Positions 1 to 57,219 of a stretch of DNA of 57,219 nucleotides are shown here, piece by piece. The position numbers and the translations under genes are program-made. How positions within the stretch are numbered: the first letter of the stretch is position 1; every line of letters begins with the position of its first letter. Under the pieces are notes generated by a model. The model saw nothing but the letters and a program-made list of their open reading frames with translations. It searched no databases and was not told the DNA's origin. Source of the stretch: an uncultured Elusimicrobiales bacterium (GTDB lineage: Bacteria > Elusimicrobiota > Elusimicrobia > Elusimicrobiales > Elusimicrobiaceae); NCBI GenBank assembly GCA_944324115.1, contig CALUVB010000017.1, forward strand, positions 1-57,219, given 5' to 3'.

Positions 1-771
1 CACGCCGCCCAGCGCCACTACATATTTGGGGCTGATGGCGGCTATCTGGCGCTCTATATATTTGCGGCAGACGGCAATTTCTCCGGCGTTGGGTGCGCGG
101 TCATTGCCGCGGGCTTCGGGGTCGGCGGGGTTGACCATCGGGTGGCATTTGGCAATATTGCCGATAAATACCTGTTCGCGTTTGAGTCCCATAGCGGCTA
201 TCATTTTGTCTAAAAGCTGTCCGGCCCGGCCGATAAACGGGCGGCCCTGGTGGTCTTCGTCAAAGCCGGGGCCCTCACCGATGAACATCAGTTCGGCCGC
301 GGGGTTGCCTTCGCCGGGTACGGCGTGAAGGCGCGTTTGGCCCAGCGGGCAGCGGCGGCAGGCATTAATTTCTTGGGCGATTTGGTCTAAAAGGGCTTGT
401 TTTTCCTGCGGGGTCACGGGGGCCTCCTGCGGGGAAGGTTGCTCAGACAACGGCGCAGACGGGCTTTGTGTGTCCGTTTGCGGCTGTGTTTGGGCCTCGT
501 TTGGGGCGGTTTGTTTGTCCTGGCGCAGGAAGCTGATGGTTAAGTGGTCCTGCGCGGGTGCGTCGTGTGCGGCGGAAGACAGCGGTTGCAGTTCAGGCGC
601 TTTAGCAGCAGAAGGCGTCGGCTGCGGCGCAGGGGAAACAGACACTGTTTGGCCCGCGGCAACGGCAGGCGCGGCGGCCTGAGGAAAGGCCGCCGGCGTC
701 AAATCGTCTTCTTCCCGACTGGCTAAAAAGGCTTTAAAATCGGCCGCCAGCGCGCGCACGCTGTCTTTCAT
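1..771 (-). CDS. Uracil-DNA glycosylase, family 4/5 type (3' part cut off by the window edge)
   Basis: Base-excision repair enzyme that removes uracil from DNA. Translated from position 771 it gives 257 residues and then leaves the window, so the C-terminal part is missing. The first ~120 residues are a Pro/Ala/Gln-rich low-complexity stretch. The catalytic domain follows: an iron-sulfur cysteine pair (CRRCPLGQTR), the active-site block GEGPGFDEDHQGRPFIGRAG and a further cysteine in NIAKCHP. These are hallmarks of Fe-S family 4/5 UDGs; I cannot separate the two without the C-terminus. The long N-terminal extension is unusual, since typical family members are about 200 residues. It starts one base after the rpoZ stop, so it is probably co-transcribed with gmk and rpoZ. 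Confidence 0.9.
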   Translation of the reverse strand, partial: MKDSVRALAADFKAFLASREEDDLTPAAFPQAAAPAVAAGQTVSVSPAPQPTPSAAKAPELQPLSSAAHDAPAQDHLTISFLRQDKQTAPNEAQTQPQTDTQSPSAPLSEQPSPQEAPVTPQEKQALLDQIAQEINACRRCPLGQTRLHAVPGEGNPAAELMFIGEGPGFDEDHQGRPFIGRAGQLLDKMIAAMGLKREQVFIGNIAKCHPMVNPADPEARGNDRAPNAGEIAVCRKYIERQIAAISPKYVVALGGV

Positions 772-772
772 A

Positions 773-1072
773 CTACAGTTTCATCGGTTCTTTGGCTTTA
801 CGTTCGGCTTCTTTGCGGGCTTCTTCCTGCGCTTTTAATTCAGCTTCCAAGTTCTGGCGGCTGATTTCCAGCACGGCGTCTTTGCTCATACGGCCCGAAA
901 GAATGTCGTCCAAGGCCACTTTGATGACCACAGCGGTAGGCTGGTTTTTGTATTCGCTTTTCTTTTTAAGCTCTTTGGCCCAGATGGACGCAAGCACCAC
1001 TGCGTCGTAGCGGTCTCCGTCAAAGTTCATCAGTTCGGACTCAAAGTTTTTATCGGTTTTGGTGTTGGACAT
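773..1072 (-). CDS. rpoZ: RNA polymerase omega subunit
   Basis: Small subunit that helps assemble and stabilise the RNA polymerase core by clamping beta prime. The 99-residue product has the omega/Rpb6 core DRYDAVVLASIWAKELKK at residues ~20-38 and PTAVVIKVALDDILSG further on. The C-terminus is a charged Glu/Ala/Lys-rich helix, as in other omegas. The start at 1072 has a GGAG ribosome site a few bases upstream. It lies between gmk (gap 9 bases) and the uracil-DNA glycosylase (gap 1 base). The gmk-rpoZ order is widespread in bacteria and supports the assignment. Confidence 0.93.
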   Translation of the reverse strand: MSNTKTDKNFESELMNFDGDRYDAVVLASIWAKELKKKSEYKNQPTAVVIKVALDDILSGRMSKDAVLEISRQNLEAELKAQEEARKEAERKAKEPMKL

Positions 1073-1081
1073 TTCTTTCTC

Positions 1082-1681
1082 CTAAATAACTTTGGATACT
1101 TTTAAATCTTTCAAGTTGCGCAGCGTTTTGAGTTTTTCGGCACGGATGACGGCTGCCGTGTCGGATACGGCTTTTTTCAAATCGTCATTAAGCACCACAT
1201 AATGGTAATTCTTAATTTCTTTTAGTTCTTTTTTGGCCGTTTTTAAGCGCAGGGCCACGTCCTGCGTATGGTCTTTGCGGGCGGCAATACGTTCTTTGAG
1301 CACTTGCAGGCTGGGCGGAACAATAAAAATTTTGACCGCCTGCGGATACTTGCCCGATACCGTGCGGGCCCCTTGCACGTCTATTACCAGCACGGGGCAA
1401 AGGCCTTGCTTGATTACGCCGTCCACCGATTTTTTAGGAATGCCGTAATAGTGCGCGTGCACTTTGGCCCATTCCAGCATATGACCCTTTTCAATGGCGG
1501 TTAAGAATTGTTTTTCCGTCCAAAAATGGTAGTCCCTGCCGTCTTTTTCGCCGGTGCGCGGGGCGCGTGTGGTGGCCGTAACCACGCGGCGGAGCGTTTT
1601 GTCTTTTTTAAGCAAATGCTGCACCACGGTGGTTTTGCCGCCGCCGGAAGGGGAAGAAATAATAATGGGAAAAGGTTTCAT
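1082..1681 (-). CDS. gmk: Guanylate kinase
   Basis: Phosphorylates GMP to GDP with ATP in purine nucleotide synthesis; cytoplasmic. The product is 199 residues, normal for the family. The P-loop SSPSGGGKTT sits at residues 9-18, followed by the GMP-binding stretch RAPRTGEKDGRDYHF and the conserved VLVIDVQGA block. The frame is open 93 bases further upstream, but I chose the ATG at 1681 because it starts the protein just before the P-loop as in other Gmk proteins; the longer version would add a 31-residue unrelated tail. It is followed closely by rpoZ. Confidence 0.95.
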   Translation of the reverse strand: MKPFPIIISSPSGGGKTTVVQHLLKKDKTLRRVVTATTRAPRTGEKDGRDYHFWTEKQFLTAIEKGHMLEWAKVHAHYYGIPKKSVDGVIKQGLCPVLVIDVQGARTVSGKYPQAVKIFIVPPSLQVLKERIAARKDHTQDVALRLKTAKKELKEIKNYHYVVLNDDLKKAVSDTAAVIRAEKLKTLRNLKDLKVSKVI

Positions 1682-1736
1682 TTTCTTTATTTTAGTAAAT
1701 CTGAACCGTCCGGTAAAGAGCGGCGGCGTAATTTTA

Positions 1737-2327
1737 CTACACTTGTTTAAAGCCGGAGTTGGCCGCCGCGGCAAGAAAGTTTTCTATTTCTTTATGTTGG
1801 TATTTTTTGGCTACGTCTAAAGGGGGCAGGCCGGCCGAATCGCGCAAATGGGGGTTGGCCCCGTGGCGCAGCAAAAGACGGATGACCCTTGTTTTGCTTT
1901 GACAGGCGGCCGCGGCGTGCAAGGGCGAGCCGCCAAAATTGTCCAGCGCGTCTATTTCGGCCCCGTTCCGCAGCAGAAATAAACACATTGCCGGCTGATT
2001 GCATTCGGCCGCAATATGCAGGGGCGTTTGGCCGTCGTCTGTTTCGTGGGCTACGGTATAGTCTTGGTCCAACAGTTTGTCGGCGGTATAAAAATCGTTC
2101 CAGAAAACGGCCTGATGCAGCGGAAAGCGCTGCAATTCTTTCGTCAAAAATTCAATAATTTCCGCATTGACCCCGCGGTGCAGGCCCACACGCCACAGCA
2201 TACGCATCAGTATCGGGCGGGTAAAATAAAACACTACCGCCAAAGCCATACACAGCAAGAGCCCGCCCCAAGTGGGGTTGAGCCAAAAAAAGCAAAACAA
2301 AAAAATAAAGAATAAAAGCCACGTCAT
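1737..2327 (-). CDS. Membrane-anchored ankyrin-repeat protein (copy B)
   Basis: A 196-residue protein with two hydrophobic N-terminal helices (residues ~2-35) and then about four ankyrin repeats. The clearest repeats are DGQTPLHIAAECNQPAMCLF, FGGSPLHAAAACQSKTRVIR and SAGLPPLDVAKKYQHKEIEN. Ankyrin repeats bind proteins, so this is probably a scaffold or inhibitor held at the inner membrane, with the repeats on the cytoplasmic side if the hairpin topology is right. It is the last gene of a (membrane protein + ankyrin protein) unit that occurs twice in a row at 1737-4227. No enzyme motif is seen and the function is unknown. Confidence 0.8.
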   Translation of the reverse strand: MTWLLFFIFLFCFFWLNPTWGGLLLCMALAVVFYFTRPILMRMLWRVGLHRGVNAEIIEFLTKELQRFPLHQAVFWNDFYTADKLLDQDYTVAHETDDGQTPLHIAAECNQPAMCLFLLRNGAEIDALDNFGGSPLHAAAACQSKTRVIRLLLRHGANPHLRDSAGLPPLDVAKKYQHKEIENFLAAAANSGFKQV

Positions 2328-2528
2328 AGGCCCTCTTGCCGTTTTTATTTATAAGTTTAATGCTTTGACGGAAAAGTGTCAATATTTTAAGGCAAAACCC
2401 CGCCTGTAAAAGCGAGGTTTGCAAACGGGGTTAAAATTATCGGGCTGGCGTTCATCCGGCATTTTTTGTGCCAGTTGCCCGCACAAAAAGAAGCCTGCCT
2501 GCGCGGCGGACGCACACGGCGGTTTTGG

Positions 2529-3056
2529 CTATTTGATGTTAACCTCTACGCCGTTGGCCCGTGCGTGTGTTTCAAGGGCTTGGGCAAAGGTCATCTTTTG
2601 GCTTTTGAGGGCAAGCGGCCAGTTAAAAACCCATTCCGTAATCGGTTGGCGGAAGAACCACAAGAGCCGTCTGTAGGCATAGGAGCCTTTTTTCAAAAAT
2701 AAATGTATTTGAAAAAAGGACTGCCTTTTTATCTGCACCTGTTCTATGTTTATTTTGGCTATTTTTTCCCAGCCGATCGGTTCTATAAAAGCCAATAAAA
2801 AAGAGGTGCCGATGCCGCTTGCGCTTATTTTAATAGACGAAAAAATCAGCAGCAAAAAAGTAATGCCGCACACAAATAAAAGCAGTTTGAAAAGGAAGGG
2901 GGGAATATAAAATTCTGCCTGTACGCCGTTTGTTACAGCGTCAAGCAGCCCTCCTGAAGCCAGCAGGCCAAAACAGCCCAGACCCAATGTCAAAAAAAGA
3001 AGTTTGGATAAAAAAGAAGAACTAAAAACGATTTGCCGGTTTACTTTTTTATTCAT
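2529..3056 (-). CDS. Small membrane protein with two helices and a PH-like/STM3941-like soluble part (copy B)
   Basis: A 175-residue protein with two transmembrane helices (about residues 16-36 and 52-76). A soluble beta-rich half begins KISASGIGTSFLLAFIEPIG and continues WEKIAKI. The layout (two helices, then a strand-rich domain with a Trp-Glu-Ile motif) resembles STM3941-type or bacterial PH-like membrane proteins; that family label is an inference from pattern. It is a diverged paralogue of the protein at 3721-4227, which has KMTPSGIQGPICLAPVPWHEI in the same place. An ankyrin gene follows it, as with the other copy. Specific role unknown. Confidence 0.65.
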   Translation of the reverse strand: MNKKVNRQIVFSSSFLSKLLFLTLGLGCFGLLASGGLLDAVTNGVQAEFYIPPFLFKLLLFVCGITFLLLIFSSIKISASGIGTSFLLAFIEPIGWEKIAKINIEQVQIKRQSFFQIHLFLKKGSYAYRRLLWFFRQPITEWVFNWPLALKSQKMTFAQALETHARANGVEVNIK

Positions 3057-3133
3057 TTAATGAACCTCTGTCAAAAGTTTGCTCGGCCGAATTAATGGCC
3101 GCGAACTGCCAAAAAGCGGTTTTTGTTATTTTA

Positions 3134-3721
3134 CTACATATGTGCCGTGTTTTGGTTTTTGTTATAGTACGACTGTAAAAACTGAAAGGTTTCCTGGCGG
3201 TTAAAGAGCGCGGCATAGTCTGCAGGGGTTTTTCCGCCAGCGTCCTGCGTTTGTAAATCGGCCCCCAGTGCAAGCAGTTTGGCACAAAATTTTGTGCGCC
3301 CCAGTGCGGCGGCTATGTGCAGGGGGGTAATGCCGTTATGTATGGGGGCGTTAATGGCTTGAATACGGGTATCTTCCGGCAAAAAGCGCAGGTTGGCCAT
3401 TTTGTCTTCTCTTTGTTCCACCACAGCTTTGGCCAATGGAGCTTTGTAAATAAAGTTCAGCAATTCCGGCGAGAAAACTTTAGCCGCTTGTTTATGTGTG
3501 ATTTTATTGTTAAACACAAGCGCTATTTTAAAAAGCACCCATAAAACCACGCAAATAACCGCAAACAGACCTATTTTCAAATCTATTAAAGAAATGCCTG
3601 CAGATCCCTGTGCGTTTATCTTGTTTACCAAACTGCCAAAACCCAAAATACAACCCACAAAAACAGCACCGGCAAGAATACCCCAAAACAACAGCCACAA
3701 ACGGTCTTTTATTTTGTGCAT
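3134..3721 (-). CDS. Membrane-anchored ankyrin-repeat protein (copy A)
   Basis: A 195-residue protein with two transmembrane helices (about residues 9-33 and 48-70), a linker, and then ankyrin repeats such as NGITPLHIAAALGRTKFCAK and AGGKTPADYAALFNRQET. The frame opens earlier (3742), but the ATG at 3721 overlaps the upstream stop as TAATG and has GGAG eight bases in front of it, so this start is preferred and indicates translational coupling. Paired with the membrane protein upstream, it forms the first copy of the duplicated unit. Copy B (1737-2327) shares the architecture but has diverged strongly in sequence. Confidence 0.78.
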   Translation of the reverse strand: MHKIKDRLWLLFWGILAGAVFVGCILGFGSLVNKINAQGSAGISLIDLKIGLFAVICVVLWVLFKIALVFNNKITHKQAAKVFSPELLNFIYKAPLAKAVVEQREDKMANLRFLPEDTRIQAINAPIHNGITPLHIAAALGRTKFCAKLLALGADLQTQDAGGKTPADYAALFNRQETFQFLQSYYNKNQNTAHM

Positions 3722-4227
3722 TATTTTTTCTCCAAGATGCAATGTTGTTTTACTGCGTCCAAAATTTTCTGCTGATTGTCGGCATTATACTGGCTAAGAA
3801 CAATGGCAAAGGACTTTTGGTTGGCGGGGAACAGATAGCATATACGTACGCGCGCCAAGCACCCCTCTTTCATATGAAAAACCAAAATCTGTGTGTGGCG
3901 TATTTTATGGTATTCTACGCGTCTGATTTCGTGCCAAGGCACGGGAGCAAGGCAGATGGGGCCCTGAATGCCCGAAGGCGTCATTTTAACTTTATAAGGC
4001 GCCAAAAAAACAAGTAAGGCCACCACGCCCATTCCGCCAAAGAGCAGCTTGAGCAAAAAGAGGCTGCTCTCTATAGAAAAGAGCCCGAGGCTTTGGCTTT
4101 GGTCCTGTGCAATCTGCGGGAGAAAATCTGTTGCAAAAGCAAACCATAAACAAAAAAGCCCGAACAATAAAATCAATATTTTATTGAAAGGATAGGGTTT
4201 GATAATGATGTCGGAGGAATTAGGCAT
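3721..4227 (-). CDS. Small membrane protein with two helices and a PH-like/STM3941-like soluble part (copy A)
   Basis: A 168-residue protein with two hydrophobic helices (about residues 14-32 and 56-77), then a soluble part with KMTPSGIQG, a WHEIRRVEY segment and FHMKEG. It is paralogous to copy B at 2529-3056. An ATG at 4260 is in frame but lies inside the stem of the ppdK terminator, so translation almost certainly starts at 4227, where GGA precedes the ATG. The stop overlaps the ankyrin start by one base. No catalytic residues are evident; function unknown. Confidence 0.65.
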   Translation of the reverse strand: MPNSSDIIIKPYPFNKILILLFGLFCLWFAFATDFLPQIAQDQSQSLGLFSIESSLFLLKLLFGGMGVVALLVFLAPYKVKMTPSGIQGPICLAPVPWHEIRRVEYHKIRHTQILVFHMKEGCLARVRICYLFPANQKSFAIVLSQYNADNQQKILDAVKQHCILEKK

Positions 4228-4235
4228 ATAAAGTC

Positions 4236-4268
4236 CAAAAAATCCCGCCTTGTTTCGCACAAGGCGGG
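4236..4268 (-). terminator. Intrinsic terminator of ppdK
   Basis: On the minus strand a perfect 10-bp stem (4244-4253 with 4259-4268, CCCGCCTTGT pairing ACAAGGCGGG) with a 5-base loop is followed by six U residues (4237-4242). It lies 17 bases after the ppdK stop and just before the start of the next gene, so the downstream membrane/ankyrin genes probably need read-through or their own promoter. Confidence 0.9.
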
Positions 4269-4284
4269 ACAGTTGCCATATTTT

Positions 4285-7080
4285 TTATTTGCGTTTCTTG
4301 GCCAAGGCCTCTTTGGCGGCAGCCTGAGCGGCAGCCAAGCGGGCTATGGGCACGCGGAACGGCGAGCAGGAGACGTAGTTGAACCCTTCGCGGTGGCAGA
4401 ATTCCACACTTTCGGGGTCGCCGCCGTGTTCGCCGCAGATACCGATTTTCAGGTTCGGTTTGGCGTCGCGTCCTTCGGCCACGGCGTGTTCAATCAGCAT
4501 CCCTACGCCGCGCTGGTCCAAGGTTTGGAACGGGTCGGCGTCCAAAATACCCTGTTTGAGGTATTCGGGCAGGAAAGCCCCGATGTCGTCGCGGGAGAAG
4601 CCAAACGTCATCTGCGTCAGGTCGTTGGTACCGAAAGAGAAGAAGTCCGCTTCCTGCGCCACTTCGTAAGCCAACACGGCCGCGCGCGGAATTTCAATCA
4701 TCGTACCGACGGAGAAGTTGAGCTTTTTCACTTTCGTTTTGGCTACCACTTCGTCGTAGACTTTGCGGATAATTTCTTTCTGTTTGATGATTTCGTTCAC
4801 GTCGCAGGTCAGCGGAATCATCACTTCGGGCACGGCTTTGACGCCTTCTTTAATCAGTTCGGCGGCCGCTTCAAAAATAGCGCGGGACTGCATTTGCGTA
4901 ATTTCCGGATAGGTCACCCCCAAGCGGATACCGCGGTGGCCCATCATCGGGTTCACTTCGTGCAGGCCGGCAGCGCGTTCCTGGAAGGTCTTCATATCAA
5001 TATCCAGCGCCTGAGCCAATTCGTGCTGTTTAGCCAGCAGGGTGGGAACAAATTCGTGCAAGGGGGGGTCCATCAGGCGGATCGTAACGCTGTAGGGCGC
5101 CATAGCCTTGATGGTTTCCTTGATATTCTTCTTCATATACGGGAAGAGTTCTTCCACCGCGGCCTTGCGTTCAATTTCGTTGCCGGCTAAAATCATCTTG
5201 CGCAGAATGAACAACGGTTCATCGGAATTTTTGCCGTAGAACATATGTTCAATGCGGAACAGGCCGATGCCTTCTGCCCCGAATTTGCGCGCATTGACGG
5301 CGTCTTCGGGCGTGTCGGCATTGGCGCGCACCTTCATCGTGCGGATAGAGTCGGCCAATTTCAGGAAAGCGGCCAAGTTTTTGTTGCCTTCGCCGGCTTC
5401 CAACATTTTCAGGGCGCCTTCATACACCCAGCCTTTGGTGCCGTTAAGGGTGAGGTGGTCGCCTTCTTTAAAGGTTTTGCCGCCCATTTTGACGGTCTTT
5501 TTGGCACTGTCCAATTCCAGTTCACTGCAGCCTACGATGCAGCATTTGCCCCAGCCGCGGGCCACCAAAGCCGCGTGGGAGGTCATACCGCCGCGCTGCG
5601 TCAAAATACCGGCTGCGGCACGCATACCTTCAATGTCTTCGGGGTTGGTTTCCTCGCGGATTAAAATGGCGTTTTCGCCTTTGGCTTGTAATTTGATGGC
5701 ATCTTCGGAGTTAAACACAATTTTGCCGCTGGCGCCGCCGGGGCCGGCAGGCAGACCCTGCGCAATGGGTTTGGCTTGCGCTTCGGCCTTGGGGTCAATG
5801 GCGGGCAGGAGCAGTTCGCCCAGCTGATGCGGGGTTACGCGCAGAACAGCCGTTTCTTTGTTAATCAGGCGTTCTTTAAGCATATCCAGCGCCATTTGCA
5901 CGGCAGCGGTGCCGTTGCGTTTGCCTACGCGGCACTGCAGCATCCACAGCGTGCCGTGTTCAATGGTAAACTCAATATCCAGCATATCGTGGAAATGTTT
6001 TTCCAGCCGTTTTTGAATATTGTCCAATTCCTTATACACTTTGGGCATCACTTTCTCCAGCGTGGGCAAGTGAGCAGAGTGCGCATTGGCAGACCATTTG
6101 TTCATCGGGGAGGGGGTGCGGATACCGGCCACCACGTCTTCGCCCTGGGCGTTGATTAAATATTCGCCGTAGAAATGGCTGTCGCCGTTGCCCGGGTTGC
6201 GGGTAAAGGCCACGCCGGTGGCGGAAGTGTCGCCCATGTTGCCAAACACCATGGTTTGCACGTTGACGGCGGTGCCCCAATCGTGCGGAATGTTTTCAAT
6301 GTTGCGGTAGGCGATGGCGCGTTTGCCGTTCCAAGAAGCAAACACCGCGCCAATGGCGCCCCAGAGCTGTTCGGTCGGGTCATCGGGAAATTCTTTGCCC
6401 AAAACTTTTTTGACCGTTTTCTTAAATTCAACGCACAGTTTTTTCAGTTCTTCAGCCGGAATGCCCGTATCGTCTTTGACGCCCAGCTTGGCTTTCACTT
6501 CGCCCATCATGCCGTCTAAGATTTTGCGGATACCTTCGCCGTCTTTGGGTTCAATGCCGGCGGCCTTTTCCATCACCACGTCGGAATACATCATAATCAA
6601 GCGGCGGTACGCGTCATATACAAAGCGTTCGTCGCCAGTTTTGGCAATCATGCCCGGAATGGTTTTTTCCGTCAAGCCAATGTTCAAAATTGTTTCCATC
6701 ATGCCCGGCATGGAAGCGCGCGCGCCGGAGCGTACGGACACCAAGAGGGGGTTTTTGTCAGAACCGAATTCTTTTTTAGTCAATTTTTCAACTTTTTTAA
6801 GGTTGGCTTCTACATCAGCTTTTAAGGTTTTAGGGTAAGTTCTTTTATTGTTCCAATAATGGGTGCAGACTTCGGTGGTAATTGTAAATCCCGGAGGAAC
6901 GGGCAGTTTTAGCTGGCCGGCCATTTCAGCCAAGTTGGCGCCTTTGCCGCCCAACAATTCTTTCATCTTGCCGTTTCCGTCGGCTTTTCCGCCGCCGAAA
7001 GCATATACCATTTTAACGGATTTCTTTGCCGCCGGTTTAACAGCTTTTTTGGCGGACTTTGTTACAGTTTTCTTTGCCAT
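4285..7080 (-). CDS. ppdK: Pyruvate, phosphate dikinase
   Basis: Interconverts pyruvate, ATP and phosphate with PEP, AMP and pyrophosphate. In anaerobes it often works in glycolysis, making extra ATP when pyrophosphate is supplied. The product is 931 residues, slightly longer than the usual ~880-900. In order: an N-terminal nucleotide-binding domain (GGGKADGNGKMKELLGGKGA), the swivelling phosphohistidine domain with GGMTSHAALVARGWGKCC, and the PEP/pyruvate barrel ending GICGEHGGDPESVEF. The extra length is partly a ~23-residue Lys/Ala-rich tail before MVYAFGGG, resembling that on the BCCP at 12375. A pyruvate kinase is also in this window (48297-49715), and a pyrophosphatase (27305-27883) would compete for pyrophosphate. 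Confidence 0.97.
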   Translation of the reverse strand: MAKKTVTKSAKKAVKPAAKKSVKMVYAFGGGKADGNGKMKELLGGKGANLAEMAGQLKLPVPPGFTITTEVCTHYWNNKRTYPKTLKADVEANLKKVEKLTKKEFGSDKNPLLVSVRSGARASMPGMMETILNIGLTEKTIPGMIAKTGDERFVYDAYRRLIMMYSDVVMEKAAGIEPKDGEGIRKILDGMMGEVKAKLGVKDDTGIPAEELKKLCVEFKKTVKKVLGKEFPDDPTEQLWGAIGAVFASWNGKRAIAYRNIENIPHDWGTAVNVQTMVFGNMGDTSATGVAFTRNPGNGDSHFYGEYLINAQGEDVVAGIRTPSPMNKWSANAHSAHLPTLEKVMPKVYKELDNIQKRLEKHFHDMLDIEFTIEHGTLWMLQCRVGKRNGTAAVQMALDMLKERLINKETAVLRVTPHQLGELLLPAIDPKAEAQAKPIAQGLPAGPGGASGKIVFNSEDAIKLQAKGENAILIREETNPEDIEGMRAAAGILTQRGGMTSHAALVARGWGKCCIVGCSELELDSAKKTVKMGGKTFKEGDHLTLNGTKGWVYEGALKMLEAGEGNKNLAAFLKLADSIRTMKVRANADTPEDAVNARKFGAEGIGLFRIEHMFYGKNSDEPLFILRKMILAGNEIERKAAVEELFPYMKKNIKETIKAMAPYSVTIRLMDPPLHEFVPTLLAKQHELAQALDIDMKTFQERAAGLHEVNPMMGHRGIRLGVTYPEITQMQSRAIFEAAAELIKEGVKAVPEVMIPLTCDVNEIIKQKEIIRKVYDEVVAKTKVKKLNFSVGTMIEIPRAAVLAYEVAQEADFFSFGTNDLTQMTFGFSRDDIGAFLPEYLKQGILDADPFQTLDQRGVGMLIEHAVAEGRDAKPNLKIGICGEHGGDPESVEFCHREGFNYVSCSPFRVPIARLAAAQAAAKEALAKKRK

Positions 7081-7158
7081 TTTCCATTTTTCTCCGTAAA
7101 GAATAGCGTGCGGGGCCTTACAACACCCCGTAAAACAGGTTTTGCACTTTCATATTGT

Positions 7159-7164
7159 ATTATA
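7159..7164 (-). promoter_or_regulatory. Putative -10 box of the ppdK promoter
   Basis: A perfect TATAAT lies on the minus strand about 80 bases upstream of the ppdK start. No good -35 box is visible at the right distance, so the call rests on the -10 hexamer and on this being the only AT-rich gap upstream of ppdK. Confidence 0.4.
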
Positions 7165-7223
7165 TTTCCTATTTAAAGGAAAGATTTTTTTTGAGGAGGG
7201 GAAAATGAATTTTGGAGAGGGTG

Positions 7224-7325
7224 GGTCCTAGGACCTAATTTGGGCTGGGTCTTTAGTTAAAGAAAAGAGGGTCTGCTCTTTGTAGTCCCGCTGGGTCCAA
7301 AAAATGCCTCTTTTTGGGTCCAACG
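7224..7325. other. Intergenic cluster of GGGTCC/GGGTCT words with a palindrome
   Basis: The stretch between ppdK and the next gene holds no coding sequence I can support. It has a perfect 12-base palindrome GGTCCTAGGACC (7224-7235) and several GGGTCC or GGGTCT words (near 7223, 7246, 7291, 7314). Two of them, CTGGGTCC and TTGGGTCC, flank a CCAAAAA/TTTTTGG inverted repeat. A related word cluster occurs at 13528-13556. It could be an operator array, a decayed repeat or chance; nothing here decides. Confidence 0.35.
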
Positions 7326-7337
7326 ACCCTGGTTGCT

Positions 7338-7366
7338 TTGCTCAGTAAAAGCTATTCTGTTATTAA
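7338..7366 (+). promoter_or_regulatory. Possible sigma70 promoter for the small protein at 7402
   Basis: TTGCTC (7338-7343) and TATTAA (7361-7366) are separated by 17 bases and lie about 35 bases upstream of the start codon. Both boxes are imperfect, so this is a weak prediction. Confidence 0.3.
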
Positions 7367-7401
7367 GAAAGCAAGAATGCATGGAAACAAAAGAGGCTGT
7401 T

Positions 7402-7578
7402 ATGACACAAAATACTATACTAATGACCCGCAAAGTACAACTAATGAAGAAACGCCGTTTGGAACGTGAAATCAGCTGGGTCAAACGTGAATTTAACGAT
7501 TTCAAAACCCTCAGTGATATTGAAATATATAATACAGAACGCTATGCCAGCTTGCATTTAGGCGTCAGTTTTATCTGA
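7402..7578 (+). CDS. Small basic protein of unknown function (58 aa)
   Basis: A 58-residue open frame with a basic, probably helical centre (MTRKVQLMKKRRLEREISW) and a C-terminal YASLHLGVSF. The frame is open upstream, but the ATG at 7402 is preferred because GAGG precedes it by a few bases. A strong terminator follows 31 bases after the stop and a plausible promoter lies upstream, so it looks like a self-contained transcription unit. I recognise no family. The alternative is that the real product is an RNA ending at the same terminator. Confidence 0.45.
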   Translation: MTQNTILMTRKVQLMKKRRLEREISWVKREFNDFKTLSDIEIYNTERYASLHLGVSFI

Positions 7579-7608
7579 TTTTTTTCATACCTCCTCCTAC
7601 AAAACCCT

Positions 7609-7652
7609 CACCCGCCGGGTTCATAACCCTCCCGGCGGGTGTTCCTTTTTTT
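7609..7652 (+). terminator. Intrinsic terminator after the 58-aa gene
   Basis: A perfect 11-bp GC-rich stem (7609-7619 with 7631-7641, CACCCGCCGGG pairing CCCGGCGGGTG) with an 11-base loop is followed by a run of eight T residues. Confidence 0.88.
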
Positions 7653-7947
7653 CAAGTGGCGCTATTCCGTTCATCTTTTGGGGGGGAGAAAGGGGCTTTG
7701 GAATGAATGTTTGCAGGTGTATAAACGTCTCTTGTGGCAATTTGCGCCCTCATTTCGCTTGGTTTGGTTGCGTCTGCTCAGATTCAGCGGCGGCAGAGGC
7801 GGGTGGATATCGTTTTTCTTACCCAGACTGGGGGGAAGGTGATGTAAATTTAGCTTGTGGCAGAGCGTTTTTCCCATATTTAGGCGATAGCAAATACCTT
7901 ACAGGGGAAAACGCGGCTGCGCCGTACAACTTTTTATACCGCTGTTT
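7653..7947. other. Intergenic stretch without a recognisable gene
   Basis: About 300 bases between the terminator at 7609-7652 and a predicted promoter. Short open frames exist on both strands but have no family resemblance, no convincing ribosome sites and unnatural composition (Pro/Arg-rich or Trp/Gly-rich). I looked for SRP RNA, tmRNA and RNase P core words and did not see them. Confidence 0.5.
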
Positions 7948-7976
7948 TTGCAAATCAACTTTTTGGAGAGGATAAT
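7948..7976 (+). promoter_or_regulatory. Predicted sigma70 promoter upstream of a short terminated transcript
   Basis: TTGCAA (7948-7953), a 17-base spacer and GATAAT (7971-7976). Transcription would start near 7983 and run straight into the strong terminator at 8002-8041, giving a ~60-nt RNA unless the terminator is read through into rpsO. Confidence 0.45.
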
Positions 7977-8001
7977 TTGCTATACTATATTACAAAGGAA
8001 G

Positions 8002-8041
8002 AAGGGCAAAGGGCAAAGTCATGCCCTTTGCCCTTTTTTTT
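8002..8041 (+). terminator. Strong hairpin terminator directly upstream of the rpsO promoter
   Basis: A perfect 14-bp stem (8002-8015 with 8022-8035) of the repeat type AAGGGCAAAGGGCA/TGCCCTTTGCCCTT, loop of six, followed by uninterrupted T residues to 8041. No coding gene ends here. It either ends a short RNA started near 7983 or acts as an attenuator before rpsO. Confidence 0.85.
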
Positions 8042-8043
8042 GC

Positions 8044-8163
8044 TATAATAAAGTGTACTCTGGTACAAAAAACTAAAAAGGAGAAGGTTGGACTCCGGCT
8101 CGGCGTCTCCTAAGGAGATGGAACGCTTGGTCGTTTCAGTTTTCAACCTAAGTGTAAAATAAA
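8044..8163 (+). promoter_or_regulatory. rpsO promoter -10 box and structured 5' leader
   Basis: A perfect TATAAT (8044-8049) follows the hairpin, predicting a start near 8056 and a leader of ~108 nt. The leader can fold: AGGTTG (8085-8090) pairs with CAACCT (8144-8149) and encloses a GAC/GTC-CCG/CGG hairpin and a perfect TCTCC-TAA-GGAGA hairpin (8106-8118). Ribosomal protein S15 represses its own mRNA through leader structures in several bacteria, so autoregulation is likely, but no described leader class was matched. No convincing -35 box was found. Confidence 0.45.
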
Positions 8164-8433
8164 ATGGTACTTTCCGTACAAGACAGAAAAGACATTATCG
8201 GTAAATTTCAGAGCAGCCCCAATGATACCGGCTCTGCCGCTGTGCAGATTGCTTTGATTACCGAACGCATCAGCTACATTTCCAATCACCTCAAAGCCAA
8301 CCCGAAAGACTTTGCCGGCGAACGCGGCCTGAACAAACTGGTCGGCCAGCGCAAACGCTTGCTCGCTTATTTGAAGAAATCCGATTTCGCCAAATACCAG
8401 CAAGTGACCAAAGAACTCAAATTGAGGAAATAG
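8164..8433 (+). CDS. rpsO: 30S ribosomal protein S15
   Basis: Primary 16S rRNA-binding protein of the small-subunit platform. The 89-residue product has the expected length and the family core: DTGSAAVQIALITERI at residues ~20-35, then SNHLKANPKDFAGERGLNKL and VGQRKRLLAYLKK. It is followed immediately by pnp with an overlapping stop/start region, the classical rpsO-pnp order. A structured leader precedes it. Confidence 0.98.
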   Translation: MVLSVQDRKDIIGKFQSSPNDTGSAAVQIALITERISYISNHLKANPKDFAGERGLNKLVGQRKRLLAYLKKSDFAKYQQVTKELKLRK

Positions 8434-8438
8434 TGTTC

Positions 8439-10550
8439 ATGGAAAATTTTAATCATAAGTTTGACATCCACTCTCTAGATGTGGAAGTCGGCGGTCAGAC
8501 GCTGAATTTGCAAACGGGTCTAATTGCCCGCCAGTCTGACGGCGCTGTCATGGTGACGTGGGGCGACACCAAGGTGCTTGCCACCGCTGTGTGCACCAAG
8601 GAACAAAAACCGGGCATTTCTGATTTTATGCCCTTGACCGTCAACTATAAAGAACGCACCTATGCCGCCGGCAAAATACCGGGCGGCTTTTTTAAGCGTG
8701 AAGGCCGCGCCAGCAAGAAAGAAACCCTTTCTTCTCGCATTATTGACCGCACCCTGCGCCCGATTTTCCCGGAAGGTTTCGCCTGCGAAACCAACGTAAC
8801 GGCGATGGTGCTTTCTTCCGATGATTTGCACGGCTCTGATGTCATCAGCGTGTTGGCCTCTTCGGCTGCGTTGGTAATTTCTTCTATTCCGTTTAACGAG
8901 CCTGTCGCCGCAGTGCGTATCGGCCGCATTAACGGGCAGTATATCGTCAACCCCACCAAACCCCAGGAAGCAGAATGCGATATGGACCTGGTTATTGCCG
9001 GTTCCGCGCAGGGGCTTTTGATGGTGGAAGGCGGCGCCAAAGAAGTGGAAGAAGAAGCCATTATCAAAGCCATGGAAGTGGCCAAGCCGGAAATTGACAA
9101 AATGTGCGCCGTACAGCTTAAATTGCGCGAGCTTTGCGGCAAGCCCAAATTTCCGTATGTAGTAGAAAAACTGCCGCAGGAAGTGGCAGATTTGGCTAAC
9201 GGCAAATTCCGCCAGGAAGCCCGCAACATTCTGCACGCTTTTTCTGACAAACAGACCCGCGACACCCAGGTAGCCCAGCTCAAAGCTTCTTTTACTGAAG
9301 AGCTGACTCCGACCTATGGTGATAATGCCGCCACCTATGCAGCCGTTGCGCTGGAAAACATCATGTATGAAGAATCCCGCAACATGGTGCTGCACGAAGG
9401 TGTGCGTGTTGACGGGCGCAAACCCGAAGAAATCCGCCCTTTGAGCTCCATGGTGGGGCTCTTGCCCCGCGCCCACGGCTCTGCCTTGTTTACGCGCGGG
9501 CAGACGCAGTCTTTGGCGGTTTGCACCTTGGGTACGCCTGATGATCAGCAAATGGTGGAAGGATTAGACGAAACCACCTACGAACGCTTTATGCTGCATT
9601 ACAATTTCCCGGGTTTTGCCACGGGCGAATGCAAACCGGACCGCAGCCCCGGCCGCCGCGAAATCGGCCACGGGGAATTGGCGCGCCGCGCTTTGATGCC
9701 CCTCTTGCCCAGCGAAGCGGAATTCCCTTACACGATTCGCGTAGTATCTGATATTATGGAATCCAACGGCTCTTCTTCTATGGCCAGCGTCTGCGGCGGC
9801 AGCTTGTCGCTTTTTGACGCGGGCGTGCCGATGAAAGCGGCCTGCTCCGGTATTGCCATGGGCGCCATTTCGGGCGAGGGCAAATTCGTCGTTCTGTCCG
9901 ATATTATGGGGCTGGAAGACCACTTGGGCGATATGGACTTTAAACTGACCGGTTCGCGCAAAGGTATTACGGCCTTCCAAATGGACGTAAAACTCAAAAC
10001 CGGCATTCCTCTGGACATTTTGCGCCAGGCCATCGCGCAAGCGACCCGCGGCCGCATGCACATTATGGACCATATGGAAAAAACTATTGCCGCGCCGAAA
10101 GAAAATGTGTCCCGCTTTGCCCCGGTTATTTTCAAGATGAAAATTGCCGTGGACAAGATTGGCGCGCTGATTGGCCCCGGCGGTAAAAATATTAAACGCA
10201 TTACCGAATCTACCGATACCAAGATTGATATTGAAGAAGACGGTACGGTGACTATTGCCGCCTCCAATGCAGACAAGCTGGACCAAGCCAAAGCCGAAAT
10301 TGAAATGATGACGGCGGAAGCCGAAGTGGGCAAAATATACAAAGGCAAAGTGGTGTCTATACAGCCCTTTGGCGCGTTTGTAGAGATTCTGCCCGGAAAA
10401 GACGGACTGCTTCACATTTCCGAGATTGAAAAACACCGCATCAACAAAGTGGAAGACGTATTGCACTTGGGTGACGTGGTGGAAGTCAAATGTGTGGAAA
10501 TTGACACCAACGGCAAAGTCCGCCTGTCCAGAAAAGTTCTGTTGAAATAG
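8439..10550 (+). CDS. pnp: Polyribonucleotide nucleotidyltransferase (PNPase)
   Basis: Phosphorolytic 3'-5' exoribonuclease of mRNA decay, usually a trimer. About 703 residues: first RNase PH domain (residues ~10-140), an alpha-helical linker domain, a second, catalytic RNase PH domain (~310-465), a KH domain with GPGGKNIKRITE near residue 560, and an S1 domain starting GKIYKGKVVSIQPFGAFVEI. The length is typical. A GTG at 8433 overlapping the rpsO stop is an alternative start with tighter spacing to the GAGG at 8424-8427; I chose the ATG at 8439 because MENFNHKF is a natural N-terminus. The gene ends 14 bases before a terminator. Confidence 0.97.
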   Translation: MENFNHKFDIHSLDVEVGGQTLNLQTGLIARQSDGAVMVTWGDTKVLATAVCTKEQKPGISDFMPLTVNYKERTYAAGKIPGGFFKREGRASKKETLSSRIIDRTLRPIFPEGFACETNVTAMVLSSDDLHGSDVISVLASSAALVISSIPFNEPVAAVRIGRINGQYIVNPTKPQEAECDMDLVIAGSAQGLLMVEGGAKEVEEEAIIKAMEVAKPEIDKMCAVQLKLRELCGKPKFPYVVEKLPQEVADLANGKFRQEARNILHAFSDKQTRDTQVAQLKASFTEELTPTYGDNAATYAAVALENIMYEESRNMVLHEGVRVDGRKPEEIRPLSSMVGLLPRAHGSALFTRGQTQSLAVCTLGTPDDQQMVEGLDETTYERFMLHYNFPGFATGECKPDRSPGRREIGHGELARRALMPLLPSEAEFPYTIRVVSDIMESNGSSSMASVCGGSLSLFDAGVPMKAACSGIAMGAISGEGKFVVLSDIMGLEDHLGDMDFKLTGSRKGITAFQMDVKLKTGIPLDILRQAIAQATRGRMHIMDHMEKTIAAPKENVSRFAPVIFKMKIAVDKIGALIGPGGKNIKRITESTDTKIDIEEDGTVTIAASNADKLDQAKAEIEMMTAEAEVGKIYKGKVVSIQPFGAFVEILPGKDGLLHISEIEKHRINKVEDVLHLGDVVEVKCVEIDTNGKVRLSRKVLLK

Positions 10551-10564
10551 TTTCAATGAACCTC

Positions 10565-10597
10565 AAAGCCCCGGGAGCTAACTTCCGGGGCTTTTTA
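10565..10597 (+). terminator. Intrinsic terminator of rpsO-pnp
   Basis: A 10-bp stem AAAGCCCCGG/CCGGGGCTTT (10565-10574 with 10585-10594) with a 10-base loop, running into T residues. Confidence 0.9.
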
Positions 10598-10652
10598 TAT
10601 TTGTAAAATCTTGAATAAAGCGGAACGCAAAATCAAACTTTTTCCAAAATGA

Positions 10653-10829
10653 AATACTTATTATGAAGGACATGTGCCGCCACAAAAGGCAGCCGTCGAA
10701 CGCACCACTCTCCCGGAGGCGCTGAAAATAAATATTAAAAAGGAGTTGAAAGAAAAAAAGATTATTTCCTCTGGCGGTTTTACGCAAACAACCATTTATG
10801 CCTCTTTTGCAAGAGAGCGCCTTTCTTGA
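10653..10829 (+). pseudogene. Possible gene remnant: orphan C-terminal reading frame
   Basis: A 58-codon frame running from just after an in-frame TGA to a TGA at 10827-10829. Its translation includes YYEGHVPPQKAAVERTTLPE and ends ISSGGFTQTTIYASFARERL. The balanced composition and alternating pattern look like the end of a real protein rather than random DNA. There is no good start codon (only GTG at 10674) and no ribosome site, so a 5'-truncated remnant is the simplest reading. It lies in the 270-base gap before the lipoprotein protease. No family recognised; low confidence. Confidence 0.3.
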
Positions 10830-10871
10830 GCGGGTGTCGTTTCCCAGTTTAAATAAGGTAAAATAAACAAT

Positions 10872-12257
10872 ATGAAAATTCCTTCTTTTTTTTCTTTTTC
10901 GCTGTTGATTTGCTGTGCTGTTGTATTGATGAGCGGCTGCACTTACCATGGAAAAATACACCGCAGTATTTACCAGAAGCCGGACTATGAAGAAAAAATT
11001 AATGCCCGCGTGATGGTGGTGGCAGATAAATTTTTTCCGCAAACGCTGACATTGGAAGGGGATTCTACATATCATTTCCGCCTTTCTGACGGATTTCCAA
11101 TAGCTGTGGCAGATGCACTGGGTACGCTTTTTACAGAGGTGGAAGTAAATGAATATAAATACCGCAAAAATTACGACTATATAGCAGAGCTTGATTATAA
11201 AGCCGCCCTGGGAGTCGGACCGGCGGAAGTGCACCTGCAACGTACTTTCTCCAGCCCGGTGGTGTTCCAACCTAAGCTGCGCACCTATTTGACAGTGACC
11301 ATGCGAAACCCTCATACCGGGTACGCCGTGGCCCGTTATACGGAAAGCGCTGAAATATTTCTTAATGACGCTTCCAACAGTTCCCTTTTATGGCTGACGG
11401 GTTTTTTGCGTCTTATCACATTGGGCCTGTTGACTCCGTTGGATATACAAGCTTATGGCGGATATATGCGGGGCCTGCTGGAAGACGGCATAGTTAAAAC
11501 GCTTTCGGAAGAAATCATGCCCCAAATGCAGGAAAACCGCGTCAATTTCACTCCGGATCATCTTACGGAACAAAGCAATGTCCGCATAGACGGCAAATTC
11601 ATTCCTTTTCTGAAAGCTACTGTTTATATATATACGGATAATTCCGTAGGCTCCGGCTTTTTGATTAGTCCAAACGGCTATATTGTTACAAACAGACATG
11701 TGGTGGGTACTGCCCGAGACGTATCTGTGGTCCTTTATGACCAACGCCAACTAATGGATAAAACAATCCCCAGCCAAACAGCCGACCCCAAAGCCACCAA
11801 CAACAAAGTTCGCTTTGCCAAAGTGCTAAAAATCAATAAAGCCCGGGATTTGGCTTTGCTGAAAATGGAAGGGGAAAACCTGCCTTATTTGGAACTGGAA
11901 ACAGACCGCTCCGCTTATACTACCGGGCAGGAAGTTGTGGCGTTGGGCGCCCCCAGAGGGGTGGAATGGAGCGTCAGCCGCGGTATTTTAAGCGCCGCCC
12001 GCGATAATAACGGAGTGGATACTTTGCAGACCGATGCTGCTGTAAATAACGGCAACAGTGGCGGTCCTCTCATCAGCCTGCAAACCGGCCGCGTCATAGG
12101 GGTAAACAGCTGGGGGATACAGCCTTCCTCCGATATAGATGATTTGCGTCATGGAGTAGAAAATCTTAATTTTGCTATTTCTGCCTTTGAAGTGGAACGC
12201 ACGCTGGGCGTTACACAGCCGGTAAATCCCGACGATTTTTTGCTCCCGGCGGATTAA
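10872..12257 (+). CDS. Lipoprotein with a C-terminal trypsin-like (HtrA-type) serine protease domain
   Basis: A 461-residue envelope protein. It begins with a lipoprotein signal ending in LMSGC (lipidated Cys near residue 24). Residues ~25-245 form an unassigned region with no recognised family. The trypsin-like domain follows: catalytic His276 in VTNRHVVG, Asp326 in ARDLALLKM and Ser396 in NNGNSGGPLI, in the spacing of S1C (DegP/HtrA) proteases. No PDZ domain follows, unlike DegP, DegQ or DegS. It is probably anchored in the inner or outer membrane and cleaves periplasmic proteins; the substrate is unknown. The N-terminal half with a lipobox is the unusual part. Confidence 0.88.
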   Translation: MKIPSFFSFSLLICCAVVLMSGCTYHGKIHRSIYQKPDYEEKINARVMVVADKFFPQTLTLEGDSTYHFRLSDGFPIAVADALGTLFTEVEVNEYKYRKNYDYIAELDYKAALGVGPAEVHLQRTFSSPVVFQPKLRTYLTVTMRNPHTGYAVARYTESAEIFLNDASNSSLLWLTGFLRLITLGLLTPLDIQAYGGYMRGLLEDGIVKTLSEEIMPQMQENRVNFTPDHLTEQSNVRIDGKFIPFLKATVYIYTDNSVGSGFLISPNGYIVTNRHVVGTARDVSVVLYDQRQLMDKTIPSQTADPKATNNKVRFAKVLKINKARDLALLKMEGENLPYLELETDRSAYTTGQEVVALGAPRGVEWSVSRGILSAARDNNGVDTLQTDAAVNNGNSGGPLISLQTGRVIGVNSWGIQPSSDIDDLRHGVENLNFAISAFEVERTLGVTQPVNPDDFLLPAD

Positions 12258-12374
12258 AAAGATTTTGCGGAAGCCTTTTTGGCGCACCAAAGAGGCTAAA
12301 ATTATGTAAAATATTAAAAAGATTGTTCGCGGGCCGATACCGGCCCAGACTATGTGCAAGAGGGCATTTTCTTT

Positions 12375-12878
12375 ATGAAAAAAACAGTCAAGAAAGCCGC
12401 ACCTAAAAAAGCCGTTGCCAAAAAAACGGCCATGAAAGAATCCCCCATTTTGAAAGAAGTTAAACAGCTCTATTCTTTCATGCAAGATAATTCTATTGAT
12501 ACTATTGAGTACGACCAAAATGGTCTGTATTTGCGTTTGGTAAAAGCCAAACCTGCTATGGTACCCGTACCGGTAAATGTAGGGGCCGCCGCCTCTGCAG
12601 GTCCGGCGGCAGCCGCTGCCCCGGTGCAGGAACAATATAAAGAAGTGATAAAATCCCCCTTGATGGGCATTTTCTTCCGTGGTTCCACGCCGTCTGCTCC
12701 TCCGTTTGTAAAAGAGGGCGCCCAAGTGAAAAAAGGCGACGTTATTTGTCTCATTGAAGCCATGAAAGTATTTAATGAAGTCCGCGCCGATTTTAACTGC
12801 ATCGTGCAAAAGGTGTTGGTAGAAAATGGCAAGCCCATTAAACAGGGCGATGCGTTGTTTGCCATTGAACGGGTGTAA
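12375..12878 (+). CDS. accB: Biotin carboxyl carrier protein of acetyl-CoA carboxylase
   Basis: Carries CO2 on biotin for malonyl-CoA synthesis in fatty-acid synthesis. 167 residues from the ATG at 12375; a GTG at 12354 is in frame but less likely. Order: a Lys/Ala-rich tail (residues 1-24), a helical N-terminal part, an Ala/Pro-rich linker (VGAAASAGPAAAAAPVQ), then the biotinyl domain with EAMKVFNEV, in which Lys131 is the biotinylation site 36 residues from the end, as usual. The basic tail is not typical of BCCPs and resembles that of PPDK here. AccC, the usual partner, is not in this window; a small winged-helix gene follows instead. Confidence 0.94.
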   Translation: MKKTVKKAAPKKAVAKKTAMKESPILKEVKQLYSFMQDNSIDTIEYDQNGLYLRLVKAKPAMVPVPVNVGAAASAGPAAAAAPVQEQYKEVIKSPLMGIFFRGSTPSAPPFVKEGAQVKKGDVICLIEAMKVFNEVRADFNCIVQKVLVENGKPIKQGDALFAIERV

Positions 12879-12881
12879 TAT

Positions 12882-13118
12882 ATGACGCCGCTACAAGAAA
12901 GTATTCAAGCCGCTTGCGACCGTATGATGGAGTATTTGCAGGATAAAAAACAAGCTACTTCTTGGCAGTTAAAGTTGGCTTTACATTTATCCAGCTCTAT
13001 GGTGTATTTGGCTTTGGGCGTTTTGCATGAACAAGGCAAGATTTGTTTAGATGCAGATGATATTAATTATAAAGTATCCCTGCCTGCGCCGGAAGTAAAT
13101 ACGCCTCAGACGTTTTAG
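12882..13118 (+). CDS. Small winged-helix protein (DUF2582-like)
   Basis: 78 residues starting three bases after the accB stop, so probably co-transcribed. The sequence fits a single winged-helix fold: ATSWQLKLALHLSSSMVYLA as helix-turn-helix, then LGVLHEQGKICLDADDINYK as the wing. It resembles PF10771 (DUF2582) winged-helix proteins, found in many anaerobes; that match is from memory of the pattern. It has no sensor domain. It could be a DNA-binding regulator, possibly of lipid synthesis given its position, but its target is unknown. Confidence 0.65.
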   Translation: MTPLQESIQAACDRMMEYLQDKKQATSWQLKLALHLSSSMVYLALGVLHEQGKICLDADDINYKVSLPAPEVNTPQTF

Positions 13119-13124
13119 TTTTTC

Positions 13125-13148
13125 AGCCTCCGCAAGGGGGCTTTTTTA
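13125..13148 (+). terminator. Intrinsic terminator after accB and the winged-helix gene
   Basis: A 7-bp stem AGCCTCC/GGGGGCT (one G-U pair) with a GCAA tetraloop (13125-13142), followed by six T residues. Confidence 0.85.
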
Positions 13149-13537
13149 TAGATATATTGGAGCCGCCAGTTGTTTTTGCTCCGTTGTCTTTTTGCAAAGG
13201 CTTTTTGGGAAACCGCCAAGATCCATCCGCGGCAACCATGTGTTTTCTCAGTCTTGGCGCAAGACCCGTCAGCGCTAAATGTGCCGGTTTCCTATCTTTT
13301 TCGGGCTAGATTCCCCGGCACTGGAATATTTCCAATAAACGCAATAAAACTGGCACGGACACCGTCTCAAAAGTAGTTTTGAAGAGATGACCTGTTTCCC
13401 CTCAGACACCGCCGCGTGCGCTGTCTTAAAAGCAATTTCCCCGCCGTGTTCAGGCCAAGCGCAGACAGTGCTGACAATGATTATACAAGGGGGGGGGAAC
13501 CCGCCGGATTATTCTGAAGGAAAATGCTGGGTCTTCT
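13149..13537. other. Intergenic stretch without a recognisable gene
   Basis: About 390 bases before the next hairpin. Two short open frames (13170-13376 and 13387-13602) have no ribosome site and no familiar sequence. A run of nine G residues near 13490 and another CTGGGTCT word near 13528 are the only noticeable elements. Confidence 0.45.
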
Positions 13538-13572
13538 GGGCCTGCAAAAATGGGTCCAAAGGCCCTTTTTTT
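13538..13572 (+). terminator. Hairpin with T-run before the caspase-like gene
   Basis: GGGCCT (13538-13543) pairs with AGGCCC (13560-13565), followed by seven T residues. The loop of 16 bases contains TGGGTCC. It lies only ~35 bases before the next start codon, so it may be an attenuator, or may end an unrecognised transcript in the gap. Confidence 0.5.
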
Positions 13573-13603
13573 ATTAATGTAAAAATGAAAAAATATAAGT
13601 AAT

Positions 13604-16075
13604 ATGAAAATGAGATTTTTGACGTCTTTTTTATCCGTCTGTCTGTTGTTTCAACAACTGCCATTATATGCTTTTTCCGGAGATTATACCCCCCGGAGCC
13701 ATTCTGCGGCCGGAGTGTCTGAACCGGCTAAGACAGATTATTTGGGACGGCAAAATGTGCGCCGCCAGGAATTTGCCAAGGCTTCTCTGCCTCTTTACAA
13801 AGCGGCTGGTTTGCAGCAAGAAATGGAAAAAGCGTTAAAAAAGGGCGATGCTGCGACCTTTTATGTCACTTTAATCCAATTAAACGAATTATTGTTTTCT
13901 CAGCTTTCTGAGCCTTTTTTGCCGGTACGTCTCCAAGCGCTTGAGTTGCTGGCAAGTCATGTCAAAGAAGGCTTTGTTACAGACGAAGAAAAGAAAGAGT
14001 TGGCTTTCCGCTTGGAAAAGCTGCTCCGCTCCACCAAAAAATGCCAAGGGGATTTCTGTCGGTTCGTGGGGGTGGCTGCTTTAACTTTGGCCTTGACTGC
14101 CCAAACCCCGCAGCCTGAGGCAATCGCTATATCTTCGGAACTGGCGCTTCCTTCGCAACGTCAGCGGATTTTGGCCCTTTACGCTCACTTGTTGGCGCAT
14201 GATTATGGGTCTGACGAAGCCAATCAAACAGTCTCAGAATATGTATTGCGCGCCAACGCGTGGCTGGGGGGATTGGAAATTGCACAAGCGCAGATTGACC
14301 AGTTAGTTTCCCAATCTGGCGCAGGCGGATATACCTACGACGCCAAAAACTATAAATTACAACGTTTCGCCGTTGAGTTGCTTTCTGCTTTTGGGACAGA
14401 ATCTATTGTCCCGCTTAAAAAATTAGCCCAGCAATCCCCCAGTTTAACCGTACGGACCCATGCCGCCATAGAACTGGCCTATAAAAAACTTCCGTTCCAA
14501 GAAATGCAGCAGGTGCGCCAGCAATTGGAATATATCTATTGCGACATAAAATTACGCCTGCCGCATCAGCTGGATTTTGAGCTGCGCCAACAAATCGGCT
14601 ATGCCTATGGAGAAGGCCGCAAGCCCCAATACATTACCGATGGACAGCCGCGTTGTCTAGTAGTCGTTCCAACGGCTCCTAACCCACATTTAATTTTAGA
14701 TGAATGGGTGTTAAAAGCCGGCAAAGAAGCAGTCCTGTGGTTTGCGCCAGTAGGAATAATGAAGGCTGCCGGCACTGCTTGGAAAACCTTGGCCCATTTA
14801 AAAACGCTGCGTGCCTATGTAAATACTCACCACGGCATGAGCTTGCGCCAATTCTATGAATCGGGCCGCCGTCTGCCCATAATGGGTTTGAAATCAGACT
14901 TGGTTTCTTCTCTCAGCACTGTACAAAAAGCGCAAAGAACAACTTCTTTAACTGAACCCGTCTTAGCCCAAGCCTCACCAGCCCGAAAAGTCTCCAAGGT
15001 AGACCCGGAAATCCAAAAAATACGCAATATGTTTTTGACTGAAACCCGGGAGATGGTGTCCTCTACTAGAGCCCGGAGCAATTTGACCCCCATACAAGAG
15101 GCCCATGTGGAACGGTTGGCAACAAGAGTAGAAGAAAATGCTTCTTCTTCCTATGCGTTGGGCCAAGTAAAACGGGAGTTGATGGCTCTTCCTTCCCAGC
15201 AAAACAATGCTTTTGTGGTTTTTGGCAGTCGTATGGAAAAAATCGGGTCCGATGTATTAGATGAAACAAGCCATTCTTTTATGACGGACTACGTCGGGTG
15301 GAGATATCGGGGCTCCAAAAATATTTTAGGCACCACTAGAGCACATTTAAAATATAAACTGCAGCAATATGGTCCTACCAGCGATGAGCTGCTTTTGCGT
15401 TGGGATACCCATGGCGGAGTGGACAATTTTTACCGCTGGCAGGGGGAACTGAATTCAAATTCTCTTATTTCCATGCCGGAAATTATCCGTATCGTGTTGG
15501 ATAATTTAAGGGGGGTGTCCCATAAAAGCATTACTATTTTCCTGGACAGCTGCTATCCGGGGGCCGCTTTTAAAGACTTTATGTCTTTGCCCCTTGAAAT
15601 GAGAAAAAACTTCAATTTATTTGCTTTGGGCGGACATATGCAACTCAATTTTGTGCGTTATTTGCCCCGCTGGATGAGAAGCTACCTGCATACTCCGTTA
15701 GATTATGCCACTTACATATGGAAATATGGCGACAATATCAATACATTGACCGGACAGGCTTATGTAAGGGGACAGATTATCAATCCGCTGGGGCAGGCTA
15801 TCAAAAATACACGTTATCTGCGTCCCACTATGTCTAGAGAATTGCAAAGACTGCAGCAAGTGGCGCTTGCCGATAATCCTTATTCCCTGTACCAAGCTAT
15901 TAACCGCTTTGTAGACGAAGTTCCCGGTGTTGCATTAAAAAACATGCAGTGGCCTATGCCCTATTATGTAATTCCTTATAATCAAACTGCTCCGCTGAAA
16001 GAAATAAATCAGCTGCTGATTCCTAATCGTTTGTTAGAAGAAATCCAGGGTGAAATATCCAAAATTTCCTTCTAA
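13604..16075 (+). CDS. Exported protein with HEAT-like helical repeats and a caspase-like (clan CD) cysteine peptidase domain
   Basis: An 823-residue protein with a Sec signal peptide (cleavage probably after LPLYAFSG). Residues ~60-330 are helix-rich and resemble HEAT-type repeats (for example LPVRLQALELLASHVKEGFV and LTVRTHAAIELAYKKLPFQE). The C-terminal part (~550-720) resembles a clan CD peptidase: His603 in RWDTHGGVDN ends one strand, and Cys650 in IFLDSCYPGAAF lies 47 residues later. The DSC-x-x-G context and H-C spacing are those of caspases and metacaspases. The peptidase call is an inference from these motifs; substrate and biological role are unknown. It is followed by its own terminator. 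Confidence 0.7.
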   Translation: MKMRFLTSFLSVCLLFQQLPLYAFSGDYTPRSHSAAGVSEPAKTDYLGRQNVRRQEFAKASLPLYKAAGLQQEMEKALKKGDAATFYVTLIQLNELLFSQLSEPFLPVRLQALELLASHVKEGFVTDEEKKELAFRLEKLLRSTKKCQGDFCRFVGVAALTLALTAQTPQPEAIAISSELALPSQRQRILALYAHLLAHDYGSDEANQTVSEYVLRANAWLGGLEIAQAQIDQLVSQSGAGGYTYDAKNYKLQRFAVELLSAFGTESIVPLKKLAQQSPSLTVRTHAAIELAYKKLPFQEMQQVRQQLEYIYCDIKLRLPHQLDFELRQQIGYAYGEGRKPQYITDGQPRCLVVVPTAPNPHLILDEWVLKAGKEAVLWFAPVGIMKAAGTAWKTLAHLKTLRAYVNTHHGMSLRQFYESGRRLPIMGLKSDLVSSLSTVQKAQRTTSLTEPVLAQASPARKVSKVDPEIQKIRNMFLTETREMVSSTRARSNLTPIQEAHVERLATRVEENASSSYALGQVKRELMALPSQQNNAFVVFGSRMEKIGSDVLDETSHSFMTDYVGWRYRGSKNILGTTRAHLKYKLQQYGPTSDELLLRWDTHGGVDNFYRWQGELNSNSLISMPEIIRIVLDNLRGVSHKSITIFLDSCYPGAAFKDFMSLPLEMRKNFNLFALGGHMQLNFVRYLPRWMRSYLHTPLDYATYIWKYGDNINTLTGQAYVRGQIINPLGQAIKNTRYLRPTMSRELQRLQQVALADNPYSLYQAINRFVDEVPGVALKNMQWPMPYYVIPYNQTAPLKEINQLLIPNRLLEEIQGEISKISF

Positions 16076-16090
16076 ACGGGCTTTCTCTGC

Positions 16091-16131
16091 GCCGCCTCTG
16101 TCTGCTATAGGGCAGAGGCGGCTTTATTTTT
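16091..16131 (+). terminator. Intrinsic terminator of the caspase-like gene
   Basis: A 10-bp stem GCCGCCTCTG/CAGAGGCGGC (16091-16100 with 16113-16122), followed by a T-rich run. Confidence 0.88.
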
Positions 16132-16204
16132 CATAAATCGCCGGCAAATTTCGTCTGGCAGCCCCGCTATATTTTGCTGTACAAAATTGCTAAAATATAC
16201 ACAT

Positions 16205-18520
16205 ATGGAAAAGTATTATTACGCGCGTAAGAAATCAAAGAAAAAAACAAAACAAGTTTCTTCTGTCCGTTGGCTGGCTTCCGCCTTGTATATTTTGGGT
16301 TTTGCATTGACCGCGTGGCTTTTTGCCATGTTGTGGTTCGGCTTTTCCCAAGGAAGCGTGAGCGAGTCTTCTTGCCGCATTCTCAAACAGTTGTTTGGGC
16401 AGAGTGCTTCTTTAATTCCTCTTTTATTGACTTATTGGCTGGTGCGCAGTTTGATTAAAAAAAGCGGCGCTTTTGTCTTTTTCTTATTTGGCGCATTACT
16501 CACGCTGACGGCTTTTTCATCTGTGCTTACGATGTTAAAGCTGATCTTTACCGGATCACAGATTACAGGCGGTTTGGCGGGGCAGAAACTGTTTTATTGG
16601 TTTGAAGGCATTGTGGGGCCGGTGGGGGCTTCTTTATTCTCATTGGCTTTATTCTTGGTCGGGTTGCATATTTTATTTGCAATACCATGGCAAGTGGTGG
16701 TAAGCAAATCCATTGAATTTATGAGAGAAGATTTCCAGGGGTGGATGCAGGCCCGGGCCGAATTAAAAGAAAAAGTAAAAGAAGGCAAAGAAGAAGTTAA
16801 ACGGGAAGCTGCTCATGCAGCAGTGCAGTCTGCAGACGAAGAGCAAGATACAGAGCTACGCCCGGCCAAACCTAAAATTTACCGCCCGCACACCCAAATT
16901 AAAGCTCCCGTGGCGGAAATGGTCAAGGAGCTGCCCCGTTCAGCCGTGGCGCAGCCCGTCAACAAACAAGAAATAGCAGATGATGAAGAAAAACAGCAGC
17001 AGACCCAGCCTTTTAATCCGGCTACATTTCAGCTGCCTTCTTTAGAGCTGCTGGCAGATCCTGTTAATAACGGCGTTGTGGGGCCGACTGATGAGGAAAT
17101 CGCCCAAGCCACTAAACGTCTGGAAGAAACGTTGAAAAACTTTGAAATTGGAGCCCATGTAACGGGGGTATCCCCCGGCCCGGTGGTGACTCGGTATGAA
17201 ATTAAGCCCGATCCTGGTGTTAAAATAGCCTCTATCGTATCTATTTCCAATGATATTGCGTTGGCAATGAAAGCAAAATCTATCCGTGTAGAGGCGCCTA
17301 TTCCGGGGAAAGACGCCATTGGCTTTGAAATTCCCAATGACCGCCCTGTTATGGTTACCATGAAGGAAATTCTGCAGGATCCCGTTTATACTCAGTCCAA
17401 AGCGCGCATACCGGTGGCTTTGGGCCGTTTTGCAGATGGCCGGCCCGCAGGCGCCACGCTGGAAAAATGGCCTCATATCCTAATAGCCGGCGCTACCAAC
17501 AGCGGAAAATCAATCTGTTTGCATACCATTATTATGTCTGTTTTGTACCATGCCAAACCCAATGAGGTCAAATTCCTTATGATTGACCCCAAACGGCTGG
17601 AGCTGACGCTTTATGAAGGGATTCCGCACTTATATGACCCCAAAACCTCTTGCGATAACGTAAATGTGGTAACTGACGCACAAGGGGCGGTGAAGTCGTT
17701 GCAAATGCTGGTAAAAGTAATGGAAAAACGCCTTAAAATCATGGAATTGGCCAAAGTAAAGAATATTGAAGGATATAATGCTTGGGCAGAAAAGAAAGGC
17801 GAAGAAAAAATGTTTTATATTGTGGTCATTATTGATGAAATGGCCGACCTTATGCTGCAAACCCGCGCTGCAATTGAAGATTCCGTACAACGGTTGGCGC
17901 AAATGGCGCGCGCTGTAGGGATTCACTTAATTTTATGTACCCAGCGCCCTTCTGTCAACGTAATCACGGGCGTAATTAAAGCCAACTTGCCCTCCCGTAT
18001 AGCGCTGCAAGTGGCCAGCAAGACGGACTCGCGGGTAATTTTAGACGGAGCCGGAGCGGAGCTGCTGTTGGGCAGGGGGGATATGCTCTACCAAGGAACT
18101 TCTGACCAAAAACCGCACCGTATCCAAGGCGCCTATGTCAGCGAAAACGAAATTACGGCCGTGGCTGACTTCTTGCGCAGCCAAGGCGCGCCGGATTACC
18201 CGGTGCAAATCATGGCCGACCATAGTATGCAGCGGCCGCAAGACGGGTTGGGGACCTCTCCGGAAGAACTGTTGCAGGCGCTGAAATTGGTGACGGAAAG
18301 GAAACGCGTCTCCCAGGATTTGCTTAAAGCACACTTTGGTTCTTCTGCCCGCGCCACCAATATTTTGAGCGTGTTGGAGATGAAAGGCTTTATTACCAAG
18401 CCGGAAGGCTCTAACCGCTGGGAAATACATTATGATTTAATTGAAGAACAAATAAACGCTTTGGAAAACAGAGATACGGATAAATATCGGGAACCAGAAT
18501 ATGAAACGGTCTATAAATAG
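16205..18520 (+). CDS. ftsK: DNA translocase FtsK/SpoIIIE
   Basis: Septum-anchored ATPase that pumps chromosome ends during division and activates dimer resolution. 771 residues from the ATG at 16205; a TTG six codons upstream is also in frame. Four membrane helices lie in residues ~25-175, then a charged Glu/Lys/Gln linker, then the motor: Walker A GATNSGKS at residues 429-436, Walker B VVIIDEMADLML, and a C-terminal gamma domain (EELLQALKLVTERKRVSQDL and ATNILSVLEMKGFI) for polar-sequence recognition. The linker is short compared with E. coli FtsK. It overlaps lolA by 20 bases, so the two are translationally linked. Confidence 0.96.
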   Translation: MEKYYYARKKSKKKTKQVSSVRWLASALYILGFALTAWLFAMLWFGFSQGSVSESSCRILKQLFGQSASLIPLLLTYWLVRSLIKKSGAFVFFLFGALLTLTAFSSVLTMLKLIFTGSQITGGLAGQKLFYWFEGIVGPVGASLFSLALFLVGLHILFAIPWQVVVSKSIEFMREDFQGWMQARAELKEKVKEGKEEVKREAAHAAVQSADEEQDTELRPAKPKIYRPHTQIKAPVAEMVKELPRSAVAQPVNKQEIADDEEKQQQTQPFNPATFQLPSLELLADPVNNGVVGPTDEEIAQATKRLEETLKNFEIGAHVTGVSPGPVVTRYEIKPDPGVKIASIVSISNDIALAMKAKSIRVEAPIPGKDAIGFEIPNDRPVMVTMKEILQDPVYTQSKARIPVALGRFADGRPAGATLEKWPHILIAGATNSGKSICLHTIIMSVLYHAKPNEVKFLMIDPKRLELTLYEGIPHLYDPKTSCDNVNVVTDAQGAVKSLQMLVKVMEKRLKIMELAKVKNIEGYNAWAEKKGEEKMFYIVVIIDEMADLMLQTRAAIEDSVQRLAQMARAVGIHLILCTQRPSVNVITGVIKANLPSRIALQVASKTDSRVILDGAGAELLLGRGDMLYQGTSDQKPHRIQGAYVSENEITAVADFLRSQGAPDYPVQIMADHSMQRPQDGLGTSPEELLQALKLVTERKRVSQDLLKAHFGSSARATNILSVLEMKGFITKPEGSNRWEIHYDLIEEQINALENRDTDKYREPEYETVYK

Positions 18521-19166
18521 TTTGCTGTGTGCGGTGTTTGTGTTTTGCGCGGCGGGAGCTGTTTATGCAGCGCAAGAATCCTCCGCTGCCACGGCGGTCC
18601 GGCAGCCGCAGGTACAAAAGGATTATGCGGCTTGTTTTGCTGCTTGGGATAAAAACATGCATACCTTGCGTACGGATTTTGTGCAAACCACAGAATATGA
18701 CGGCATGCTTATCAGCCGTTCTGAGGGGCGTATTTATTATCAGCAGGAAGGCCGGAAACTGCGCTTGGATAATTTAGAATCCGGGAAAGTAACACAAAGC
18801 GCGTTGACTAACAAGAAAAATATTTGGATATTAGATGAAAAAGGAAAAGACGTTACGCAGGTAAATTGGCAGGACTGGCTTGCCGGACAGCCTAATCAAG
18901 CTTTGTTTGACTTCGGCAATTACACCGCCTTGTTAGAGCGGCACGAAACAACGGTGCTGGAGCACAAAGACGGGCTGGCCATTCTCCGTTTGCAGCCCAA
19001 AGATAAAAAACAGAATTATACGCTGTATGTGGCAGTGGGGGAGGAGGATTGTTTTCCTGCTTATATTACCATACAGTCCGATTTGATGAAAACAACCGCC
19101 CAATTAACAGATAAGCGGCTAAACACTGAGTTGAAAAAAGAAATATTTAAGAGGATAATCCAATGA
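18501..19166 (+). CDS. lolA: LolA-like outer-membrane lipoprotein carrier
   Basis: Periplasmic chaperone carrying lipoproteins from the LolCDE complex to the outer membrane. 221 residues with a Sec signal peptide (VFCAAGAVYAAQ) and a LolA-type half-barrel. Family features include the early MHTLRTDFVQTTEYDGMLIS and the GRIYYQQEGRKLRLD segment. The sequence is divergent, so the family is firm but a strict orthologue call is not. The ftsK-lolA neighbourhood occurs in many Gram-negative bacteria and supports the call. It overlaps pgsA by four bases (ATGA). Confidence 0.85.
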   Translation: MKRSINSLLCAVFVFCAAGAVYAAQESSAATAVRQPQVQKDYAACFAAWDKNMHTLRTDFVQTTEYDGMLISRSEGRIYYQQEGRKLRLDNLESGKVTQSALTNKKNIWILDEKGKDVTQVNWQDWLAGQPNQALFDFGNYTALLERHETTVLEHKDGLAILRLQPKDKKQNYTLYVAVGEEDCFPAYITIQSDLMKTTAQLTDKRLNTELKKEIFKRIIQ

Positions 19167-19786
19167 TGACGCTTGCTAATAAAATCACGCTTACGCGTGC
19201 TGCATTGTCTATAGTGATGTTTGTGTTTATTTTGTTGCCTTACGGTTGGGCGCGTATTATCGCTACGCTGATTTTCATTTTAGCAGCCAGTACGGACTGG
19301 GTAGACGGCAAAATTGCCCGTGAGACCAATACAATTACTCCTTTTGGCGCAATTGTGGACCCATTTGTGGACAAGATTTTGGTTGCTGCGGCGCTGTTTG
19401 CCTTTGTTGGAATACGGGAACTGGATATACCTATTTGGGCTGTATTTTTCATTTTGTTGCGCGAGTTGATGATTTCCACTTTACGCGTTATTGCCGCACT
19501 GGAAGGCAAGGTGATGGCAGCGGAACGGTGGGGAAAATTCAAAACGGTTATTCAAATGGTAGCCGTGGGGACTATATTTTTTGTGCTGGATTTGTATCAT
19601 ATCAATCAGTGGCTAAGCGGTGAAGCGAAAACAGTGTGTACGGTGGCTTTTTTGACGTTGCGAAAAATTCCTTATGCGATTACGGCAATCGCCGCCGTCA
19701 TTACATGGATTAGTGCGATTTCGTACTTAAAAAACAATTGGGAGCTGCTGAAAAAATCGTGGAGTTTGCCCGTATGCAAACAATAA
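19163..19786 (+). CDS. pgsA: CDP-diacylglycerol-glycerol-3-phosphate 3-phosphatidyltransferase
   Basis: Membrane enzyme that makes phosphatidylglycerophosphate, the committed step to phosphatidylglycerol and cardiolipin. 207 residues with about five membrane helices. The CDP-alcohol phosphotransferase signature DG-x2-AR-x8-G-x3-D-x3-D is complete: DWVDGKIARETN followed by PFGAIVDPFVDK. The start overlaps the lolA stop, and pgpA, the next enzyme in the pathway, begins inside its 3' end. Confidence 0.95.
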   Translation: MMTLANKITLTRAALSIVMFVFILLPYGWARIIATLIFILAASTDWVDGKIARETNTITPFGAIVDPFVDKILVAAALFAFVGIRELDIPIWAVFFILLRELMISTLRVIAALEGKVMAAERWGKFKTVIQMVAVGTIFFVLDLYHINQWLSGEAKTVCTVAFLTLRKIPYAITAIAAVITWISAISYLKNNWELLKKSWSLPVCKQ

Positions 19787-20265
19787 TAAATGCATTGGCG
19801 TCTGGCTTTTATATCAGTTATTTGCCAGCATTTGTCATTTCGTTTAAAAAAAATACCGGAGCCGGATTTTTAGGTACATTGTTGGCCGTGCCGTTTGTTT
19901 TTCTGTTGCCGCAGGATTTTATACTATATTTAGTGTTTTTGTTGGCGTTTTGGGTGTTTGCTGTATGGATTTGCAAGCGGGCCCGCTTAGGCGGAACTTA
20001 TAAAGGCCATGATAATCCGCGTATCGTTATAGATGAAGTGGCGGGTTACTTTACGGCAGTGATGTTTTTGCCGCGCACGTGGCCATATCTGTTGGCGGCG
20101 TTCGTATTATTCCGTACGTTTGATACGGTAAAGCCTTGGCCTGTGAAAAATTTTGATAGAATGCCCAACGCTTTTGGAGTGGTGTTTGATGATGTTTCTG
20201 CCGGATTAATAGCTAATATTTTAATACAGCTTTTTATGATTTTTACCCGGCAGGGGGCGTTTTGA
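19774..20265 (+). CDS. pgpA: Phosphatidylglycerophosphatase A
   Basis: Removes phosphate from phosphatidylglycerophosphate to give phosphatidylglycerol, directly after PgsA. 163 residues from the ATG at 19774, which overlaps the pgsA stop; a TTG at 19738 is possible but deeper in pgsA. The PgpA signature is clear: HDNPRIVIDEVAGYF, then FRTFDTVKPWPVKNFDR and VVFDDVSAGL. Three or four membrane helices are visible. The gene overlap with pgsA indicates coupled synthesis of the two pathway enzymes. Confidence 0.95.
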   Translation: MQTIINALASGFYISYLPAFVISFKKNTGAGFLGTLLAVPFVFLLPQDFILYLVFLLAFWVFAVWICKRARLGGTYKGHDNPRIVIDEVAGYFTAVMFLPRTWPYLLAAFVLFRTFDTVKPWPVKNFDRMPNAFGVVFDDVSAGLIANILIQLFMIFTRQGAF

Positions 20266-20342
20266 TTTGTTGTAGGACAGAAGCTGTTCTGATTTGTCAG
20301 ATAAATTAGGTGCTTTAGGCACAATAAGGAGAATAAAACAAT

Positions 20343-20984
20343 ATGGACTTTTCCAATATGACCAACCTGCGTGAGTTATTAGCCGCCGGCGGACCGGTGC
20401 TGGTGCTGTTGATTTTGCTTTCCATTTATTCGCTTTCCATTATTTTGGAACGCTTTTTTAAGTTTAAAAAAAGCATCGGTATGTCTCGTAAACTGATGGC
20501 CTATTGCCGTCACCCCATTCGCTCCGACAATTATGAGAAAGTGACCGATGCCTGCACCCGCGAAGTGACCAAAAATACGCCGGCGTCTCATGTAATTATG
20601 GCCCTGCTGGAAAAACGGGACCGCTCTAAAGCGGAATTGAAGGAGATTGCCGATTCTGCTATAGACTGGGAAATAACCAAATTGCAGCGCAAGCTGACTA
20701 TTTTGGGTACTTTGGGCAGTATTACTCCGTTTATCGGACTGTTTGGTACGGTAATCGGGGTTATACATGCGTTTAAGGATTTGGCAGGAGCCACAGCTTC
20801 TGCGGCTGGGGCTTCTGTGGTGGCGGCGGGTATTGCCGAAGCTTTGGTCAATACGGCGGCGGGGTTATTTGTAGCAATTCCTGCTGTTATTGCATATAAC
20901 TATTTCCTCTCAAAAACAAACTATTTTGGAAAAGAACTGGAAAATATTGCCGATGAAATTATTTTCCAGCAAAACCGCGGGTAA
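20343..20984 (+). CDS. tolQ: TolQ/ExbB-type proton channel subunit
   Basis: Inner-membrane channel protein that uses the proton gradient to energise TolA or TonB. 213 residues with three helices: one at residues ~15-37 and two in the C-terminal half. The family core is TILGTLGSITPFIGLFGTVI, then IAEALVNTAAGLFVAIPAVI. Sequence alone does not separate TolQ from ExbB, so the symbol is provisional. It is the first gene of a four-gene run with a TolR/ExbD gene three bases downstream. Confidence 0.88.
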   Translation: MDFSNMTNLRELLAAGGPVLVLLILLSIYSLSIILERFFKFKKSIGMSRKLMAYCRHPIRSDNYEKVTDACTREVTKNTPASHVIMALLEKRDRSKAELKEIADSAIDWEITKLQRKLTILGTLGSITPFIGLFGTVIGVIHAFKDLAGATASAAGASVVAAGIAEALVNTAAGLFVAIPAVIAYNYFLSKTNYFGKELENIADEIIFQQNRG

Positions 20985-20987
20985 AGT

Positions 20988-21389
20988 ATGTCTCATAAAA
21001 AAAGAACTGTCATGGCGGAAATTAACATGGTGCCTTTTATAGACATCACGTTGATTTTGCTGATTATTTTTATGGTTATGAGTCCCATGCTGGTGCAAAT
21101 GCAGATGAATGTGGATTTGCCTAAATCCAATGCGGTTAATACGACCGCTGAAGACGATGTAATTCGTATAGAAGTGCAAAAAAACGGTACTATCCGCATT
21201 GAAAACCGCCATTATACGGTGCAAAGTCTGGAAAAAGAGTTGATTTTGCGTATGGGAAAAGCCAGCAAGAAAACCATTTTGGTAGAGGCTGACAAAGACG
21301 TGCCTATACAAACAGTGGTAGACGTGTTTGATATAGCCAAGAAACTTGGCGCGGCAAAATTGGGCATAGGAGTGCTCTCTAAGAACTAA
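20988..21389 (+). CDS. tolR: TolR/ExbD-type biopolymer transport protein
   Basis: Partner of TolQ/ExbB that completes the proton-driven motor. 133 residues with a short cytoplasmic start, a single membrane helix and a periplasmic domain. The conserved helix carries the proton-path aspartate in MVPFIDITLILLIIFMVMSP. The periplasmic half includes TILVEADKDVPIQTVVDVFD. The stop overlaps the next start as TAATG, so the TonB/TolA-like gene is translationally coupled. Confidence 0.9.
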   Translation: MSHKKRTVMAEINMVPFIDITLILLIIFMVMSPMLVQMQMNVDLPKSNAVNTTAEDDVIRIEVQKNGTIRIENRHYTVQSLEKELILRMGKASKKTILVEADKDVPIQTVVDVFDIAKKLGAAKLGIGVLSKN

Positions 21390-22123
21390 TGAATCGGTAT
21401 TTTTTTCTTTCTTGCGCACTGCATTTGGCGCTGGCCCTGCTGGTCATAGGCGTATTGAGTCCCGCTTCGGCAGATTCCAATACCACCTATACCATTGATT
21501 TTATCGGCAGCGGGCGCGTGATATCTATGCAAGCACAAGACAAACCCGCCTCAGCCCCCGCAGGAGAAGAAAAAGAAGCCAAAAAAGAAATTGCCCAAGC
21601 GCCCGCTCCGCAAAAAGCGGAGCCTGCACCTAAACCAGATAAAAAAGCATATCAGTCAAAAGAAGAGATCTCCGCTAAAAAGCAGCCTAAAAAGAAAAAA
21701 CAAACCAAGGCTCCCGCCGCGGCCCCGTTGGCCGCTCCCAGCATCTTGGAAGAGGCTGAAGCAGAAAAAGCCCCAGCAGGCACTACGGGACCTGGCGGAG
21801 AAGGAGAATTTGAAGGAGGCAATATCCGTACGGACTTTGCCACATTTCCTTATCCTTGGTATATTACCCAAGTGCGCAACAGTTTGTGGAGTCAGTGGGA
21901 GAAACGCCGCCCGGCCGGAGTGGTGCGCGGCAGTTTGGTATCCTTTGCCATAGCGCGCGACGGCAAAATCAAAGATTTAAAAATACAGAAATCATCGGGA
22001 GATGACAGCTTTGACTTTGCTGCCACTTCTGCCGTAATTAACGCAGGGCCCTTTCCGCCGTTGCCCATGATGTATGAAAAAGATACACTTACCGTAACAG
22101 TAGAGTTTAAACAGGAGAGCTAA
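21389..22123 (+). CDS. TonB/TolA-like energy-transducing protein
   Basis: 244 residues with an N-terminal membrane anchor (residues ~5-25), a long Pro/Ala/Lys/Glu-rich periplasm-spanning linker (about 40-130), and a C-terminal TonB/TolA-type domain. That domain starts near YPWYITQVRNSLWSQWEK and ends with VTVEFKQES. It would transmit motion of the TolQR/ExbBD motor to an outer-membrane partner. The C-domain pattern (GSLVSFAIARDGKIKDLKIQ, then the SGDDSFDFAA segment) fits TonB family C-termini slightly better than classical TolA. No TolB or Pal gene is nearby, so Ton versus Tol is open. Confidence 0.82.
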   Translation: MNRYFFLSCALHLALALLVIGVLSPASADSNTTYTIDFIGSGRVISMQAQDKPASAPAGEEKEAKKEIAQAPAPQKAEPAPKPDKKAYQSKEEISAKKQPKKKKQTKAPAAAPLAAPSILEEAEAEKAPAGTTGPGGEGEFEGGNIRTDFATFPYPWYITQVRNSLWSQWEKRRPAGVVRGSLVSFAIARDGKIKDLKIQKSSGDDSFDFAATSAVINAGPFPPLPMMYEKDTLTVTVEFKQES

Positions 22124-22124
22124 T

Positions 22125-22622
22125 ATGACGGGCTGGCAGCGTTTTTTTCTTCTTATTGCATGCTGTATTGTTACCATGATTCTTTGGCCGCAATATGATG
22201 AGGCAGGAGTAACATTTATGCTTATGGCGGGGCTTTTGTGGACTTGTGTGATTATTATGCTTTCGGTGTTAAGCGGTATTTTTGGTATTTATAAATTTGA
22301 ATTCTTAAACCGTTTTGTCAGTATTTTATATTTAGGGGCTCTTATGGCCTGCTTACTATTTTACTTCCCACTTAGAAACGGCGAAACGCCTGCCAAACGA
22401 ATGCAACAGGGCCAATGGCCTACCATGCAAGATGTGCGCAACGGGCTGGAACGAATGACGCTGGATTTTGATTTTGTGCACCGTACCCTGCGCCACGACC
22501 CTTCCCACCTTAACGAAAAAATGGAGAAAGCCGGGAAAACCGTTTCAGATATGGGAAAAGAATTAAAAGAAAAAAAGAAACAGTTTGATTCTTTTGTGGA
22601 CCAATGGGAGGGGGAGAAATGA
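22125..22622 (+). CDS. Membrane protein with a C-terminal coiled coil, last gene of the TolQR/TonB-like run
   Basis: 165 residues. Three hydrophobic helices (about 6-22, 29-54 and 63-82) are followed by a charged, probably coiled-coil tail (LNEKMEKAGKTVSDMGKELK and onward). It starts one base after the TonB-like stop and overlaps the next gene by four bases. No family is recognised. Where a Tol operon would carry tolB and pal, this protein sits instead; a role with the motor is suggested only by position. Confidence 0.6.
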   Translation: MTGWQRFFLLIACCIVTMILWPQYDEAGVTFMLMAGLLWTCVIIMLSVLSGIFGIYKFEFLNRFVSILYLGALMACLLFYFPLRNGETPAKRMQQGQWPTMQDVRNGLERMTLDFDFVHRTLRHDPSHLNEKMEKAGKTVSDMGKELKEKKKQFDSFVDQWEGEK

Positions 22623-23575
22623 AAAAAACCGTTCTAATAACTGGCGGAAAAGGATTTATTGGCCATAAATTAACCGATGCACTGCTTAAAGAAGGATATA
22701 GAGTGCGGATTCTGTCGCGCCATGTCAGCCACAATAAACCATTAAACCCTGACGTAGATATCATTAAAGCAGATTATCAAGACTGCGCTTCCCTGCAAAA
22801 AGCGATGGAAGGCTGTAGTATTGTCTATCATTTGGCGGCGGCAATTTTTGGGTTTAACCAAGAAGATTTTGCAAAGGCCAACACCCGTACAACTCAAAAT
22901 ATGGTCTGCGCGGCCAATTTGACGCCCGGTTTGGAGCGATTTGTATACGTTTCCAGTTTGGCCGCCAGCGGTTACGCTTCCGACCCGCAGCAACCCCGCA
23001 CAGAGGACATGTCCCCCGAACCGGTATCCGATTATGGTATTACCAAACTGGCTGGTGAAAAAGCCGTGCAAACACTAAAACCATCTATCCAGTGGACTAT
23101 TGTTCGGCCGCCTATTGTATATGGAAAAAACGATTCGGGCGTGTCTAAAATTGCAGCGTGGGTAAAACGCGGGCTTATGGTAAATACTTCAGGGAAAGGA
23201 TTGTTTAGCTTTGTGTATGTAGATGATTTGGTGCAAGCTTTGACAAATATTATTAAACTGCCGCAAACGGCCGGGCAGATTTTCTTTGTCTGTGAAGAAC
23301 AAACCTATCCTTGGCCTGTTTTTATTGAAAAAATGGCCCGCGCCATGGGCGTTAAAAATCCTTTTATGCCTAATGCGCCCGTATGGCTGCTGAAGCTGGC
23401 TGCCCAGGTTTATTCTATGGCTGCCCGTTTAACAGGTGCCCAGCCGGCTCTCAATTATGATAAAGTGAAAGAGGCCGTAATCCCCGGACACTGGATTTGC
23501 AGCGGTAAGAAATGGGCCCAATTGAGCGGCCAAAAATTTACCTCATTAGACGAGGGATTAAAGAAAAGTTTTTAA
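22619..23575 (+). CDS. NAD-dependent epimerase/dehydratase (extended SDR family)
   Basis: 318 residues from the ATG at 22619, which overlaps the previous stop (ATGA) and has a strong GGGAGGGGGAG ribosome site. Rossmann motif GGKGFIGHKL at residues ~8-17; active-site Ser in YVSSLAASGY and the Tyr-x3-Lys pair in DYGITKLAGEK. The family acts on nucleotide sugars, sterols or quinone-like substrates; the C-terminal part (PVFIEKMARAMGVKNPFMPN) resembles hopanoid- or sterol-type SDRs more than sugar epimerases, but the substrate cannot be named. Its position behind the motor genes gives no pathway hint. Confidence 0.8.
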   Translation: MKKTVLITGGKGFIGHKLTDALLKEGYRVRILSRHVSHNKPLNPDVDIIKADYQDCASLQKAMEGCSIVYHLAAAIFGFNQEDFAKANTRTTQNMVCAANLTPGLERFVYVSSLAASGYASDPQQPRTEDMSPEPVSDYGITKLAGEKAVQTLKPSIQWTIVRPPIVYGKNDSGVSKIAAWVKRGLMVNTSGKGLFSFVYVDDLVQALTNIIKLPQTAGQIFFVCEEQTYPWPVFIEKMARAMGVKNPFMPNAPVWLLKLAAQVYSMAARLTGAQPALNYDKVKEAVIPGHWICSGKKWAQLSGQKFTSLDEGLKKSF

Positions 23576-23604
23576 TTGCCTGCCCGTCTGCCGATAGGAA
23601 AGAA

Positions 23605-23633
23605 CAGACAAGAGTTTTATTATTTGTTATAAT
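23605..23633 (+). promoter_or_regulatory. Predicted promoter of tRNA-Ser
   Basis: CAGACA (23605-23610), a 17-base spacer and a perfect TATAAT (23628-23633), about 40 bases upstream of the tRNA. The -35 box matches 4 of 6 consensus positions. Confidence 0.5.
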
Positions 23634-23672
23634 AATAGTGTCAAGCCGTTTTAAGACGGCAAAAACCCTTTA

Positions 23673-23763
23673 GGAGAGGTGGCTGAGAGGCCGAAAGCGG
23701 CGGTTTGCTAAACCGTTATACGGGTTAATTCCCGTATCGAGGGTTCGAATCCCTCCCTCTCCG
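23673..23763 (+). tRNA. tRNA-Ser (anticodon GCT)
   Basis: A 91-nt class II tRNA. Acceptor stem GGAGAGG/CCTCTCC, D arm with GGCTGAGAGGCC, anticodon stem-loop CGGTTTGCTAAACCG with anticodon GCT (reads AGY serine codons), a long variable arm (TACGGG/CCCGTA) and T arm GAGGGTTCGAATCCCTC. CCA is not encoded. A decayed prophage lies immediately downstream, as expected if the element integrated at this tRNA. Confidence 0.97.
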
Positions 23764-23777
23764 TTCTGCTATACAAA

Positions 23778-23806
23778 CCCTTTCTAGCAATAGAAAGGGC
23801 TTTTTT
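23778..23806 (+). terminator. Terminator after tRNA-Ser
   Basis: An 8-bp stem CCCTTTCT/AGAAAGGG (23778-23785 with 23792-23799), followed by six T residues. Confidence 0.85.
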
Positions 23807-24069
23807 ATGCTCATTTCCCCTCTACAGAGAGGGAACGGCGCGGAAACATATTGAAACGTTGGGAATGCTTTTTTTTGTTCATAAAACGCTACCCCAAACG
23901 CTACCAGTAAGGCTTTAAGTTTTGGGGGAATACAGCTTTTGTGCAAATGCACCGGCTTCCCTACTATTCTATAGAAACTATTTCTATTTTTTATAAATGG
24001 TTTCTTAACTCGTTCTAGTAGAGAAAAAAAACACCTTGCCAAGTCATAACCAAATTTAACCCGATTGAT

Positions 24070-24834
24070 ATGCCCACCGAGAAAGAAAAAGCCGAGGTGG
24101 AAAGTATGCAATCTCAAACGGCGGCGCAGTATGTAGCGGCTGGTATTTTAAGCCCCGAAGAAGTACGCAAAGCTTTACGTTCCGAACGAGGCGGCAGATT
24201 TGCCGATATAGACGAGGGACTACCCGCCGAAGAAATCCCCGAGGACTTGGAACTGCCGGAAGATGAGCCGACCCTTGACGAATGGGAAGAAAGCAAGCAC
24301 CCCCGCAAAGACAACGGACAATTTGGGCCGGGAATAGGCGGAAAGGAAACAAAAGAAGGGAAAGAAACAATAAAAACAAATGTTTGGGAAGACGAAACAA
24401 AAAAGAAAGAAGCAGAGGCCCTTCTAGAAAAGGAGAGCACACAAAAAAATATTGATGATGTCCCCTCTGTCAGTTACAGAGAAGTGGGAGAAAAAGAAGC
24501 TGATAGATTAAACTCTGCTATCGGATTAGACCTAACGGGATTTGTTCACCAGTTAACAGCTGGAGGCATTCGGCACATTTTTAAATCACACGACGATGAA
24601 CAAACCGAGAAAGCCCGAGGGCAATTACCTGTAACAAAAGAAGATATTTTGCTCATTCCTCTTATTACGGGCGATTTTGACAAGGTGGCTCTGGCAAAAG
24701 AAAAATCAGAGGGGCGTAGTGTACTGATTTATAGCAAAAAGATAGGCAATATGTATTTTTATTACGAAACAGTTGGGGGCGGTAAAAATAAAACTTTGCA
24801 ACCTAAAACAATGTACAAACGAAAAGCAAAGTGA
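24070..24834 (+). pseudogene. Phage portal protein C-terminus fused to a PBECR-type nuclease domain (5' truncated)
   Basis: 254 residues from the first ATG; the same frame is open further upstream with portal-like sequence (ITKFNPIDMPTEKEKAE), so the beginning of the gene is missing. Residues 1-90 match the C-terminal tail of DUF1073-type portals (QYVAAGILSPEEVRKALRSE). A charged linker (HPRKDNGQFGPGIGG) leads to a C-terminal domain with FVHQLTAGGIRHIFKSHDDE, ARGQLPVTKEDILLIPLITG and TMYKRKAK. This is the pattern of phage-borne Barnase/EndoU/ColicinE5/RelE-like nuclease (PBECR) domains; His residues near 164 and 168 could be catalytic. Family calls are from recognition, not a search. Confidence 0.65.
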
Positions 24835-24938
24835 ACGGATTTGATGACTGGTATCCAGTCCCCGGTATCCCTAACGCCCGCAGCGATTCACTTTGCTTAT
24901 TAATAGTATAGCGCAAAAACAGAGATTTTTCAAGTGGT

Positions 24939-25091
24939 ATGAAAAAGAAAAGCAATTTTATTCTAGGAAAGCCATTAATCCCAAACGCAGGGGTGCGTTC
25001 TTGGTACACCAAAGAGCTGGACTCACTAGTTAAAAAAATGGATGAGCGGACACGTTTAAACTCGTTCCTTTGGTGGATAATCACACAATGA
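24939..25091 (+). pseudogene. Phage minor head protein, N-terminal fragment
   Basis: A 50-codon frame beginning KKKSNFILGKPLIPNAGVRS, then [15 protein letters not shown]. This is the typical start of SPP1 gp7/Mu gpF-like minor head proteins (GKPL-x-PNA, W/Y, then a helix with repeated Leu). After about residue 40 the frame leaves the family and stops at 25091. The sequence there continues, in another frame, as a DUF2213 protein, so a deletion fused the two genes. Confidence 0.6.
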
Positions 25092-25690
25092 TAGGCAAGG
25101 ATTTCACACCCGCCGAAGAAAAGGGCGTACACGGCGTTTTGGGGGAAGAAATCAAGGAAAAAGACGGCGTGCTTTACGCCGATGTAAAGATATTCTCCGA
25201 GAGTTTAAAAAACCTCATTCAAAACGGGAAAAAGGAACTGTCTTTAGGTTACTTTTGCGAGTACGATTTGACCCCTGGAGAATACCACGGCGTGCATTAT
25301 GACGCGGTGCAGCGAGGCTTGCGCGGAAACCATATTGCCCTAGTAGATAACGGGCGTATGGGCCACGACGTGCGCGTAATGGACTCTATGGCGTTTGACG
25401 CTATGGATTTGGACACCGAAAAAGCAATTAAAAAAGAAGATTTAAGCAGTAAAACCAACGGGGTTGGCGGTAAAGACGCCGCCCCCAAAAAGGAGAACGA
25501 AATGGACAAGAGAGAAGCTATCCGCGAGATTATGGCCATTTCCGCCAAACCCGTCAGCGAATTTGCGGGGGGAGAAGAAGAAAAGGTGGAAACTATCGCC
25601 AAATTAGCGGAAGAAATCGCACTTAATATAAGAATTTTATTCGTCTACGCCTTTAGCAAAGTGTTTTTAGTAAAATATACGCATAGTTAA
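25058..25690 (+). pseudogene. Phage DUF2213 protein fragment, truncated at both ends
   Basis: The frame reads [17 protein letters not shown] at its start, matching the interior of phage DUF2213 (prohead-protease-like) proteins, and continues with [40 protein letters not shown] and a linker ([14 protein letters not shown]). The usual N-terminus is replaced by the head-protein fragment. After about codon 187 the phage-like sequence ends and the frame runs into unrelated host DNA ([10 protein letters not shown]), so the C-terminus is lost too. No ribosome site supports translation from the TTG at 25070. Confidence 0.65.
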
Positions 25691-25734
25691 GACAGTCATT
25701 GTTTCGGCTGTTTATGTTGGCGGGAGGAAAATTT

Positions 25735-27159
25735 ATGGAAATTATTATCTTTGCAGGGGTTGTAATTATCGTGGGAGGATTAGCGTTTTTAGCCGGGCAA
25801 GGGCTTCGGAAACAATCTTCTCAAGACAATCAGCTGAAAGCTGATTTGCAACGCCTACAACAGGAAAAAATAGATTTAAATGCACGCTATGAGGGTGTTT
25901 TGGCAAAATGTGCCTCTTTCCAGGGAATAAATGAAACGTTAAATAAGCAAATTGCCGGTTTAGAGCAGGAGAAACTACGCCAGCAGAATGATATCCAACA
26001 ACTGCAAGAAAGCTTAGCTACGGCTAAGATAGAACGGGCTACCTTTGAAACAGAGAAAAAAAACTTGGCTGAAGAGAAAGAAAAATTTAATGCTGAGAAA
26101 GAACAAATATTAGCCAATCATAAAAGCCAATTTGAAAGTTTGGCTACGGATATTTTTAATAAACAAACATTATTGTTTAAACAAAGCAACAAAGAAGAAT
26201 TGGGCCATATGTTGGCTCCGATGAAAGAACAATTTGAAGAGCAATTACGTGATTTCAAAGCCAAAATAGACGTATACGCAAAAGACCAGCGGGAAGATAA
26301 AACCAATTTAAACAGCAAAATACAGCACATAGAGCAGCTCACGCGGGATTTTGTATCCAGCATTACCTACCAATCACAGGCAAGAGGATTGTGGGGGGAA
26401 GAATCCCTGCGGCAGTTGTTGGAAAACTCCGGGCTGCAAAAAGATTTAACCTATTTTGAACAAATCTCCCAAGAAGACAAACGCCCAGACTTCATTGTGC
26501 GTCTGCCTAATAACAAAATGATTGTTATAGACGCTAAAACCGTATTCAAACATTATGATGCTTATGTGCATGCCACTGACGAAAACACGAAAAAAGTGGA
26601 ATTAAAAGCCCATATTGATTCGTTGTTTGATACGGTCAAAACATTGGGAAATAAAGCCTATCAACGTTCTATTGATAAAATTTGTAAAAAATTAAATATT
26701 GAAGAAAGCGGCGATCCGGTAGAAATGGTGCTTATGTATGTGCAGCCGGAAGGGGCATTAAGCTGTGCTTTGGCGGCTGATTCTTCTTTGTTAGATTATG
26801 CCAAAGAGAGAAACGTCATCTTGGTAGGCCAAAGCACCTTAATGGGAGCGTTGCAAATTGTAGATGCTTTATGGCTCAATTTCCGCGATGATGAAAAAAA
26901 TAAAGAAATCCGCACTGCAGCAGAAAAATTTATTACGGCTTTTGGCAATTTCTTGGCTGCATGGGTTAAAGTAGGCAAACGCATAGAAGAAGCCCTCGCC
27001 GCCCATCAGGACACTATTGAAATTGTTGGGGAAGATACAGGGAAAGGATTGGTAAAATATGCGCAAGACTTGGCCAATCTGCAGCCCCACAAAATTAATG
27101 AAAAAACAGCCCAAAGCATTATCAAGGCCGGCTATGACTTTACGGGAGAACGAAAATAA
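25735..27159 (+). CDS. rmuC: RmuC family protein
   Basis: 474 residues: an N-terminal membrane helix (residues ~3-24), a long coiled coil (about 28-215), and a PD-(D/E)xK-like nuclease domain beginning near QARGLWGEESLRQLLENSGL, with RPDFIVRLPNNKMIVIDAKT carrying the Asp and Asp-Ala-Lys motif. RmuC restrains recombination between short inverted repeats in E. coli; the enzyme activity is inferred. The ATG at 25735 is preceded by GGGAGGA and is preferred over a frame-open start 12 codons upstream. It lies directly at the right end of the prophage remnant but is itself intact. Confidence 0.93.
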   Translation: MEIIIFAGVVIIVGGLAFLAGQGLRKQSSQDNQLKADLQRLQQEKIDLNARYEGVLAKCASFQGINETLNKQIAGLEQEKLRQQNDIQQLQESLATAKIERATFETEKKNLAEEKEKFNAEKEQILANHKSQFESLATDIFNKQTLLFKQSNKEELGHMLAPMKEQFEEQLRDFKAKIDVYAKDQREDKTNLNSKIQHIEQLTRDFVSSITYQSQARGLWGEESLRQLLENSGLQKDLTYFEQISQEDKRPDFIVRLPNNKMIVIDAKTVFKHYDAYVHATDENTKKVELKAHIDSLFDTVKTLGNKAYQRSIDKICKKLNIEESGDPVEMVLMYVQPEGALSCALAADSSLLDYAKERNVILVGQSTLMGALQIVDALWLNFRDDEKNKEIRTAAEKFITAFGNFLAAWVKVGKRIEEALAAHQDTIEIVGEDTGKGLVKYAQDLANLQPHKINEKTAQSIIKAGYDFTGERK

Positions 27160-27250
27160 ATATCTTCTCCGTTTCAAATACAGATTCCCCGGCACAGAGG
27201 GAAGGATATATCAAAAAAGGGGGCTATTTACTCTCCTTTTGCGATGTAAA

Positions 27251-27278
27251 TAAAAAAGCACCCGTTGAAGAGTGCTTT
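27251..27278 (-). terminator. Terminator of ppa
   Basis: A 7-bp stem AAAGCAC/GTGCTTT (27255-27261 with 27272-27278) with a 10-base loop. On the minus strand it is followed by six T residues, 27 bases after the ppa stop. It may also serve rmuC from the other side, but there is no T-run in that direction. Confidence 0.8.
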
Positions 27279-27304
27279 AAGATAAACGCCGCCAAGTCGG
27301 AAGG

Positions 27305-27883
27305 TTACTTATCTTGCAGATGGGAAAAATTGCTGTAAGTGACAAATTTTTCCTCATATGCAATAAAGGCCTCTTGCAAAATTTTAATGGCTGTCTTTTT
27401 ATCAAATATTTTTTCCACGACCACCGTCTTATTTTCCAGCTTTTTATAGTCTTCAAAAAAGCTCATCGTTTCTGAGACCAAATGCTCCGGCAGCTGGGAT
27501 ACGTCTGTATAGTGGCTGACATTGGGGTCTCCTTGCGCCACTCCGATGATTTTGTCATCGGCTTCCCCATTGTCCAACATACGCATTACTCCAATAATGC
27601 GTGCCGGCACAATACACATAGGCACCACTTCAGCCTGGGAAAGGATTAAAATATCCAGCGGGTCTCTGTCCGCGCCCAGCGTACGCGGGATAAAGCCATA
27701 ATTGGCCGGATAATATACCGACGAATACAATACGCGGTCTAACCGCAGCAACCCGCTGGCCTTGTCCAATTCATATTTAGCCCGGGTGCCTTTGGGGATT
27801 TCAATAATGCCGTTTACTACATAAGGTAAAGTTTCCTTGTCTCCAGGAGATACATGATGCCACGGATTAAAATTTGCAAACAT
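27305..27883 (-). CDS. ppa: Inorganic pyrophosphatase, family I
   Basis: Hydrolyses pyrophosphate to two phosphates. 192 residues. The signature GADRDPLDILILSQ contains the metal-binding D-x-D-P-x-D; upstream are IPKGTRAKYELDKASG and the YPANYGFIPRT block. The ATG at 27883 is preceded by GAGGAAAC and fits the family N-terminus (FANFNPWHHVSPG); the frame is open 15 codons further. PPDK in this genome uses or makes pyrophosphate, so this enzyme would influence the direction of that reaction. A good promoter lies ~110 bases upstream. Confidence 0.96.
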   Translation of the reverse strand: MFANFNPWHHVSPGDKETLPYVVNGIIEIPKGTRAKYELDKASGLLRLDRVLYSSVYYPANYGFIPRTLGADRDPLDILILSQAEVVPMCIVPARIIGVMRMLDNGEADDKIIGVAQGDPNVSHYTDVSQLPEHLVSETMSFFEDYKKLENKTVVVEKIFDKKTAIKILQEAFIAYEEKFVTYSNFSHLQDK

Positions 27884-27993
27884 TGTTTCCTCATTCAATA
27901 ATTCATAGTATTTATTTTTTACAGACAAAAAACAGACACCGGCACAAAGACAAACGCTGTTGGCGCCGTCACTGGAATCCGTATCTTACAAAT

Positions 27994-28023
27994 ACTATAC
28001 CCAAGAAAGCAAATCCCTGTCAA
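27994..28023 (-). promoter_or_regulatory. Sigma70 promoter of ppa
   Basis: On the minus strand a perfect TTGACA (28018-28023), an 18-base spacer and TATAGT (27994-27999). It predicts a start near 27987 and a ~105-nt 5' leader before ppa. This accounts for most of the 460-base divergent gap; the rest (28024-28220) shows nothing I can identify. Confidence 0.7.
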
Positions 28024-28221
28024 CCCTGCCGGTTTCAAGTCTGTTTTCTGCTGTTTAGGAGCCACTGCTCAAGATACGGCTGGTTATTTGGGTTTCTATC
28101 CAATGGAGAGAAAAGAGCTGTTTGGTTGTTCTGTGTCCTCAGTTTCATTAATCAAACCCGCCTCTTTATGTTCATTTTACAAGCGTTTTTTATTTAAAAA
28201 AAATAATCAATAGTGGCCTCT

Positions 28222-28249
28222 TTGACTTTGTATTTAAAAATACTACAAT
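28222..28249 (+). promoter_or_regulatory. Sigma70 promoter of the rfb operon
   Basis: TTGACT (28222-28227), a 16-base spacer and TACAAT (28244-28249). It predicts a start near 28256 and a ~90-nt AU-rich leader before rfbF. It is the only convincing promoter upstream of the eight-gene operon. Confidence 0.68.
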
Positions 28250-28346
28250 AGATAGACATTTGATAACATATTTTCCTATTTTGTAATAATTTTTCTCTGC
28301 GAAAAAGCAAAAATGGGAGTTTTAGTTTATTGTTAAGGAGCGCTTT

Positions 28347-29126
28347 ATGAAGGTATTGATATTGGCCGGGGGATTAGGCTCCCGGTTGAGCGAAGAAACC
28401 AACTTCAAACCCAAGCCAATGGTAGAAATAGGGGGATATCCTATTTTGTGGCATATTATGAAGATTTATTCCTATTATGGGTTCAATGATTTTGTTATTT
28501 TAACCGGGTATAAATCTCATATCATCAAAGAATATTTCGTGAACTATTATCAACGCTATTCCGATATTACTGTAGATATGGTAACCAATAGCGTTTCCGT
28601 ACATAAAACCCGCCAGGAACCTTGGAAAGTGACAATGCTTTATACCGGGCAAAACACAATGACGGGCAGCCGTATAAAAAAAGCCGCCGATTATATTGGG
28701 CAAGAGCCTTTTCTTCTTACCTATGGAGACGGAGTATGCGACGTCAATATACGGCAATTAATAGACGAACACCAAAAATCTGGAAAATTAATGACAATGA
28801 CCGCGGTGAAACCTTCCGGCCGCTTTGGAGCCTTAGTCATTGACTCGGAAAATACAATCACCTCATTTATGGAAAAACCCCAAGGAGACGGCGCTTGGAT
28901 TAACGGCGGTTTTTTTGTTTGTCAACCCCAAGTGCTTGACTATATCGGGCCGGGAAATGAGGTGATTTTTGAACGGGATCCGCTGGAACAGCTGGCGGAG
29001 GAAGGCCAGTTGCATGCCTTTAAACATGAAGGTTTTTGGCAGCCTATGGATACACTTAAAGACAAAATCCAGCTGACTCACATGTGGGAAAACGGCACCG
29101 CCCCATGGAAGAAATGGGAGGATTAG
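28347..29126 (+). CDS. rfbF: Glucose-1-phosphate cytidylyltransferase
   Basis: First step of CDP-dideoxysugar synthesis: CTP plus glucose-1-phosphate gives CDP-glucose. 259 residues, the usual length. The nucleotidyltransferase signature LAGGLGSRLSEETNFKPKPM is at residues ~6-25; YGDGVCDVNI is the metal-binding block. AAGGAG lies shortly before the ATG. The next two genes encode the following two steps, so the pathway assignment is strong. Confidence 0.96.
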   Translation: MKVLILAGGLGSRLSEETNFKPKPMVEIGGYPILWHIMKIYSYYGFNDFVILTGYKSHIIKEYFVNYYQRYSDITVDMVTNSVSVHKTRQEPWKVTMLYTGQNTMTGSRIKKAADYIGQEPFLLTYGDGVCDVNIRQLIDEHQKSGKLMTMTAVKPSGRFGALVIDSENTITSFMEKPQGDGAWINGGFFVCQPQVLDYIGPGNEVIFERDPLEQLAEEGQLHAFKHEGFWQPMDTLKDKIQLTHMWENGTAPWKKWED

Positions 29127-29130
29127 TTCT

Positions 29131-30198
29131 GTGTGGAAAAATACATATAAAGGCAAACGCGTATTGGTCAGCGGCCATACAGGCTTTAAAGGCGGCTGGC
29201 TGACGCTGTGGCTCCAAAAACTAGGAGCGGAAGTGTGCGGCTATTCGCTGGCTCCTAACACCACGCCTTCTCTGTTTGAGGCGGCGCAGGTGGCGCAGGG
29301 AATTGCGCATGTGGAAGGAGACATTTTGGACCGCCGAAGACTGGAGCAAACATTTGCGGATTTTAAGCCGGAAATTGTTTTCCATCTTGCGGCACAGCCT
29401 CTAGTGCGTCTTTCATATACGGAGCCTCTTTTGACCTATCAGACAAATGTGATTGGTACGCTTAATATGCTGGAAGCGGCCCTAAAAACATCTTCCGTGA
29501 AAGCTTTTGTCAACATAACAACGGACAAATGCTATGAAAATATGGAAGTAAACCGCGGCTATAAAGAAGATGAACCTATGGGCGGATATGATATGTATTC
29601 TTCTTCTAAAGGCTGTGTGGAAATCCTTTCTTCTTCCTATCGTCGTTCTTTCCTGCTTCCAGACGGATATGCTTTAGCTACGGCACGGGCCGGAAATGTA
29701 ATTGGCGGGGGAGATTGGGCCGCAGACCGCCTTATTCCCGACTGTGTCCGCGCGATTGAAGCCGGCAAAGAAATAGAAATACGCAACCCGCTGGCTACCC
29801 GCCCGTGGCAGCATGTTTTGGAACCGCTGGGCGGATATTTGTTGCTGGGGCATTTGCTTTACACCCACAAACAACAATATGCCCAAAGCTTTAACTTGGG
29901 CCCGGAGCCTTGCGGCGTATTGACTGTGGCCGAAGTAGCCCGGCAGGTTGTAAAAGAGTATGGCCGGGGACAAGTAAAGGTGCACAAACGAGACAATTTA
30001 CACGAAGCCAATTTACTGATGTTGGATATTACCAAAGCCAAAACCTTATTGGGCTGGGCTCCGGTTTACAACGCCGTGCAGGCCATTGCTCATACCGTAC
30101 AATGGTATAAACGTTTTTACCAAGGGCAAGCCATGCGGGCGTTTACCTTGGAACAAATTCATCAATACGAAGAGAAAATACTATGGAAAAAGAATTAA
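29131..30198 (+). CDS. rfbG: CDP-glucose 4,6-dehydratase
   Basis: Converts CDP-glucose to CDP-4-keto-6-deoxyglucose with bound NAD. 355 residues. Glycine-rich motif VSGHTGFKGGWLTLWL near the start, AAQPLVRLSY, TTDKCYEN, and the YDMYSSSKG active-site Tyr-x3-Lys. Translation starts at a GTG (29131) four bases after rfbF; WKNTYKGKRVLVSG is the normal family N-terminus, so the GTG is credible. The 3' end overlaps rfbH by 16 bases. Confidence 0.95.
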   Translation: MWKNTYKGKRVLVSGHTGFKGGWLTLWLQKLGAEVCGYSLAPNTTPSLFEAAQVAQGIAHVEGDILDRRRLEQTFADFKPEIVFHLAAQPLVRLSYTEPLLTYQTNVIGTLNMLEAALKTSSVKAFVNITTDKCYENMEVNRGYKEDEPMGGYDMYSSSKGCVEILSSSYRRSFLLPDGYALATARAGNVIGGGDWAADRLIPDCVRAIEAGKEIEIRNPLATRPWQHVLEPLGGYLLLGHLLYTHKQQYAQSFNLGPEPCGVLTVAEVARQVVKEYGRGQVKVHKRDNLHEANLLMLDITKAKTLLGWAPVYNAVQAIAHTVQWYKRFYQGQAMRAFTLEQIHQYEEKILWKKN

Positions 30199-31538
30199 GA
30201 CAAGCCGTCAAAGAAGCGGCTGCGCGTTATTACCGCAGCATATACGGACAAAAAAAAGAATTTAAATATATTCCTCCTTCCGGAAAATTGTTAGACGAAC
30301 AAGATTTGCTCCATATGATAGACGCTACGCTGGACATGTGGCTGACGGCGGGCCGCTTTAATGATCAGTTTGAGCAAGATTTCGCCACTTTTTTAGGCGT
30401 CAAATATGCTCTCTCCACCAATTCCGGCTCCTCTGCCAATTTGCTGGCCCTATCGGCATTGACTTCCTACAAATTAGGAGAAAAACGTGTAAAAAAGGGA
30501 GATGAGGTTATTACTATTGCGGCAGGATTTCCCACCACGGTAAATCCTATTATCCAGCAAGGACTGGTGCCGGTGTTTGTGGATTGTGAGATAGGCACTT
30601 ATAATATCAATGCGGGGCAAATTGAAGCCGCATTAAGCTCCAAAACAAAAGCCATTTTTGTGGCCCATACATTAGGCAATATGTTTGATATGGGGGCCAT
30701 TTTGGATATCTGCAAAAAACACAATCTGTGGCTTATTGAAGACTCCTGCGACGCATTGGGTGCGGAGTGGAACGGCCAAAAGGCCGGCACTATTGGACAT
30801 ATCGGCACTTACAGCTTTTATCCGGCCCACCATTTGACGATGGGGGAAGGAGGCGCGGTAGTAACCAATGACCCTTTGCTGCACCGCATTATTCTCTCTT
30901 TTCGGGATTGGGGGCGTGACTGCTGGTGCAAACCCGGCGTAGACAATACCTGCAAAAACCGCTTTCATATGCAGCTTGGGCATTTGCCTTTTGGCTATGA
31001 CCACAAATATACCTATTCCCACGTAGGGTTTAATTTAAAAATTACCGATTGGCAGGCCGCGCTTGGAGTGAGCCAAATCAAAAAATTGCCTTTTTTTATT
31101 CAGAAACGCACGGAAAATGCCGCTTATTTGATGAAAGCGCTGGCAGACTTAACCCAGTGGCTCATTTTACCCACCATCGCATCCGATGTAAAGCCTTCAT
31201 GGTTTGGTTTCTTGATATCGGTAAAACCACAAGCGCCTTTTACCAAACAGCAACTGGTGGAATATTTGGAGCAGAATGGGGTGGGAACTCGGCAGCTGTT
31301 TGCAGGCAACCTGCTGCGTCAACCGATGATGGTGGAAAATGAAATTCCGCTGCGTATTGGTAACTCCGGGCTATTAAAATCATGTGATTTAACGGAAAAA
31401 GAATATGCTCTTTTACCCAATACGGATTTCATTATGAACAATACTTTTTGGGTGGGCACTTTTCCTGCTTTGTCGGAAAAAGAATTGAATAAAACAAGCG
31501 AGGTTATTCACCGCTTTGTAAAGGAACATACAAAATGA
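30183..31538 (+). CDS. rfbH: CDP-6-deoxy-D-xylo-4-hexulose-3-dehydrase (E1)
   Basis: Removes the 3-hydroxyl of CDP-4-keto-6-deoxyglucose using PMP and an iron-sulfur centre. 451 residues, aminotransferase fold. Two hallmarks are visible: the usual PLP lysine is replaced by His in SFYPAHHLTMGEGG (His216/His217), and the [2Fe-2S] cysteines occur at 247, 249 and 257 in DCWCKPGVDNTCKNRF. These separate it from ordinary sugar aminotransferases. Its reductase partner (RfbI/DdhD, E3) is not in the window. The start lies inside rfbG and the stop overlaps the transketolase start. Confidence 0.96.
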   Translation: MEKELRQAVKEAAARYYRSIYGQKKEFKYIPPSGKLLDEQDLLHMIDATLDMWLTAGRFNDQFEQDFATFLGVKYALSTNSGSSANLLALSALTSYKLGEKRVKKGDEVITIAAGFPTTVNPIIQQGLVPVFVDCEIGTYNINAGQIEAALSSKTKAIFVAHTLGNMFDMGAILDICKKHNLWLIEDSCDALGAEWNGQKAGTIGHIGTYSFYPAHHLTMGEGGAVVTNDPLLHRIILSFRDWGRDCWCKPGVDNTCKNRFHMQLGHLPFGYDHKYTYSHVGFNLKITDWQAALGVSQIKKLPFFIQKRTENAAYLMKALADLTQWLILPTIASDVKPSWFGFLISVKPQAPFTKQQLVEYLEQNGVGTRQLFAGNLLRQPMMVENEIPLRIGNSGLLKSCDLTEKEYALLPNTDFIMNNTFWVGTFPALSEKELNKTSEVIHRFVKEHTK

Positions 31539-32311
31539 GTTTGGCAGATATTAAAAAAAGTATTCTTTCTATGGCTGCTTACTCCAAGGCCTCACATGTC
31601 GGTTCGGCTTTGTCTGTAGCGGATATTTTGTATGTCATTTACGGTAAAGTGGCGCATATCACTCCCCAAAATGTATCTTCATTGGACAGAGACAAGGTCA
31701 TTTTATCCAAAGGTCATGCCAGCACCGCCTTGTACGCCACGTTGGCGGAGTTTGGTTTGCTTCCTAGGGAATATTTAGACGCATATTATATAGACGGCGG
31801 GAAATTGCCGGGACACTTGGATAAAGAAGCCTCTTGCGCCATAGATGCTTCCAGCGGTTCGCTGGGGCATGGCCTTTCATTAGGATTAGGTATGGCTTTG
31901 GCAAAACCCCAGTATCAGGTTTTTGTTGTGTTGGGCGATGGGGAATGTGAAGAAGGCAGCGTGTGGGAAGGCGTCATGCTGGCCTCTGCACTGAAGGTAA
32001 AAAATTTGACGGCTGTGGTAGATGCCAACAACCTGCAAGGATTTTGTCATACCAATGACATCATGCCTCTTTCCCATTTGGCAGACAAATTTAAAGCGTT
32101 TGGCTGGGAAACATACACGGCAGACGGCCATAATTTATCCCAGCTGGAAACCCTTCTTAAACAACCTGCCCAAGGGCCCAAAGCCATTATTGCCCGAACG
32201 ATAAAAGGCCATGGAGTATCTTTCATGGAGAATCAATTAAAATGGCACTATAAATCGCCTAATCCGGAAGAATTAACACAAGCATGTGCAGAAATTGACA
32301 TCAAGGAGTAA
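31535..32311 (+). CDS. Transketolase-like protein, N-terminal (ThDP-binding) subunit
   Basis: 258 residues, equal to the first third of a full transketolase. The thiamine-diphosphate motif is intact: LGDGECEEGSVWEG to VVDANN. KGHASTALYATLAEFG and DASSGSLGHGLSLGLGMALA are the other family blocks. It must pair with the next gene to make an active enzyme. Split transketolases occur in many anaerobes for pentose metabolism, but this one starts inside the rfbH stop codon (ATGA) and lies between dideoxysugar genes, which suggests a role in modifying the sugar. Confidence 0.9.
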   Translation: MSLADIKKSILSMAAYSKASHVGSALSVADILYVIYGKVAHITPQNVSSLDRDKVILSKGHASTALYATLAEFGLLPREYLDAYYIDGGKLPGHLDKEASCAIDASSGSLGHGLSLGLGMALAKPQYQVFVVLGDGECEEGSVWEGVMLASALKVKNLTAVVDANNLQGFCHTNDIMPLSHLADKFKAFGWETYTADGHNLSQLETLLKQPAQGPKAIIARTIKGHGVSFMENQLKWHYKSPNPEELTQACAEIDIKE

Positions 32312-32316
32312 GAAAT

Positions 32317-33225
32317 ATGAGATCCACTTTTTTAGAAACACTTTTGGAAGAAGCGCGTAAAGATGAGCGGATCTATTTAATTACACCGGATTTGGGGTAT
32401 GGCGTGCTGGAGTCCTTTGGCCAAGAATTTCCCAATCGTTTTATTAATGCGGGCATTGCCGAACAAAATGCCATCGGTATGGCGGCGGGACTGGCATTAA
32501 ACGGAAAAGTGCCTTATGTGTACAGTATTATTCCTTTTGTGGTTTCCCGCCCTTATGAACAAATAAAAGTAGATGTGGCTTATATGAACACCAATGTGCG
32601 TCTTGTAGGGGTAGGGGCGGGCTTCTCTTATGGACCGGCCGGAGCGACGCACCATTCATTAGATGATTTGGCTCTTATGCGTGCCTTGCCCAATATGACG
32701 GTGACGGCGCCCGGCTCTCTGAATGAAACAGAAGATTTGGTCAGATACAGCGTGCATCACAAAGGCCCCATGTATATTCGTTTGGCAAAACGGGGGGAAC
32801 CTAGATACGATTACAAAATTGAAATCGGCAAAATGGCCAAGGTGTTAGAAGGGAAAGATTTTGCTCTTATAGCCACCAGCAACATGTTGGAAGACGCTTA
32901 TCAAACAGCTAAAATGTACCAGGAGGAAGGGAAAAGCCCCCTTCTGTTAAGTGCGCATACATTGAAGCCTTTTGATAAAGAAACTATTTTGCAATTGCTG
33001 CGGCGCAACATGCCTATCATTACTTTGGAAGAACATAATATCATCGGCGGGTTGGCGTCTGCTGTCAGTGAAGCGATTGCTCTTAGCTCGCTGGGAGCCC
33101 ACTTCTTTCCCATAGCGGTGGCTGATGTCTTTTCCCATGTTGTCGGGAGCCAAAAACATATAAAAGAACACTTGGGATTGGGAAATTTGAAACAAAGAAT
33201 AGATGGGTTTTTAAAGACTATATGA
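32317..33225 (+). CDS. Transketolase-like protein, C-terminal subunit
   Basis: 302 residues, matching the pyrimidine-binding and C-terminal domains. The family block FINAGIAEQNAIGMAAGLAL contains the catalytic glutamate of the pyrimidine-binding site; GVGAGFSYGPAGATHHSLDD and TLEEHNIIGGL follow. It begins five bases after the N-terminal subunit and overlaps the next gene by four bases, so all are likely made together. The donor and acceptor sugars cannot be read from sequence. Confidence 0.9.
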   Translation: MRSTFLETLLEEARKDERIYLITPDLGYGVLESFGQEFPNRFINAGIAEQNAIGMAAGLALNGKVPYVYSIIPFVVSRPYEQIKVDVAYMNTNVRLVGVGAGFSYGPAGATHHSLDDLALMRALPNMTVTAPGSLNETEDLVRYSVHHKGPMYIRLAKRGEPRYDYKIEIGKMAKVLEGKDFALIATSNMLEDAYQTAKMYQEEGKSPLLLSAHTLKPFDKETILQLLRRNMPIITLEEHNIIGGLASAVSEAIALSSLGAHFFPIAVADVFSHVVGSQKHIKEHLGLGNLKQRIDGFLKTI

Positions 33226-34079
33226 AAAAAATTCTGCTTACCGGATCGGGTGGTTTTATAGGCCAAGCCCTAAAAACCCATCTATCAAAAGATTTTGACT
33301 TGCTGACTCCCAGAAGCAAAGAATTAAATTTGCTTGACGAGACAAGCGTAAGGCAATATCTAAAAACTCACCCTGTGGATTTAATTATTCATTCTGCAGC
33401 CGTAGGCGTTAGAATTACGCCTAATGCTACCATGCAAGAGGTGGCTTTGCCGAATATATTGATGTTTGAAAATTTGGCCAAACAGGGGATTGCGCTTATT
33501 ACTTTTGGTTCGGGGGCGGAATATGACAAAAGCCGCTCTATCTGCCACATAAAAGAAAAAGATTTTGGTTCTTCTGTTCCGCAAGACCCCTATGGATATG
33601 CAAAATATCAAATTTCCAAACAAATACAGCATTTGGAGCATGTGATTAATTTGAGAATTTTCGGTATTTACGGCCCGAGGGAGAATCCCTCCCGGGTAAC
33701 CAGTTATATGCTAAACCAAATACTCCATGACCGGAATATTGAGCTGAGCCAAGACGTCAAATTTAGTTTTATTTTTATAGACGACTTCTGCCAAATAGTG
33801 AAGCATTTCGCCCATAAATTCCCCAATGAAAAGTTTATTAATATATCTTGCGGGGAAGATATAGAAATATCCCGCTTGGCGGAGATTTCCAAACAAATTT
33901 CCCGTTCTTCCGTGCGCATTATATTTAAAAAATCCGGATTAAACAAGGAATACACCTGCGATACGCAAATTTTACGCCAGCTGATTCCGACTTTACGGTT
34001 TACCTCTTATCTAGACGGGTTACATAAACAATACGCGTATTTGCGCAGCGAAATGGAAAAGGAAAGACTAAATGCTTAA
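33222..34079 (+). CDS. NAD(P)-dependent sugar reductase/epimerase (extended SDR)
   Basis: 285 residues with a Rossmann motif (LLTGSGGFIGQAL) and active-site residues FGSGAEYDKS and the Tyr-x3-Lys pair in DPYGYAKYQIS, similar to GDP-fucose synthase and CDP-abequose/paratose synthase-like enzymes. In this operon it probably reduces or epimerises the 4-keto group of the CDP-3,6-dideoxy sugar, or of its branched product. It overlaps its neighbours by four bases upstream and eight downstream. Confidence 0.82.
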   Translation: MKKILLTGSGGFIGQALKTHLSKDFDLLTPRSKELNLLDETSVRQYLKTHPVDLIIHSAAVGVRITPNATMQEVALPNILMFENLAKQGIALITFGSGAEYDKSRSICHIKEKDFGSSVPQDPYGYAKYQISKQIQHLEHVINLRIFGIYGPRENPSRVTSYMLNQILHDRNIELSQDVKFSFIFIDDFCQIVKHFAHKFPNEKFINISCGEDIEISRLAEISKQISRSSVRIIFKKSGLNKEYTCDTQILRQLIPTLRFTSYLDGLHKQYAYLRSEMEKERLNA

Positions 34080-35061
34080 AAACAACTTAGAAATAATTTT
34101 AATTACTTTTAACAGAAAAAACTTTTTACAGAAGACGCTATCTTCTTTGCTGGGGGAGCATTCTCCCGTGCGGGAAATACAGCTTACCATTCTAGATAAC
34201 GCTTCTACAGACGGGACTGGGGAGTTGCTGAGGCAATACGCGGCGCGATATCCCAATATCAAACATATTCGAAATCCCAAAAATATAGGTCCTAATGCCA
34301 ATATTGTCCATGCTTTTGAGTTGGCCCAAAAACCCTATGTGTGGGTACTGTGTGATGACGATGAATATGACTTTAGCGCCTTTGAAGAAGTAGTGGCCGC
34401 TATGGAAGAAAAGGCCGACTTAATTGTGGTCAATACAGAGTTTACGCAGGGAGATGCCACATTCCCGGCCTTATATAGATTGCTGACTTTTTTACCCGCC
34501 GCCATATATAAAACATCTCATATTACATCGGAAGTGCTGATAAACATGTACAACAATCTGCCCAATTGGTTTCCTCATTTGGCTTACACAGCGGACATGA
34601 TAAACCACAACAATCGGCATATTGTATCCGTTTCTTCCAATATTGTAAAAAGAGGCGGGGAAGAAAATAATGAATGGAACGACAAGACGGAAGATTTGTC
34701 ATCTAAGACACTGCCTCTTACTGCCAAATATTCTCCTTTTTTGCCCCCAAGCCAGAAGTATAAATTTATTGAAGTCGGCTATTTGGCCTCTTGTGAACTG
34801 ATTCAAGATAAGCACTTACGGGCCCAAGCCGTAAGAGTGTGCCAGCCCAACAAATCTTTATGCCGTATTTTTAGAAATATTATCAAACAGAATATACGTT
34901 ACTGCCAAAGTTTTAAAGGGAACTATGCGATTGTTGGCTCCGTGTTAAACACGAAACAAAAACTTCTGTTTTTTTTACAGAAAACATTTTCTTTTTATAG
35001 GATTCGATTTTTTTTCAAACATCTCTTTGCAAGCATACAAAAGTTTGAGGAAAATAAATGA
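34072..35061 (+). CDS. Family 2 glycosyltransferase (first of a tandem pair)
   Basis: 329 residues with a GT-A fold: ILITFNRKNFLQKTL at the start, LDNASTDGTGELL, and the metal-binding DDDE in VLCDDDEYDF. The C-terminal ~120 residues are basic and probably membrane-associated, ending in KTFSFYRIRFFFKHLF. It is a close paralogue of the next protein (both share SPVR, the LTILDNAS segment and the KHIR-x2-KNIG-NANI stretch). It probably transfers the sugar made by this operon to a lipid-linked polysaccharide unit. Confidence 0.88.
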   Translation: MLKNNLEIILITFNRKNFLQKTLSSLLGEHSPVREIQLTILDNASTDGTGELLRQYAARYPNIKHIRNPKNIGPNANIVHAFELAQKPYVWVLCDDDEYDFSAFEEVVAAMEEKADLIVVNTEFTQGDATFPALYRLLTFLPAAIYKTSHITSEVLINMYNNLPNWFPHLAYTADMINHNNRHIVSVSSNIVKRGGEENNEWNDKTEDLSSKTLPLTAKYSPFLPPSQKYKFIEVGYLASCELIQDKHLRAQAVRVCQPNKSLCRIFRNIIKQNIRYCQSFKGNYAIVGSVLNTKQKLLFFLQKTFSFYRIRFFFKHLFASIQKFEENK

Positions 35062-35993
35062 TACTGAGCGAACAATTAGAGCTTTTTCTTCCTACATATA
35101 ACCGCCGAGAACACCTAGAGCGGACCTTATCGCAATTAACCGCCCCTGAAAGCCCGGTGCGTTCTTGTATGCTCACTATTTTGGATAATGCTTCCTCCGA
35201 TGGATCTTCAGAGCTTATAGAAGATTTTGCTGTCCGTTTTCCCACGATCAAACATATCCGCCATGCCAAAAATATCGGAGCAAACGCTAATATTACCCGC
35301 GCTTTTGAATTGGCCCGCGCTCCCTATGTGTGGGTAATTTGCGATGATGATTCTTTCCGATGGGAAGCCTGGGAAGAAATAGAAAGAGCTCTGGGAACAC
35401 AACGATATGACATCTTGCTCACCCGCAAAAACGACTTAAAAGGCACCAGCGACATCGCTAAAATTATCCGCCAACTCTCTTTCTTGCCGGCGGGCATATA
35501 TCGTACAAGTAATATTTCTACCGGCGTGTTGATGAATATGCAGGCAAACATCATCAATATGTTCCCTCATTTAGCATTGAGCTGCGAAGTGCTGAATAAA
35601 AAAGGCAATATTTTCCTTCCACAAGGGGAAATTATGGATAAATGCACTTTTGATCATACACCCGCAAAAATTTGCTACACAAAAGGCTATGATGTGGTGC
35701 CCCACCCGTTTGTACAAAATATGTCCTGGACAGTGGGGTTTTTAAATTCTATAAGAATGATTAACGACCCAGCTTTGTACGTCTATATTTTGGAACACTT
35801 AGGCCGGCATGGTTTTTTTGGCTATATTTTTTCTTCATTCCGCGCAAATTATACCGTATACGCAGGAAATGCGCTAAACAAGCATTTTATAGCTGACGCA
35901 CTCCCCTTAAAACAGAAAATAAAATTTTATTTGGCTTGTTTCTGTTTACGCATTACAACGTTTTTTTCATCTAGAAAAAACAAATCGTTTTAG
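35058..35993 (+). CDS. Family 2 glycosyltransferase (second of a tandem pair)
   Basis: 311 residues, GT2. Conserved blocks LPTYNRREHLERTL, LDNASSDGSSELIED and the DDDS metal site in VICDDDSFRW. The start overlaps the previous stop (ATGA). It arose from, or gave rise to, its neighbour by tandem duplication: residues 1-105 align almost gap-free. The C-terminal half differs more, suggesting a different acceptor. It is the last recognisable gene of the operon. Confidence 0.88.
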   Translation: MILSEQLELFLPTYNRREHLERTLSQLTAPESPVRSCMLTILDNASSDGSSELIEDFAVRFPTIKHIRHAKNIGANANITRAFELARAPYVWVICDDDSFRWEAWEEIERALGTQRYDILLTRKNDLKGTSDIAKIIRQLSFLPAGIYRTSNISTGVLMNMQANIINMFPHLALSCEVLNKKGNIFLPQGEIMDKCTFDHTPAKICYTKGYDVVPHPFVQNMSWTVGFLNSIRMINDPALYVYILEHLGRHGFFGYIFSSFRANYTVYAGNALNKHFIADALPLKQKIKFYLACFCLRITTFFSSRKNKSF

Positions 35994-36241
35994 GCGGAAC
36001 AAGTATTTTCTCTCTGCTGCCGCCCCGGCAACAGCTGCCCGCTCCGAGGGATATTTCAGCTAAAATCTGCATCTTCCGCACCCCAAAACCGCCGCCACAC
36101 ATACGACTTGTGAAAAACTGCAAATTTTTAAGAAAACGCCTGCTCCCTGTCAGCTAAGCAGGTGGAAAAAAGCTTGCCGTTTAAAGAAGTTTACTTTTTG
36201 CATATGATACGCCGTGCGGGGCAATATGCCAAACACCAACG
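35994..36241. other. Gap between the rfb operon and the convergent metalloprotease
   Basis: No coding feature, promoter or T-run terminator recognised. Short frames on both strands have no resemblance to known proteins. Confidence 0.4.
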
Positions 36242-36268
36242 AATCCCCCGCTTTGCAGGCGGGGGATT
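36242..36268. terminator. GC-rich hairpin between convergent genes
   Basis: A perfect 10-bp stem AATCCCCCGC/GCGGGGGATT (36242-36251 with 36259-36268) with a 7-base loop, placed 20 bases downstream of the metalloprotease stop and ~250 bases after the glycosyltransferase. There is no T-run on either side, so it may be a stabilising or Rho-assisted hairpin. Confidence 0.5.
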
Positions 36269-36288
36269 AGCTAAAGGAAAACACCATT

Positions 36289-37338
36289 TTATTTTTCTGC
36301 ATTACGGACAGCAGATACAGCCTGCACTACATCGCGGCGGAGCCCTTCTTTTTCTTTATCCTGGGCTGTTTTCTTAATGCGCAGATAACGTGCGGCTTTG
36401 TCCAGCGCGGCGGCAATTTCCTCTTGTAAAGGAGCTACTCCCTGCCGCTGCTGCATCACAAACTGCATATGCGCTTGTGCTTGCTGCGCCGTCACGGGGA
36501 CACTTACTCCTTGGGAATATACTGCCTGCTGAGAAGGCCCAAACCCAAGCCAACCGCCTTGGACCCGCAGGGAAGGAATTTTGGAAAAATAATCCGCCAA
36601 ATTAATCAATCCTTCCGCATCATCATAAGTTAGTTCTTTTCCTCCCTTCATCACGGAAGGGGCATGCTGGGTTGGGCTGGCATATACCGGGCTCATTTCC
36701 CCGTAAGAGTCTGTTTTTTCTGAGCTGGCCAATCCCAACGTATGCCCCGCTTCATGCAACGCCACCGCCAAGGAAGAAATATCGTTTCCGTCGGTTTGAG
36801 GCACCAAGCCGGTATAATCGGGATTTAATGGAAAAGCAAATACATTCTGCGCCCGGCCATATTGGGGCAAAGGCGCATTAGGAGCATGCAATACGGCGCG
36901 GATATGCAAATCTATGGCTTGCTGGGGATAAGAAGCACAGGCTTGATAAGGAGTCTCAACCGCCGGGCCTATATTAACAAATTGGAAAGAAACTTTCTTA
37001 GGCCAGGTAGCCAGCAAATCTTTAAATTCTTTTTTGCGTTTGGAAATACGAATCTGCTCGCGCACATTATCAAACCAGCTTTGATAAGCGCTGTAAACAA
37101 TTTGCGCGCTCATTGCATAATATGCCTCGCGCCGGGGACCTTGGTATAACTCCAGCTGCGGTGTTAATGAAGAATCTTTTTCCTCCAAAACATCTATACA
37201 AACGCGCACAGGTTGGCCGGAAAGCATTTTAGGCAACAGCCAACCGCTGCCGTCCTTTTCCACGCTGTCCAAAAAGACCCATGCGCTCAGTGGAAAAGCG
37301 GCACATAAAAAGACCAGCAAAAAAAGTATCTTTTTCAT
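36289..37338 (-). CDS. Exported matrixin/astacin-like zinc metalloprotease with an altered zinc motif
   Basis: 349 residues with a Sec signal peptide (residues 1-19). The zinc-helix motif is HEAGHTLGLAS at residues 195-205: His195, Glu196 and His199 fit the HExxH core and Gly202 the metzincin turn, but the expected third ligand (His or Asp at position 205) is Ser. VYASPTQHAPSVMKGG at ~218-233 resembles the Met-turn and contains a possible substitute His. The C-terminal ~90 residues are a Gln/Ala-rich helical tail. It may be a protease with a shifted ligand or a degenerate binding protein. It is divergent from the DUF1893 lipoprotein gene. Confidence 0.72.
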   Translation of the reverse strand: MKKILFLLVFLCAAFPLSAWVFLDSVEKDGSGWLLPKMLSGQPVRVCIDVLEEKDSSLTPQLELYQGPRREAYYAMSAQIVYSAYQSWFDNVREQIRISKRKKEFKDLLATWPKKVSFQFVNIGPAVETPYQACASYPQQAIDLHIRAVLHAPNAPLPQYGRAQNVFAFPLNPDYTGLVPQTDGNDISSLAVALHEAGHTLGLASSEKTDSYGEMSPVYASPTQHAPSVMKGGKELTYDDAEGLINLADYFSKIPSLRVQGGWLGFGPSQQAVYSQGVSVPVTAQQAQAHMQFVMQQRQGVAPLQEEIAAALDKAARYLRIKKTAQDKEKEGLRRDVVQAVSAVRNAEK

Positions 37339-37469
37339 AAGCCGCCTCCTGTTACTAATAGTCTAATCCGAAATGTCTTGAAATCAAGAGAGATAAGTCT
37401 CCCGCTACTGCGCACAACCCCTTGACCCGGGCCCCACTCCAGCAGGTATACTATAAGAAGGAGGAACAT

Positions 37470-37994
37470 ATGATTATCCAACGAAAAACTTTATTGTTAG
37501 TCATGGCTGTCTGCCTGTTAACAGCCTGTGCAAAGGCTGTTTCCCAGCCGGCCGCAACAAACGTTGCCCAACGCGTACAAGCTCTTTCTGCTCATCATGC
37601 TTTGGTAATTGCATCTCCAGACGGACAAATACGCACCTATGACGGACGGGGCTTGCAACCTTTATTTGACGCCTTGGCTGATAACGGCGTACAAGATGCG
37701 TATGTATATGATAAAGTCACAGGGAGGGCTTCCTCATTATTGCTGGCTTATGGTGGAGCCAAAGAGCTGCATACGGGGCTTCTATCAGAGGAAGCGGTTC
37801 CTATTTTGCAAAAATATGGAATTAAATATACCGCAACCCAAACAGTCCCGTATATCTTAAACCGCAGCAAAACAGGCAGCTGCCCCATGGAAAACGTGGC
37901 GCGCAATTTAGACGATGCGCAAAGCGCCTATTCTAAAATAAAAGAAGGTTTTGAGCAATTAATCGCCCCGGCAGCTTCCGTCTCAAAACAATAG
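37470..37994 (+). CDS. DUF1893-domain lipoprotein
   Basis: 174 residues from the ATG at 37470, which has an ideal GGAGGA site six bases upstream. The N-terminus is a lipoprotein signal ending LLTAC (Cys20). The rest matches the DUF1893 pattern: DGRGLQPLFDALADNG, DAYVYDKVTGRASSLLLAYG, LSEEAVPILQKYGIKY and ILNRSKTGSCPMENVA. DUF1893 proteins are usually small cytoplasmic proteins of unknown function related to cytidine-deaminase-like folds, so the lipidated form is notable. Role unknown. Confidence 0.72.
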   Translation: MIIQRKTLLLVMAVCLLTACAKAVSQPAATNVAQRVQALSAHHALVIASPDGQIRTYDGRGLQPLFDALADNGVQDAYVYDKVTGRASSLLLAYGGAKELHTGLLSEEAVPILQKYGIKYTATQTVPYILNRSKTGSCPMENVARNLDDAQSAYSKIKEGFEQLIAPAASVSKQ

Positions 37995-38053
37995 ACTTCA
38001 TGCGGGAAGAAACGCCTTTTCTGTCTCCGATGTGCCGCCATACCGCCGCCGCT

Positions 38054-38602
38054 TTAAAGCCCCGGCGGTAATTTGTCTTTCATCAAACGGCGGCAATTAC
38101 TCTTTTTGCCGTCTAGCGTGAATGTACCGTCTCCCACTGCATGCCACAGCCGGCCGAGGGCCTTGTTTTTATCGCGCACAAGACGTTTGGCTTGCAGCAC
38201 CACAAAACCGTAGCGGCTGATAACATCGGTTACTTTGCATTCCAGACAAGCCTGGCAACCCGCTATCAGCGGCGCTTTAACTGTTTTGGCGGGAAGCGGC
38301 TGAAGAGCAAAACGGCTAAATTTATCACAATCTGCTCCGCTGACATCGCCTATTCGGACAGTAGTCTGCAACATATCTTGCGCCGGAATACAAACAACGC
38401 ATTCTTTTGTTTTTAACAGGGTTTTAAAGGAATAATTCCATGGGCCGCTGGCTATAACGAAATGCCCGTCAAAATCTATCGGCATAATCCAAGAAATAGT
38501 CATTACATTGTTCTTTTTTCCGTCAAAAGTAGTAATCAACACCACCGGTCCTGGCTCTATAAACGTCAAGGCCTTCTCTAAGGCAATTTCTCTGTATCCC
38601 AT
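38054..38602 (-). CDS. Flavin reductase family protein (flavoredoxin type)
   Basis: 182 residues, FMN-binding split-barrel fold. VVLITTFDGKKNNVMTISW at residues ~20-38 and ASGPWNYSFKTLLKTKECVV are the FMN-binding segments of flavin reductase-like/flavoredoxin proteins common in anaerobes. Cysteines cluster in AGCQACLECKV. It probably binds FMN and shuttles electrons in the cytoplasm; the partner is unknown. It stands alone, convergent with the DUF1893 gene and divergent from the TM1266-like gene. Confidence 0.85.
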   Translation of the reverse strand: MGYREIALEKALTFIEPGPVVLITTFDGKKNNVMTISWIMPIDFDGHFVIASGPWNYSFKTLLKTKECVVCIPAQDMLQTTVRIGDVSGADCDKFSRFALQPLPAKTVKAPLIAGCQACLECKVTDVISRYGFVVLQAKRLVRDKNKALGRLWHAVGDGTFTLDGKKSNCRRLMKDKLPPGL

Positions 38603-38679
38603 AAGCGCCTCCTTCTTTTTTTATTATATCACCACAAAACCGCTTTATTATGCTACAGTGTAAAAAATAAGGAGGGAAT

Positions 38680-38916
38680 ATGCCGCATACAATTATTGGA
38701 ATTTGTTTAAAAAACCGTACCCAACAGGCTGCCCGTCTGCAGGAAATATTAACCCGCTACGGCTGCAGCATTAAAACCCGTATCGGGTTGCATGACGTGG
38801 CGGAAGGACAATGCGCGGCGGGGGGAGTTATTTTGCTTGAAGTAATCAACAAAGAAGAGGAAATAATTCAAGAGCTTTCCGCCCATTTTGATGTACAAAC
38901 CATGCGCTTTATTTGA
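38680..38916 (+). CDS. TM1266-like ACT-domain protein
   Basis: 78 residues. The pattern HTIIGICLKNRTQQAARLQE, ILTRYGCSIKTRIGLHD and GGVILLEVINKEEEIIQEL resembles the small ACT/NikR-C-like TM1266 family, usually found next to [FeFe]-hydrogenase genes and annotated as iron-only hydrogenase system regulators. No hydrogenase gene is visible in the window. A GGAGGG site precedes the ATG. Function is inferred from the family only. Confidence 0.7.
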   Translation: MPHTIIGICLKNRTQQAARLQEILTRYGCSIKTRIGLHDVAEGQCAAGGVILLEVINKEEEIIQELSAHFDVQTMRFI

Positions 38917-38975
38917 AGATCTGCCATGCGGAAAGCAATAGCCTCTATTTAATTGCCTTAAAACAAAATGGATAG

Positions 38976-39011
38976 AAAAACGGCGGGCCGGCCTGTCTAC
39001 CGGTCCGCCGT
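38976..39011 (-). terminator. Terminator of the minus-strand redox cluster
   Basis: A stem ACGGCGG-CCGG pairing CCGG-CCGCCGT with one mismatch (38980-39011), followed on the minus strand by five T residues. It lies about 20 bases after the DUF362 stop. Confidence 0.85.
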
Positions 39012-39029
39012 ATTGGCAAACAGAATAGG

Positions 39030-40016
39030 CTACTTATCCAAATCCACCAATTCGTATTCTCCATTTCCCATACCCAGCTCTTTCATATATGAAAGCTGGC
39101 GCAGCCCTTTGCGCGATTCAATGCGTTCTTTCAAATCATGCCCTTCTTCTTCCGGCAGCGCCCAGACCATATCAATAGAGGCTTGGTCCACGGCGGCCAA
39201 ATCGGTAGAAGCCAAAATACCAATGTCTCCGGCCTTGACTGGAGCAGCCGCCGTGCCGGCGCAATCACAATCTACCGACATATTGCGCAACACATTAATA
39301 TAAGCGATGTGGGGGGCAAAATGATCTACTGTAGCTTTGGCTGATTCCACCATATTTTCTTGAAAGCGTTCCCCGCTGGTAGCCCATGTATTTTCAGGCA
39401 CACTGCCATGAATAAGCGCCTTGCCCACCTTGCCGTCAGCACAACCGATTGCTATATTTTTTAAAGAACCGCCATATCCGCCCATTGTGTGTCCTTTAAA
39501 ATGTGTTAAAACCAGCATGGAATCATAATTCAAAATATTCTTACCCATAGACATTTGCGTAAAGTGTTTGCCGCCTTTGATGGGAAGCATAACCGCTCCG
39601 TCTTCGTCCATAATATCCACCGGGCAAAAATCCCAACCGTTTATCTTCAAGGTTTCGCGGTGGCCTTGTGTAGTTTGGCGGGGGCTTTCGTAAAGCACAT
39701 TTGTTTCCACGATATTGCTGTTTGGAATTTGCGCCTGCAAGGCTTTGACCCAATCACGCGGAATAATATTGGGGCCGTGCGGCTCCCCGGTGTGAAGCTT
39801 AATGGCCACTTTACCAGTGATGTTTTGATTAATTTTGTTATATACTTTCTGCAGTCCTTGCGCAGACAAATCCCGCGTAAAATAAACAACGGCTTTTTTC
39901 GGGCGGGATTGCTCCGCCGCGGCAGTATTTTTTTCCGCTTCGGAGGCACAAGCGCACATACAAGCGCATATGCCGGCTAAACCCAACATCGTATATCCTT
40001 GTTTTCTTACTTGCAT
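39030..40016 (-). CDS. DUF362-domain protein with an exported/lipoprotein N-terminus
   Basis: 328 residues from the ATG at 40016 (AAGGAG site upstream); the longer in-frame start is unlikely. The N-terminus is hydrophobic and Cys-rich (GLAGICACMCACAS), consistent with a lipoprotein signal. DUF362 features: KVAIKLHTGEPHGPNIIPRD, VLTHFKGHTMGGYGGSLKNI and the Cys-rich SVDCDCAGTAAAPVKAGDIG. DUF362 proteins are often near ferredoxins and may handle iron-sulfur or metal centres; no function is established. Last gene of the six-gene cluster; overlaps the DUF4405 gene by 10 bases. Confidence 0.8.
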   Translation of the reverse strand: MQVRKQGYTMLGLAGICACMCACASEAEKNTAAAEQSRPKKAVVYFTRDLSAQGLQKVYNKINQNITGKVAIKLHTGEPHGPNIIPRDWVKALQAQIPNSNIVETNVLYESPRQTTQGHRETLKINGWDFCPVDIMDEDGAVMLPIKGGKHFTQMSMGKNILNYDSMLVLTHFKGHTMGGYGGSLKNIAIGCADGKVGKALIHGSVPENTWATSGERFQENMVESAKATVDHFAPHIAYINVLRNMSVDCDCAGTAAAPVKAGDIGILASTDLAAVDQASIDMVWALPEEEGHDLKERIESRKGLRQLSYMKELGMGNGEYELVDLDK

Positions 40017-40663
40017 ATCATTCTCCTTGTAAAAAGATGTGCGGCAAACGCACAAAACCAAAATACCGCCGCCAGCTGCACTGCCAAATAAACGCCGTTA
40101 CCTCCATTGGCAGCAAAAGGCGCAGAAAATAAAAGTACTGGCCCGATAGACAACTGCCAGGCCGCCCAAATACCGGTGGCAGCAGCAATCCATGCCAAAG
40201 ACAATAAAAATTTGCGTGTTTTACGAAGCAATGAATAGGAGCGCAAAGGAGCGCTTAAAGCTTCTATGTGAAGCCCGGCATGTAATCCGCCGATCACCAA
40301 CAGCCAATACGCACCCCCTATATGAATCCGCCGTAAAACTAAAACGCAATCTATCTCTTGGCTAAAGTGAGCAAGCCCTATAGCCGAGAGGATTACTCCC
40401 GCAGTGCACACCCACAAAAGCCCTGCCAGTACGGAGGATATACTTCGCAGCCAAGTATATTTTCCGCGCAAGAGATTGGCATACCAGCCCCGGTTCCATA
40501 TACTATGCAACACGACCGCCAAAAGCCAGCCATATCCCGCTATGCTGTGCAGCTCATGACCAGTCCAACGATATAACAAGGTAGTGAAAAGACAAACTAT
40601 CAGTAAAATATCCGTACTTATTTTTACCCAACGCACTGTTACCACTCCAGCTTTCCAAGCCAT
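40007..40663 (-). CDS. DUF4405-type membrane protein (cytochrome b561-like)
   Basis: 218 residues with five or six membrane helices. Histidines occur at positions expected for haem ligands: TGHELHSIAGYG, VVLHSIWNRGWYANLL and HIGGAYWLLVIGGLHAGLHI. This resembles DUF4405 / di-haem cytochrome b-type proteins; haem binding is an inference. It could pass electrons from the quinone pool to the periplasmic redox lipoproteins encoded beside it. It overlaps both neighbours (10 and 25 bases), so expression is linked. Confidence 0.72.
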   Translation of the reverse strand: MAWKAGVVTVRWVKISTDILLIVCLFTTLLYRWTGHELHSIAGYGWLLAVVLHSIWNRGWYANLLRGKYTWLRSISSVLAGLLWVCTAGVILSAIGLAHFSQEIDCVLVLRRIHIGGAYWLLVIGGLHAGLHIEALSAPLRSYSLLRKTRKFLLSLAWIAAATGIWAAWQLSIGPVLLFSAPFAANGGNGVYLAVQLAAVFWFCAFAAHLFTRRMICK

Positions 40664-41262
40664 ACACTTAATTCATTCTGGTCTGCGCCGCCGGCATTTC
40701 CACGGAAAGCAGCTGCTTGGGCCACTTCAGCGCCGGATAACTGCTGCTGTATATCCCGCGCGCAATTTTGCATACCGCCTCCACCATGCGTGAAGAACGC
40801 AACAACCTTTTTTCCTTTCCAATCGTACTGAGCTAAAAAAGCCCCCACGGCCGGCGTATAAGTACCCCACCAATTGGGAGAACCTACAAATACTATATCA
40901 TAACTGGATAAATCCGGCAGCGGCTGCTGCAGTGGGGGGTGGAAACCGGAGCGGATTTCATTTTTAGCCTGCTCCAACAGCTGATTATAAGCCGTTGGAT
41001 AAGGCTTTTGAGGGATAATTTCATACAAATCGCCGCCCGTCTTGTTGGCAATTTGCCGTGCGACGGCAGCCGTATTGCCGGTATGAGAAAAATAAGCCAC
41101 TAATATATTCTTTTGCATAAACTTCTCCTCTTTAGACTGAACGGAAGCATTGCTCTGTTGCGTTAGTTTGCTAGAGCTGCTCTCTGCTTGTGATGCATCA
41201 GAACAAGCCCATATAAATGTCAAGCCCACGATAACCAACCATATTTTGAAGTGATGTTTCAT
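40639..41262 (-). CDS. Flavodoxin with a lipoprotein signal peptide
   Basis: 207 residues. Residues 1-20 form a signal ending FIWAC, so the full product would be a lipoprotein tethered outside the cytoplasm by a ~30-residue Ser/Gln linker. The flavodoxin-4-type domain starts at ILVAYFSHTGNTAAVARQIA (the FMN phosphate loop is SHTGNT), then VFVGSPNWWGTYTPAVGAFL. An in-frame ATG at 41118 has a strong GAGGAG site, so a cytoplasmic form could be made from the same gene. Membrane-anchored flavodoxins are uncommon. It overlaps the DUF4405 gene. Confidence 0.85.
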   Translation of the reverse strand: MKHHFKIWLVIVGLTFIWACSDASQAESSSSKLTQQSNASVQSKEEKFMQKNILVAYFSHTGNTAAVARQIANKTGGDLYEIIPQKPYPTAYNQLLEQAKNEIRSGFHPPLQQPLPDLSSYDIVFVGSPNWWGTYTPAVGAFLAQYDWKGKKVVAFFTHGGGGMQNCARDIQQQLSGAEVAQAAAFRGNAGGADQNELSVWLGKLEW

Positions 41263-41331
41263 GTTTTTCCTTTTTCATCTTTCATACTACCGTCAAAACA
41301 GCCGCCTCCATTTGCTGCGCCCACAAGCCAG

Positions 41332-41736
41332 CTAGCGGTATTCTTCATCTGTAACGGGTTCCAGCCAGGTGGCGGGTCCTTTTTGCGGGTTTGTCTCCAC
41401 CGATATATGCACGAACCAGCTATCCGGAGCCGCGCCGTGCCAATGTTCCACTCCCGGTTTAATACGCACCACATCTCCTTTGCGTAAAATTTGCACAGGC
41501 TCTGCACGCTGTTGGTAGCGGCCTTCTCCAGTAAGCACCAGCAAAATTTGCCCTCCGGCATGTTTGTGCCAATGTGTCCGCGCACCCGGCTCAAAGGTTA
41601 CATTTCCGATAGGAGCATTCCATTCATCTCCGGCGCCGCTAAGCATAGTTAAATATGTAGTGCCTGTAAAAAACTTGCTGTACGGGTTGGGCTCCCCTTG
41701 AGCAAATACCGTATCTATAGGGGCTTTTTTGGTCAT
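41332..41736 (-). CDS. Cupin-domain protein
   Basis: 134 residues from the ATG at 41736; the longer frame upstream begins with an unlikely Cys/Lys-rich stretch. Single cupin barrel with metal-ligand motif one (PGARTHWHKHAGGQILLVL) and motif two (PGVEHWHGAA). It resembles the small cupins often encoded beside flavodoxins and MerR regulators in gut bacteria. Metal-binding His residues are complete; no substrate can be assigned. Third gene of the cluster. Confidence 0.88.
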   Translation of the reverse strand: MTKKAPIDTVFAQGEPNPYSKFFTGTTYLTMLSGAGDEWNAPIGNVTFEPGARTHWHKHAGGQILLVLTGEGRYQQRAEPVQILRKGDVVRIKPGVEHWHGAAPDSWFVHISVETNPQKGPATWLEPVTDEEYR

Positions 41737-41960
41737 AGTTTTTATCTCTCCTTGTTTTTGCTGTGTGCAAAGGGAACACCGGCAAATAAAACGCTTCTTG
41801 CCCATATTCCCGCCACAAAAGCAATTCTCGGCAAACGAATGAATGTTATATTGGTGTCATTTTGAATATTCATATTTCACCATATCCCATTTTTAGACGC
41901 ACACCCGCCCCACGCCTTTAAAGGGGCGCTGCTAAAATAACCTTTGGAAATGAACTCTCT

Positions 41961-42500
41961 TTAACAGTTCCTACCGGCTTGATAGGCTTGTTCGTAAGCG
42001 GGCAAATCTTTTACATCACCGGTTTGTTCCGCGCCAGTACCATAGATGACTTCCTTCTCTTGGGTACCTTCCAGGCAGTCCTCCGTAAATCCGCGCAGGG
42101 CTTCCAAGGTGCGGCGCATCATTTTTTTGTCGGTATCTGCCGCTGTGATAATAAAATAAAACTCTTTGTTGTTGATTTCCGTATAACGGGGCAGACATCG
42201 GTCAATAAACGCCTTAAGCTGGGCGTTGCAAGAATAAAAATATACGGGAGTGGAGAAAACAATCACGTCTGCCTCCACCATTTTATCCAGCAAGCCGGAC
42301 ATATCGTCATTCTGCAGACATTTATGGCTGTTATTGCAAAGGCCGCAGCCCATGCAATAGTTAATCTTGTAATCACGCAGAAAGATTTTTTCCACTTGGT
42401 GCCCGGCTTCTTGGGCACCGGCAAGAAAACGGTCGCACAACGTATCCGAATTACCCCGTTTGCGCGGGCTGGCAGAAACAATTAATACCTTTTTGCTCAT
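41961..42500 (-). CDS. NAD(P)H-dependent FMN reductase / iron-sulfur flavoprotein family
   Basis: 179 residues, flavodoxin-like fold. FMN phosphate loop SASPRKRGNSDTLCD at the N-terminus; a cysteine motif CMGCGLCNNSHKC typical of iron-sulfur flavoproteins; STPVYFYSCNAQLKAFIDRC lining the flavin. It probably reduces flavin, quinone or another small acceptor with NAD(P)H. Its start overlaps the merR stop by four bases (ATGA), so it is co-expressed with the regulator. Confidence 0.9.
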   Translation of the reverse strand: MSKKVLIVSASPRKRGNSDTLCDRFLAGAQEAGHQVEKIFLRDYKINYCMGCGLCNNSHKCLQNDDMSGLLDKMVEADVIVFSTPVYFYSCNAQLKAFIDRCLPRYTEINNKEFYFIITAADTDKKMMRRTLEALRGFTEDCLEGTQEKEVIYGTGAEQTGDVKDLPAYEQAYQAGRNC

Positions 42501-42889
42501 TTGCTTTTCCTCTTTTTTAACAATTCTTTTTCACAAGCCACAATACGCCCTTCATACATCTCTATTTTATAATCTAATCGCGCCAATGTGCTTTGCATTT
42601 CATCAATGCGGGCTTTTAATTTTTCTCGTTCAACAACTAGCAAATTTTTACGCTTTTGTAGTGTACGGTTGCCTTTAAAATAGAGCGTAATATATTGGCG
42701 CAAAGTGTCTATAGAAAGACCCGCCGCACGCATACATTTAATAAACTCCACCCACCCGCAGTCCTGCTCGCTGTAATCACGCAGTCCGCTTTCACTGCGG
42801 CGCACGGGGGGAATAAGCCCTTCTTTTTCATAGTATCGCAGCGTATCTATGGAAAGGCCGTATTTTTTGCTGACTTCCGAAATATTCAT
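42497..42889 (-). CDS. MerR family transcriptional regulator
   Basis: 130 residues. N-terminal winged helix-turn-helix ISEVSKKYGLSIDTLRYYEK, then EGLIPPVRRSESGLRDYS, and a C-terminal dimerisation coiled coil (LKARIDEMQSTLARLDYKIE). There are no cysteine clusters of metal-sensing MerRs, so it is closer to the NmlR/AdhR-like group that responds to aldehydes or electrophiles; this is an inference. It begins the minus-strand redox cluster and has a matching operator directly upstream, indicating autoregulation. Confidence 0.92.
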   Translation of the reverse strand: MNISEVSKKYGLSIDTLRYYEKEGLIPPVRRSESGLRDYSEQDCGWVEFIKCMRAAGLSIDTLRQYITLYFKGNRTLQKRKNLLVVEREKLKARIDEMQSTLARLDYKIEMYEGRIVACEKELLKKRKSK

Positions 42890-42906
42890 AACCCCTCCTT
42901 ATATAA

Positions 42907-42937
42907 ATTGTAAACCCTGGAGCTGGCTTTACGTCAA
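42907..42937 (-). promoter_or_regulatory. MerR-type promoter and operator
   Basis: On the minus strand TTGACG (42932-42937) and TACAAT (42907-42912) are separated by 19 bases, the over-long spacer typical of MerR-activated promoters. The spacer and flanks contain a dyad GTAAACCC-N7-GGCTTTAC (42910-42932, seven of eight pairs match), as expected for a MerR dimer site. It lies just before the merR start, so the regulator likely controls its own operon. Confidence 0.8.
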
Positions 42938-43145
42938 GCTTTTTTTTGATTTATCTTATTTTTTCTATATAAAATTATATTTTGTACTCTTGTGTCTGCA
43001 GTTAACTCCAGCGCTATTTTTGCCATTTCTCCCACCCGTACCTGCGACGCAATATTTCAACCCATTTTCCACCAGCAGGAAATCCAAACGGCAAATGTCC
43101 CATGCGGCGGGATTAATTGCCGGCAAAAAAAGAAATTGTTATAGT

Positions 43146-44252
43146 ATGAGTATGCAATTACCCACTCCCTTTCACTCCCGGCATAATATTGCAGTAGTTT
43201 TTGCCTGCGACAACCGCTTTCTGCCTTATTGTGCAGTGGCTGTGGCCAGCCTGTTGACACAGGCCCAACAACCCAATTATTATGATATTTTGATTTTGCA
43301 CGAAGAAACGCTTTCCCAGACAACAACTGCCAAATTCCAACAACTGTGCCAAGGAAAAACAAACGCCAGTCTCCGTTTCGTCAATGTAACCACCATGGCG
43401 GAAAGCTGGATAAAACAAATGTCCCTGCGGGAAAATACGTCTCTTAGCGCATATTACCGATTGCTGATTCCGGATTTGCTGGCGCATTACGATAAAATCA
43501 TCTATTTGGACTGTGACGTATTGCTGTTAAAAGACATAGCGCTTCTTTACCAGCTTCCTTTGCCGGAAGGGAAACTTATGGCCGCCGTACCTGATGCGCT
43601 GGCTTACAGTTCCAATCCGGCCAGGCAGGATTTTTTTACCCGGCATACCCGGCGGTTGGGGCTTGATTCGCCGTTTGAATATTTTAATTCCGGCGTATTG
43701 CTGTGGGATTTAAAAAGACACCGCCAGCAAAATATGCAGCCCATATTACAACAATGCCGGGAAAAATTTCGCCATGCTCCACATATGGACCAAGATATTT
43801 TAAATGCCGCTTTCTACGGCAAAATCTATTTTTTGCCCTTAGCGTTTAATTTTTTTCCGCGACCGCCGGCAGAAAATGCGCCATCTTTGCCTTCTTCTTG
43901 GCAGAAATATTTGCAAAGTCGCACCCAAGCCTCGCAAGCTCCTGTCATTATCCATTATGCCGGGATAGAAAAACCCTGGTTCTATCCGAATATGCCTTAC
44001 GGAAAATCCTGGTGGGAATCTGCCGTTCAAACGCCGTTCCTGCCAGAGCTAACCGCCGCAAGGAGGTGCCATGAACAGACCATGCGCCGGCATTTCCGCA
44101 GACGATGGTGGTATTGGCTTATCCAATGGGGATACCGAATTAAAAACAAATTACAAGCAGGCCGCGGAACTGCAGGCCGTCAGGCTTTTGCTCTGCAGGA
44201 ACGCATACGCATATGTACATTTTGGAGAGAACAACATGAGAAAAAACAATAA
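43146..44252 (+). CDS. Family 8 glycosyltransferase
   Basis: 368 residues from the ATG at 43146; the frame is open further but without GT sequence. GT8 pattern: NIAVVFACDNRFLPYCAVAV at the N-terminus, LSAYYRLLIPDLLAHYDKII, the metal-binding DxD in YLDCDVLLLKD, and FEYFNSGVLLWDLKRHR. GT8 members transfer glucose or galactose to LPS core or similar acceptors in Gram-negative bacteria. The C-terminus is very basic (RRHFRRRWWYWL), suggesting membrane association. It overlaps the lipoprotein gene by 17 bases. Confidence 0.9.
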   Translation: MSMQLPTPFHSRHNIAVVFACDNRFLPYCAVAVASLLTQAQQPNYYDILILHEETLSQTTTAKFQQLCQGKTNASLRFVNVTTMAESWIKQMSLRENTSLSAYYRLLIPDLLAHYDKIIYLDCDVLLLKDIALLYQLPLPEGKLMAAVPDALAYSSNPARQDFFTRHTRRLGLDSPFEYFNSGVLLWDLKRHRQQNMQPILQQCREKFRHAPHMDQDILNAAFYGKIYFLPLAFNFFPRPPAENAPSLPSSWQKYLQSRTQASQAPVIIHYAGIEKPWFYPNMPYGKSWWESAVQTPFLPELTAARRCHEQTMRRHFRRRWWYWLIQWGYRIKNKLQAGRGTAGRQAFALQERIRICTFWREQHEKKQ

Positions 44253-44610
44253 ATTTATTTGGACAAAAATGCTCTGCTGGACGTTGTTGGCTGGCGGCCT
44301 CATCGCTTGCAGCGCCAGTATTCACTCCCAGTTAACAGGTAACTGGATACAGCCTATCCCCGGCCAAGAAAACCAAGTGCAAGGATTTTCATTATATTCT
44401 GACGGAACCGCCCGAAGCATTAACAGCGCTACGCTGTTATATGAAAGCTGGAGCCTCAGCGGCGACACTCTTAGCTTAAACGGATTAAGCAGCGGAAATG
44501 GACAGACGATTGCTTTCACAAAAAAATACACCTTTTCTTTTCTAAATCCAGGCCGTTTAGTGTTAACTGACGAAAATGGTGCTGTCTTCACTTTTAACAG
44601 AGAAAAATAA
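44236..44610 (+). CDS. Lipocalin-like lipoprotein
   Basis: 124 residues from the ATG at 44236 (GGAGAG site), with a lipoprotein signal ending LIACS. The mature part matches the small lipocalin-like family (Lipocalin_3): LTGNWIQPIPGQENQVQGFS, INSATLLYESWSLSGDTLSL and GRLVLTDENGA. It is probably anchored in the outer membrane with a beta-barrel that binds a small ligand; none is known. It starts inside the GT8 gene end. Confidence 0.8.
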   Translation: MRKNNKFIWTKMLCWTLLAGGLIACSASIHSQLTGNWIQPIPGQENQVQGFSLYSDGTARSINSATLLYESWSLSGDTLSLNGLSSGNGQTIAFTKKYTFSFLNPGRLVLTDENGAVFTFNREK

Positions 44611-44713
44611 AGGGCATTTTAAACCAATAAAAAAGGTTGCAAGCCCGCTTGAAAAGTATTAAAGTAAAAGGGAAGGAGGGACTCTGTCCCGCCACAACTT
44701 ACAGGAGGGTTTT

Positions 44714-45928
44714 ATGTGGGAGAAAGATATTGATATTAATGCCGTACGTGAAATACGCAGCAAAACATTAGTTTATTTTGGCGTAGGCGCCATTACGAAA
44801 ATAGACGATATTGCCAAAGACTTAAAAGCCCGCGGTATCAGCAAAATTCTAGCTGTGACGGGACATGGTTCCTATAAAAAAACAGGCGCCTGGGACTATG
44901 TTACCCAAGCATTTGAAAAATATGGTATCGCTTATACCCTATATGACGGCGTAACCCCCAACCCCAACACCCATCAAGTTAATGCCGCCGCCAAACAAGC
45001 GGCCGAATTTGGCGCACAAGCCGTAATCGCCATTGGCGGAGGATCCGCTATTGACGCCGGGAAAAGCACTGCTATTTTGATGAAAAACCCCGGCAAAACG
45101 GCCGAAGAACTCTATGAGTTTAAATTCACACCGACTCAAGCTGCCCCGATTGTAGCCATTAACCTCACCCACGGCACTGGTTCAGAAGCAAACCGCTTTG
45201 CCGTAGTTACCATTGAGGAGAAAAATTTCAAACCGGCCATTGCCTATGACTGCATTTATCCGCTCTATTCCATTGATGATCCAAAACTGATGACCGGATT
45301 AAGTGACAAACAAACACGCTATGTATCCATTGACGCGGTAAACCATGTGGTGGAGGCCTCTACCACGGTATTAACCAGCCCGTACGCAGTGGATTTGGCT
45401 GTTTCCACTGTAGAATTAGTGGCGGAATATTTGCCCAAAGCCTTACAAAATCCGGCCGACTTGGAAGCGCGTTATTTCTTGGCTTATGCCGCATTAATTG
45501 CCGGTATCAGCTTTGACAACGGCTTGCTGCACTATACGCATGCGTTGGAACACCCGCTTTCCGGCGTCAATCCGAATTTAACACACGGGTTGGGATTGGC
45601 CATGCTGTTGCCCGCTGTGATAAAAAATATTTATACAGTCAAAGGCGCCACCTTGGCCGCCGTACTGAAACCGATTGCTCCGGGCTTAAGCGGAGATCCC
45701 GCTGAGGCGCAGAAGGCAGCCCAAGCGGTAGAAAAATGGCTCTTTAGCGTGGGAGCAGACCACAAACTGGAAGACGAAGGCTTTAAAGCGCAAGATGTGG
45801 ATAAAATGGTAGACCTTGCTTTTACCACTCCTTCGTTAGACGGATTATTAGCTATTGCGCCCACCAAAGCCACCAAAGAAGCCGTGCGTGAAATTTATGC
45901 CGCTTCTTTAAAACCCTGCCATAAATAA
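44714..45928 (+). CDS. Iron-containing alcohol dehydrogenase
   Basis: 404 residues. NAD-binding GGGSAIDAGKSTAI at ~105-118, and metal-ligand residues in DAVNHVVEA, HALEHPLSGVNPNLTHG and an upstream Asp. Group III Fe-ADHs interconvert alcohols and aldehydes (for example butanol or 1,3-propanediol dehydrogenases) in fermentation. The sequence does not decide the substrate. A GGAGGG site lies before the ATG, and the upstream ~100 bases hold a GGGAC/GTCCC hairpin but no clear promoter. A terminator follows. Confidence 0.93.
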   Translation: MWEKDIDINAVREIRSKTLVYFGVGAITKIDDIAKDLKARGISKILAVTGHGSYKKTGAWDYVTQAFEKYGIAYTLYDGVTPNPNTHQVNAAAKQAAEFGAQAVIAIGGGSAIDAGKSTAILMKNPGKTAEELYEFKFTPTQAAPIVAINLTHGTGSEANRFAVVTIEEKNFKPAIAYDCIYPLYSIDDPKLMTGLSDKQTRYVSIDAVNHVVEASTTVLTSPYAVDLAVSTVELVAEYLPKALQNPADLEARYFLAYAALIAGISFDNGLLHYTHALEHPLSGVNPNLTHGLGLAMLLPAVIKNIYTVKGATLAAVLKPIAPGLSGDPAEAQKAAQAVEKWLFSVGADHKLEDEGFKAQDVDKMVDLAFTTPSLDGLLAIAPTKATKEAVREIYAASLKPCHK

Positions 45929-45940
45929 ATATGTACTTGC

Positions 45941-45972
45941 AAAACCGCGCCCCTTGTCGGGCGCGGTTTTTA
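45941..45972 (+). terminator. Intrinsic terminator of the Fe-ADH gene
   Basis: A perfect 12-bp stem AAAACCGCGCCC/GGGCGCGGTTTT (45941-45952 with 45959-45970) with a 6-base loop. The T residues are partly in the stem. Confidence 0.88.
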
Positions 45973-46075
45973 TATATAAAACCGCAGGCTAGGGAAGATT
46001 TTTGTGGTAGACGGCGTGAGTTTGAGACAGATAAAAAACCCCAGCTGGGCGGAAAGATAATGGGATAGTTCATTT

Positions 46076-46558
46076 ATGAATAAATTAGTTGTTTCTACTC
46101 CGCTAGGCAAGCTGGCACTCATACAAGAGGGGGGAAAAATTACCCGCCTTTTCCTGCAGGCAGCCCAAGCACCTACAGACATAATAGAAAAAGAAACGCC
46201 CTTGCTCAAACAAGCCAGACAACAACTAAACGAGTATTTCTCCGCCCAACGCCGTCTGTTTGATATCCCGTTAGAGGCAGCAGGCAGTACTTTTGAAAAA
46301 CAAGTGTGGCATCTTTTGCAAACAATACCATACGGGAAAACCTGCTCTTACGCAGACATCGCACGTCTATTGGGAAAACCTGGAGCTGCCCGCGCGGTGG
46401 GCGGCGCCTGCCACAGAAACCCTTTACCCATTTTTATCCCCTGCCACCGCGTGATAGGCAGCCGCGGCAAGCTGACCGGTTACGCCGGCGGATTACAAAA
46501 TAAGCAGCAACTGCTGGATTTGGAAAGAAAAGCCCGCTCTAATAAAATGATCGGCTGA
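46076..46558 (+). CDS. ogt: Methylated-DNA-protein-cysteine methyltransferase
   Basis: Suicide enzyme that removes O6-methyl groups from guanine in DNA. 160 residues, normal length. The active site PCHRVIG is complete within PIFIPCHRVIGSRGKLTGYA; IPYGKTCSYADIARLLGKPG is the DNA-binding helix-turn-helix. It stands alone between the Fe-ADH and the barrel gene, after the Fe-ADH terminator. Confidence 0.95.
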   Translation: MNKLVVSTPLGKLALIQEGGKITRLFLQAAQAPTDIIEKETPLLKQARQQLNEYFSAQRRLFDIPLEAAGSTFEKQVWHLLQTIPYGKTCSYADIARLLGKPGAARAVGGACHRNPLPIFIPCHRVIGSRGKLTGYAGGLQNKQQLLDLERKARSNKMIG

Positions 46559-46721
46559 CACCTGGGCCCAATCTTCCTACTTGCACATGCCAGCCACAAG
46601 GATCTGCTGTTTGCCCACACTCTCCGACTGACGGGTATGCAGGCGAAAACACGCAATTGCCACAAGAATTTGAGTTTGCCTGCTCTCTCCGGCCCTCTAC
46701 AGCTATCAACGAAATTTCCCC

Positions 46722-46749
46722 AAAAAAATCCCCGGGCTTACAGCCGGGG
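46722..46749 (-). terminator. Terminator of the outer-membrane barrel gene
   Basis: A 6-bp GC stem CCCCGG/CCGGGG (46730-46735 with 46744-46749) with an 8-base loop. On the minus strand it is followed by seven U residues (46722-46728). Confidence 0.82.
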
Positions 46750-46791
46750 GGAAATAGGTCTTTATAAAAACAGAGTCTGTTAGTTCTATTT

Positions 46792-47676
46792 TTATGATTG
46801 TATTTTCTGGGCTTCTATAAAAGTATGGCTAAAACTTAACGAAACACCAATATAAAAATTTTGCCCGCGCGGACCAAAGGCCCGTGCCTGGGCTGTATAG
46901 TATTCTATAAACGGAGATACCGCCAATTCGCCCCAAACATTGACGTCTAAACGGGCTTGTGCCGAAAACACATAATCTAAATCCGTCGGCTCTTTGCGCG
47001 TTTCATACAAATAATCGCGGAACATTACAGAATATACCGCCTTCACGCCTTCACGCAAAGGCTGTTGTATTTCCAGGCCGGCCTCCCAACCATATTTGAT
47101 AGAAGAAGGATTATAGGTAAAATCGTCTTCACTAAACCCCGCCAAATGAAATTTTTTGATGTAAGTGCCTTCATAAATCTTAATACCCGCCGCACCCCGC
47201 AATACTTTTTTCAGAGGAGTATTGTCAGAAGAATTAAATTCCGTCTGATAAGAAAGCGAAGCGTAAGGCCCTGCTTCAAAACCGCCCAAAAATGAATTAT
47301 TTTTCCACAAACGCTGCGTATAAGAAGAAGTAAACTGCACAGTATCGGCGCTTTCATTTGTCGTTTGTTCCCCGTCATAAGGCTTCAAAGTGGTTTTGCC
47401 ATAATCGAGCAACAATTCATTACCCCACACAAAATGACGGGCAAAATAATCGGCATTTACATCTAAATGCCCTTTTACCACCCGCTGGGAATCCGAGTTT
47501 AACTTAGACTCCGGGAAATCTGCATATTCGGCGGCATTTTTAACATCGGTAGAAGACAAATCCAGCGAGGCCCGGCTTAATATCAGCTGCCAGCCGCGTT
47601 TGGTATTTACTTCTTGGGCTGAAGCCGGAAGATACAACAAAAAGCACAATAAACAAACAACAAACTCTTTCTTCAT
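46792..47676 (-). CDS. Predicted outer-membrane beta-barrel protein (DUF481/DUF3078-like)
   Basis: 294 residues with a Sec signal peptide (LPASAQ). The mature part is made of alternating hydrophobic strands with aromatic girdle residues and short turns, for example GQNFYIGVSLSFSHTFIEAQ near the end. The pattern resembles DUF3078/DUF481 barrel proteins, which are of unknown function. Its start overlaps the AlaX-like stop by four bases, so the two share a transcript without a clear functional link. Confidence 0.72.
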   Translation of the reverse strand: MKKEFVVCLLCFLLYLPASAQEVNTKRGWQLILSRASLDLSSTDVKNAAEYADFPESKLNSDSQRVVKGHLDVNADYFARHFVWGNELLLDYGKTTLKPYDGEQTTNESADTVQFTSSYTQRLWKNNSFLGGFEAGPYASLSYQTEFNSSDNTPLKKVLRGAAGIKIYEGTYIKKFHLAGFSEDDFTYNPSSIKYGWEAGLEIQQPLREGVKAVYSVMFRDYLYETRKEPTDLDYVFSAQARLDVNVWGELAVSPFIEYYTAQARAFGPRGQNFYIGVSLSFSHTFIEAQKIQS

Positions 47677-48158
47677 AAAAGATTATTCTCCTCAGAAGGA
47701 GATTGCAATTTAAAACGCAGGCGCAGCCGACCGTCATTATATTCCCAGCTGGAAATAATAAATTTCCCTACTTGAGCTGTATTGTCCACATGGGCTCCAA
47801 TACAAGGGCAAGCATCATACTCTCCCACAAACACAATGCGCAGCCTGTCCCCGGCGTCTGGCGGAAGCTTGGACATATCTAAACCGGGTATCTCAGCCGC
47901 TTCTGCACGGGAAAGTGTTCGGGCGGTTACCGGCAAATGCTGCCGCAAAATCTCATTCACTTGTTGCTCCACTTGGGCTATTTGTTGGGCGGTAGGAGCT
48001 GTGGGAAGAAAATAATCGCATTTAGATTTATTTTTCTCTATATGGGCATTGCGGCTGCGCGCACAGCCAAACAAGCGCACCATGGTTTGATTAAGCACAT
48101 GTTCGGCTGTATGCATAGGGGAAAAATAATCTTTTTTGGGGGAAAATTCTGTGTTCAT
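47673..48158 (-). CDS. Alanyl-tRNA editing protein (AlaX-type, short)
   Basis: 161 residues. Metal-binding motifs of the AlaRS/ThrRS second editing domain are present: HTAEHVL (His-x3-His) and CPCIGAHV (Cys and His). It probably hydrolyses Ser- or Gly-charged tRNA-Ala in trans. Its length fits the small AlaX type, lacking the glycine-rich and C-terminal extensions of larger forms. It overlaps the barrel gene. Confidence 0.88.
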   Translation of the reverse strand: MNTEFSPKKDYFSPMHTAEHVLNQTMVRLFGCARSRNAHIEKNKSKCDYFLPTAPTAQQIAQVEQQVNEILRQHLPVTARTLSRAEAAEIPGLDMSKLPPDAGDRLRIVFVGEYDACPCIGAHVDNTAQVGKFIISSWEYNDGRLRLRFKLQSPSEENNLL

Positions 48159-48296
48159 ACTGTATTCTAACTTATTAAGAGACTGACAGCCAACTGCAAC
48201 CTTTCACTCCAAGAAGAAAAAATGCGCAGAAATGACAGCAAGGTAATGAAAATAATAAAATATAAATAAAGAGATTTTAGAAAGGACAGGTAAAAT

Positions 48297-49715
48297 ATGC
48301 TGATACACAATTCTTTTTGCAAAATTATCGCCACTATAGGTCCGGCCAGCCAAACACCGGACATATTGGAAAAGTTAGTTTTGGCCGGAGTATCGGTTTT
48401 CCGGCTCAATTTCAGTCATGGTACGGAAGAAGAAATGACTGCCCGGGTCAACGCTATCCGCACACTGGAAAAGAAATATGGCGTCTGTTTGGGGATTTTA
48501 TGCGACTTGCAGGGGCCAAAACTGCGCGTAGGCACGTTTAAAGACGGGGCTGTGACACTAAAAGACGGCCAACGATTTACTTTGGACATGACAGGAGTGC
48601 CCGGCGATCAAACCCGCGTCAGCCTGCCACACCCGGAAATTTTTAAAGCCATGCACCCTGGACTGGAACTTCTTTTAAACGACGGCTTAATCCGCCTTCG
48701 TATTGACGAACATACAGACAGCGTAGCCCATACCACCGTTACGGTGGGGGGAGTTCTTTCTGATCATAAAGGCGTCAACGTGCCCGGAGTCACTTTACCT
48801 ATTAGCGCGTTAACTCCCAAAGACAAAGAAGATTTAAAGCTGGCAGAAAAGCTGGGCGCTGATTTTATCGGACTTTCGTTTGTACAGCAGCCGGAAGATT
48901 TGCTGGAACTGCGCCAACTTATGACCAGCCAAGCCCATATCATCGCTAAAATTGAGAAGCCTTCCGCCGTGGAACATTTAAATGAAATTGTGGCTTTGGC
49001 CGACGCTGTCATGGTGGCCCGCGGAGATTTGGGGGTGGAAGTCAGCACTGAAATGGTGCCTGTATTACAGCGGCGTATTGTGGATTCTTGCCGCAAAGCC
49101 GGAAAGCCGGTTATTATTGCCACCCAAATGCTGGAGTCCATGATTACCAATATTACTCCCACCCGCGCCGAAGCTTCCGACGTGGCTACAGCGGTATATG
49201 ATGGGGTAGATGCGGTCATGCTTTCCGGAGAAACTGCCGCTGGCAAATATCCCGTGGAAGCCGTCAAAACCATGCACCGCATTATATGTACGGTAGAAAA
49301 TGATGAACGGTACCGCCAAAATCTGCTCAGAAAAGATGAAATTGTCAACCGAAATGCGGAAACGGCTATTACGATTGCCGCCGGTATTGCAGCCCGCGCC
49401 GTGCAAACCGCCAATATTATTGTAAATTTCACCGATTCGGGCAAAACTACGCTAAAAACGGCCAAATTCCGCCCTGGGGTGCATATACTTTCCTTGACGC
49501 CCAAAATCGTTACAGCGCGGCATATGGCGTTGGTATGGGGGGTTACCTCAGCGGTAGTGAAAGATTTGGAAAACTTTGATGATATTTCAACTGAAGCCAG
49601 CCGTGTCGCTTTAGAAAGCGGGTTGGTAAAAAAAGACCAGCAAATCGTAGTGACCGCAGGAATTCCGTTTGGCCGTTCCGGGGAAACAAACCTGCTTTAT
49701 ATTATCAAAGCGTAG
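48297..49715 (+). CDS. pyk: Pyruvate kinase
   Basis: Converts PEP and ADP to pyruvate and ATP in glycolysis. 472 residues. N-terminal KIIATIGPASQTPDIL, substrate loop RLNFSHGTEEEM, active-site IIAKIEKPSAVEHLNEIV, MVARGDLGVEVSTEMVPVLQ and the allosteric C-terminal domain. It lacks the extra PEP-utilising C-terminal domain of some Pyk enzymes. An AGGACAGG site is about 6 bases before the ATG. It complements the reversible PPDK at 4285-7080. Confidence 0.97.
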   Translation: MLIHNSFCKIIATIGPASQTPDILEKLVLAGVSVFRLNFSHGTEEEMTARVNAIRTLEKKYGVCLGILCDLQGPKLRVGTFKDGAVTLKDGQRFTLDMTGVPGDQTRVSLPHPEIFKAMHPGLELLLNDGLIRLRIDEHTDSVAHTTVTVGGVLSDHKGVNVPGVTLPISALTPKDKEDLKLAEKLGADFIGLSFVQQPEDLLELRQLMTSQAHIIAKIEKPSAVEHLNEIVALADAVMVARGDLGVEVSTEMVPVLQRRIVDSCRKAGKPVIIATQMLESMITNITPTRAEASDVATAVYDGVDAVMLSGETAAGKYPVEAVKTMHRIICTVENDERYRQNLLRKDEIVNRNAETAITIAAGIAARAVQTANIIVNFTDSGKTTLKTAKFRPGVHILSLTPKIVTARHMALVWGVTSAVVKDLENFDDISTEASRVALESGLVKKDQQIVVTAGIPFGRSGETNLLYIIKA

Positions 49716-49793
49716 CTTGGTGTTTGTTGGCGTGCCCCGTTTGCCGCCGGCAGCGCCCTGCTGTTTTTTAACACATTAAGAACTTATAATGCC

Positions 49794-49828
49794 GAGAGGC
49801 TTCCTCTATAAAGCAGAAGAAGCCTCTC
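49794..49828. terminator. Hairpin between convergent pyk and 5'-nucleotidase genes
   Basis: A perfect 10-bp stem GAGAGGCTTC/GAAGCCTCTC (49794-49803 with 49819-49828). No T-run on either side, so its function as a bidirectional terminator is only likely. Confidence 0.5.
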
Positions 49829-49852
49829 TGTCTTATCATAGCCTGCTTTTAG

Positions 49853-51436
49853 CTAATCTACCAAACGGATTTGCACTCCCTTTGGCGCCACCAAACGCCG
49901 CTCCTGCGGTTTATCTCCAGCAAGTGTATGGATTATATCAAACAACAAATCTCCGCTTGTTTTGTCTTCATATATCTTCTGTTCTCCGTTTTCCACTTTA
50001 AACGGAGCTCCTTCAAAAAATCCCTGCGGAATATGCGCAATGGCCGCCACCCGGTACACGCGGGAATTTTCTAATTTTTTGCCATTGATGGTTAATTCAG
50101 TTATTTTTACCGGATTTTTCGTATTTTTGGGATTATATTTATACGAGATGCGCACATTGTCCGAATAAGAAAACAAAGAATAATTCCCATTCTTGTCCTG
50201 GCGGATACTCTGTTCCATAGCCTTTTTCAAATGTTTCCCCGTAATATTAAATGTAGAAACATATTCCGTATAAGGCAATAATTCCACCGCATCACGTCCC
50301 GTCAATATACCGGGCAGCAAGTCCCGGCGCACGCCGGGCAACTGGAACATGGCCAAATCAATTTCTTCCCGCGCAGAAACCCAGTTGTACATTTGCTGAG
50401 CAATCAAACGGGCCAAAGGGGCGGCGCTGTCCGGAGCGGCCGGATACTTAGGCAGCAGCGCCGGCACGGAGGCAAAAGGCTGGCGCAAGCCTTTATCTTC
50501 TATTGAATCCAAAAAAGCTTGAGTATCCGGGTCCTGAGGAGCTTTATCTTCGGAAAGAAGCAAATATTCGGCCGTTGCAGAACGCAATTGGCGGGTATCA
50601 TCATCTATATCCAGCACGACACGGCTTACCCCTTCCAGCATAGAGCCGCTTTCTACGAATAAAGGCCCTTTCTCCCCTAAAGAACGGCTATTATTGAGAA
50701 TATGCGCATGCCCTCCTAAAAACAAATCAATATTCTCTTGCAAAACCGGCAAACGCTGTAAATAAGAAAGCAAAACGGAAGGCTTACGGGAATCTCCTAC
50801 CGAATCATGCGCCAATAAAATGACCGCCGCCGGCTTCTCCGCCAAAACTTGCTCCATCAGCTCAGTCCATTGTTCATCGCTGAGCTGCACCAACTTCATG
50901 CCTCTCATGCCCGGCCCGTCTAAGGAAAAGCCGATAACCGCTATTTTAATTCCGTCAATCATATAAAACGCAAATGGTTTCACTTCTTTCCCTTTGATAG
51001 AAAAGCCTTTTACGTTGGCGGAAAGCACGTCTCCGTTGAATCCGGCCAATGTATTACCTAAGCGTTCATCGCCAAAGTCACTGTCATGGTTCCCTATAGT
51101 CAATGCCGCATAGCCGGCCCCTTTGAAGTTATGAGGATTGTGTCCTGCCCGGTTCATTAAATCTATGGAATATTTTCCGTCTGAAGCGTTGGCTTCTCTA
51201 TTGCCGCTGCTGAAATCACCGCTGTCCAAGAGCATAAAGGGCTTCTGTTCCTGTTTTAATACGGTTTCTAACGCTGCAAAGCCGCCCAAATTAATATTAT
51301 TTTTTCCGGAACGGCTAAAATAATATCCATGAATATCACTGGTATGATAAACGACAATTTCTTTTGCACTCGCAGACAAGAACCCGAACAAAACAGTTCC
51401 TATTAGGGCAAAAAAACAAAATCCACAACGTCGCAT
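49853..51436 (-). CDS. Exported 5'-nucleotidase / UshA-like metallophosphatase
   Basis: 527 residues with a signal peptide (cleavage near LSASAKE). Metal-binding phosphoesterase motifs are in order: DIHGY, LLDSGDFSSG, GNHDSDFG, AHDSV and GGHAHI. The C-terminal 5'-nucleotidase domain has GVRRDLLPGILTGRDAVELL and GKHLKKAMEQSIRQ. It probably releases phosphate from nucleotides in the periplasm. The neighbouring sugar-phosphate transporter suggests salvage of the products. Substrate not defined. Confidence 0.92.
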   Translation of the reverse strand: MRRCGFCFFALIGTVLFGFLSASAKEIVVYHTSDIHGYYFSRSGKNNINLGGFAALETVLKQEQKPFMLLDSGDFSSGNREANASDGKYSIDLMNRAGHNPHNFKGAGYAALTIGNHDSDFGDERLGNTLAGFNGDVLSANVKGFSIKGKEVKPFAFYMIDGIKIAVIGFSLDGPGMRGMKLVQLSDEQWTELMEQVLAEKPAAVILLAHDSVGDSRKPSVLLSYLQRLPVLQENIDLFLGGHAHILNNSRSLGEKGPLFVESGSMLEGVSRVVLDIDDDTRQLRSATAEYLLLSEDKAPQDPDTQAFLDSIEDKGLRQPFASVPALLPKYPAAPDSAAPLARLIAQQMYNWVSAREEIDLAMFQLPGVRRDLLPGILTGRDAVELLPYTEYVSTFNITGKHLKKAMEQSIRQDKNGNYSLFSYSDNVRISYKYNPKNTKNPVKITELTINGKKLENSRVYRVAAIAHIPQGFFEGAPFKVENGEQKIYEDKTSGDLLFDIIHTLAGDKPQERRLVAPKGVQIRLVD

Positions 51437-51604
51437 GGGTAAGCCTCCTTATATACTGTGACTTTAAATTCATTATGCCATATTTGCCTTGTTTCTGTGC
51501 ACTATTCTCACATACAAACAAAGCCTCATTAATACAATCTGCCGGAACAAACAAAAGCTGAATTCAAAATATAATATTTCCAGAATTCAGACAAATCTCT
51601 CCAT

Positions 51605-51637
51605 AAAAAAAGCCCCCCGGAGAGCATCTCCGGGGGG
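51605..51637 (-). terminator. Intrinsic terminator of the OPA transporter
   Basis: A perfect 11-bp stem (51613-51623 with 51627-51637, CCCCCCGGAGA/TCTCCGGGGGG) with a 3-base loop, followed by T residues on the minus strand. Confidence 0.92.
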
Positions 51638-51651
51638 TTCTAAACAAGACG

Positions 51652-53016
51652 TTAATTCTTTTGAGCTGCGATATCGGAATGTTCTTTCTTCCAAGCGGTC
51701 ATTACCAACAAAACGCCTATCACGCAGGCAATAATGCAGGAGTTAAACACGCCCTCCCAGCCCCAATGTTTGAGAATGAACGAAGCACCGCTGCCGGCCA
51801 AGAAGCCGCCGATATAGCCAAACAAACCACAGAAACCGCAGGCCGCCGCCACAGACTCCTTAGTGGTCAGCAACGAAATCTGCACGTTAATCAAGTTCTG
51901 CGGACCATCTACAAAGAAACCCAACGCTGCAATAAAGAAGCAGGTTTCAAACAGATGTTCCGGCCCTGCGAACAGATAAAATGCATACGCGGAAATAGCC
52001 AACAAAACAAAATAAATTACGTTGGTGGGAGTGCAGCGTCCGCGGAACACTTTATCCGTCAAAATACCGGCCGTAATACCGCCCAAAGCACCCACCAGAG
52101 GGTTCAAGGTGAAAATAAGCGGAATGCTGGCTTTAGAGAGTTCGCGGGTATCTAAGAAGATAGCCGCCCAGCTCAGCGTAACATAGCGTACAAAGTAAAC
52201 GCACAAAAATGCTACAGACAAAATCCAGATATATTTATTAGTCAATACATATTTAGACAACAGATGCCAATAGCTGGAAGTTTCTTCATTGGCTTCTTTC
52301 GTAACCAATTGCTGGCAGCCGCAATATTCTTCCACAGGGGGAAGCCCTACGCTGGCCGGAGTATCGGTTACCGTAGCTAAAATGTAAAAAGACGTCAACA
52401 ACCCCAAAATACCGGAAATGACAAAGACGAACTGCCAATGTACCCAGGGGAAGATTTCCATATATTTCAAGATGATGGCCGCAATAATGGCCGCGATAGA
52501 GATACCTACCGTATGGGCAGAAGCCCACAAGGTCCATTTGCTGGCTCTTTCTTTAGGAGAAAACCAATATGCGAAAATACGCGAAATCGGCGGAAATCCC
52601 ATAGATTGGAAGGCCTGATTTAATGTCCAAAACAGCACCAATAAGAAGAAAGAAGGTAAGTAGCCGAAAAATAGGTTAATCACAGACGATGCCATTAAAC
52701 CAAAGGCTAAAAAAACGCGGATGTTGCTTTTATCTGCCAACATTCCGCTTAAAAACTTACCAATCCCATACGCAATTAACGAAATAGAAACCATTAAACC
52801 GAACTGATCATCTGTCATATTCATGGCAGGTTTAAATACGTGAGCAATCGGGTTTAAGTTCTGACGGGTCACATAATACATAGCATAGCCGATATAAGCG
52901 CTAATGAACAAACGCAAACGCCAATAGCGGTATTGCTTTTTTATTTCTTCTGGATCAGTAATCTTTTCCGTTGCGGGCGGAAGAGGCTGAAACCAATTAA
53001 GGAACATTCGTAGCAT
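51652..53016 (-). CDS. MFS transporter of the organophosphate:phosphate antiporter (OPA) family
   Basis: 454 residues with 12 predicted membrane helices. Typical OPA blocks: YRYWRLRLFISAYIGYAMYY and VTRQNLNPIAHVF near the N-terminus, SLIAYGIGKFLSGMLADKSN, and SMGFPPISRIFAYWFSPKER. This is the GlpT/UhpT/UhpC group that exchanges glycerol-3-phosphate or hexose phosphates for phosphate. The exact substrate is open. Promoter and terminator both lie close, so it is a single-gene unit. Confidence 0.92.
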   Translation of the reverse strand: MLRMFLNWFQPLPPATEKITDPEEIKKQYRYWRLRLFISAYIGYAMYYVTRQNLNPIAHVFKPAMNMTDDQFGLMVSISLIAYGIGKFLSGMLADKSNIRVFLAFGLMASSVINLFFGYLPSFFLLVLFWTLNQAFQSMGFPPISRIFAYWFSPKERASKWTLWASAHTVGISIAAIIAAIILKYMEIFPWVHWQFVFVISGILGLLTSFYILATVTDTPASVGLPPVEEYCGCQQLVTKEANEETSSYWHLLSKYVLTNKYIWILSVAFLCVYFVRYVTLSWAAIFLDTRELSKASIPLIFTLNPLVGALGGITAGILTDKVFRGRCTPTNVIYFVLLAISAYAFYLFAGPEHLFETCFFIAALGFFVDGPQNLINVQISLLTTKESVAAACGFCGLFGYIGGFLAGSGASFILKHWGWEGVFNSCIIACVIGVLLVMTAWKKEHSDIAAQKN

Positions 53017-53063
53017 TTCTCTCTCCTAAATTAAAAATAATACGACAACAAACTTACCTTTTT

Positions 53064-53092
53064 ATTATAACACATTTATATTGCATTTTTAA
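53064..53092 (-). promoter_or_regulatory. Promoter of the OPA transporter
   Basis: A perfect TATAAT (53064-53069) with an upstream TGT on the minus strand, forming an extended -10, and TTAAAA (53087-53092) after a 17-base spacer. It predicts a leader of ~40 nt. Confidence 0.62.
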
Positions 53093-53930
53093 CGTAAAAC
53101 ATATTTTTTCTATCGCATCAATCTTTCCCTTACAGCATTCTTCCCGTTAGCTTAAAAAAACAGCTCTATCCGTCGGATAATTCTTGCGTAACATAGCAAT
53201 TTCTCCAACATACAGCCTGCCCGGTATGTTCCAAATTTTATTAAACATCTTTCGGTTTTTCTAAAATAACAAGCGCCGCCTGCTTTTACACTGGCGCCCC
53301 CAAAGCCATTTTCTATTTTCCTATGCACAACACGACAAACGTTCTGTCTAAACTAGAATTAAAACCCGCGCGGAGCGCGCCCACATGTTTTAGTGCTGTC
53401 ATTTAACGCACCTTAACCGGTCTTTAAAGAAGCCAAATGGAAACAGATATATACTCTCCCGTCTGATACTCTGTTCCAAGCTATTTAAATTTCCAATATA
53501 GTAGCCCGGGGGCTCTCCGCCACCCTTTCTTCATCTCTTTTCGTAAATATATAAACAAAAAACAAATGGGGGCACACACGCTGCCTAATAAATGAAATCA
53601 CATACATTGTGCTTCGGATAGGAAAACAATAGACCAAGCAGTCCAAGATTCCATACTTATAGTTTGCTCAATGCAGACCTATTTTCGGATTAATTGAGAA
53701 AAAGGTTCATAATCATATCAGACTAGTATAGGCTAAGGCACTCTTTCCGGATATTGCTTCTTGCCACGCGCGATAGAGGGAGGGGGGAATACTAAGCCGG
53801 GGCCAGATATGAATGCAGCAGTTGCGGAAATAAGCCTGCGAAAGATAAGAAGCAGGATTTCTAGATACCAAAAAGACCCGCGCAAACGCCGTCAGCCGGA
53901 CTTCTGTGCCGTCTGCTTGGATTTCTAGAT
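53093..53930. other. Long intergenic stretch, no gene recognised
   Basis: About 840 bases, the largest non-coding gap. Short open frames have no familiar sequence or ribosome sites. It holds a small GC hairpin (CGCGC-GGA-GCGCG, near 53370) and a direct repeat related to the downstream terminator (53855-53890 with 53919-53955). It may be the remains of a deleted gene or a regulatory region for the transporter. Confidence 0.45.
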
Positions 53931-53955
53931 ACAAAAAAAGACCCCGCGCAAACGC
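53855..53955. repeat. Two imperfect direct repeats including a terminator half
   Basis: GGATTTCTAGATAC followed by AAAAAGACC and CGCGCAAACGC occurs twice (53855-53890 and 53919-53955). The second copy is part of the terminator of the giant membrane protein. The first copy lacks the pairing arm, so only one can act as a terminator. It looks like a local duplication of the gene's 3' flank. Confidence 0.6.
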
Positions 53956-53963
53956 GGGGTCTT
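53931..53963 (-). terminator. Intrinsic terminator of the giant MFS-like protein
   Basis: A perfect 11-bp stem AAGACCCCGCG/CGCGGGGTCTT (53938-53948 with 53953-53963) with a CAAA loop; on the minus strand it is followed by seven T residues (53933-53939, partly overlapping the stem). Confidence 0.92.
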
Positions 53964-53979
53964 CGTTATAAACTTCGTA

Positions 53980-56900
53980 TTATTCTAAGTAAGCCGGCGG
54001 CACCCAACCATGATCCGAACCTAATACTTTTTCAGCCATCATATTCAGCTCTGACATAGCCCGATCATAAGCGGGGCGATTGCCTCTATAGCGTTCCACA
54101 CGGTTTTTCGCTATTTTATTCAATTCCATCTTATACATCTCACGCAGGATTCCCAAGCGGAACTGGTCTAAGCCTTTATGACGGGTTTTAATACCCTTCT
54201 CCATAGCTTCCAAGTCGGACAAGGTAATGGAATAGCGGTTGAATATTACCGTAGCCAAAGATTTAATCACTTGGTCATTTTCCACTTCCTCAATTCTGCC
54301 CGCGAAGTTGGAAATCAAAGGCTGAATTTCACGGCGTTTCAAGATTTTGTACGTCAATTTTTCAGTTGTTTCCGGTACATCATTCTGAGCTTGGCCGTTT
54401 AAAAGCCCCTTTAATTCTTGGATTATCCGCAAACGCAAGGTGTTAATCAAGAGCTTTTCTTTGATAGGCACTATCAAGCGCTCAATGGTCGTCAGCTCAT
54501 GTCTGGAAACATCAAACAGTGCAGCGGCGGAATCCTTGATATTCTTCTGGAAGTCTTCTTCCGAATAATTTCCTTTCAAGAAATTATCATAGTATTCGTC
54601 AGCTTTGCTGCGCAAGAGTTTGTAATCCAGCAAAGGAGCTCTCCTCACCCAAGACTTCACATCACTGATGAAGTTGTGGGTAAAGTATTTATAGTTAATC
54701 AAGGTAGCTATCAGCAACATACTTGCAGGCAAGACCAAAGCATATACGTCTGGTTCAGCAACACCTGCTTCTTCAAATGTTTTCGTCAAAGTTCCAAACA
54801 ATCCCACAAAAGTGGCAGACAATCTAGCTAAAGTATAAGTCATGTTTACAGCAGGCTTTTTCTCAGGATATTTTTCCATAGCCAAAGAGTTTTCATAGCT
54901 GGCCAAGTTGGCAAAACCTAACCCTGCGATACTCCACAGTATAGCTCTGTAAGCCAAATGCATCGAGGGTATAAAGGCCAGTCCCACTGCCACTGTGCTC
55001 AGCACACCGGAAATACCAATAATGCCTCTGGTACTCATGTGCCCTTTCTTTAATGCTTTTGCCAAATATTGGCGGCCTGCCCATACACCTACATAAGCGG
55101 TAAAGAAGTGGGCAATCTGAGCAACTGAAGTCGCATCAAAACGACTAAATACCGTATGGAACACATCATAAACTTGCGGAATAAACGCTGCCGCCGCGAC
55201 AAAAGTACCAGCCGCCAGCCATGGAGCTGCTTTTGTCAGTATGGCTTGAGTTTTATCCCCATTAGCAGCTGTCTTAGTTGTTACTTGGGCCGGCGTCGGC
55301 TGTTTGTGCAGTGCGCTGTATATTTTACGAACCAATTTCGCCACAGCAAACCCGGCAAGACCCGTCAGTAGCAACGTAGCAGATTTAGGCATGTTTTGAA
55401 CCCAGTCTACAATTGTCGAGCCTTCTTCCGATTGAATGAAAGTACCAATAATAGCACCCGGACCGGAGTTATACAGCATACCTGCGAAGTGATACAAAGC
55501 CACCACCAGTACCATACGCCACAGATACTGACTGAAAACTGCTGGAATTCTTGCAGAAACAATATCCTTTATTGTACTACGAGCAGATTTGGCAGCCACG
55601 GAAGCGGGGCGTAGTGTATTTTCCGCACCTTCCACCATTCTGCTGATTTCCAATCTACGCCGTTTAATTTGTTGTTTCTCTCTAATAGCATTCAAACGTT
55701 CTCTATATCCACCGGAGGCCAAGAACACGAAGTTACGGACAATCTCTGCTACGACACCCATGACGAAAGAAGCTGTCACTTTAGCGAAATCATATGCAGA
55801 TGTGATAGGTCTATAAACAGAACCTTCATTTCTCACTTTAGAGCGCAATACGCTATAGAGAGCAAAGGCAGGGGCCGCCATCGTGATGTAGTACAGCCAG
55901 CGGAACGCTTCCACTCCGGTTAAAGCAAACAGCACCGAGAGGGGGAAGAATAAATATCCGGTCATCGTACCCAAAGAGGCACGGGCGTTTACAAAGCCCA
56001 TTCTCGCAGTACCAGACTGATTGTCATTGGACATTTCTTTGGCAAAAATACTGTTGGTAGATTTCACGCCGCCATTGGCACCAACACCTAATACAAAGGA
56101 ACCGAGAGCCAACATGGTAATTGTTTTGATTGTACTGGGCATAGAGAAGGAAAACCCACAGATTGCCAATCCAAGTGCTGAAATAGCCAGAGCTAAAGCC
56201 AGGGAATGTTTTACACCCAGCAATTTTTGGAAAGAAGCAAAAAATGCAGAAGATACGTTTCCTAATTGAGAGTGAGATACGCCGGATTGCAATTCTTCGG
56301 GTTTAGAGACGCCTAAAGCTGTAACTAAAGGAGCCACCGTCGCTTGCGGCAAACCGCCTAATCCTTCCACATAACCGGCAATCTTGGTAGCCCATTCAGC
56401 CCATCTGTCTGAATACAGGAATACATCAACTCTATTAGTCGCCAATTTACCGCTTTGGTAATCACCCATTAAGCGATAGTATAAAGATTCAATACCTATT
56501 TTTCCACCAAAAATAAACGGCTCATAAATAGGTCTTCTGCTGCCGCCCGGCGTCGTAATCATCAATTCAAACGGGCCGGTGGGCTTTCCATCTTTCCACT
56601 CTTGAGAAATAGAGAGTACTTCAGAATTGGTCATGGCCAATTTTTCAAACTGTCTGGCAGCCCCCTCATTCATGAAACCAATATGGAGATCAAAAGTAGT
56701 AGGCAATACATGTCCATTCATGCCATATACTTTCAAAGGAACGGAAATTTCGCGTACAGCTTTCGGTTTTTCTAACTGACTAATAGTAGGCAATACTTCC
56801 AAAATCGTAGATACATAAGAAGTTAATCTAGGATCAGTCGTAATAAGCTGCCGATAAGCGTCATCTAAGCGTTGATTATAATCTTCAGTGGTTAAATATT

Positions 56901-57219
56901 TGCCTTGCGCTTGTAAAGCAGCTCCTTCTTGGGCGAATTTCTTATCAGTATCTGCAACCGCTTTCTTAATACGAGAAGATACCACTCTAACAATTCTTCT
57001 CTTATTAACAAACTCATTTAATGCACCCAAACCACCCGCACTCAGCGTACCACTGGTGGAGAGAGACAGGCGCTGCATCAGCTGATTTTGCCAAGAGGCC
57101 GCTGCGGCGGCTTCTTTAGCTTTCGCTTCTGCTTGGGCCTGCTGCTGTTGTTGTGCCTGGTAATACGGGTTATTGCGCAGCAACAACGGAGCCAATCCAT
57201 ACAGATACGCCCCTTTCAC
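53980..57219 (-). CDS. Very large multi-domain MFS-like membrane protein (may be cut at the right edge)
   Basis: At least 1079 residues; the frame reaches the last base. A GTG at 57219 could be the start, but coincidence with the edge makes a longer protein likely. Visible: a Gln/Ala-rich, helical segment (residues ~20-45), a soluble beta-rich region (~150-300), membrane helices in two blocks (~340-470 and ~570-860) separated by a ~100-residue basic loop, and a ~200-residue soluble helical tail ending WVPPAYLE. The first block with VLGVGANGGVKSTNSIFAKE resembles MFS transporters. No substrate or partner can be named. Such large MFS-like proteins are not a described family to my knowledge. Confidence 0.75.
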   Translation of the reverse strand: MKGAYLYGLAPLLLRNNPYYQAQQQQQAQAEAKAKEAAAAASWQNQLMQRLSLSTSGTLSAGGLGALNEFVNKRRIVRVVSSRIKKAVADTDKKFAQEGAALQAQGKYLTTEDYNQRLDDAYRQLITTDPRLTSYVSTILEVLPTISQLEKPKAVREISVPLKVYGMNGHVLPTTFDLHIGFMNEGAARQFEKLAMTNSEVLSISQEWKDGKPTGPFELMITTPGGSRRPIYEPFIFGGKIGIESLYYRLMGDYQSGKLATNRVDVFLYSDRWAEWATKIAGYVEGLGGLPQATVAPLVTALGVSKPEELQSGVSHSQLGNVSSAFFASFQKLLGVKHSLALALAISALGLAICGFSFSMPSTIKTITMLALGSFVLGVGANGGVKSTNSIFAKEMSNDNQSGTARMGFVNARASLGTMTGYLFFPLSVLFALTGVEAFRWLYYITMAAPAFALYSVLRSKVRNEGSVYRPITSAYDFAKVTASFVMGVVAEIVRNFVFLASGGYRERLNAIREKQQIKRRRLEISRMVEGAENTLRPASVAAKSARSTIKDIVSARIPAVFSQYLWRMVLVVALYHFAGMLYNSGPGAIIGTFIQSEEGSTIVDWVQNMPKSATLLLTGLAGFAVAKLVRKIYSALHKQPTPAQVTTKTAANGDKTQAILTKAAPWLAAGTFVAAAAFIPQVYDVFHTVFSRFDATSVAQIAHFFTAYVGVWAGRQYLAKALKKGHMSTRGIIGISGVLSTVAVGLAFIPSMHLAYRAILWSIAGLGFANLASYENSLAMEKYPEKKPAVNMTYTLARLSATFVGLFGTLTKTFEEAGVAEPDVYALVLPASMLLIATLINYKYFTHNFISDVKSWVRRAPLLDYKLLRSKADEYYDNFLKGNYSEEDFQKNIKDSAAALFDVSRHELTTIERLIVPIKEKLLINTLRLRIIQELKGLLNGQAQNDVPETTEKLTYKILKRREIQPLISNFAGRIEEVENDQVIKSLATVIFNRYSITLSDLEAMEKGIKTRHKGLDQFRLGILREMYKMELNKIAKNRVERYRGNRPAYDRAMSELNMMAEKVLGSDHGWVPPAYLE

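What the first reader, a model, noticed from the sequence alone, without database searches (positions are those of the whole stretch)
13604..16075. Exported protein joining HEAT-like repeats to a caspase-like peptidase domain
A signal peptide, helical repeats and a C-terminal His603/Cys650 pair in caspase/metacaspase contexts (DTHGG; LDSCYPG) occur in one 823-residue protein with its own terminator. Secreted clan CD peptidases are known (gingipain, clostripain), but this domain combination looks unfamiliar. It could act in envelope quality control, host interaction or interbacterial conflict.
Basis: partly seen in the sequence, partly recalled or inferred. Interest (0 to 1): 0.62.

Follow-up and report, generated by a model that had tools for sequence, protein, structure and literature searches.

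The report
Exported caspase-like protease with swappable tail
A gut bacterium of the Elusimicrobiaceae carries an exported protein whose tail is a very divergent caspase/legumain-type protease; it belongs to a fast-changing family, known so far only from this lineage, in which similar front halves carry different, probably enzymatic, tails, so it looks like a tool used against something outside the cell rather than a housekeeping enzyme.

Summary
Window 13604-16075 encodes an 823-residue exported protein with its own terminator. Its C-terminal domain is caspase-like: residues 532-724 of the predicted structure superpose on caspase-6, legumain and the GPI-transamidase peptidase (Z about 12), and in 25 divergent homologues the only four invariant columns are His603, Gly604, Cys650 and Gly653. 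It is not a member of C14 or C13 by curated cut-offs; sequence profiles lean to both. The helical N-terminal half is solenoid-like, carries two invariant cysteine pairs, and is shared by Elusimicrobiaceae proteins with unrelated tails. In one pair (G210/G212) the first ~650 residues are 36-86% identical per 50-residue block, then the tail switches from the caspase-like domain to an unrelated, HExxH-containing one. P0001 sits in a variable slot between accB-orf78 and ftsK that is empty, or holds other genes, in 38 of 38 further syntenic relatives, and its dN is about 5-14 times that of ftsK, accB and pgsA. No immunity gene follows. Best reading: a lineage-specific family of Sec-exported modular effectors; this copy is a cysteine-peptidase effector aimed outside the cytoplasm. 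Catalysis, substrate and target are untested. New variant of a known kind.

The parts
13604..16075 (+). 823-aa exported protein (P0001)
   Evidence: ORF; orthologues 59-63% identical in three genomes and on contig C12
13604..13672 (+). Sec-type signal peptide, residues 1-23 (approximate cleavage after LYA)
   Evidence: sequence; shared by family members with complete N-termini
13742..14818 (+). conserved N-terminal module, residues 47-405, HEAT/ARM-like alpha-solenoid; invariant Cys147/152 and Cys313/351 (likely disulfides)
   Evidence: profile A4, phylum search, model helices 46-336, fold matches
14714..14848 (+). moderately hydrophobic then basic linker, residues 371-415, low model confidence
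   Evidence: alignment A4, hydropathy of relatives, pLDDT
15197..15775 (+). caspase-like (clan CD) cysteine-peptidase core, residues 532-724; ordered C-terminal extension to 823
   Evidence: model pLDDT mostly above 85; VIA Z 11-12 to caspases, legumains, GPI transamidase; profile matches
15410..15412 (+). predicted catalytic His603 (followed by invariant Gly604)
   Evidence: invariant in 25 sequences; aligns with the HG motif of legumain
15551..15553 (+). predicted catalytic Cys650 (followed by invariant Gly653)
   Evidence: invariant in 25 sequences; aligns with the catalytic Cys of legumain and of C14 caspases
16091..16132 (+). intrinsic terminator of the gene
12354..13118 (+). left border of the variable slot: accB and a 78-aa ORF, followed by a terminator-like hairpin at 13125
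16187..18520 (+). right border of the variable slot: ftsK-like gene (then lolA, pgsA)

Best explanation
P0001 is one member of an Elusimicrobiaceae-specific family of Sec-exported modular effectors. Shown by computation: (a) a caspase-like C-terminal domain with an invariant His-Gly/Cys-x-x-Gly signature; (b) a solenoid-like N-terminal module with two invariant cysteine pairs, shared by proteins with unrelated tails; (c) C-terminal domain exchange between close relatives; (d) residence in a variable chromosomal slot, patchy presence and fast divergence. Inferred: the signal peptide sends it out of the cytoplasm; the N-module folds with two disulfides and serves as a recognition or targeting scaffold; His603 and Cys650 form a cysteine-protease dyad that cleaves proteins outside the producer's cytoplasm. 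Because no immunity gene accompanies it, the most likely targets are non-kin (host, dietary or protist proteins, or other bacteria) rather than sibling cells.
For: Fold: Foldseek probability 0.99-1.00 to metacaspase 9, GPI-transamidase K, caspase-6 and legumain; VIA Z 12.2 to caspase-6 over 165 residues at 3.5 A, Z 12.1 to asparaginyl endopeptidase over 180, Z 12.0 to GPI-T K over 176. Catalytic signature invariant. Profile searches: legumains and GPI transamidase top the PDB list with motifs aligned, E 0.017-0.09; hhalign against C14 domains of the same phylum 93-94% probability, negative control 0.1%. Modular tails: the N-module is present in 15 of 341 genomes of the phylum, all in one family, and its tails fall into eight BLAST groups. 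Tail swap L103/L137: 36-86% identity per 50-residue block to residue ~650, then 12-24%. Slot: 23 empty and 15 with other genes among 38 syntenic relatives, none with the family; the window species, G222, G036, G188 and G139 have it. dN 0.28 against 0.05 for ftsK, 0.03 for accB and 0.02 for pgsA; dN/dS 0.10-0.20 in a close pair, so the genes are maintained. Secretins present in all 13 genomes tested.
Against: No biochemical data. No curated peptidase family is matched above its cut-off. No immunity gene or dedicated secretion gene lies next to it, and T6SS VipB is absent from the own genome and 12 relatives. Passage across the outer membrane is not shown. The other tails have no recognised catalytic family. 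The solenoid assignment is weak.
Confidence: 0.55

Rival explanations
1. Secreted or surface protease for host or diet proteins (gingipain/clostripain-like role): the peptidase digests or modifies gut proteins, and the solenoid binds the substrate or the cell surface.
For: Export, clan CD fold, no immunity gene, gut-associated genus.
Against: Domain swapping with unrelated tails at a conserved N-module is not typical of nutritional proteases.
Confidence: 0.3
2. True interbacterial polymorphic toxin with the caspase-like domain as the C-terminal toxin (the Tox-Caspase type of Zhang et al. 2012, PMC3482391).
For: Signal peptide, conserved N-half, exchangeable C-terminal domain, terminal position of the peptidase, variable slot; a T6SS putative cysteine-protease effector, Tce1, is among the fold matches (row 37; PMC13323088).
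Against: No downstream immunity gene: the stop codon is followed by a terminator and ftsK, and no small conserved gene follows the other members.
Confidence: 0.2
3. Transpeptidase or sorting enzyme: the C13-like domain joins or anchors exported proteins (as GPI transamidase or PorU do).
For: Closest profile and fold matches include GPI-transamidase K and asparaginyl ligases.
Against: No shared C-terminal sorting signal noticed; patchy accessory distribution argues against a general sorting role.
Confidence: 0.1
4. Envelope quality-control or housekeeping protease of the producer.
For: Exported; purifying selection in a close pair; flanked by core genes.
Against: Present in only 17 of 66 genomes of the genus, junction empty or otherwise filled in 38 of 38 other relatives, much faster change than neighbours.
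Confidence: 0.07

Closest known systems
Family C13 legumain / asparaginyl endopeptidase / GPI-transamidase K (PF01650)
   Same: Caspase-type fold, HG and Cys-x-x-Gly motifs, extracytoplasmic; best sequence-profile match
   Different: Below the Pfam cut-off; no recognised legumain prodomain; fused to an N-terminal helical module; the residue after Cys varies (Y/F/H/L/C)
Family C14 metacaspases of Elusimicrobiota (PF00656)
   Same: hhalign 93-94% probability with the catalytic motifs aligned; the A2 profile weakly reaches C14 protein G083:C260
   Different: P0001 itself does not match PF00656; the genomes with C14 proteins are mostly other families of the phylum
C-terminal caspase-like domains of polymorphic toxins (Zhang et al. 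2012, PMC3482391)
   Same: Sec export, conserved N-part, variable C-terminal domain, peptidase as last domain
   Different: No immunity gene; N-terminal module not found in the libraries searched; distribution limited to Elusimicrobiaceae in this search
Solenoid plus caspase-like proteases: Csx29 (TPR-CHAT), cyanobacterial HEAT-metacaspase (PMC3501461)
   Same: Alpha-solenoid joined to a caspase-like domain; Foldseek pairs the whole model with TPR-CHAT
   Different: Csx29 acts inside the cell with a CRISPR effector; whole-chain TM-score is only 0.12-0.14
Gingipains (C25) and clostripain (C11)
   Same: Secreted bacterial clan CD peptidases
   Different: No sequence match; not among the listed fold matches (not excluded)

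Membership tests
Clan CD cysteine peptidases | Caspase-type alpha/beta fold | tested here: met
   Predicted model 532-724 matches caspases, legumains, GPI-T at Z 11-12, rmsd 3.1-4.0
Clan CD cysteine peptidases | Catalytic His (HG) and Cys at the ends of two strands, conserved | tested here: met
   H603, G604, C650, G653 invariant in 25 sequences; strands 595-601 and 642-648
Clan CD cysteine peptidases | Thiol-dependent proteolysis | not testable with these tools
   needs purified protein
Peptidase C13 (legumain) | Pfam PF01650 above its cut-off | tested here: not met
   P0001 no match; 7 of 15 relatives match weakly, best E 0.0015
Peptidase C14 (caspase/metacaspase) | Pfam PF00656 above its cut-off | tested here: not met
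   No match in P0001 or the own genome; only profile-profile similarity
Gingipain C25 / clostripain C11 | Sequence or fold match | tested here: inconclusive
   No Pfam match; fold comparison does not exclude them
HEAT repeat proteins | HEAT profile above cut-off | tested here: not met
   HEAT_2 15.8 bits, cut-off 27.7
HEAT repeat proteins | HEAT/ARM-type superhelix | tested here: inconclusive
   Z about 12, rmsd 6-7 A, within the range of non-specific helical matches
Polymorphic toxin systems | Shared N-terminal part with exchanged C-terminal domains | tested here: met
   L103/L137 and L103/L136 comparisons; tail groups
Polymorphic toxin systems | Adjacent immunity gene | tested here: not met
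   Terminator then ftsK after P0001; no consistent small downstream gene in other members
Polymorphic toxin systems | Toxicity of the C-terminal domain | not testable with these tools
   needs expression assay

The most novel reading that the evidence does not exclude
Elusimicrobiaceae possess a lineage-specific, immunity-free polymorphic effector system: an exported, disulfide-stabilised solenoid scaffold onto which different enzymatic domains, including a new clan CD peptidase family near C13, are swapped, used against hosts, protists or unrelated competitors in the gut.
Probability: 0.25. Interest if true: 0.72.

Novelty: new variant of a known kind. Interest (0 to 1): 0.5.

Why it matters
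If right, it adds an apparently undescribed clan CD peptidase family in a little-studied gut phylum and gives a handle on how Elusimicrobiaceae act on their surroundings: one variable locus (accB-orf78 | ftsK) and one N-module profile would let effector repertoires be listed genome by genome and tested.

Tried and rejected
Artefact: the '24,491-aa open frame' around the G019 homologue is a run of masked N. In-genome paralogy: the two C12 copies looked like paralogues, but C12 carries second copies of pnp, accB and ppdK and is 97-100% identical to G036, so the bin is probably mixed from two species. Pfam Sheath_initiator hit on 689-726: below cut-off, not repeated in relatives. ADP-ribosyltransferase reading of the L133-L135 tails: no support from PDB profile or Pfam. 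Phage or plasmid cargo: no tblastn match in phages or plasmids, no PHROG. Anti-phage defence: no PADLOC match. T6SS cargo: no VipB in 13 genomes. C25/C11 assignment: not among the rows shown, not excluded.

Full report
What is there. The finding is a complete 823-codon gene at 13604-16075 (+). It begins with a Sec-type signal peptide and ends 16 bp before a strong intrinsic terminator. The window is contig C17 of a 1.53-Mb genome. Named relatives of the protein come from uncultured Elusimicrobiales genomes and from Candidatus Avelusimicrobium excrementipullorum, phylum Elusimicrobiota, family Elusimicrobiaceae. The organism of the window is therefore placed by kinship, not by name.

The peptidase domain. 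Sequence alone gives little: P0001 has no Pfam, NCBIfam, PHROG or PADLOC match above threshold. Whole-genome searches found homologues in 17 of 66 genomes of the genus, and a domain profile extended this to 21 of 66 in the genus and, weakly, to a few proteins elsewhere in the phylum. Aligning 15 and then 25 of these domains left exactly four invariant columns, His603, Gly604, Cys650 and Gly653. The profile's best matches among solved structures are legumains and a GPI transamidase, E 0.017 to 0.09, with HG on HG and Cys-x-x-Gly on the catalytic Cys motif. The only Pfam family hit repeatedly by members is Peptidase_C13, always below its cut-off. Profile-profile comparison with bona fide C14 caspases of the same phylum gives 93-94% probability with the catalytic motifs aligned; the N-terminal module as a negative control gives 0.1%. 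The AlphaFold2 model is confident over most of 534-823. Foldseek finds metacaspase, GPI-transamidase, caspase-6 and legumain. The structural aligner places residues 532-724 on caspase-6 (Z 12.2, 165 residues, 3.5 A), asparaginyl endopeptidase (12.1, 180, 3.6 A), GPI-T K (12.0, 176, 3.6 A) and chain C of an mTORC1 complex (7uxc_C, 12.3, 165, 3.1 A; from general knowledge Raptor, which has a caspase-like domain). C13 and C14A share the same topology (PMC4357240), so these matches do not decide between them. I conclude that the domain belongs to clan CD but to no curated family that was tested.

The N-terminal half. Residues 47-405 form a module with its own profile (A4). Four cysteines are invariant, 147/152 and 313/351, which fits an oxidising, extracytoplasmic location. 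The model shows successive helices and matches HEAT/ARM and adaptin-like proteins, but at scores that helical proteins often reach by chance, so 'HEAT-like' stays probable rather than shown. A hydrophobic then basic stretch follows (371-415) with low model confidence.

A family with exchangeable tails. In 341 genomes of the phylum the N-module occurs in 15, all from one family. Of 20 N-module proteins compared by their tails, the C13-like tail is one of eight groups joined by BLAST. The group that holds the C13-like tails also holds L137, which joins it only through a shared linker. L103 (C13-like tail) and L137 (different tail with HENYH) are 36-86% identical per 50-residue block up to residue about 650 and at background after it; L103 and L136 part at about residue 480. 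This abrupt change is what C-terminal domain replacement leaves behind. The tails other than the C13-like one have no recognised family, so 'enzymatic' is inference for them.

A variable slot. The gene lies between accB plus a 78-codon ORF and ftsK-lolA-pgsA. The same slot holds the orthologue in G222, two tandem members in G036, an 837-codon member plus a 1120-codon exported protein in G188, and a 1095-codon member in G139. In 38 further syntenic genomes of the genus the junction is empty (84-480 bp, 23 genomes) or holds other genes (0.7-2.2 kb, 15 genomes), and no slot ORF matches either profile. Between the window and G222 the slot protein is 63% identical with dN 0.28, while ftsK has 0.05, accB 0.03 and pgsA 0.02; dS of the slot gene is near saturation, so only dN is compared. 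In the very close C12/G036 pair dN/dS is 0.10 and 0.20, so the genes are kept.

How it probably works. Export, disulfides, a solenoid scaffold, an invariant dyad, exchange of tails and an accessory variable locus together suggest an effector released from, or displayed by, the cell, in which the N-half sets location or binding and the tail acts chemically. The tail here most likely cleaves proteins. The lack of an immunity gene argues against sibling competition and for non-kin targets. Secretins are present in the own genome and all 12 relatives tested and T6SS is not detected, so a secretin-based route is possible but unshown. Specificity cannot be read from the sequence.

Relation to known systems. 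Zhang et al. 2012 described caspase-like domains as the last domain of polymorphic toxins, exported among others by the Sec route (PMC3482391). The present family works like these in layout but lacks the immunity partner, so it is not filed as a polymorphic toxin. A 2012 survey found no metacaspase in Elusimicrobia (PMC3501461); many C14 proteins are seen in the phylum here. Solenoid plus caspase-like layouts are known inside cells (Csx29, HEAT-metacaspase), not, to my knowledge, as an exported family with exchangeable tails.

Limits. Structure prediction closed before the domain-only job. Model coordinates could not be inspected, so the dyad geometry is inferred from strand positions. The genome bin seems to mix two species. 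The organism is known only from metagenome assemblies.

Noticed in passing
G000:C12 (L030) versus window 4285-13118: Contig C12 carries second copies of ppdK, pnp, accB and neighbours, 97-100% identical to genome G036: the genome bin probably mixes two Avelusimicrobium species.
   Followed up: partly
L089:5949-12404 (G000:C3), L037, L096, L099, L104: Related exported proteins of 1500-2160 aa carry one or two caspase-like domains; several end in what looks by eye like a receiver (response-regulator) domain, odd behind a signal peptide. Pfam finds it only in the related L032 protein (Response_reg E 6e-4).
   Followed up: partly
L032:3618-6980: 1120-aa exported protein with a weak C-terminal receiver domain match, directly downstream of a family member in the same slot in G188.
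   Followed up: partly
window 24070-25690: Phage remnant: portal-protein tail with a PBECR3 nuclease domain (PF18812, 7.5e-21) and a head-maturation-protease fragment (DUF2213, PHROG 3778).
   Followed up: partly
window 13489-13497: Run of nine G about 107 bp upstream of P0001, the only G/C run of 8 or more in the window; a possible phase-variable promoter tract, absent from the G222 and G036 loci; about 0.2 such runs expected from base composition.
   Followed up: partly
window 10872-12257: Lipoprotein with a trypsin-like domain (PF13365, 7e-29) in the same neighbourhood; its counterparts diverge strongly across the genus (24-85% identity).
   Followed up: no
window 53980-57219: ORF of at least 1079 codons on the minus strand, transporter-like multi-membrane protein running off the contig end.
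   Followed up: no
L194, L195, L197, L215 (region upstream of accB): Arrays of 250-500-codon proteins with signal-peptide-like starts on the opposite strand near the same locus in other species, another variable cluster.
   Followed up: no
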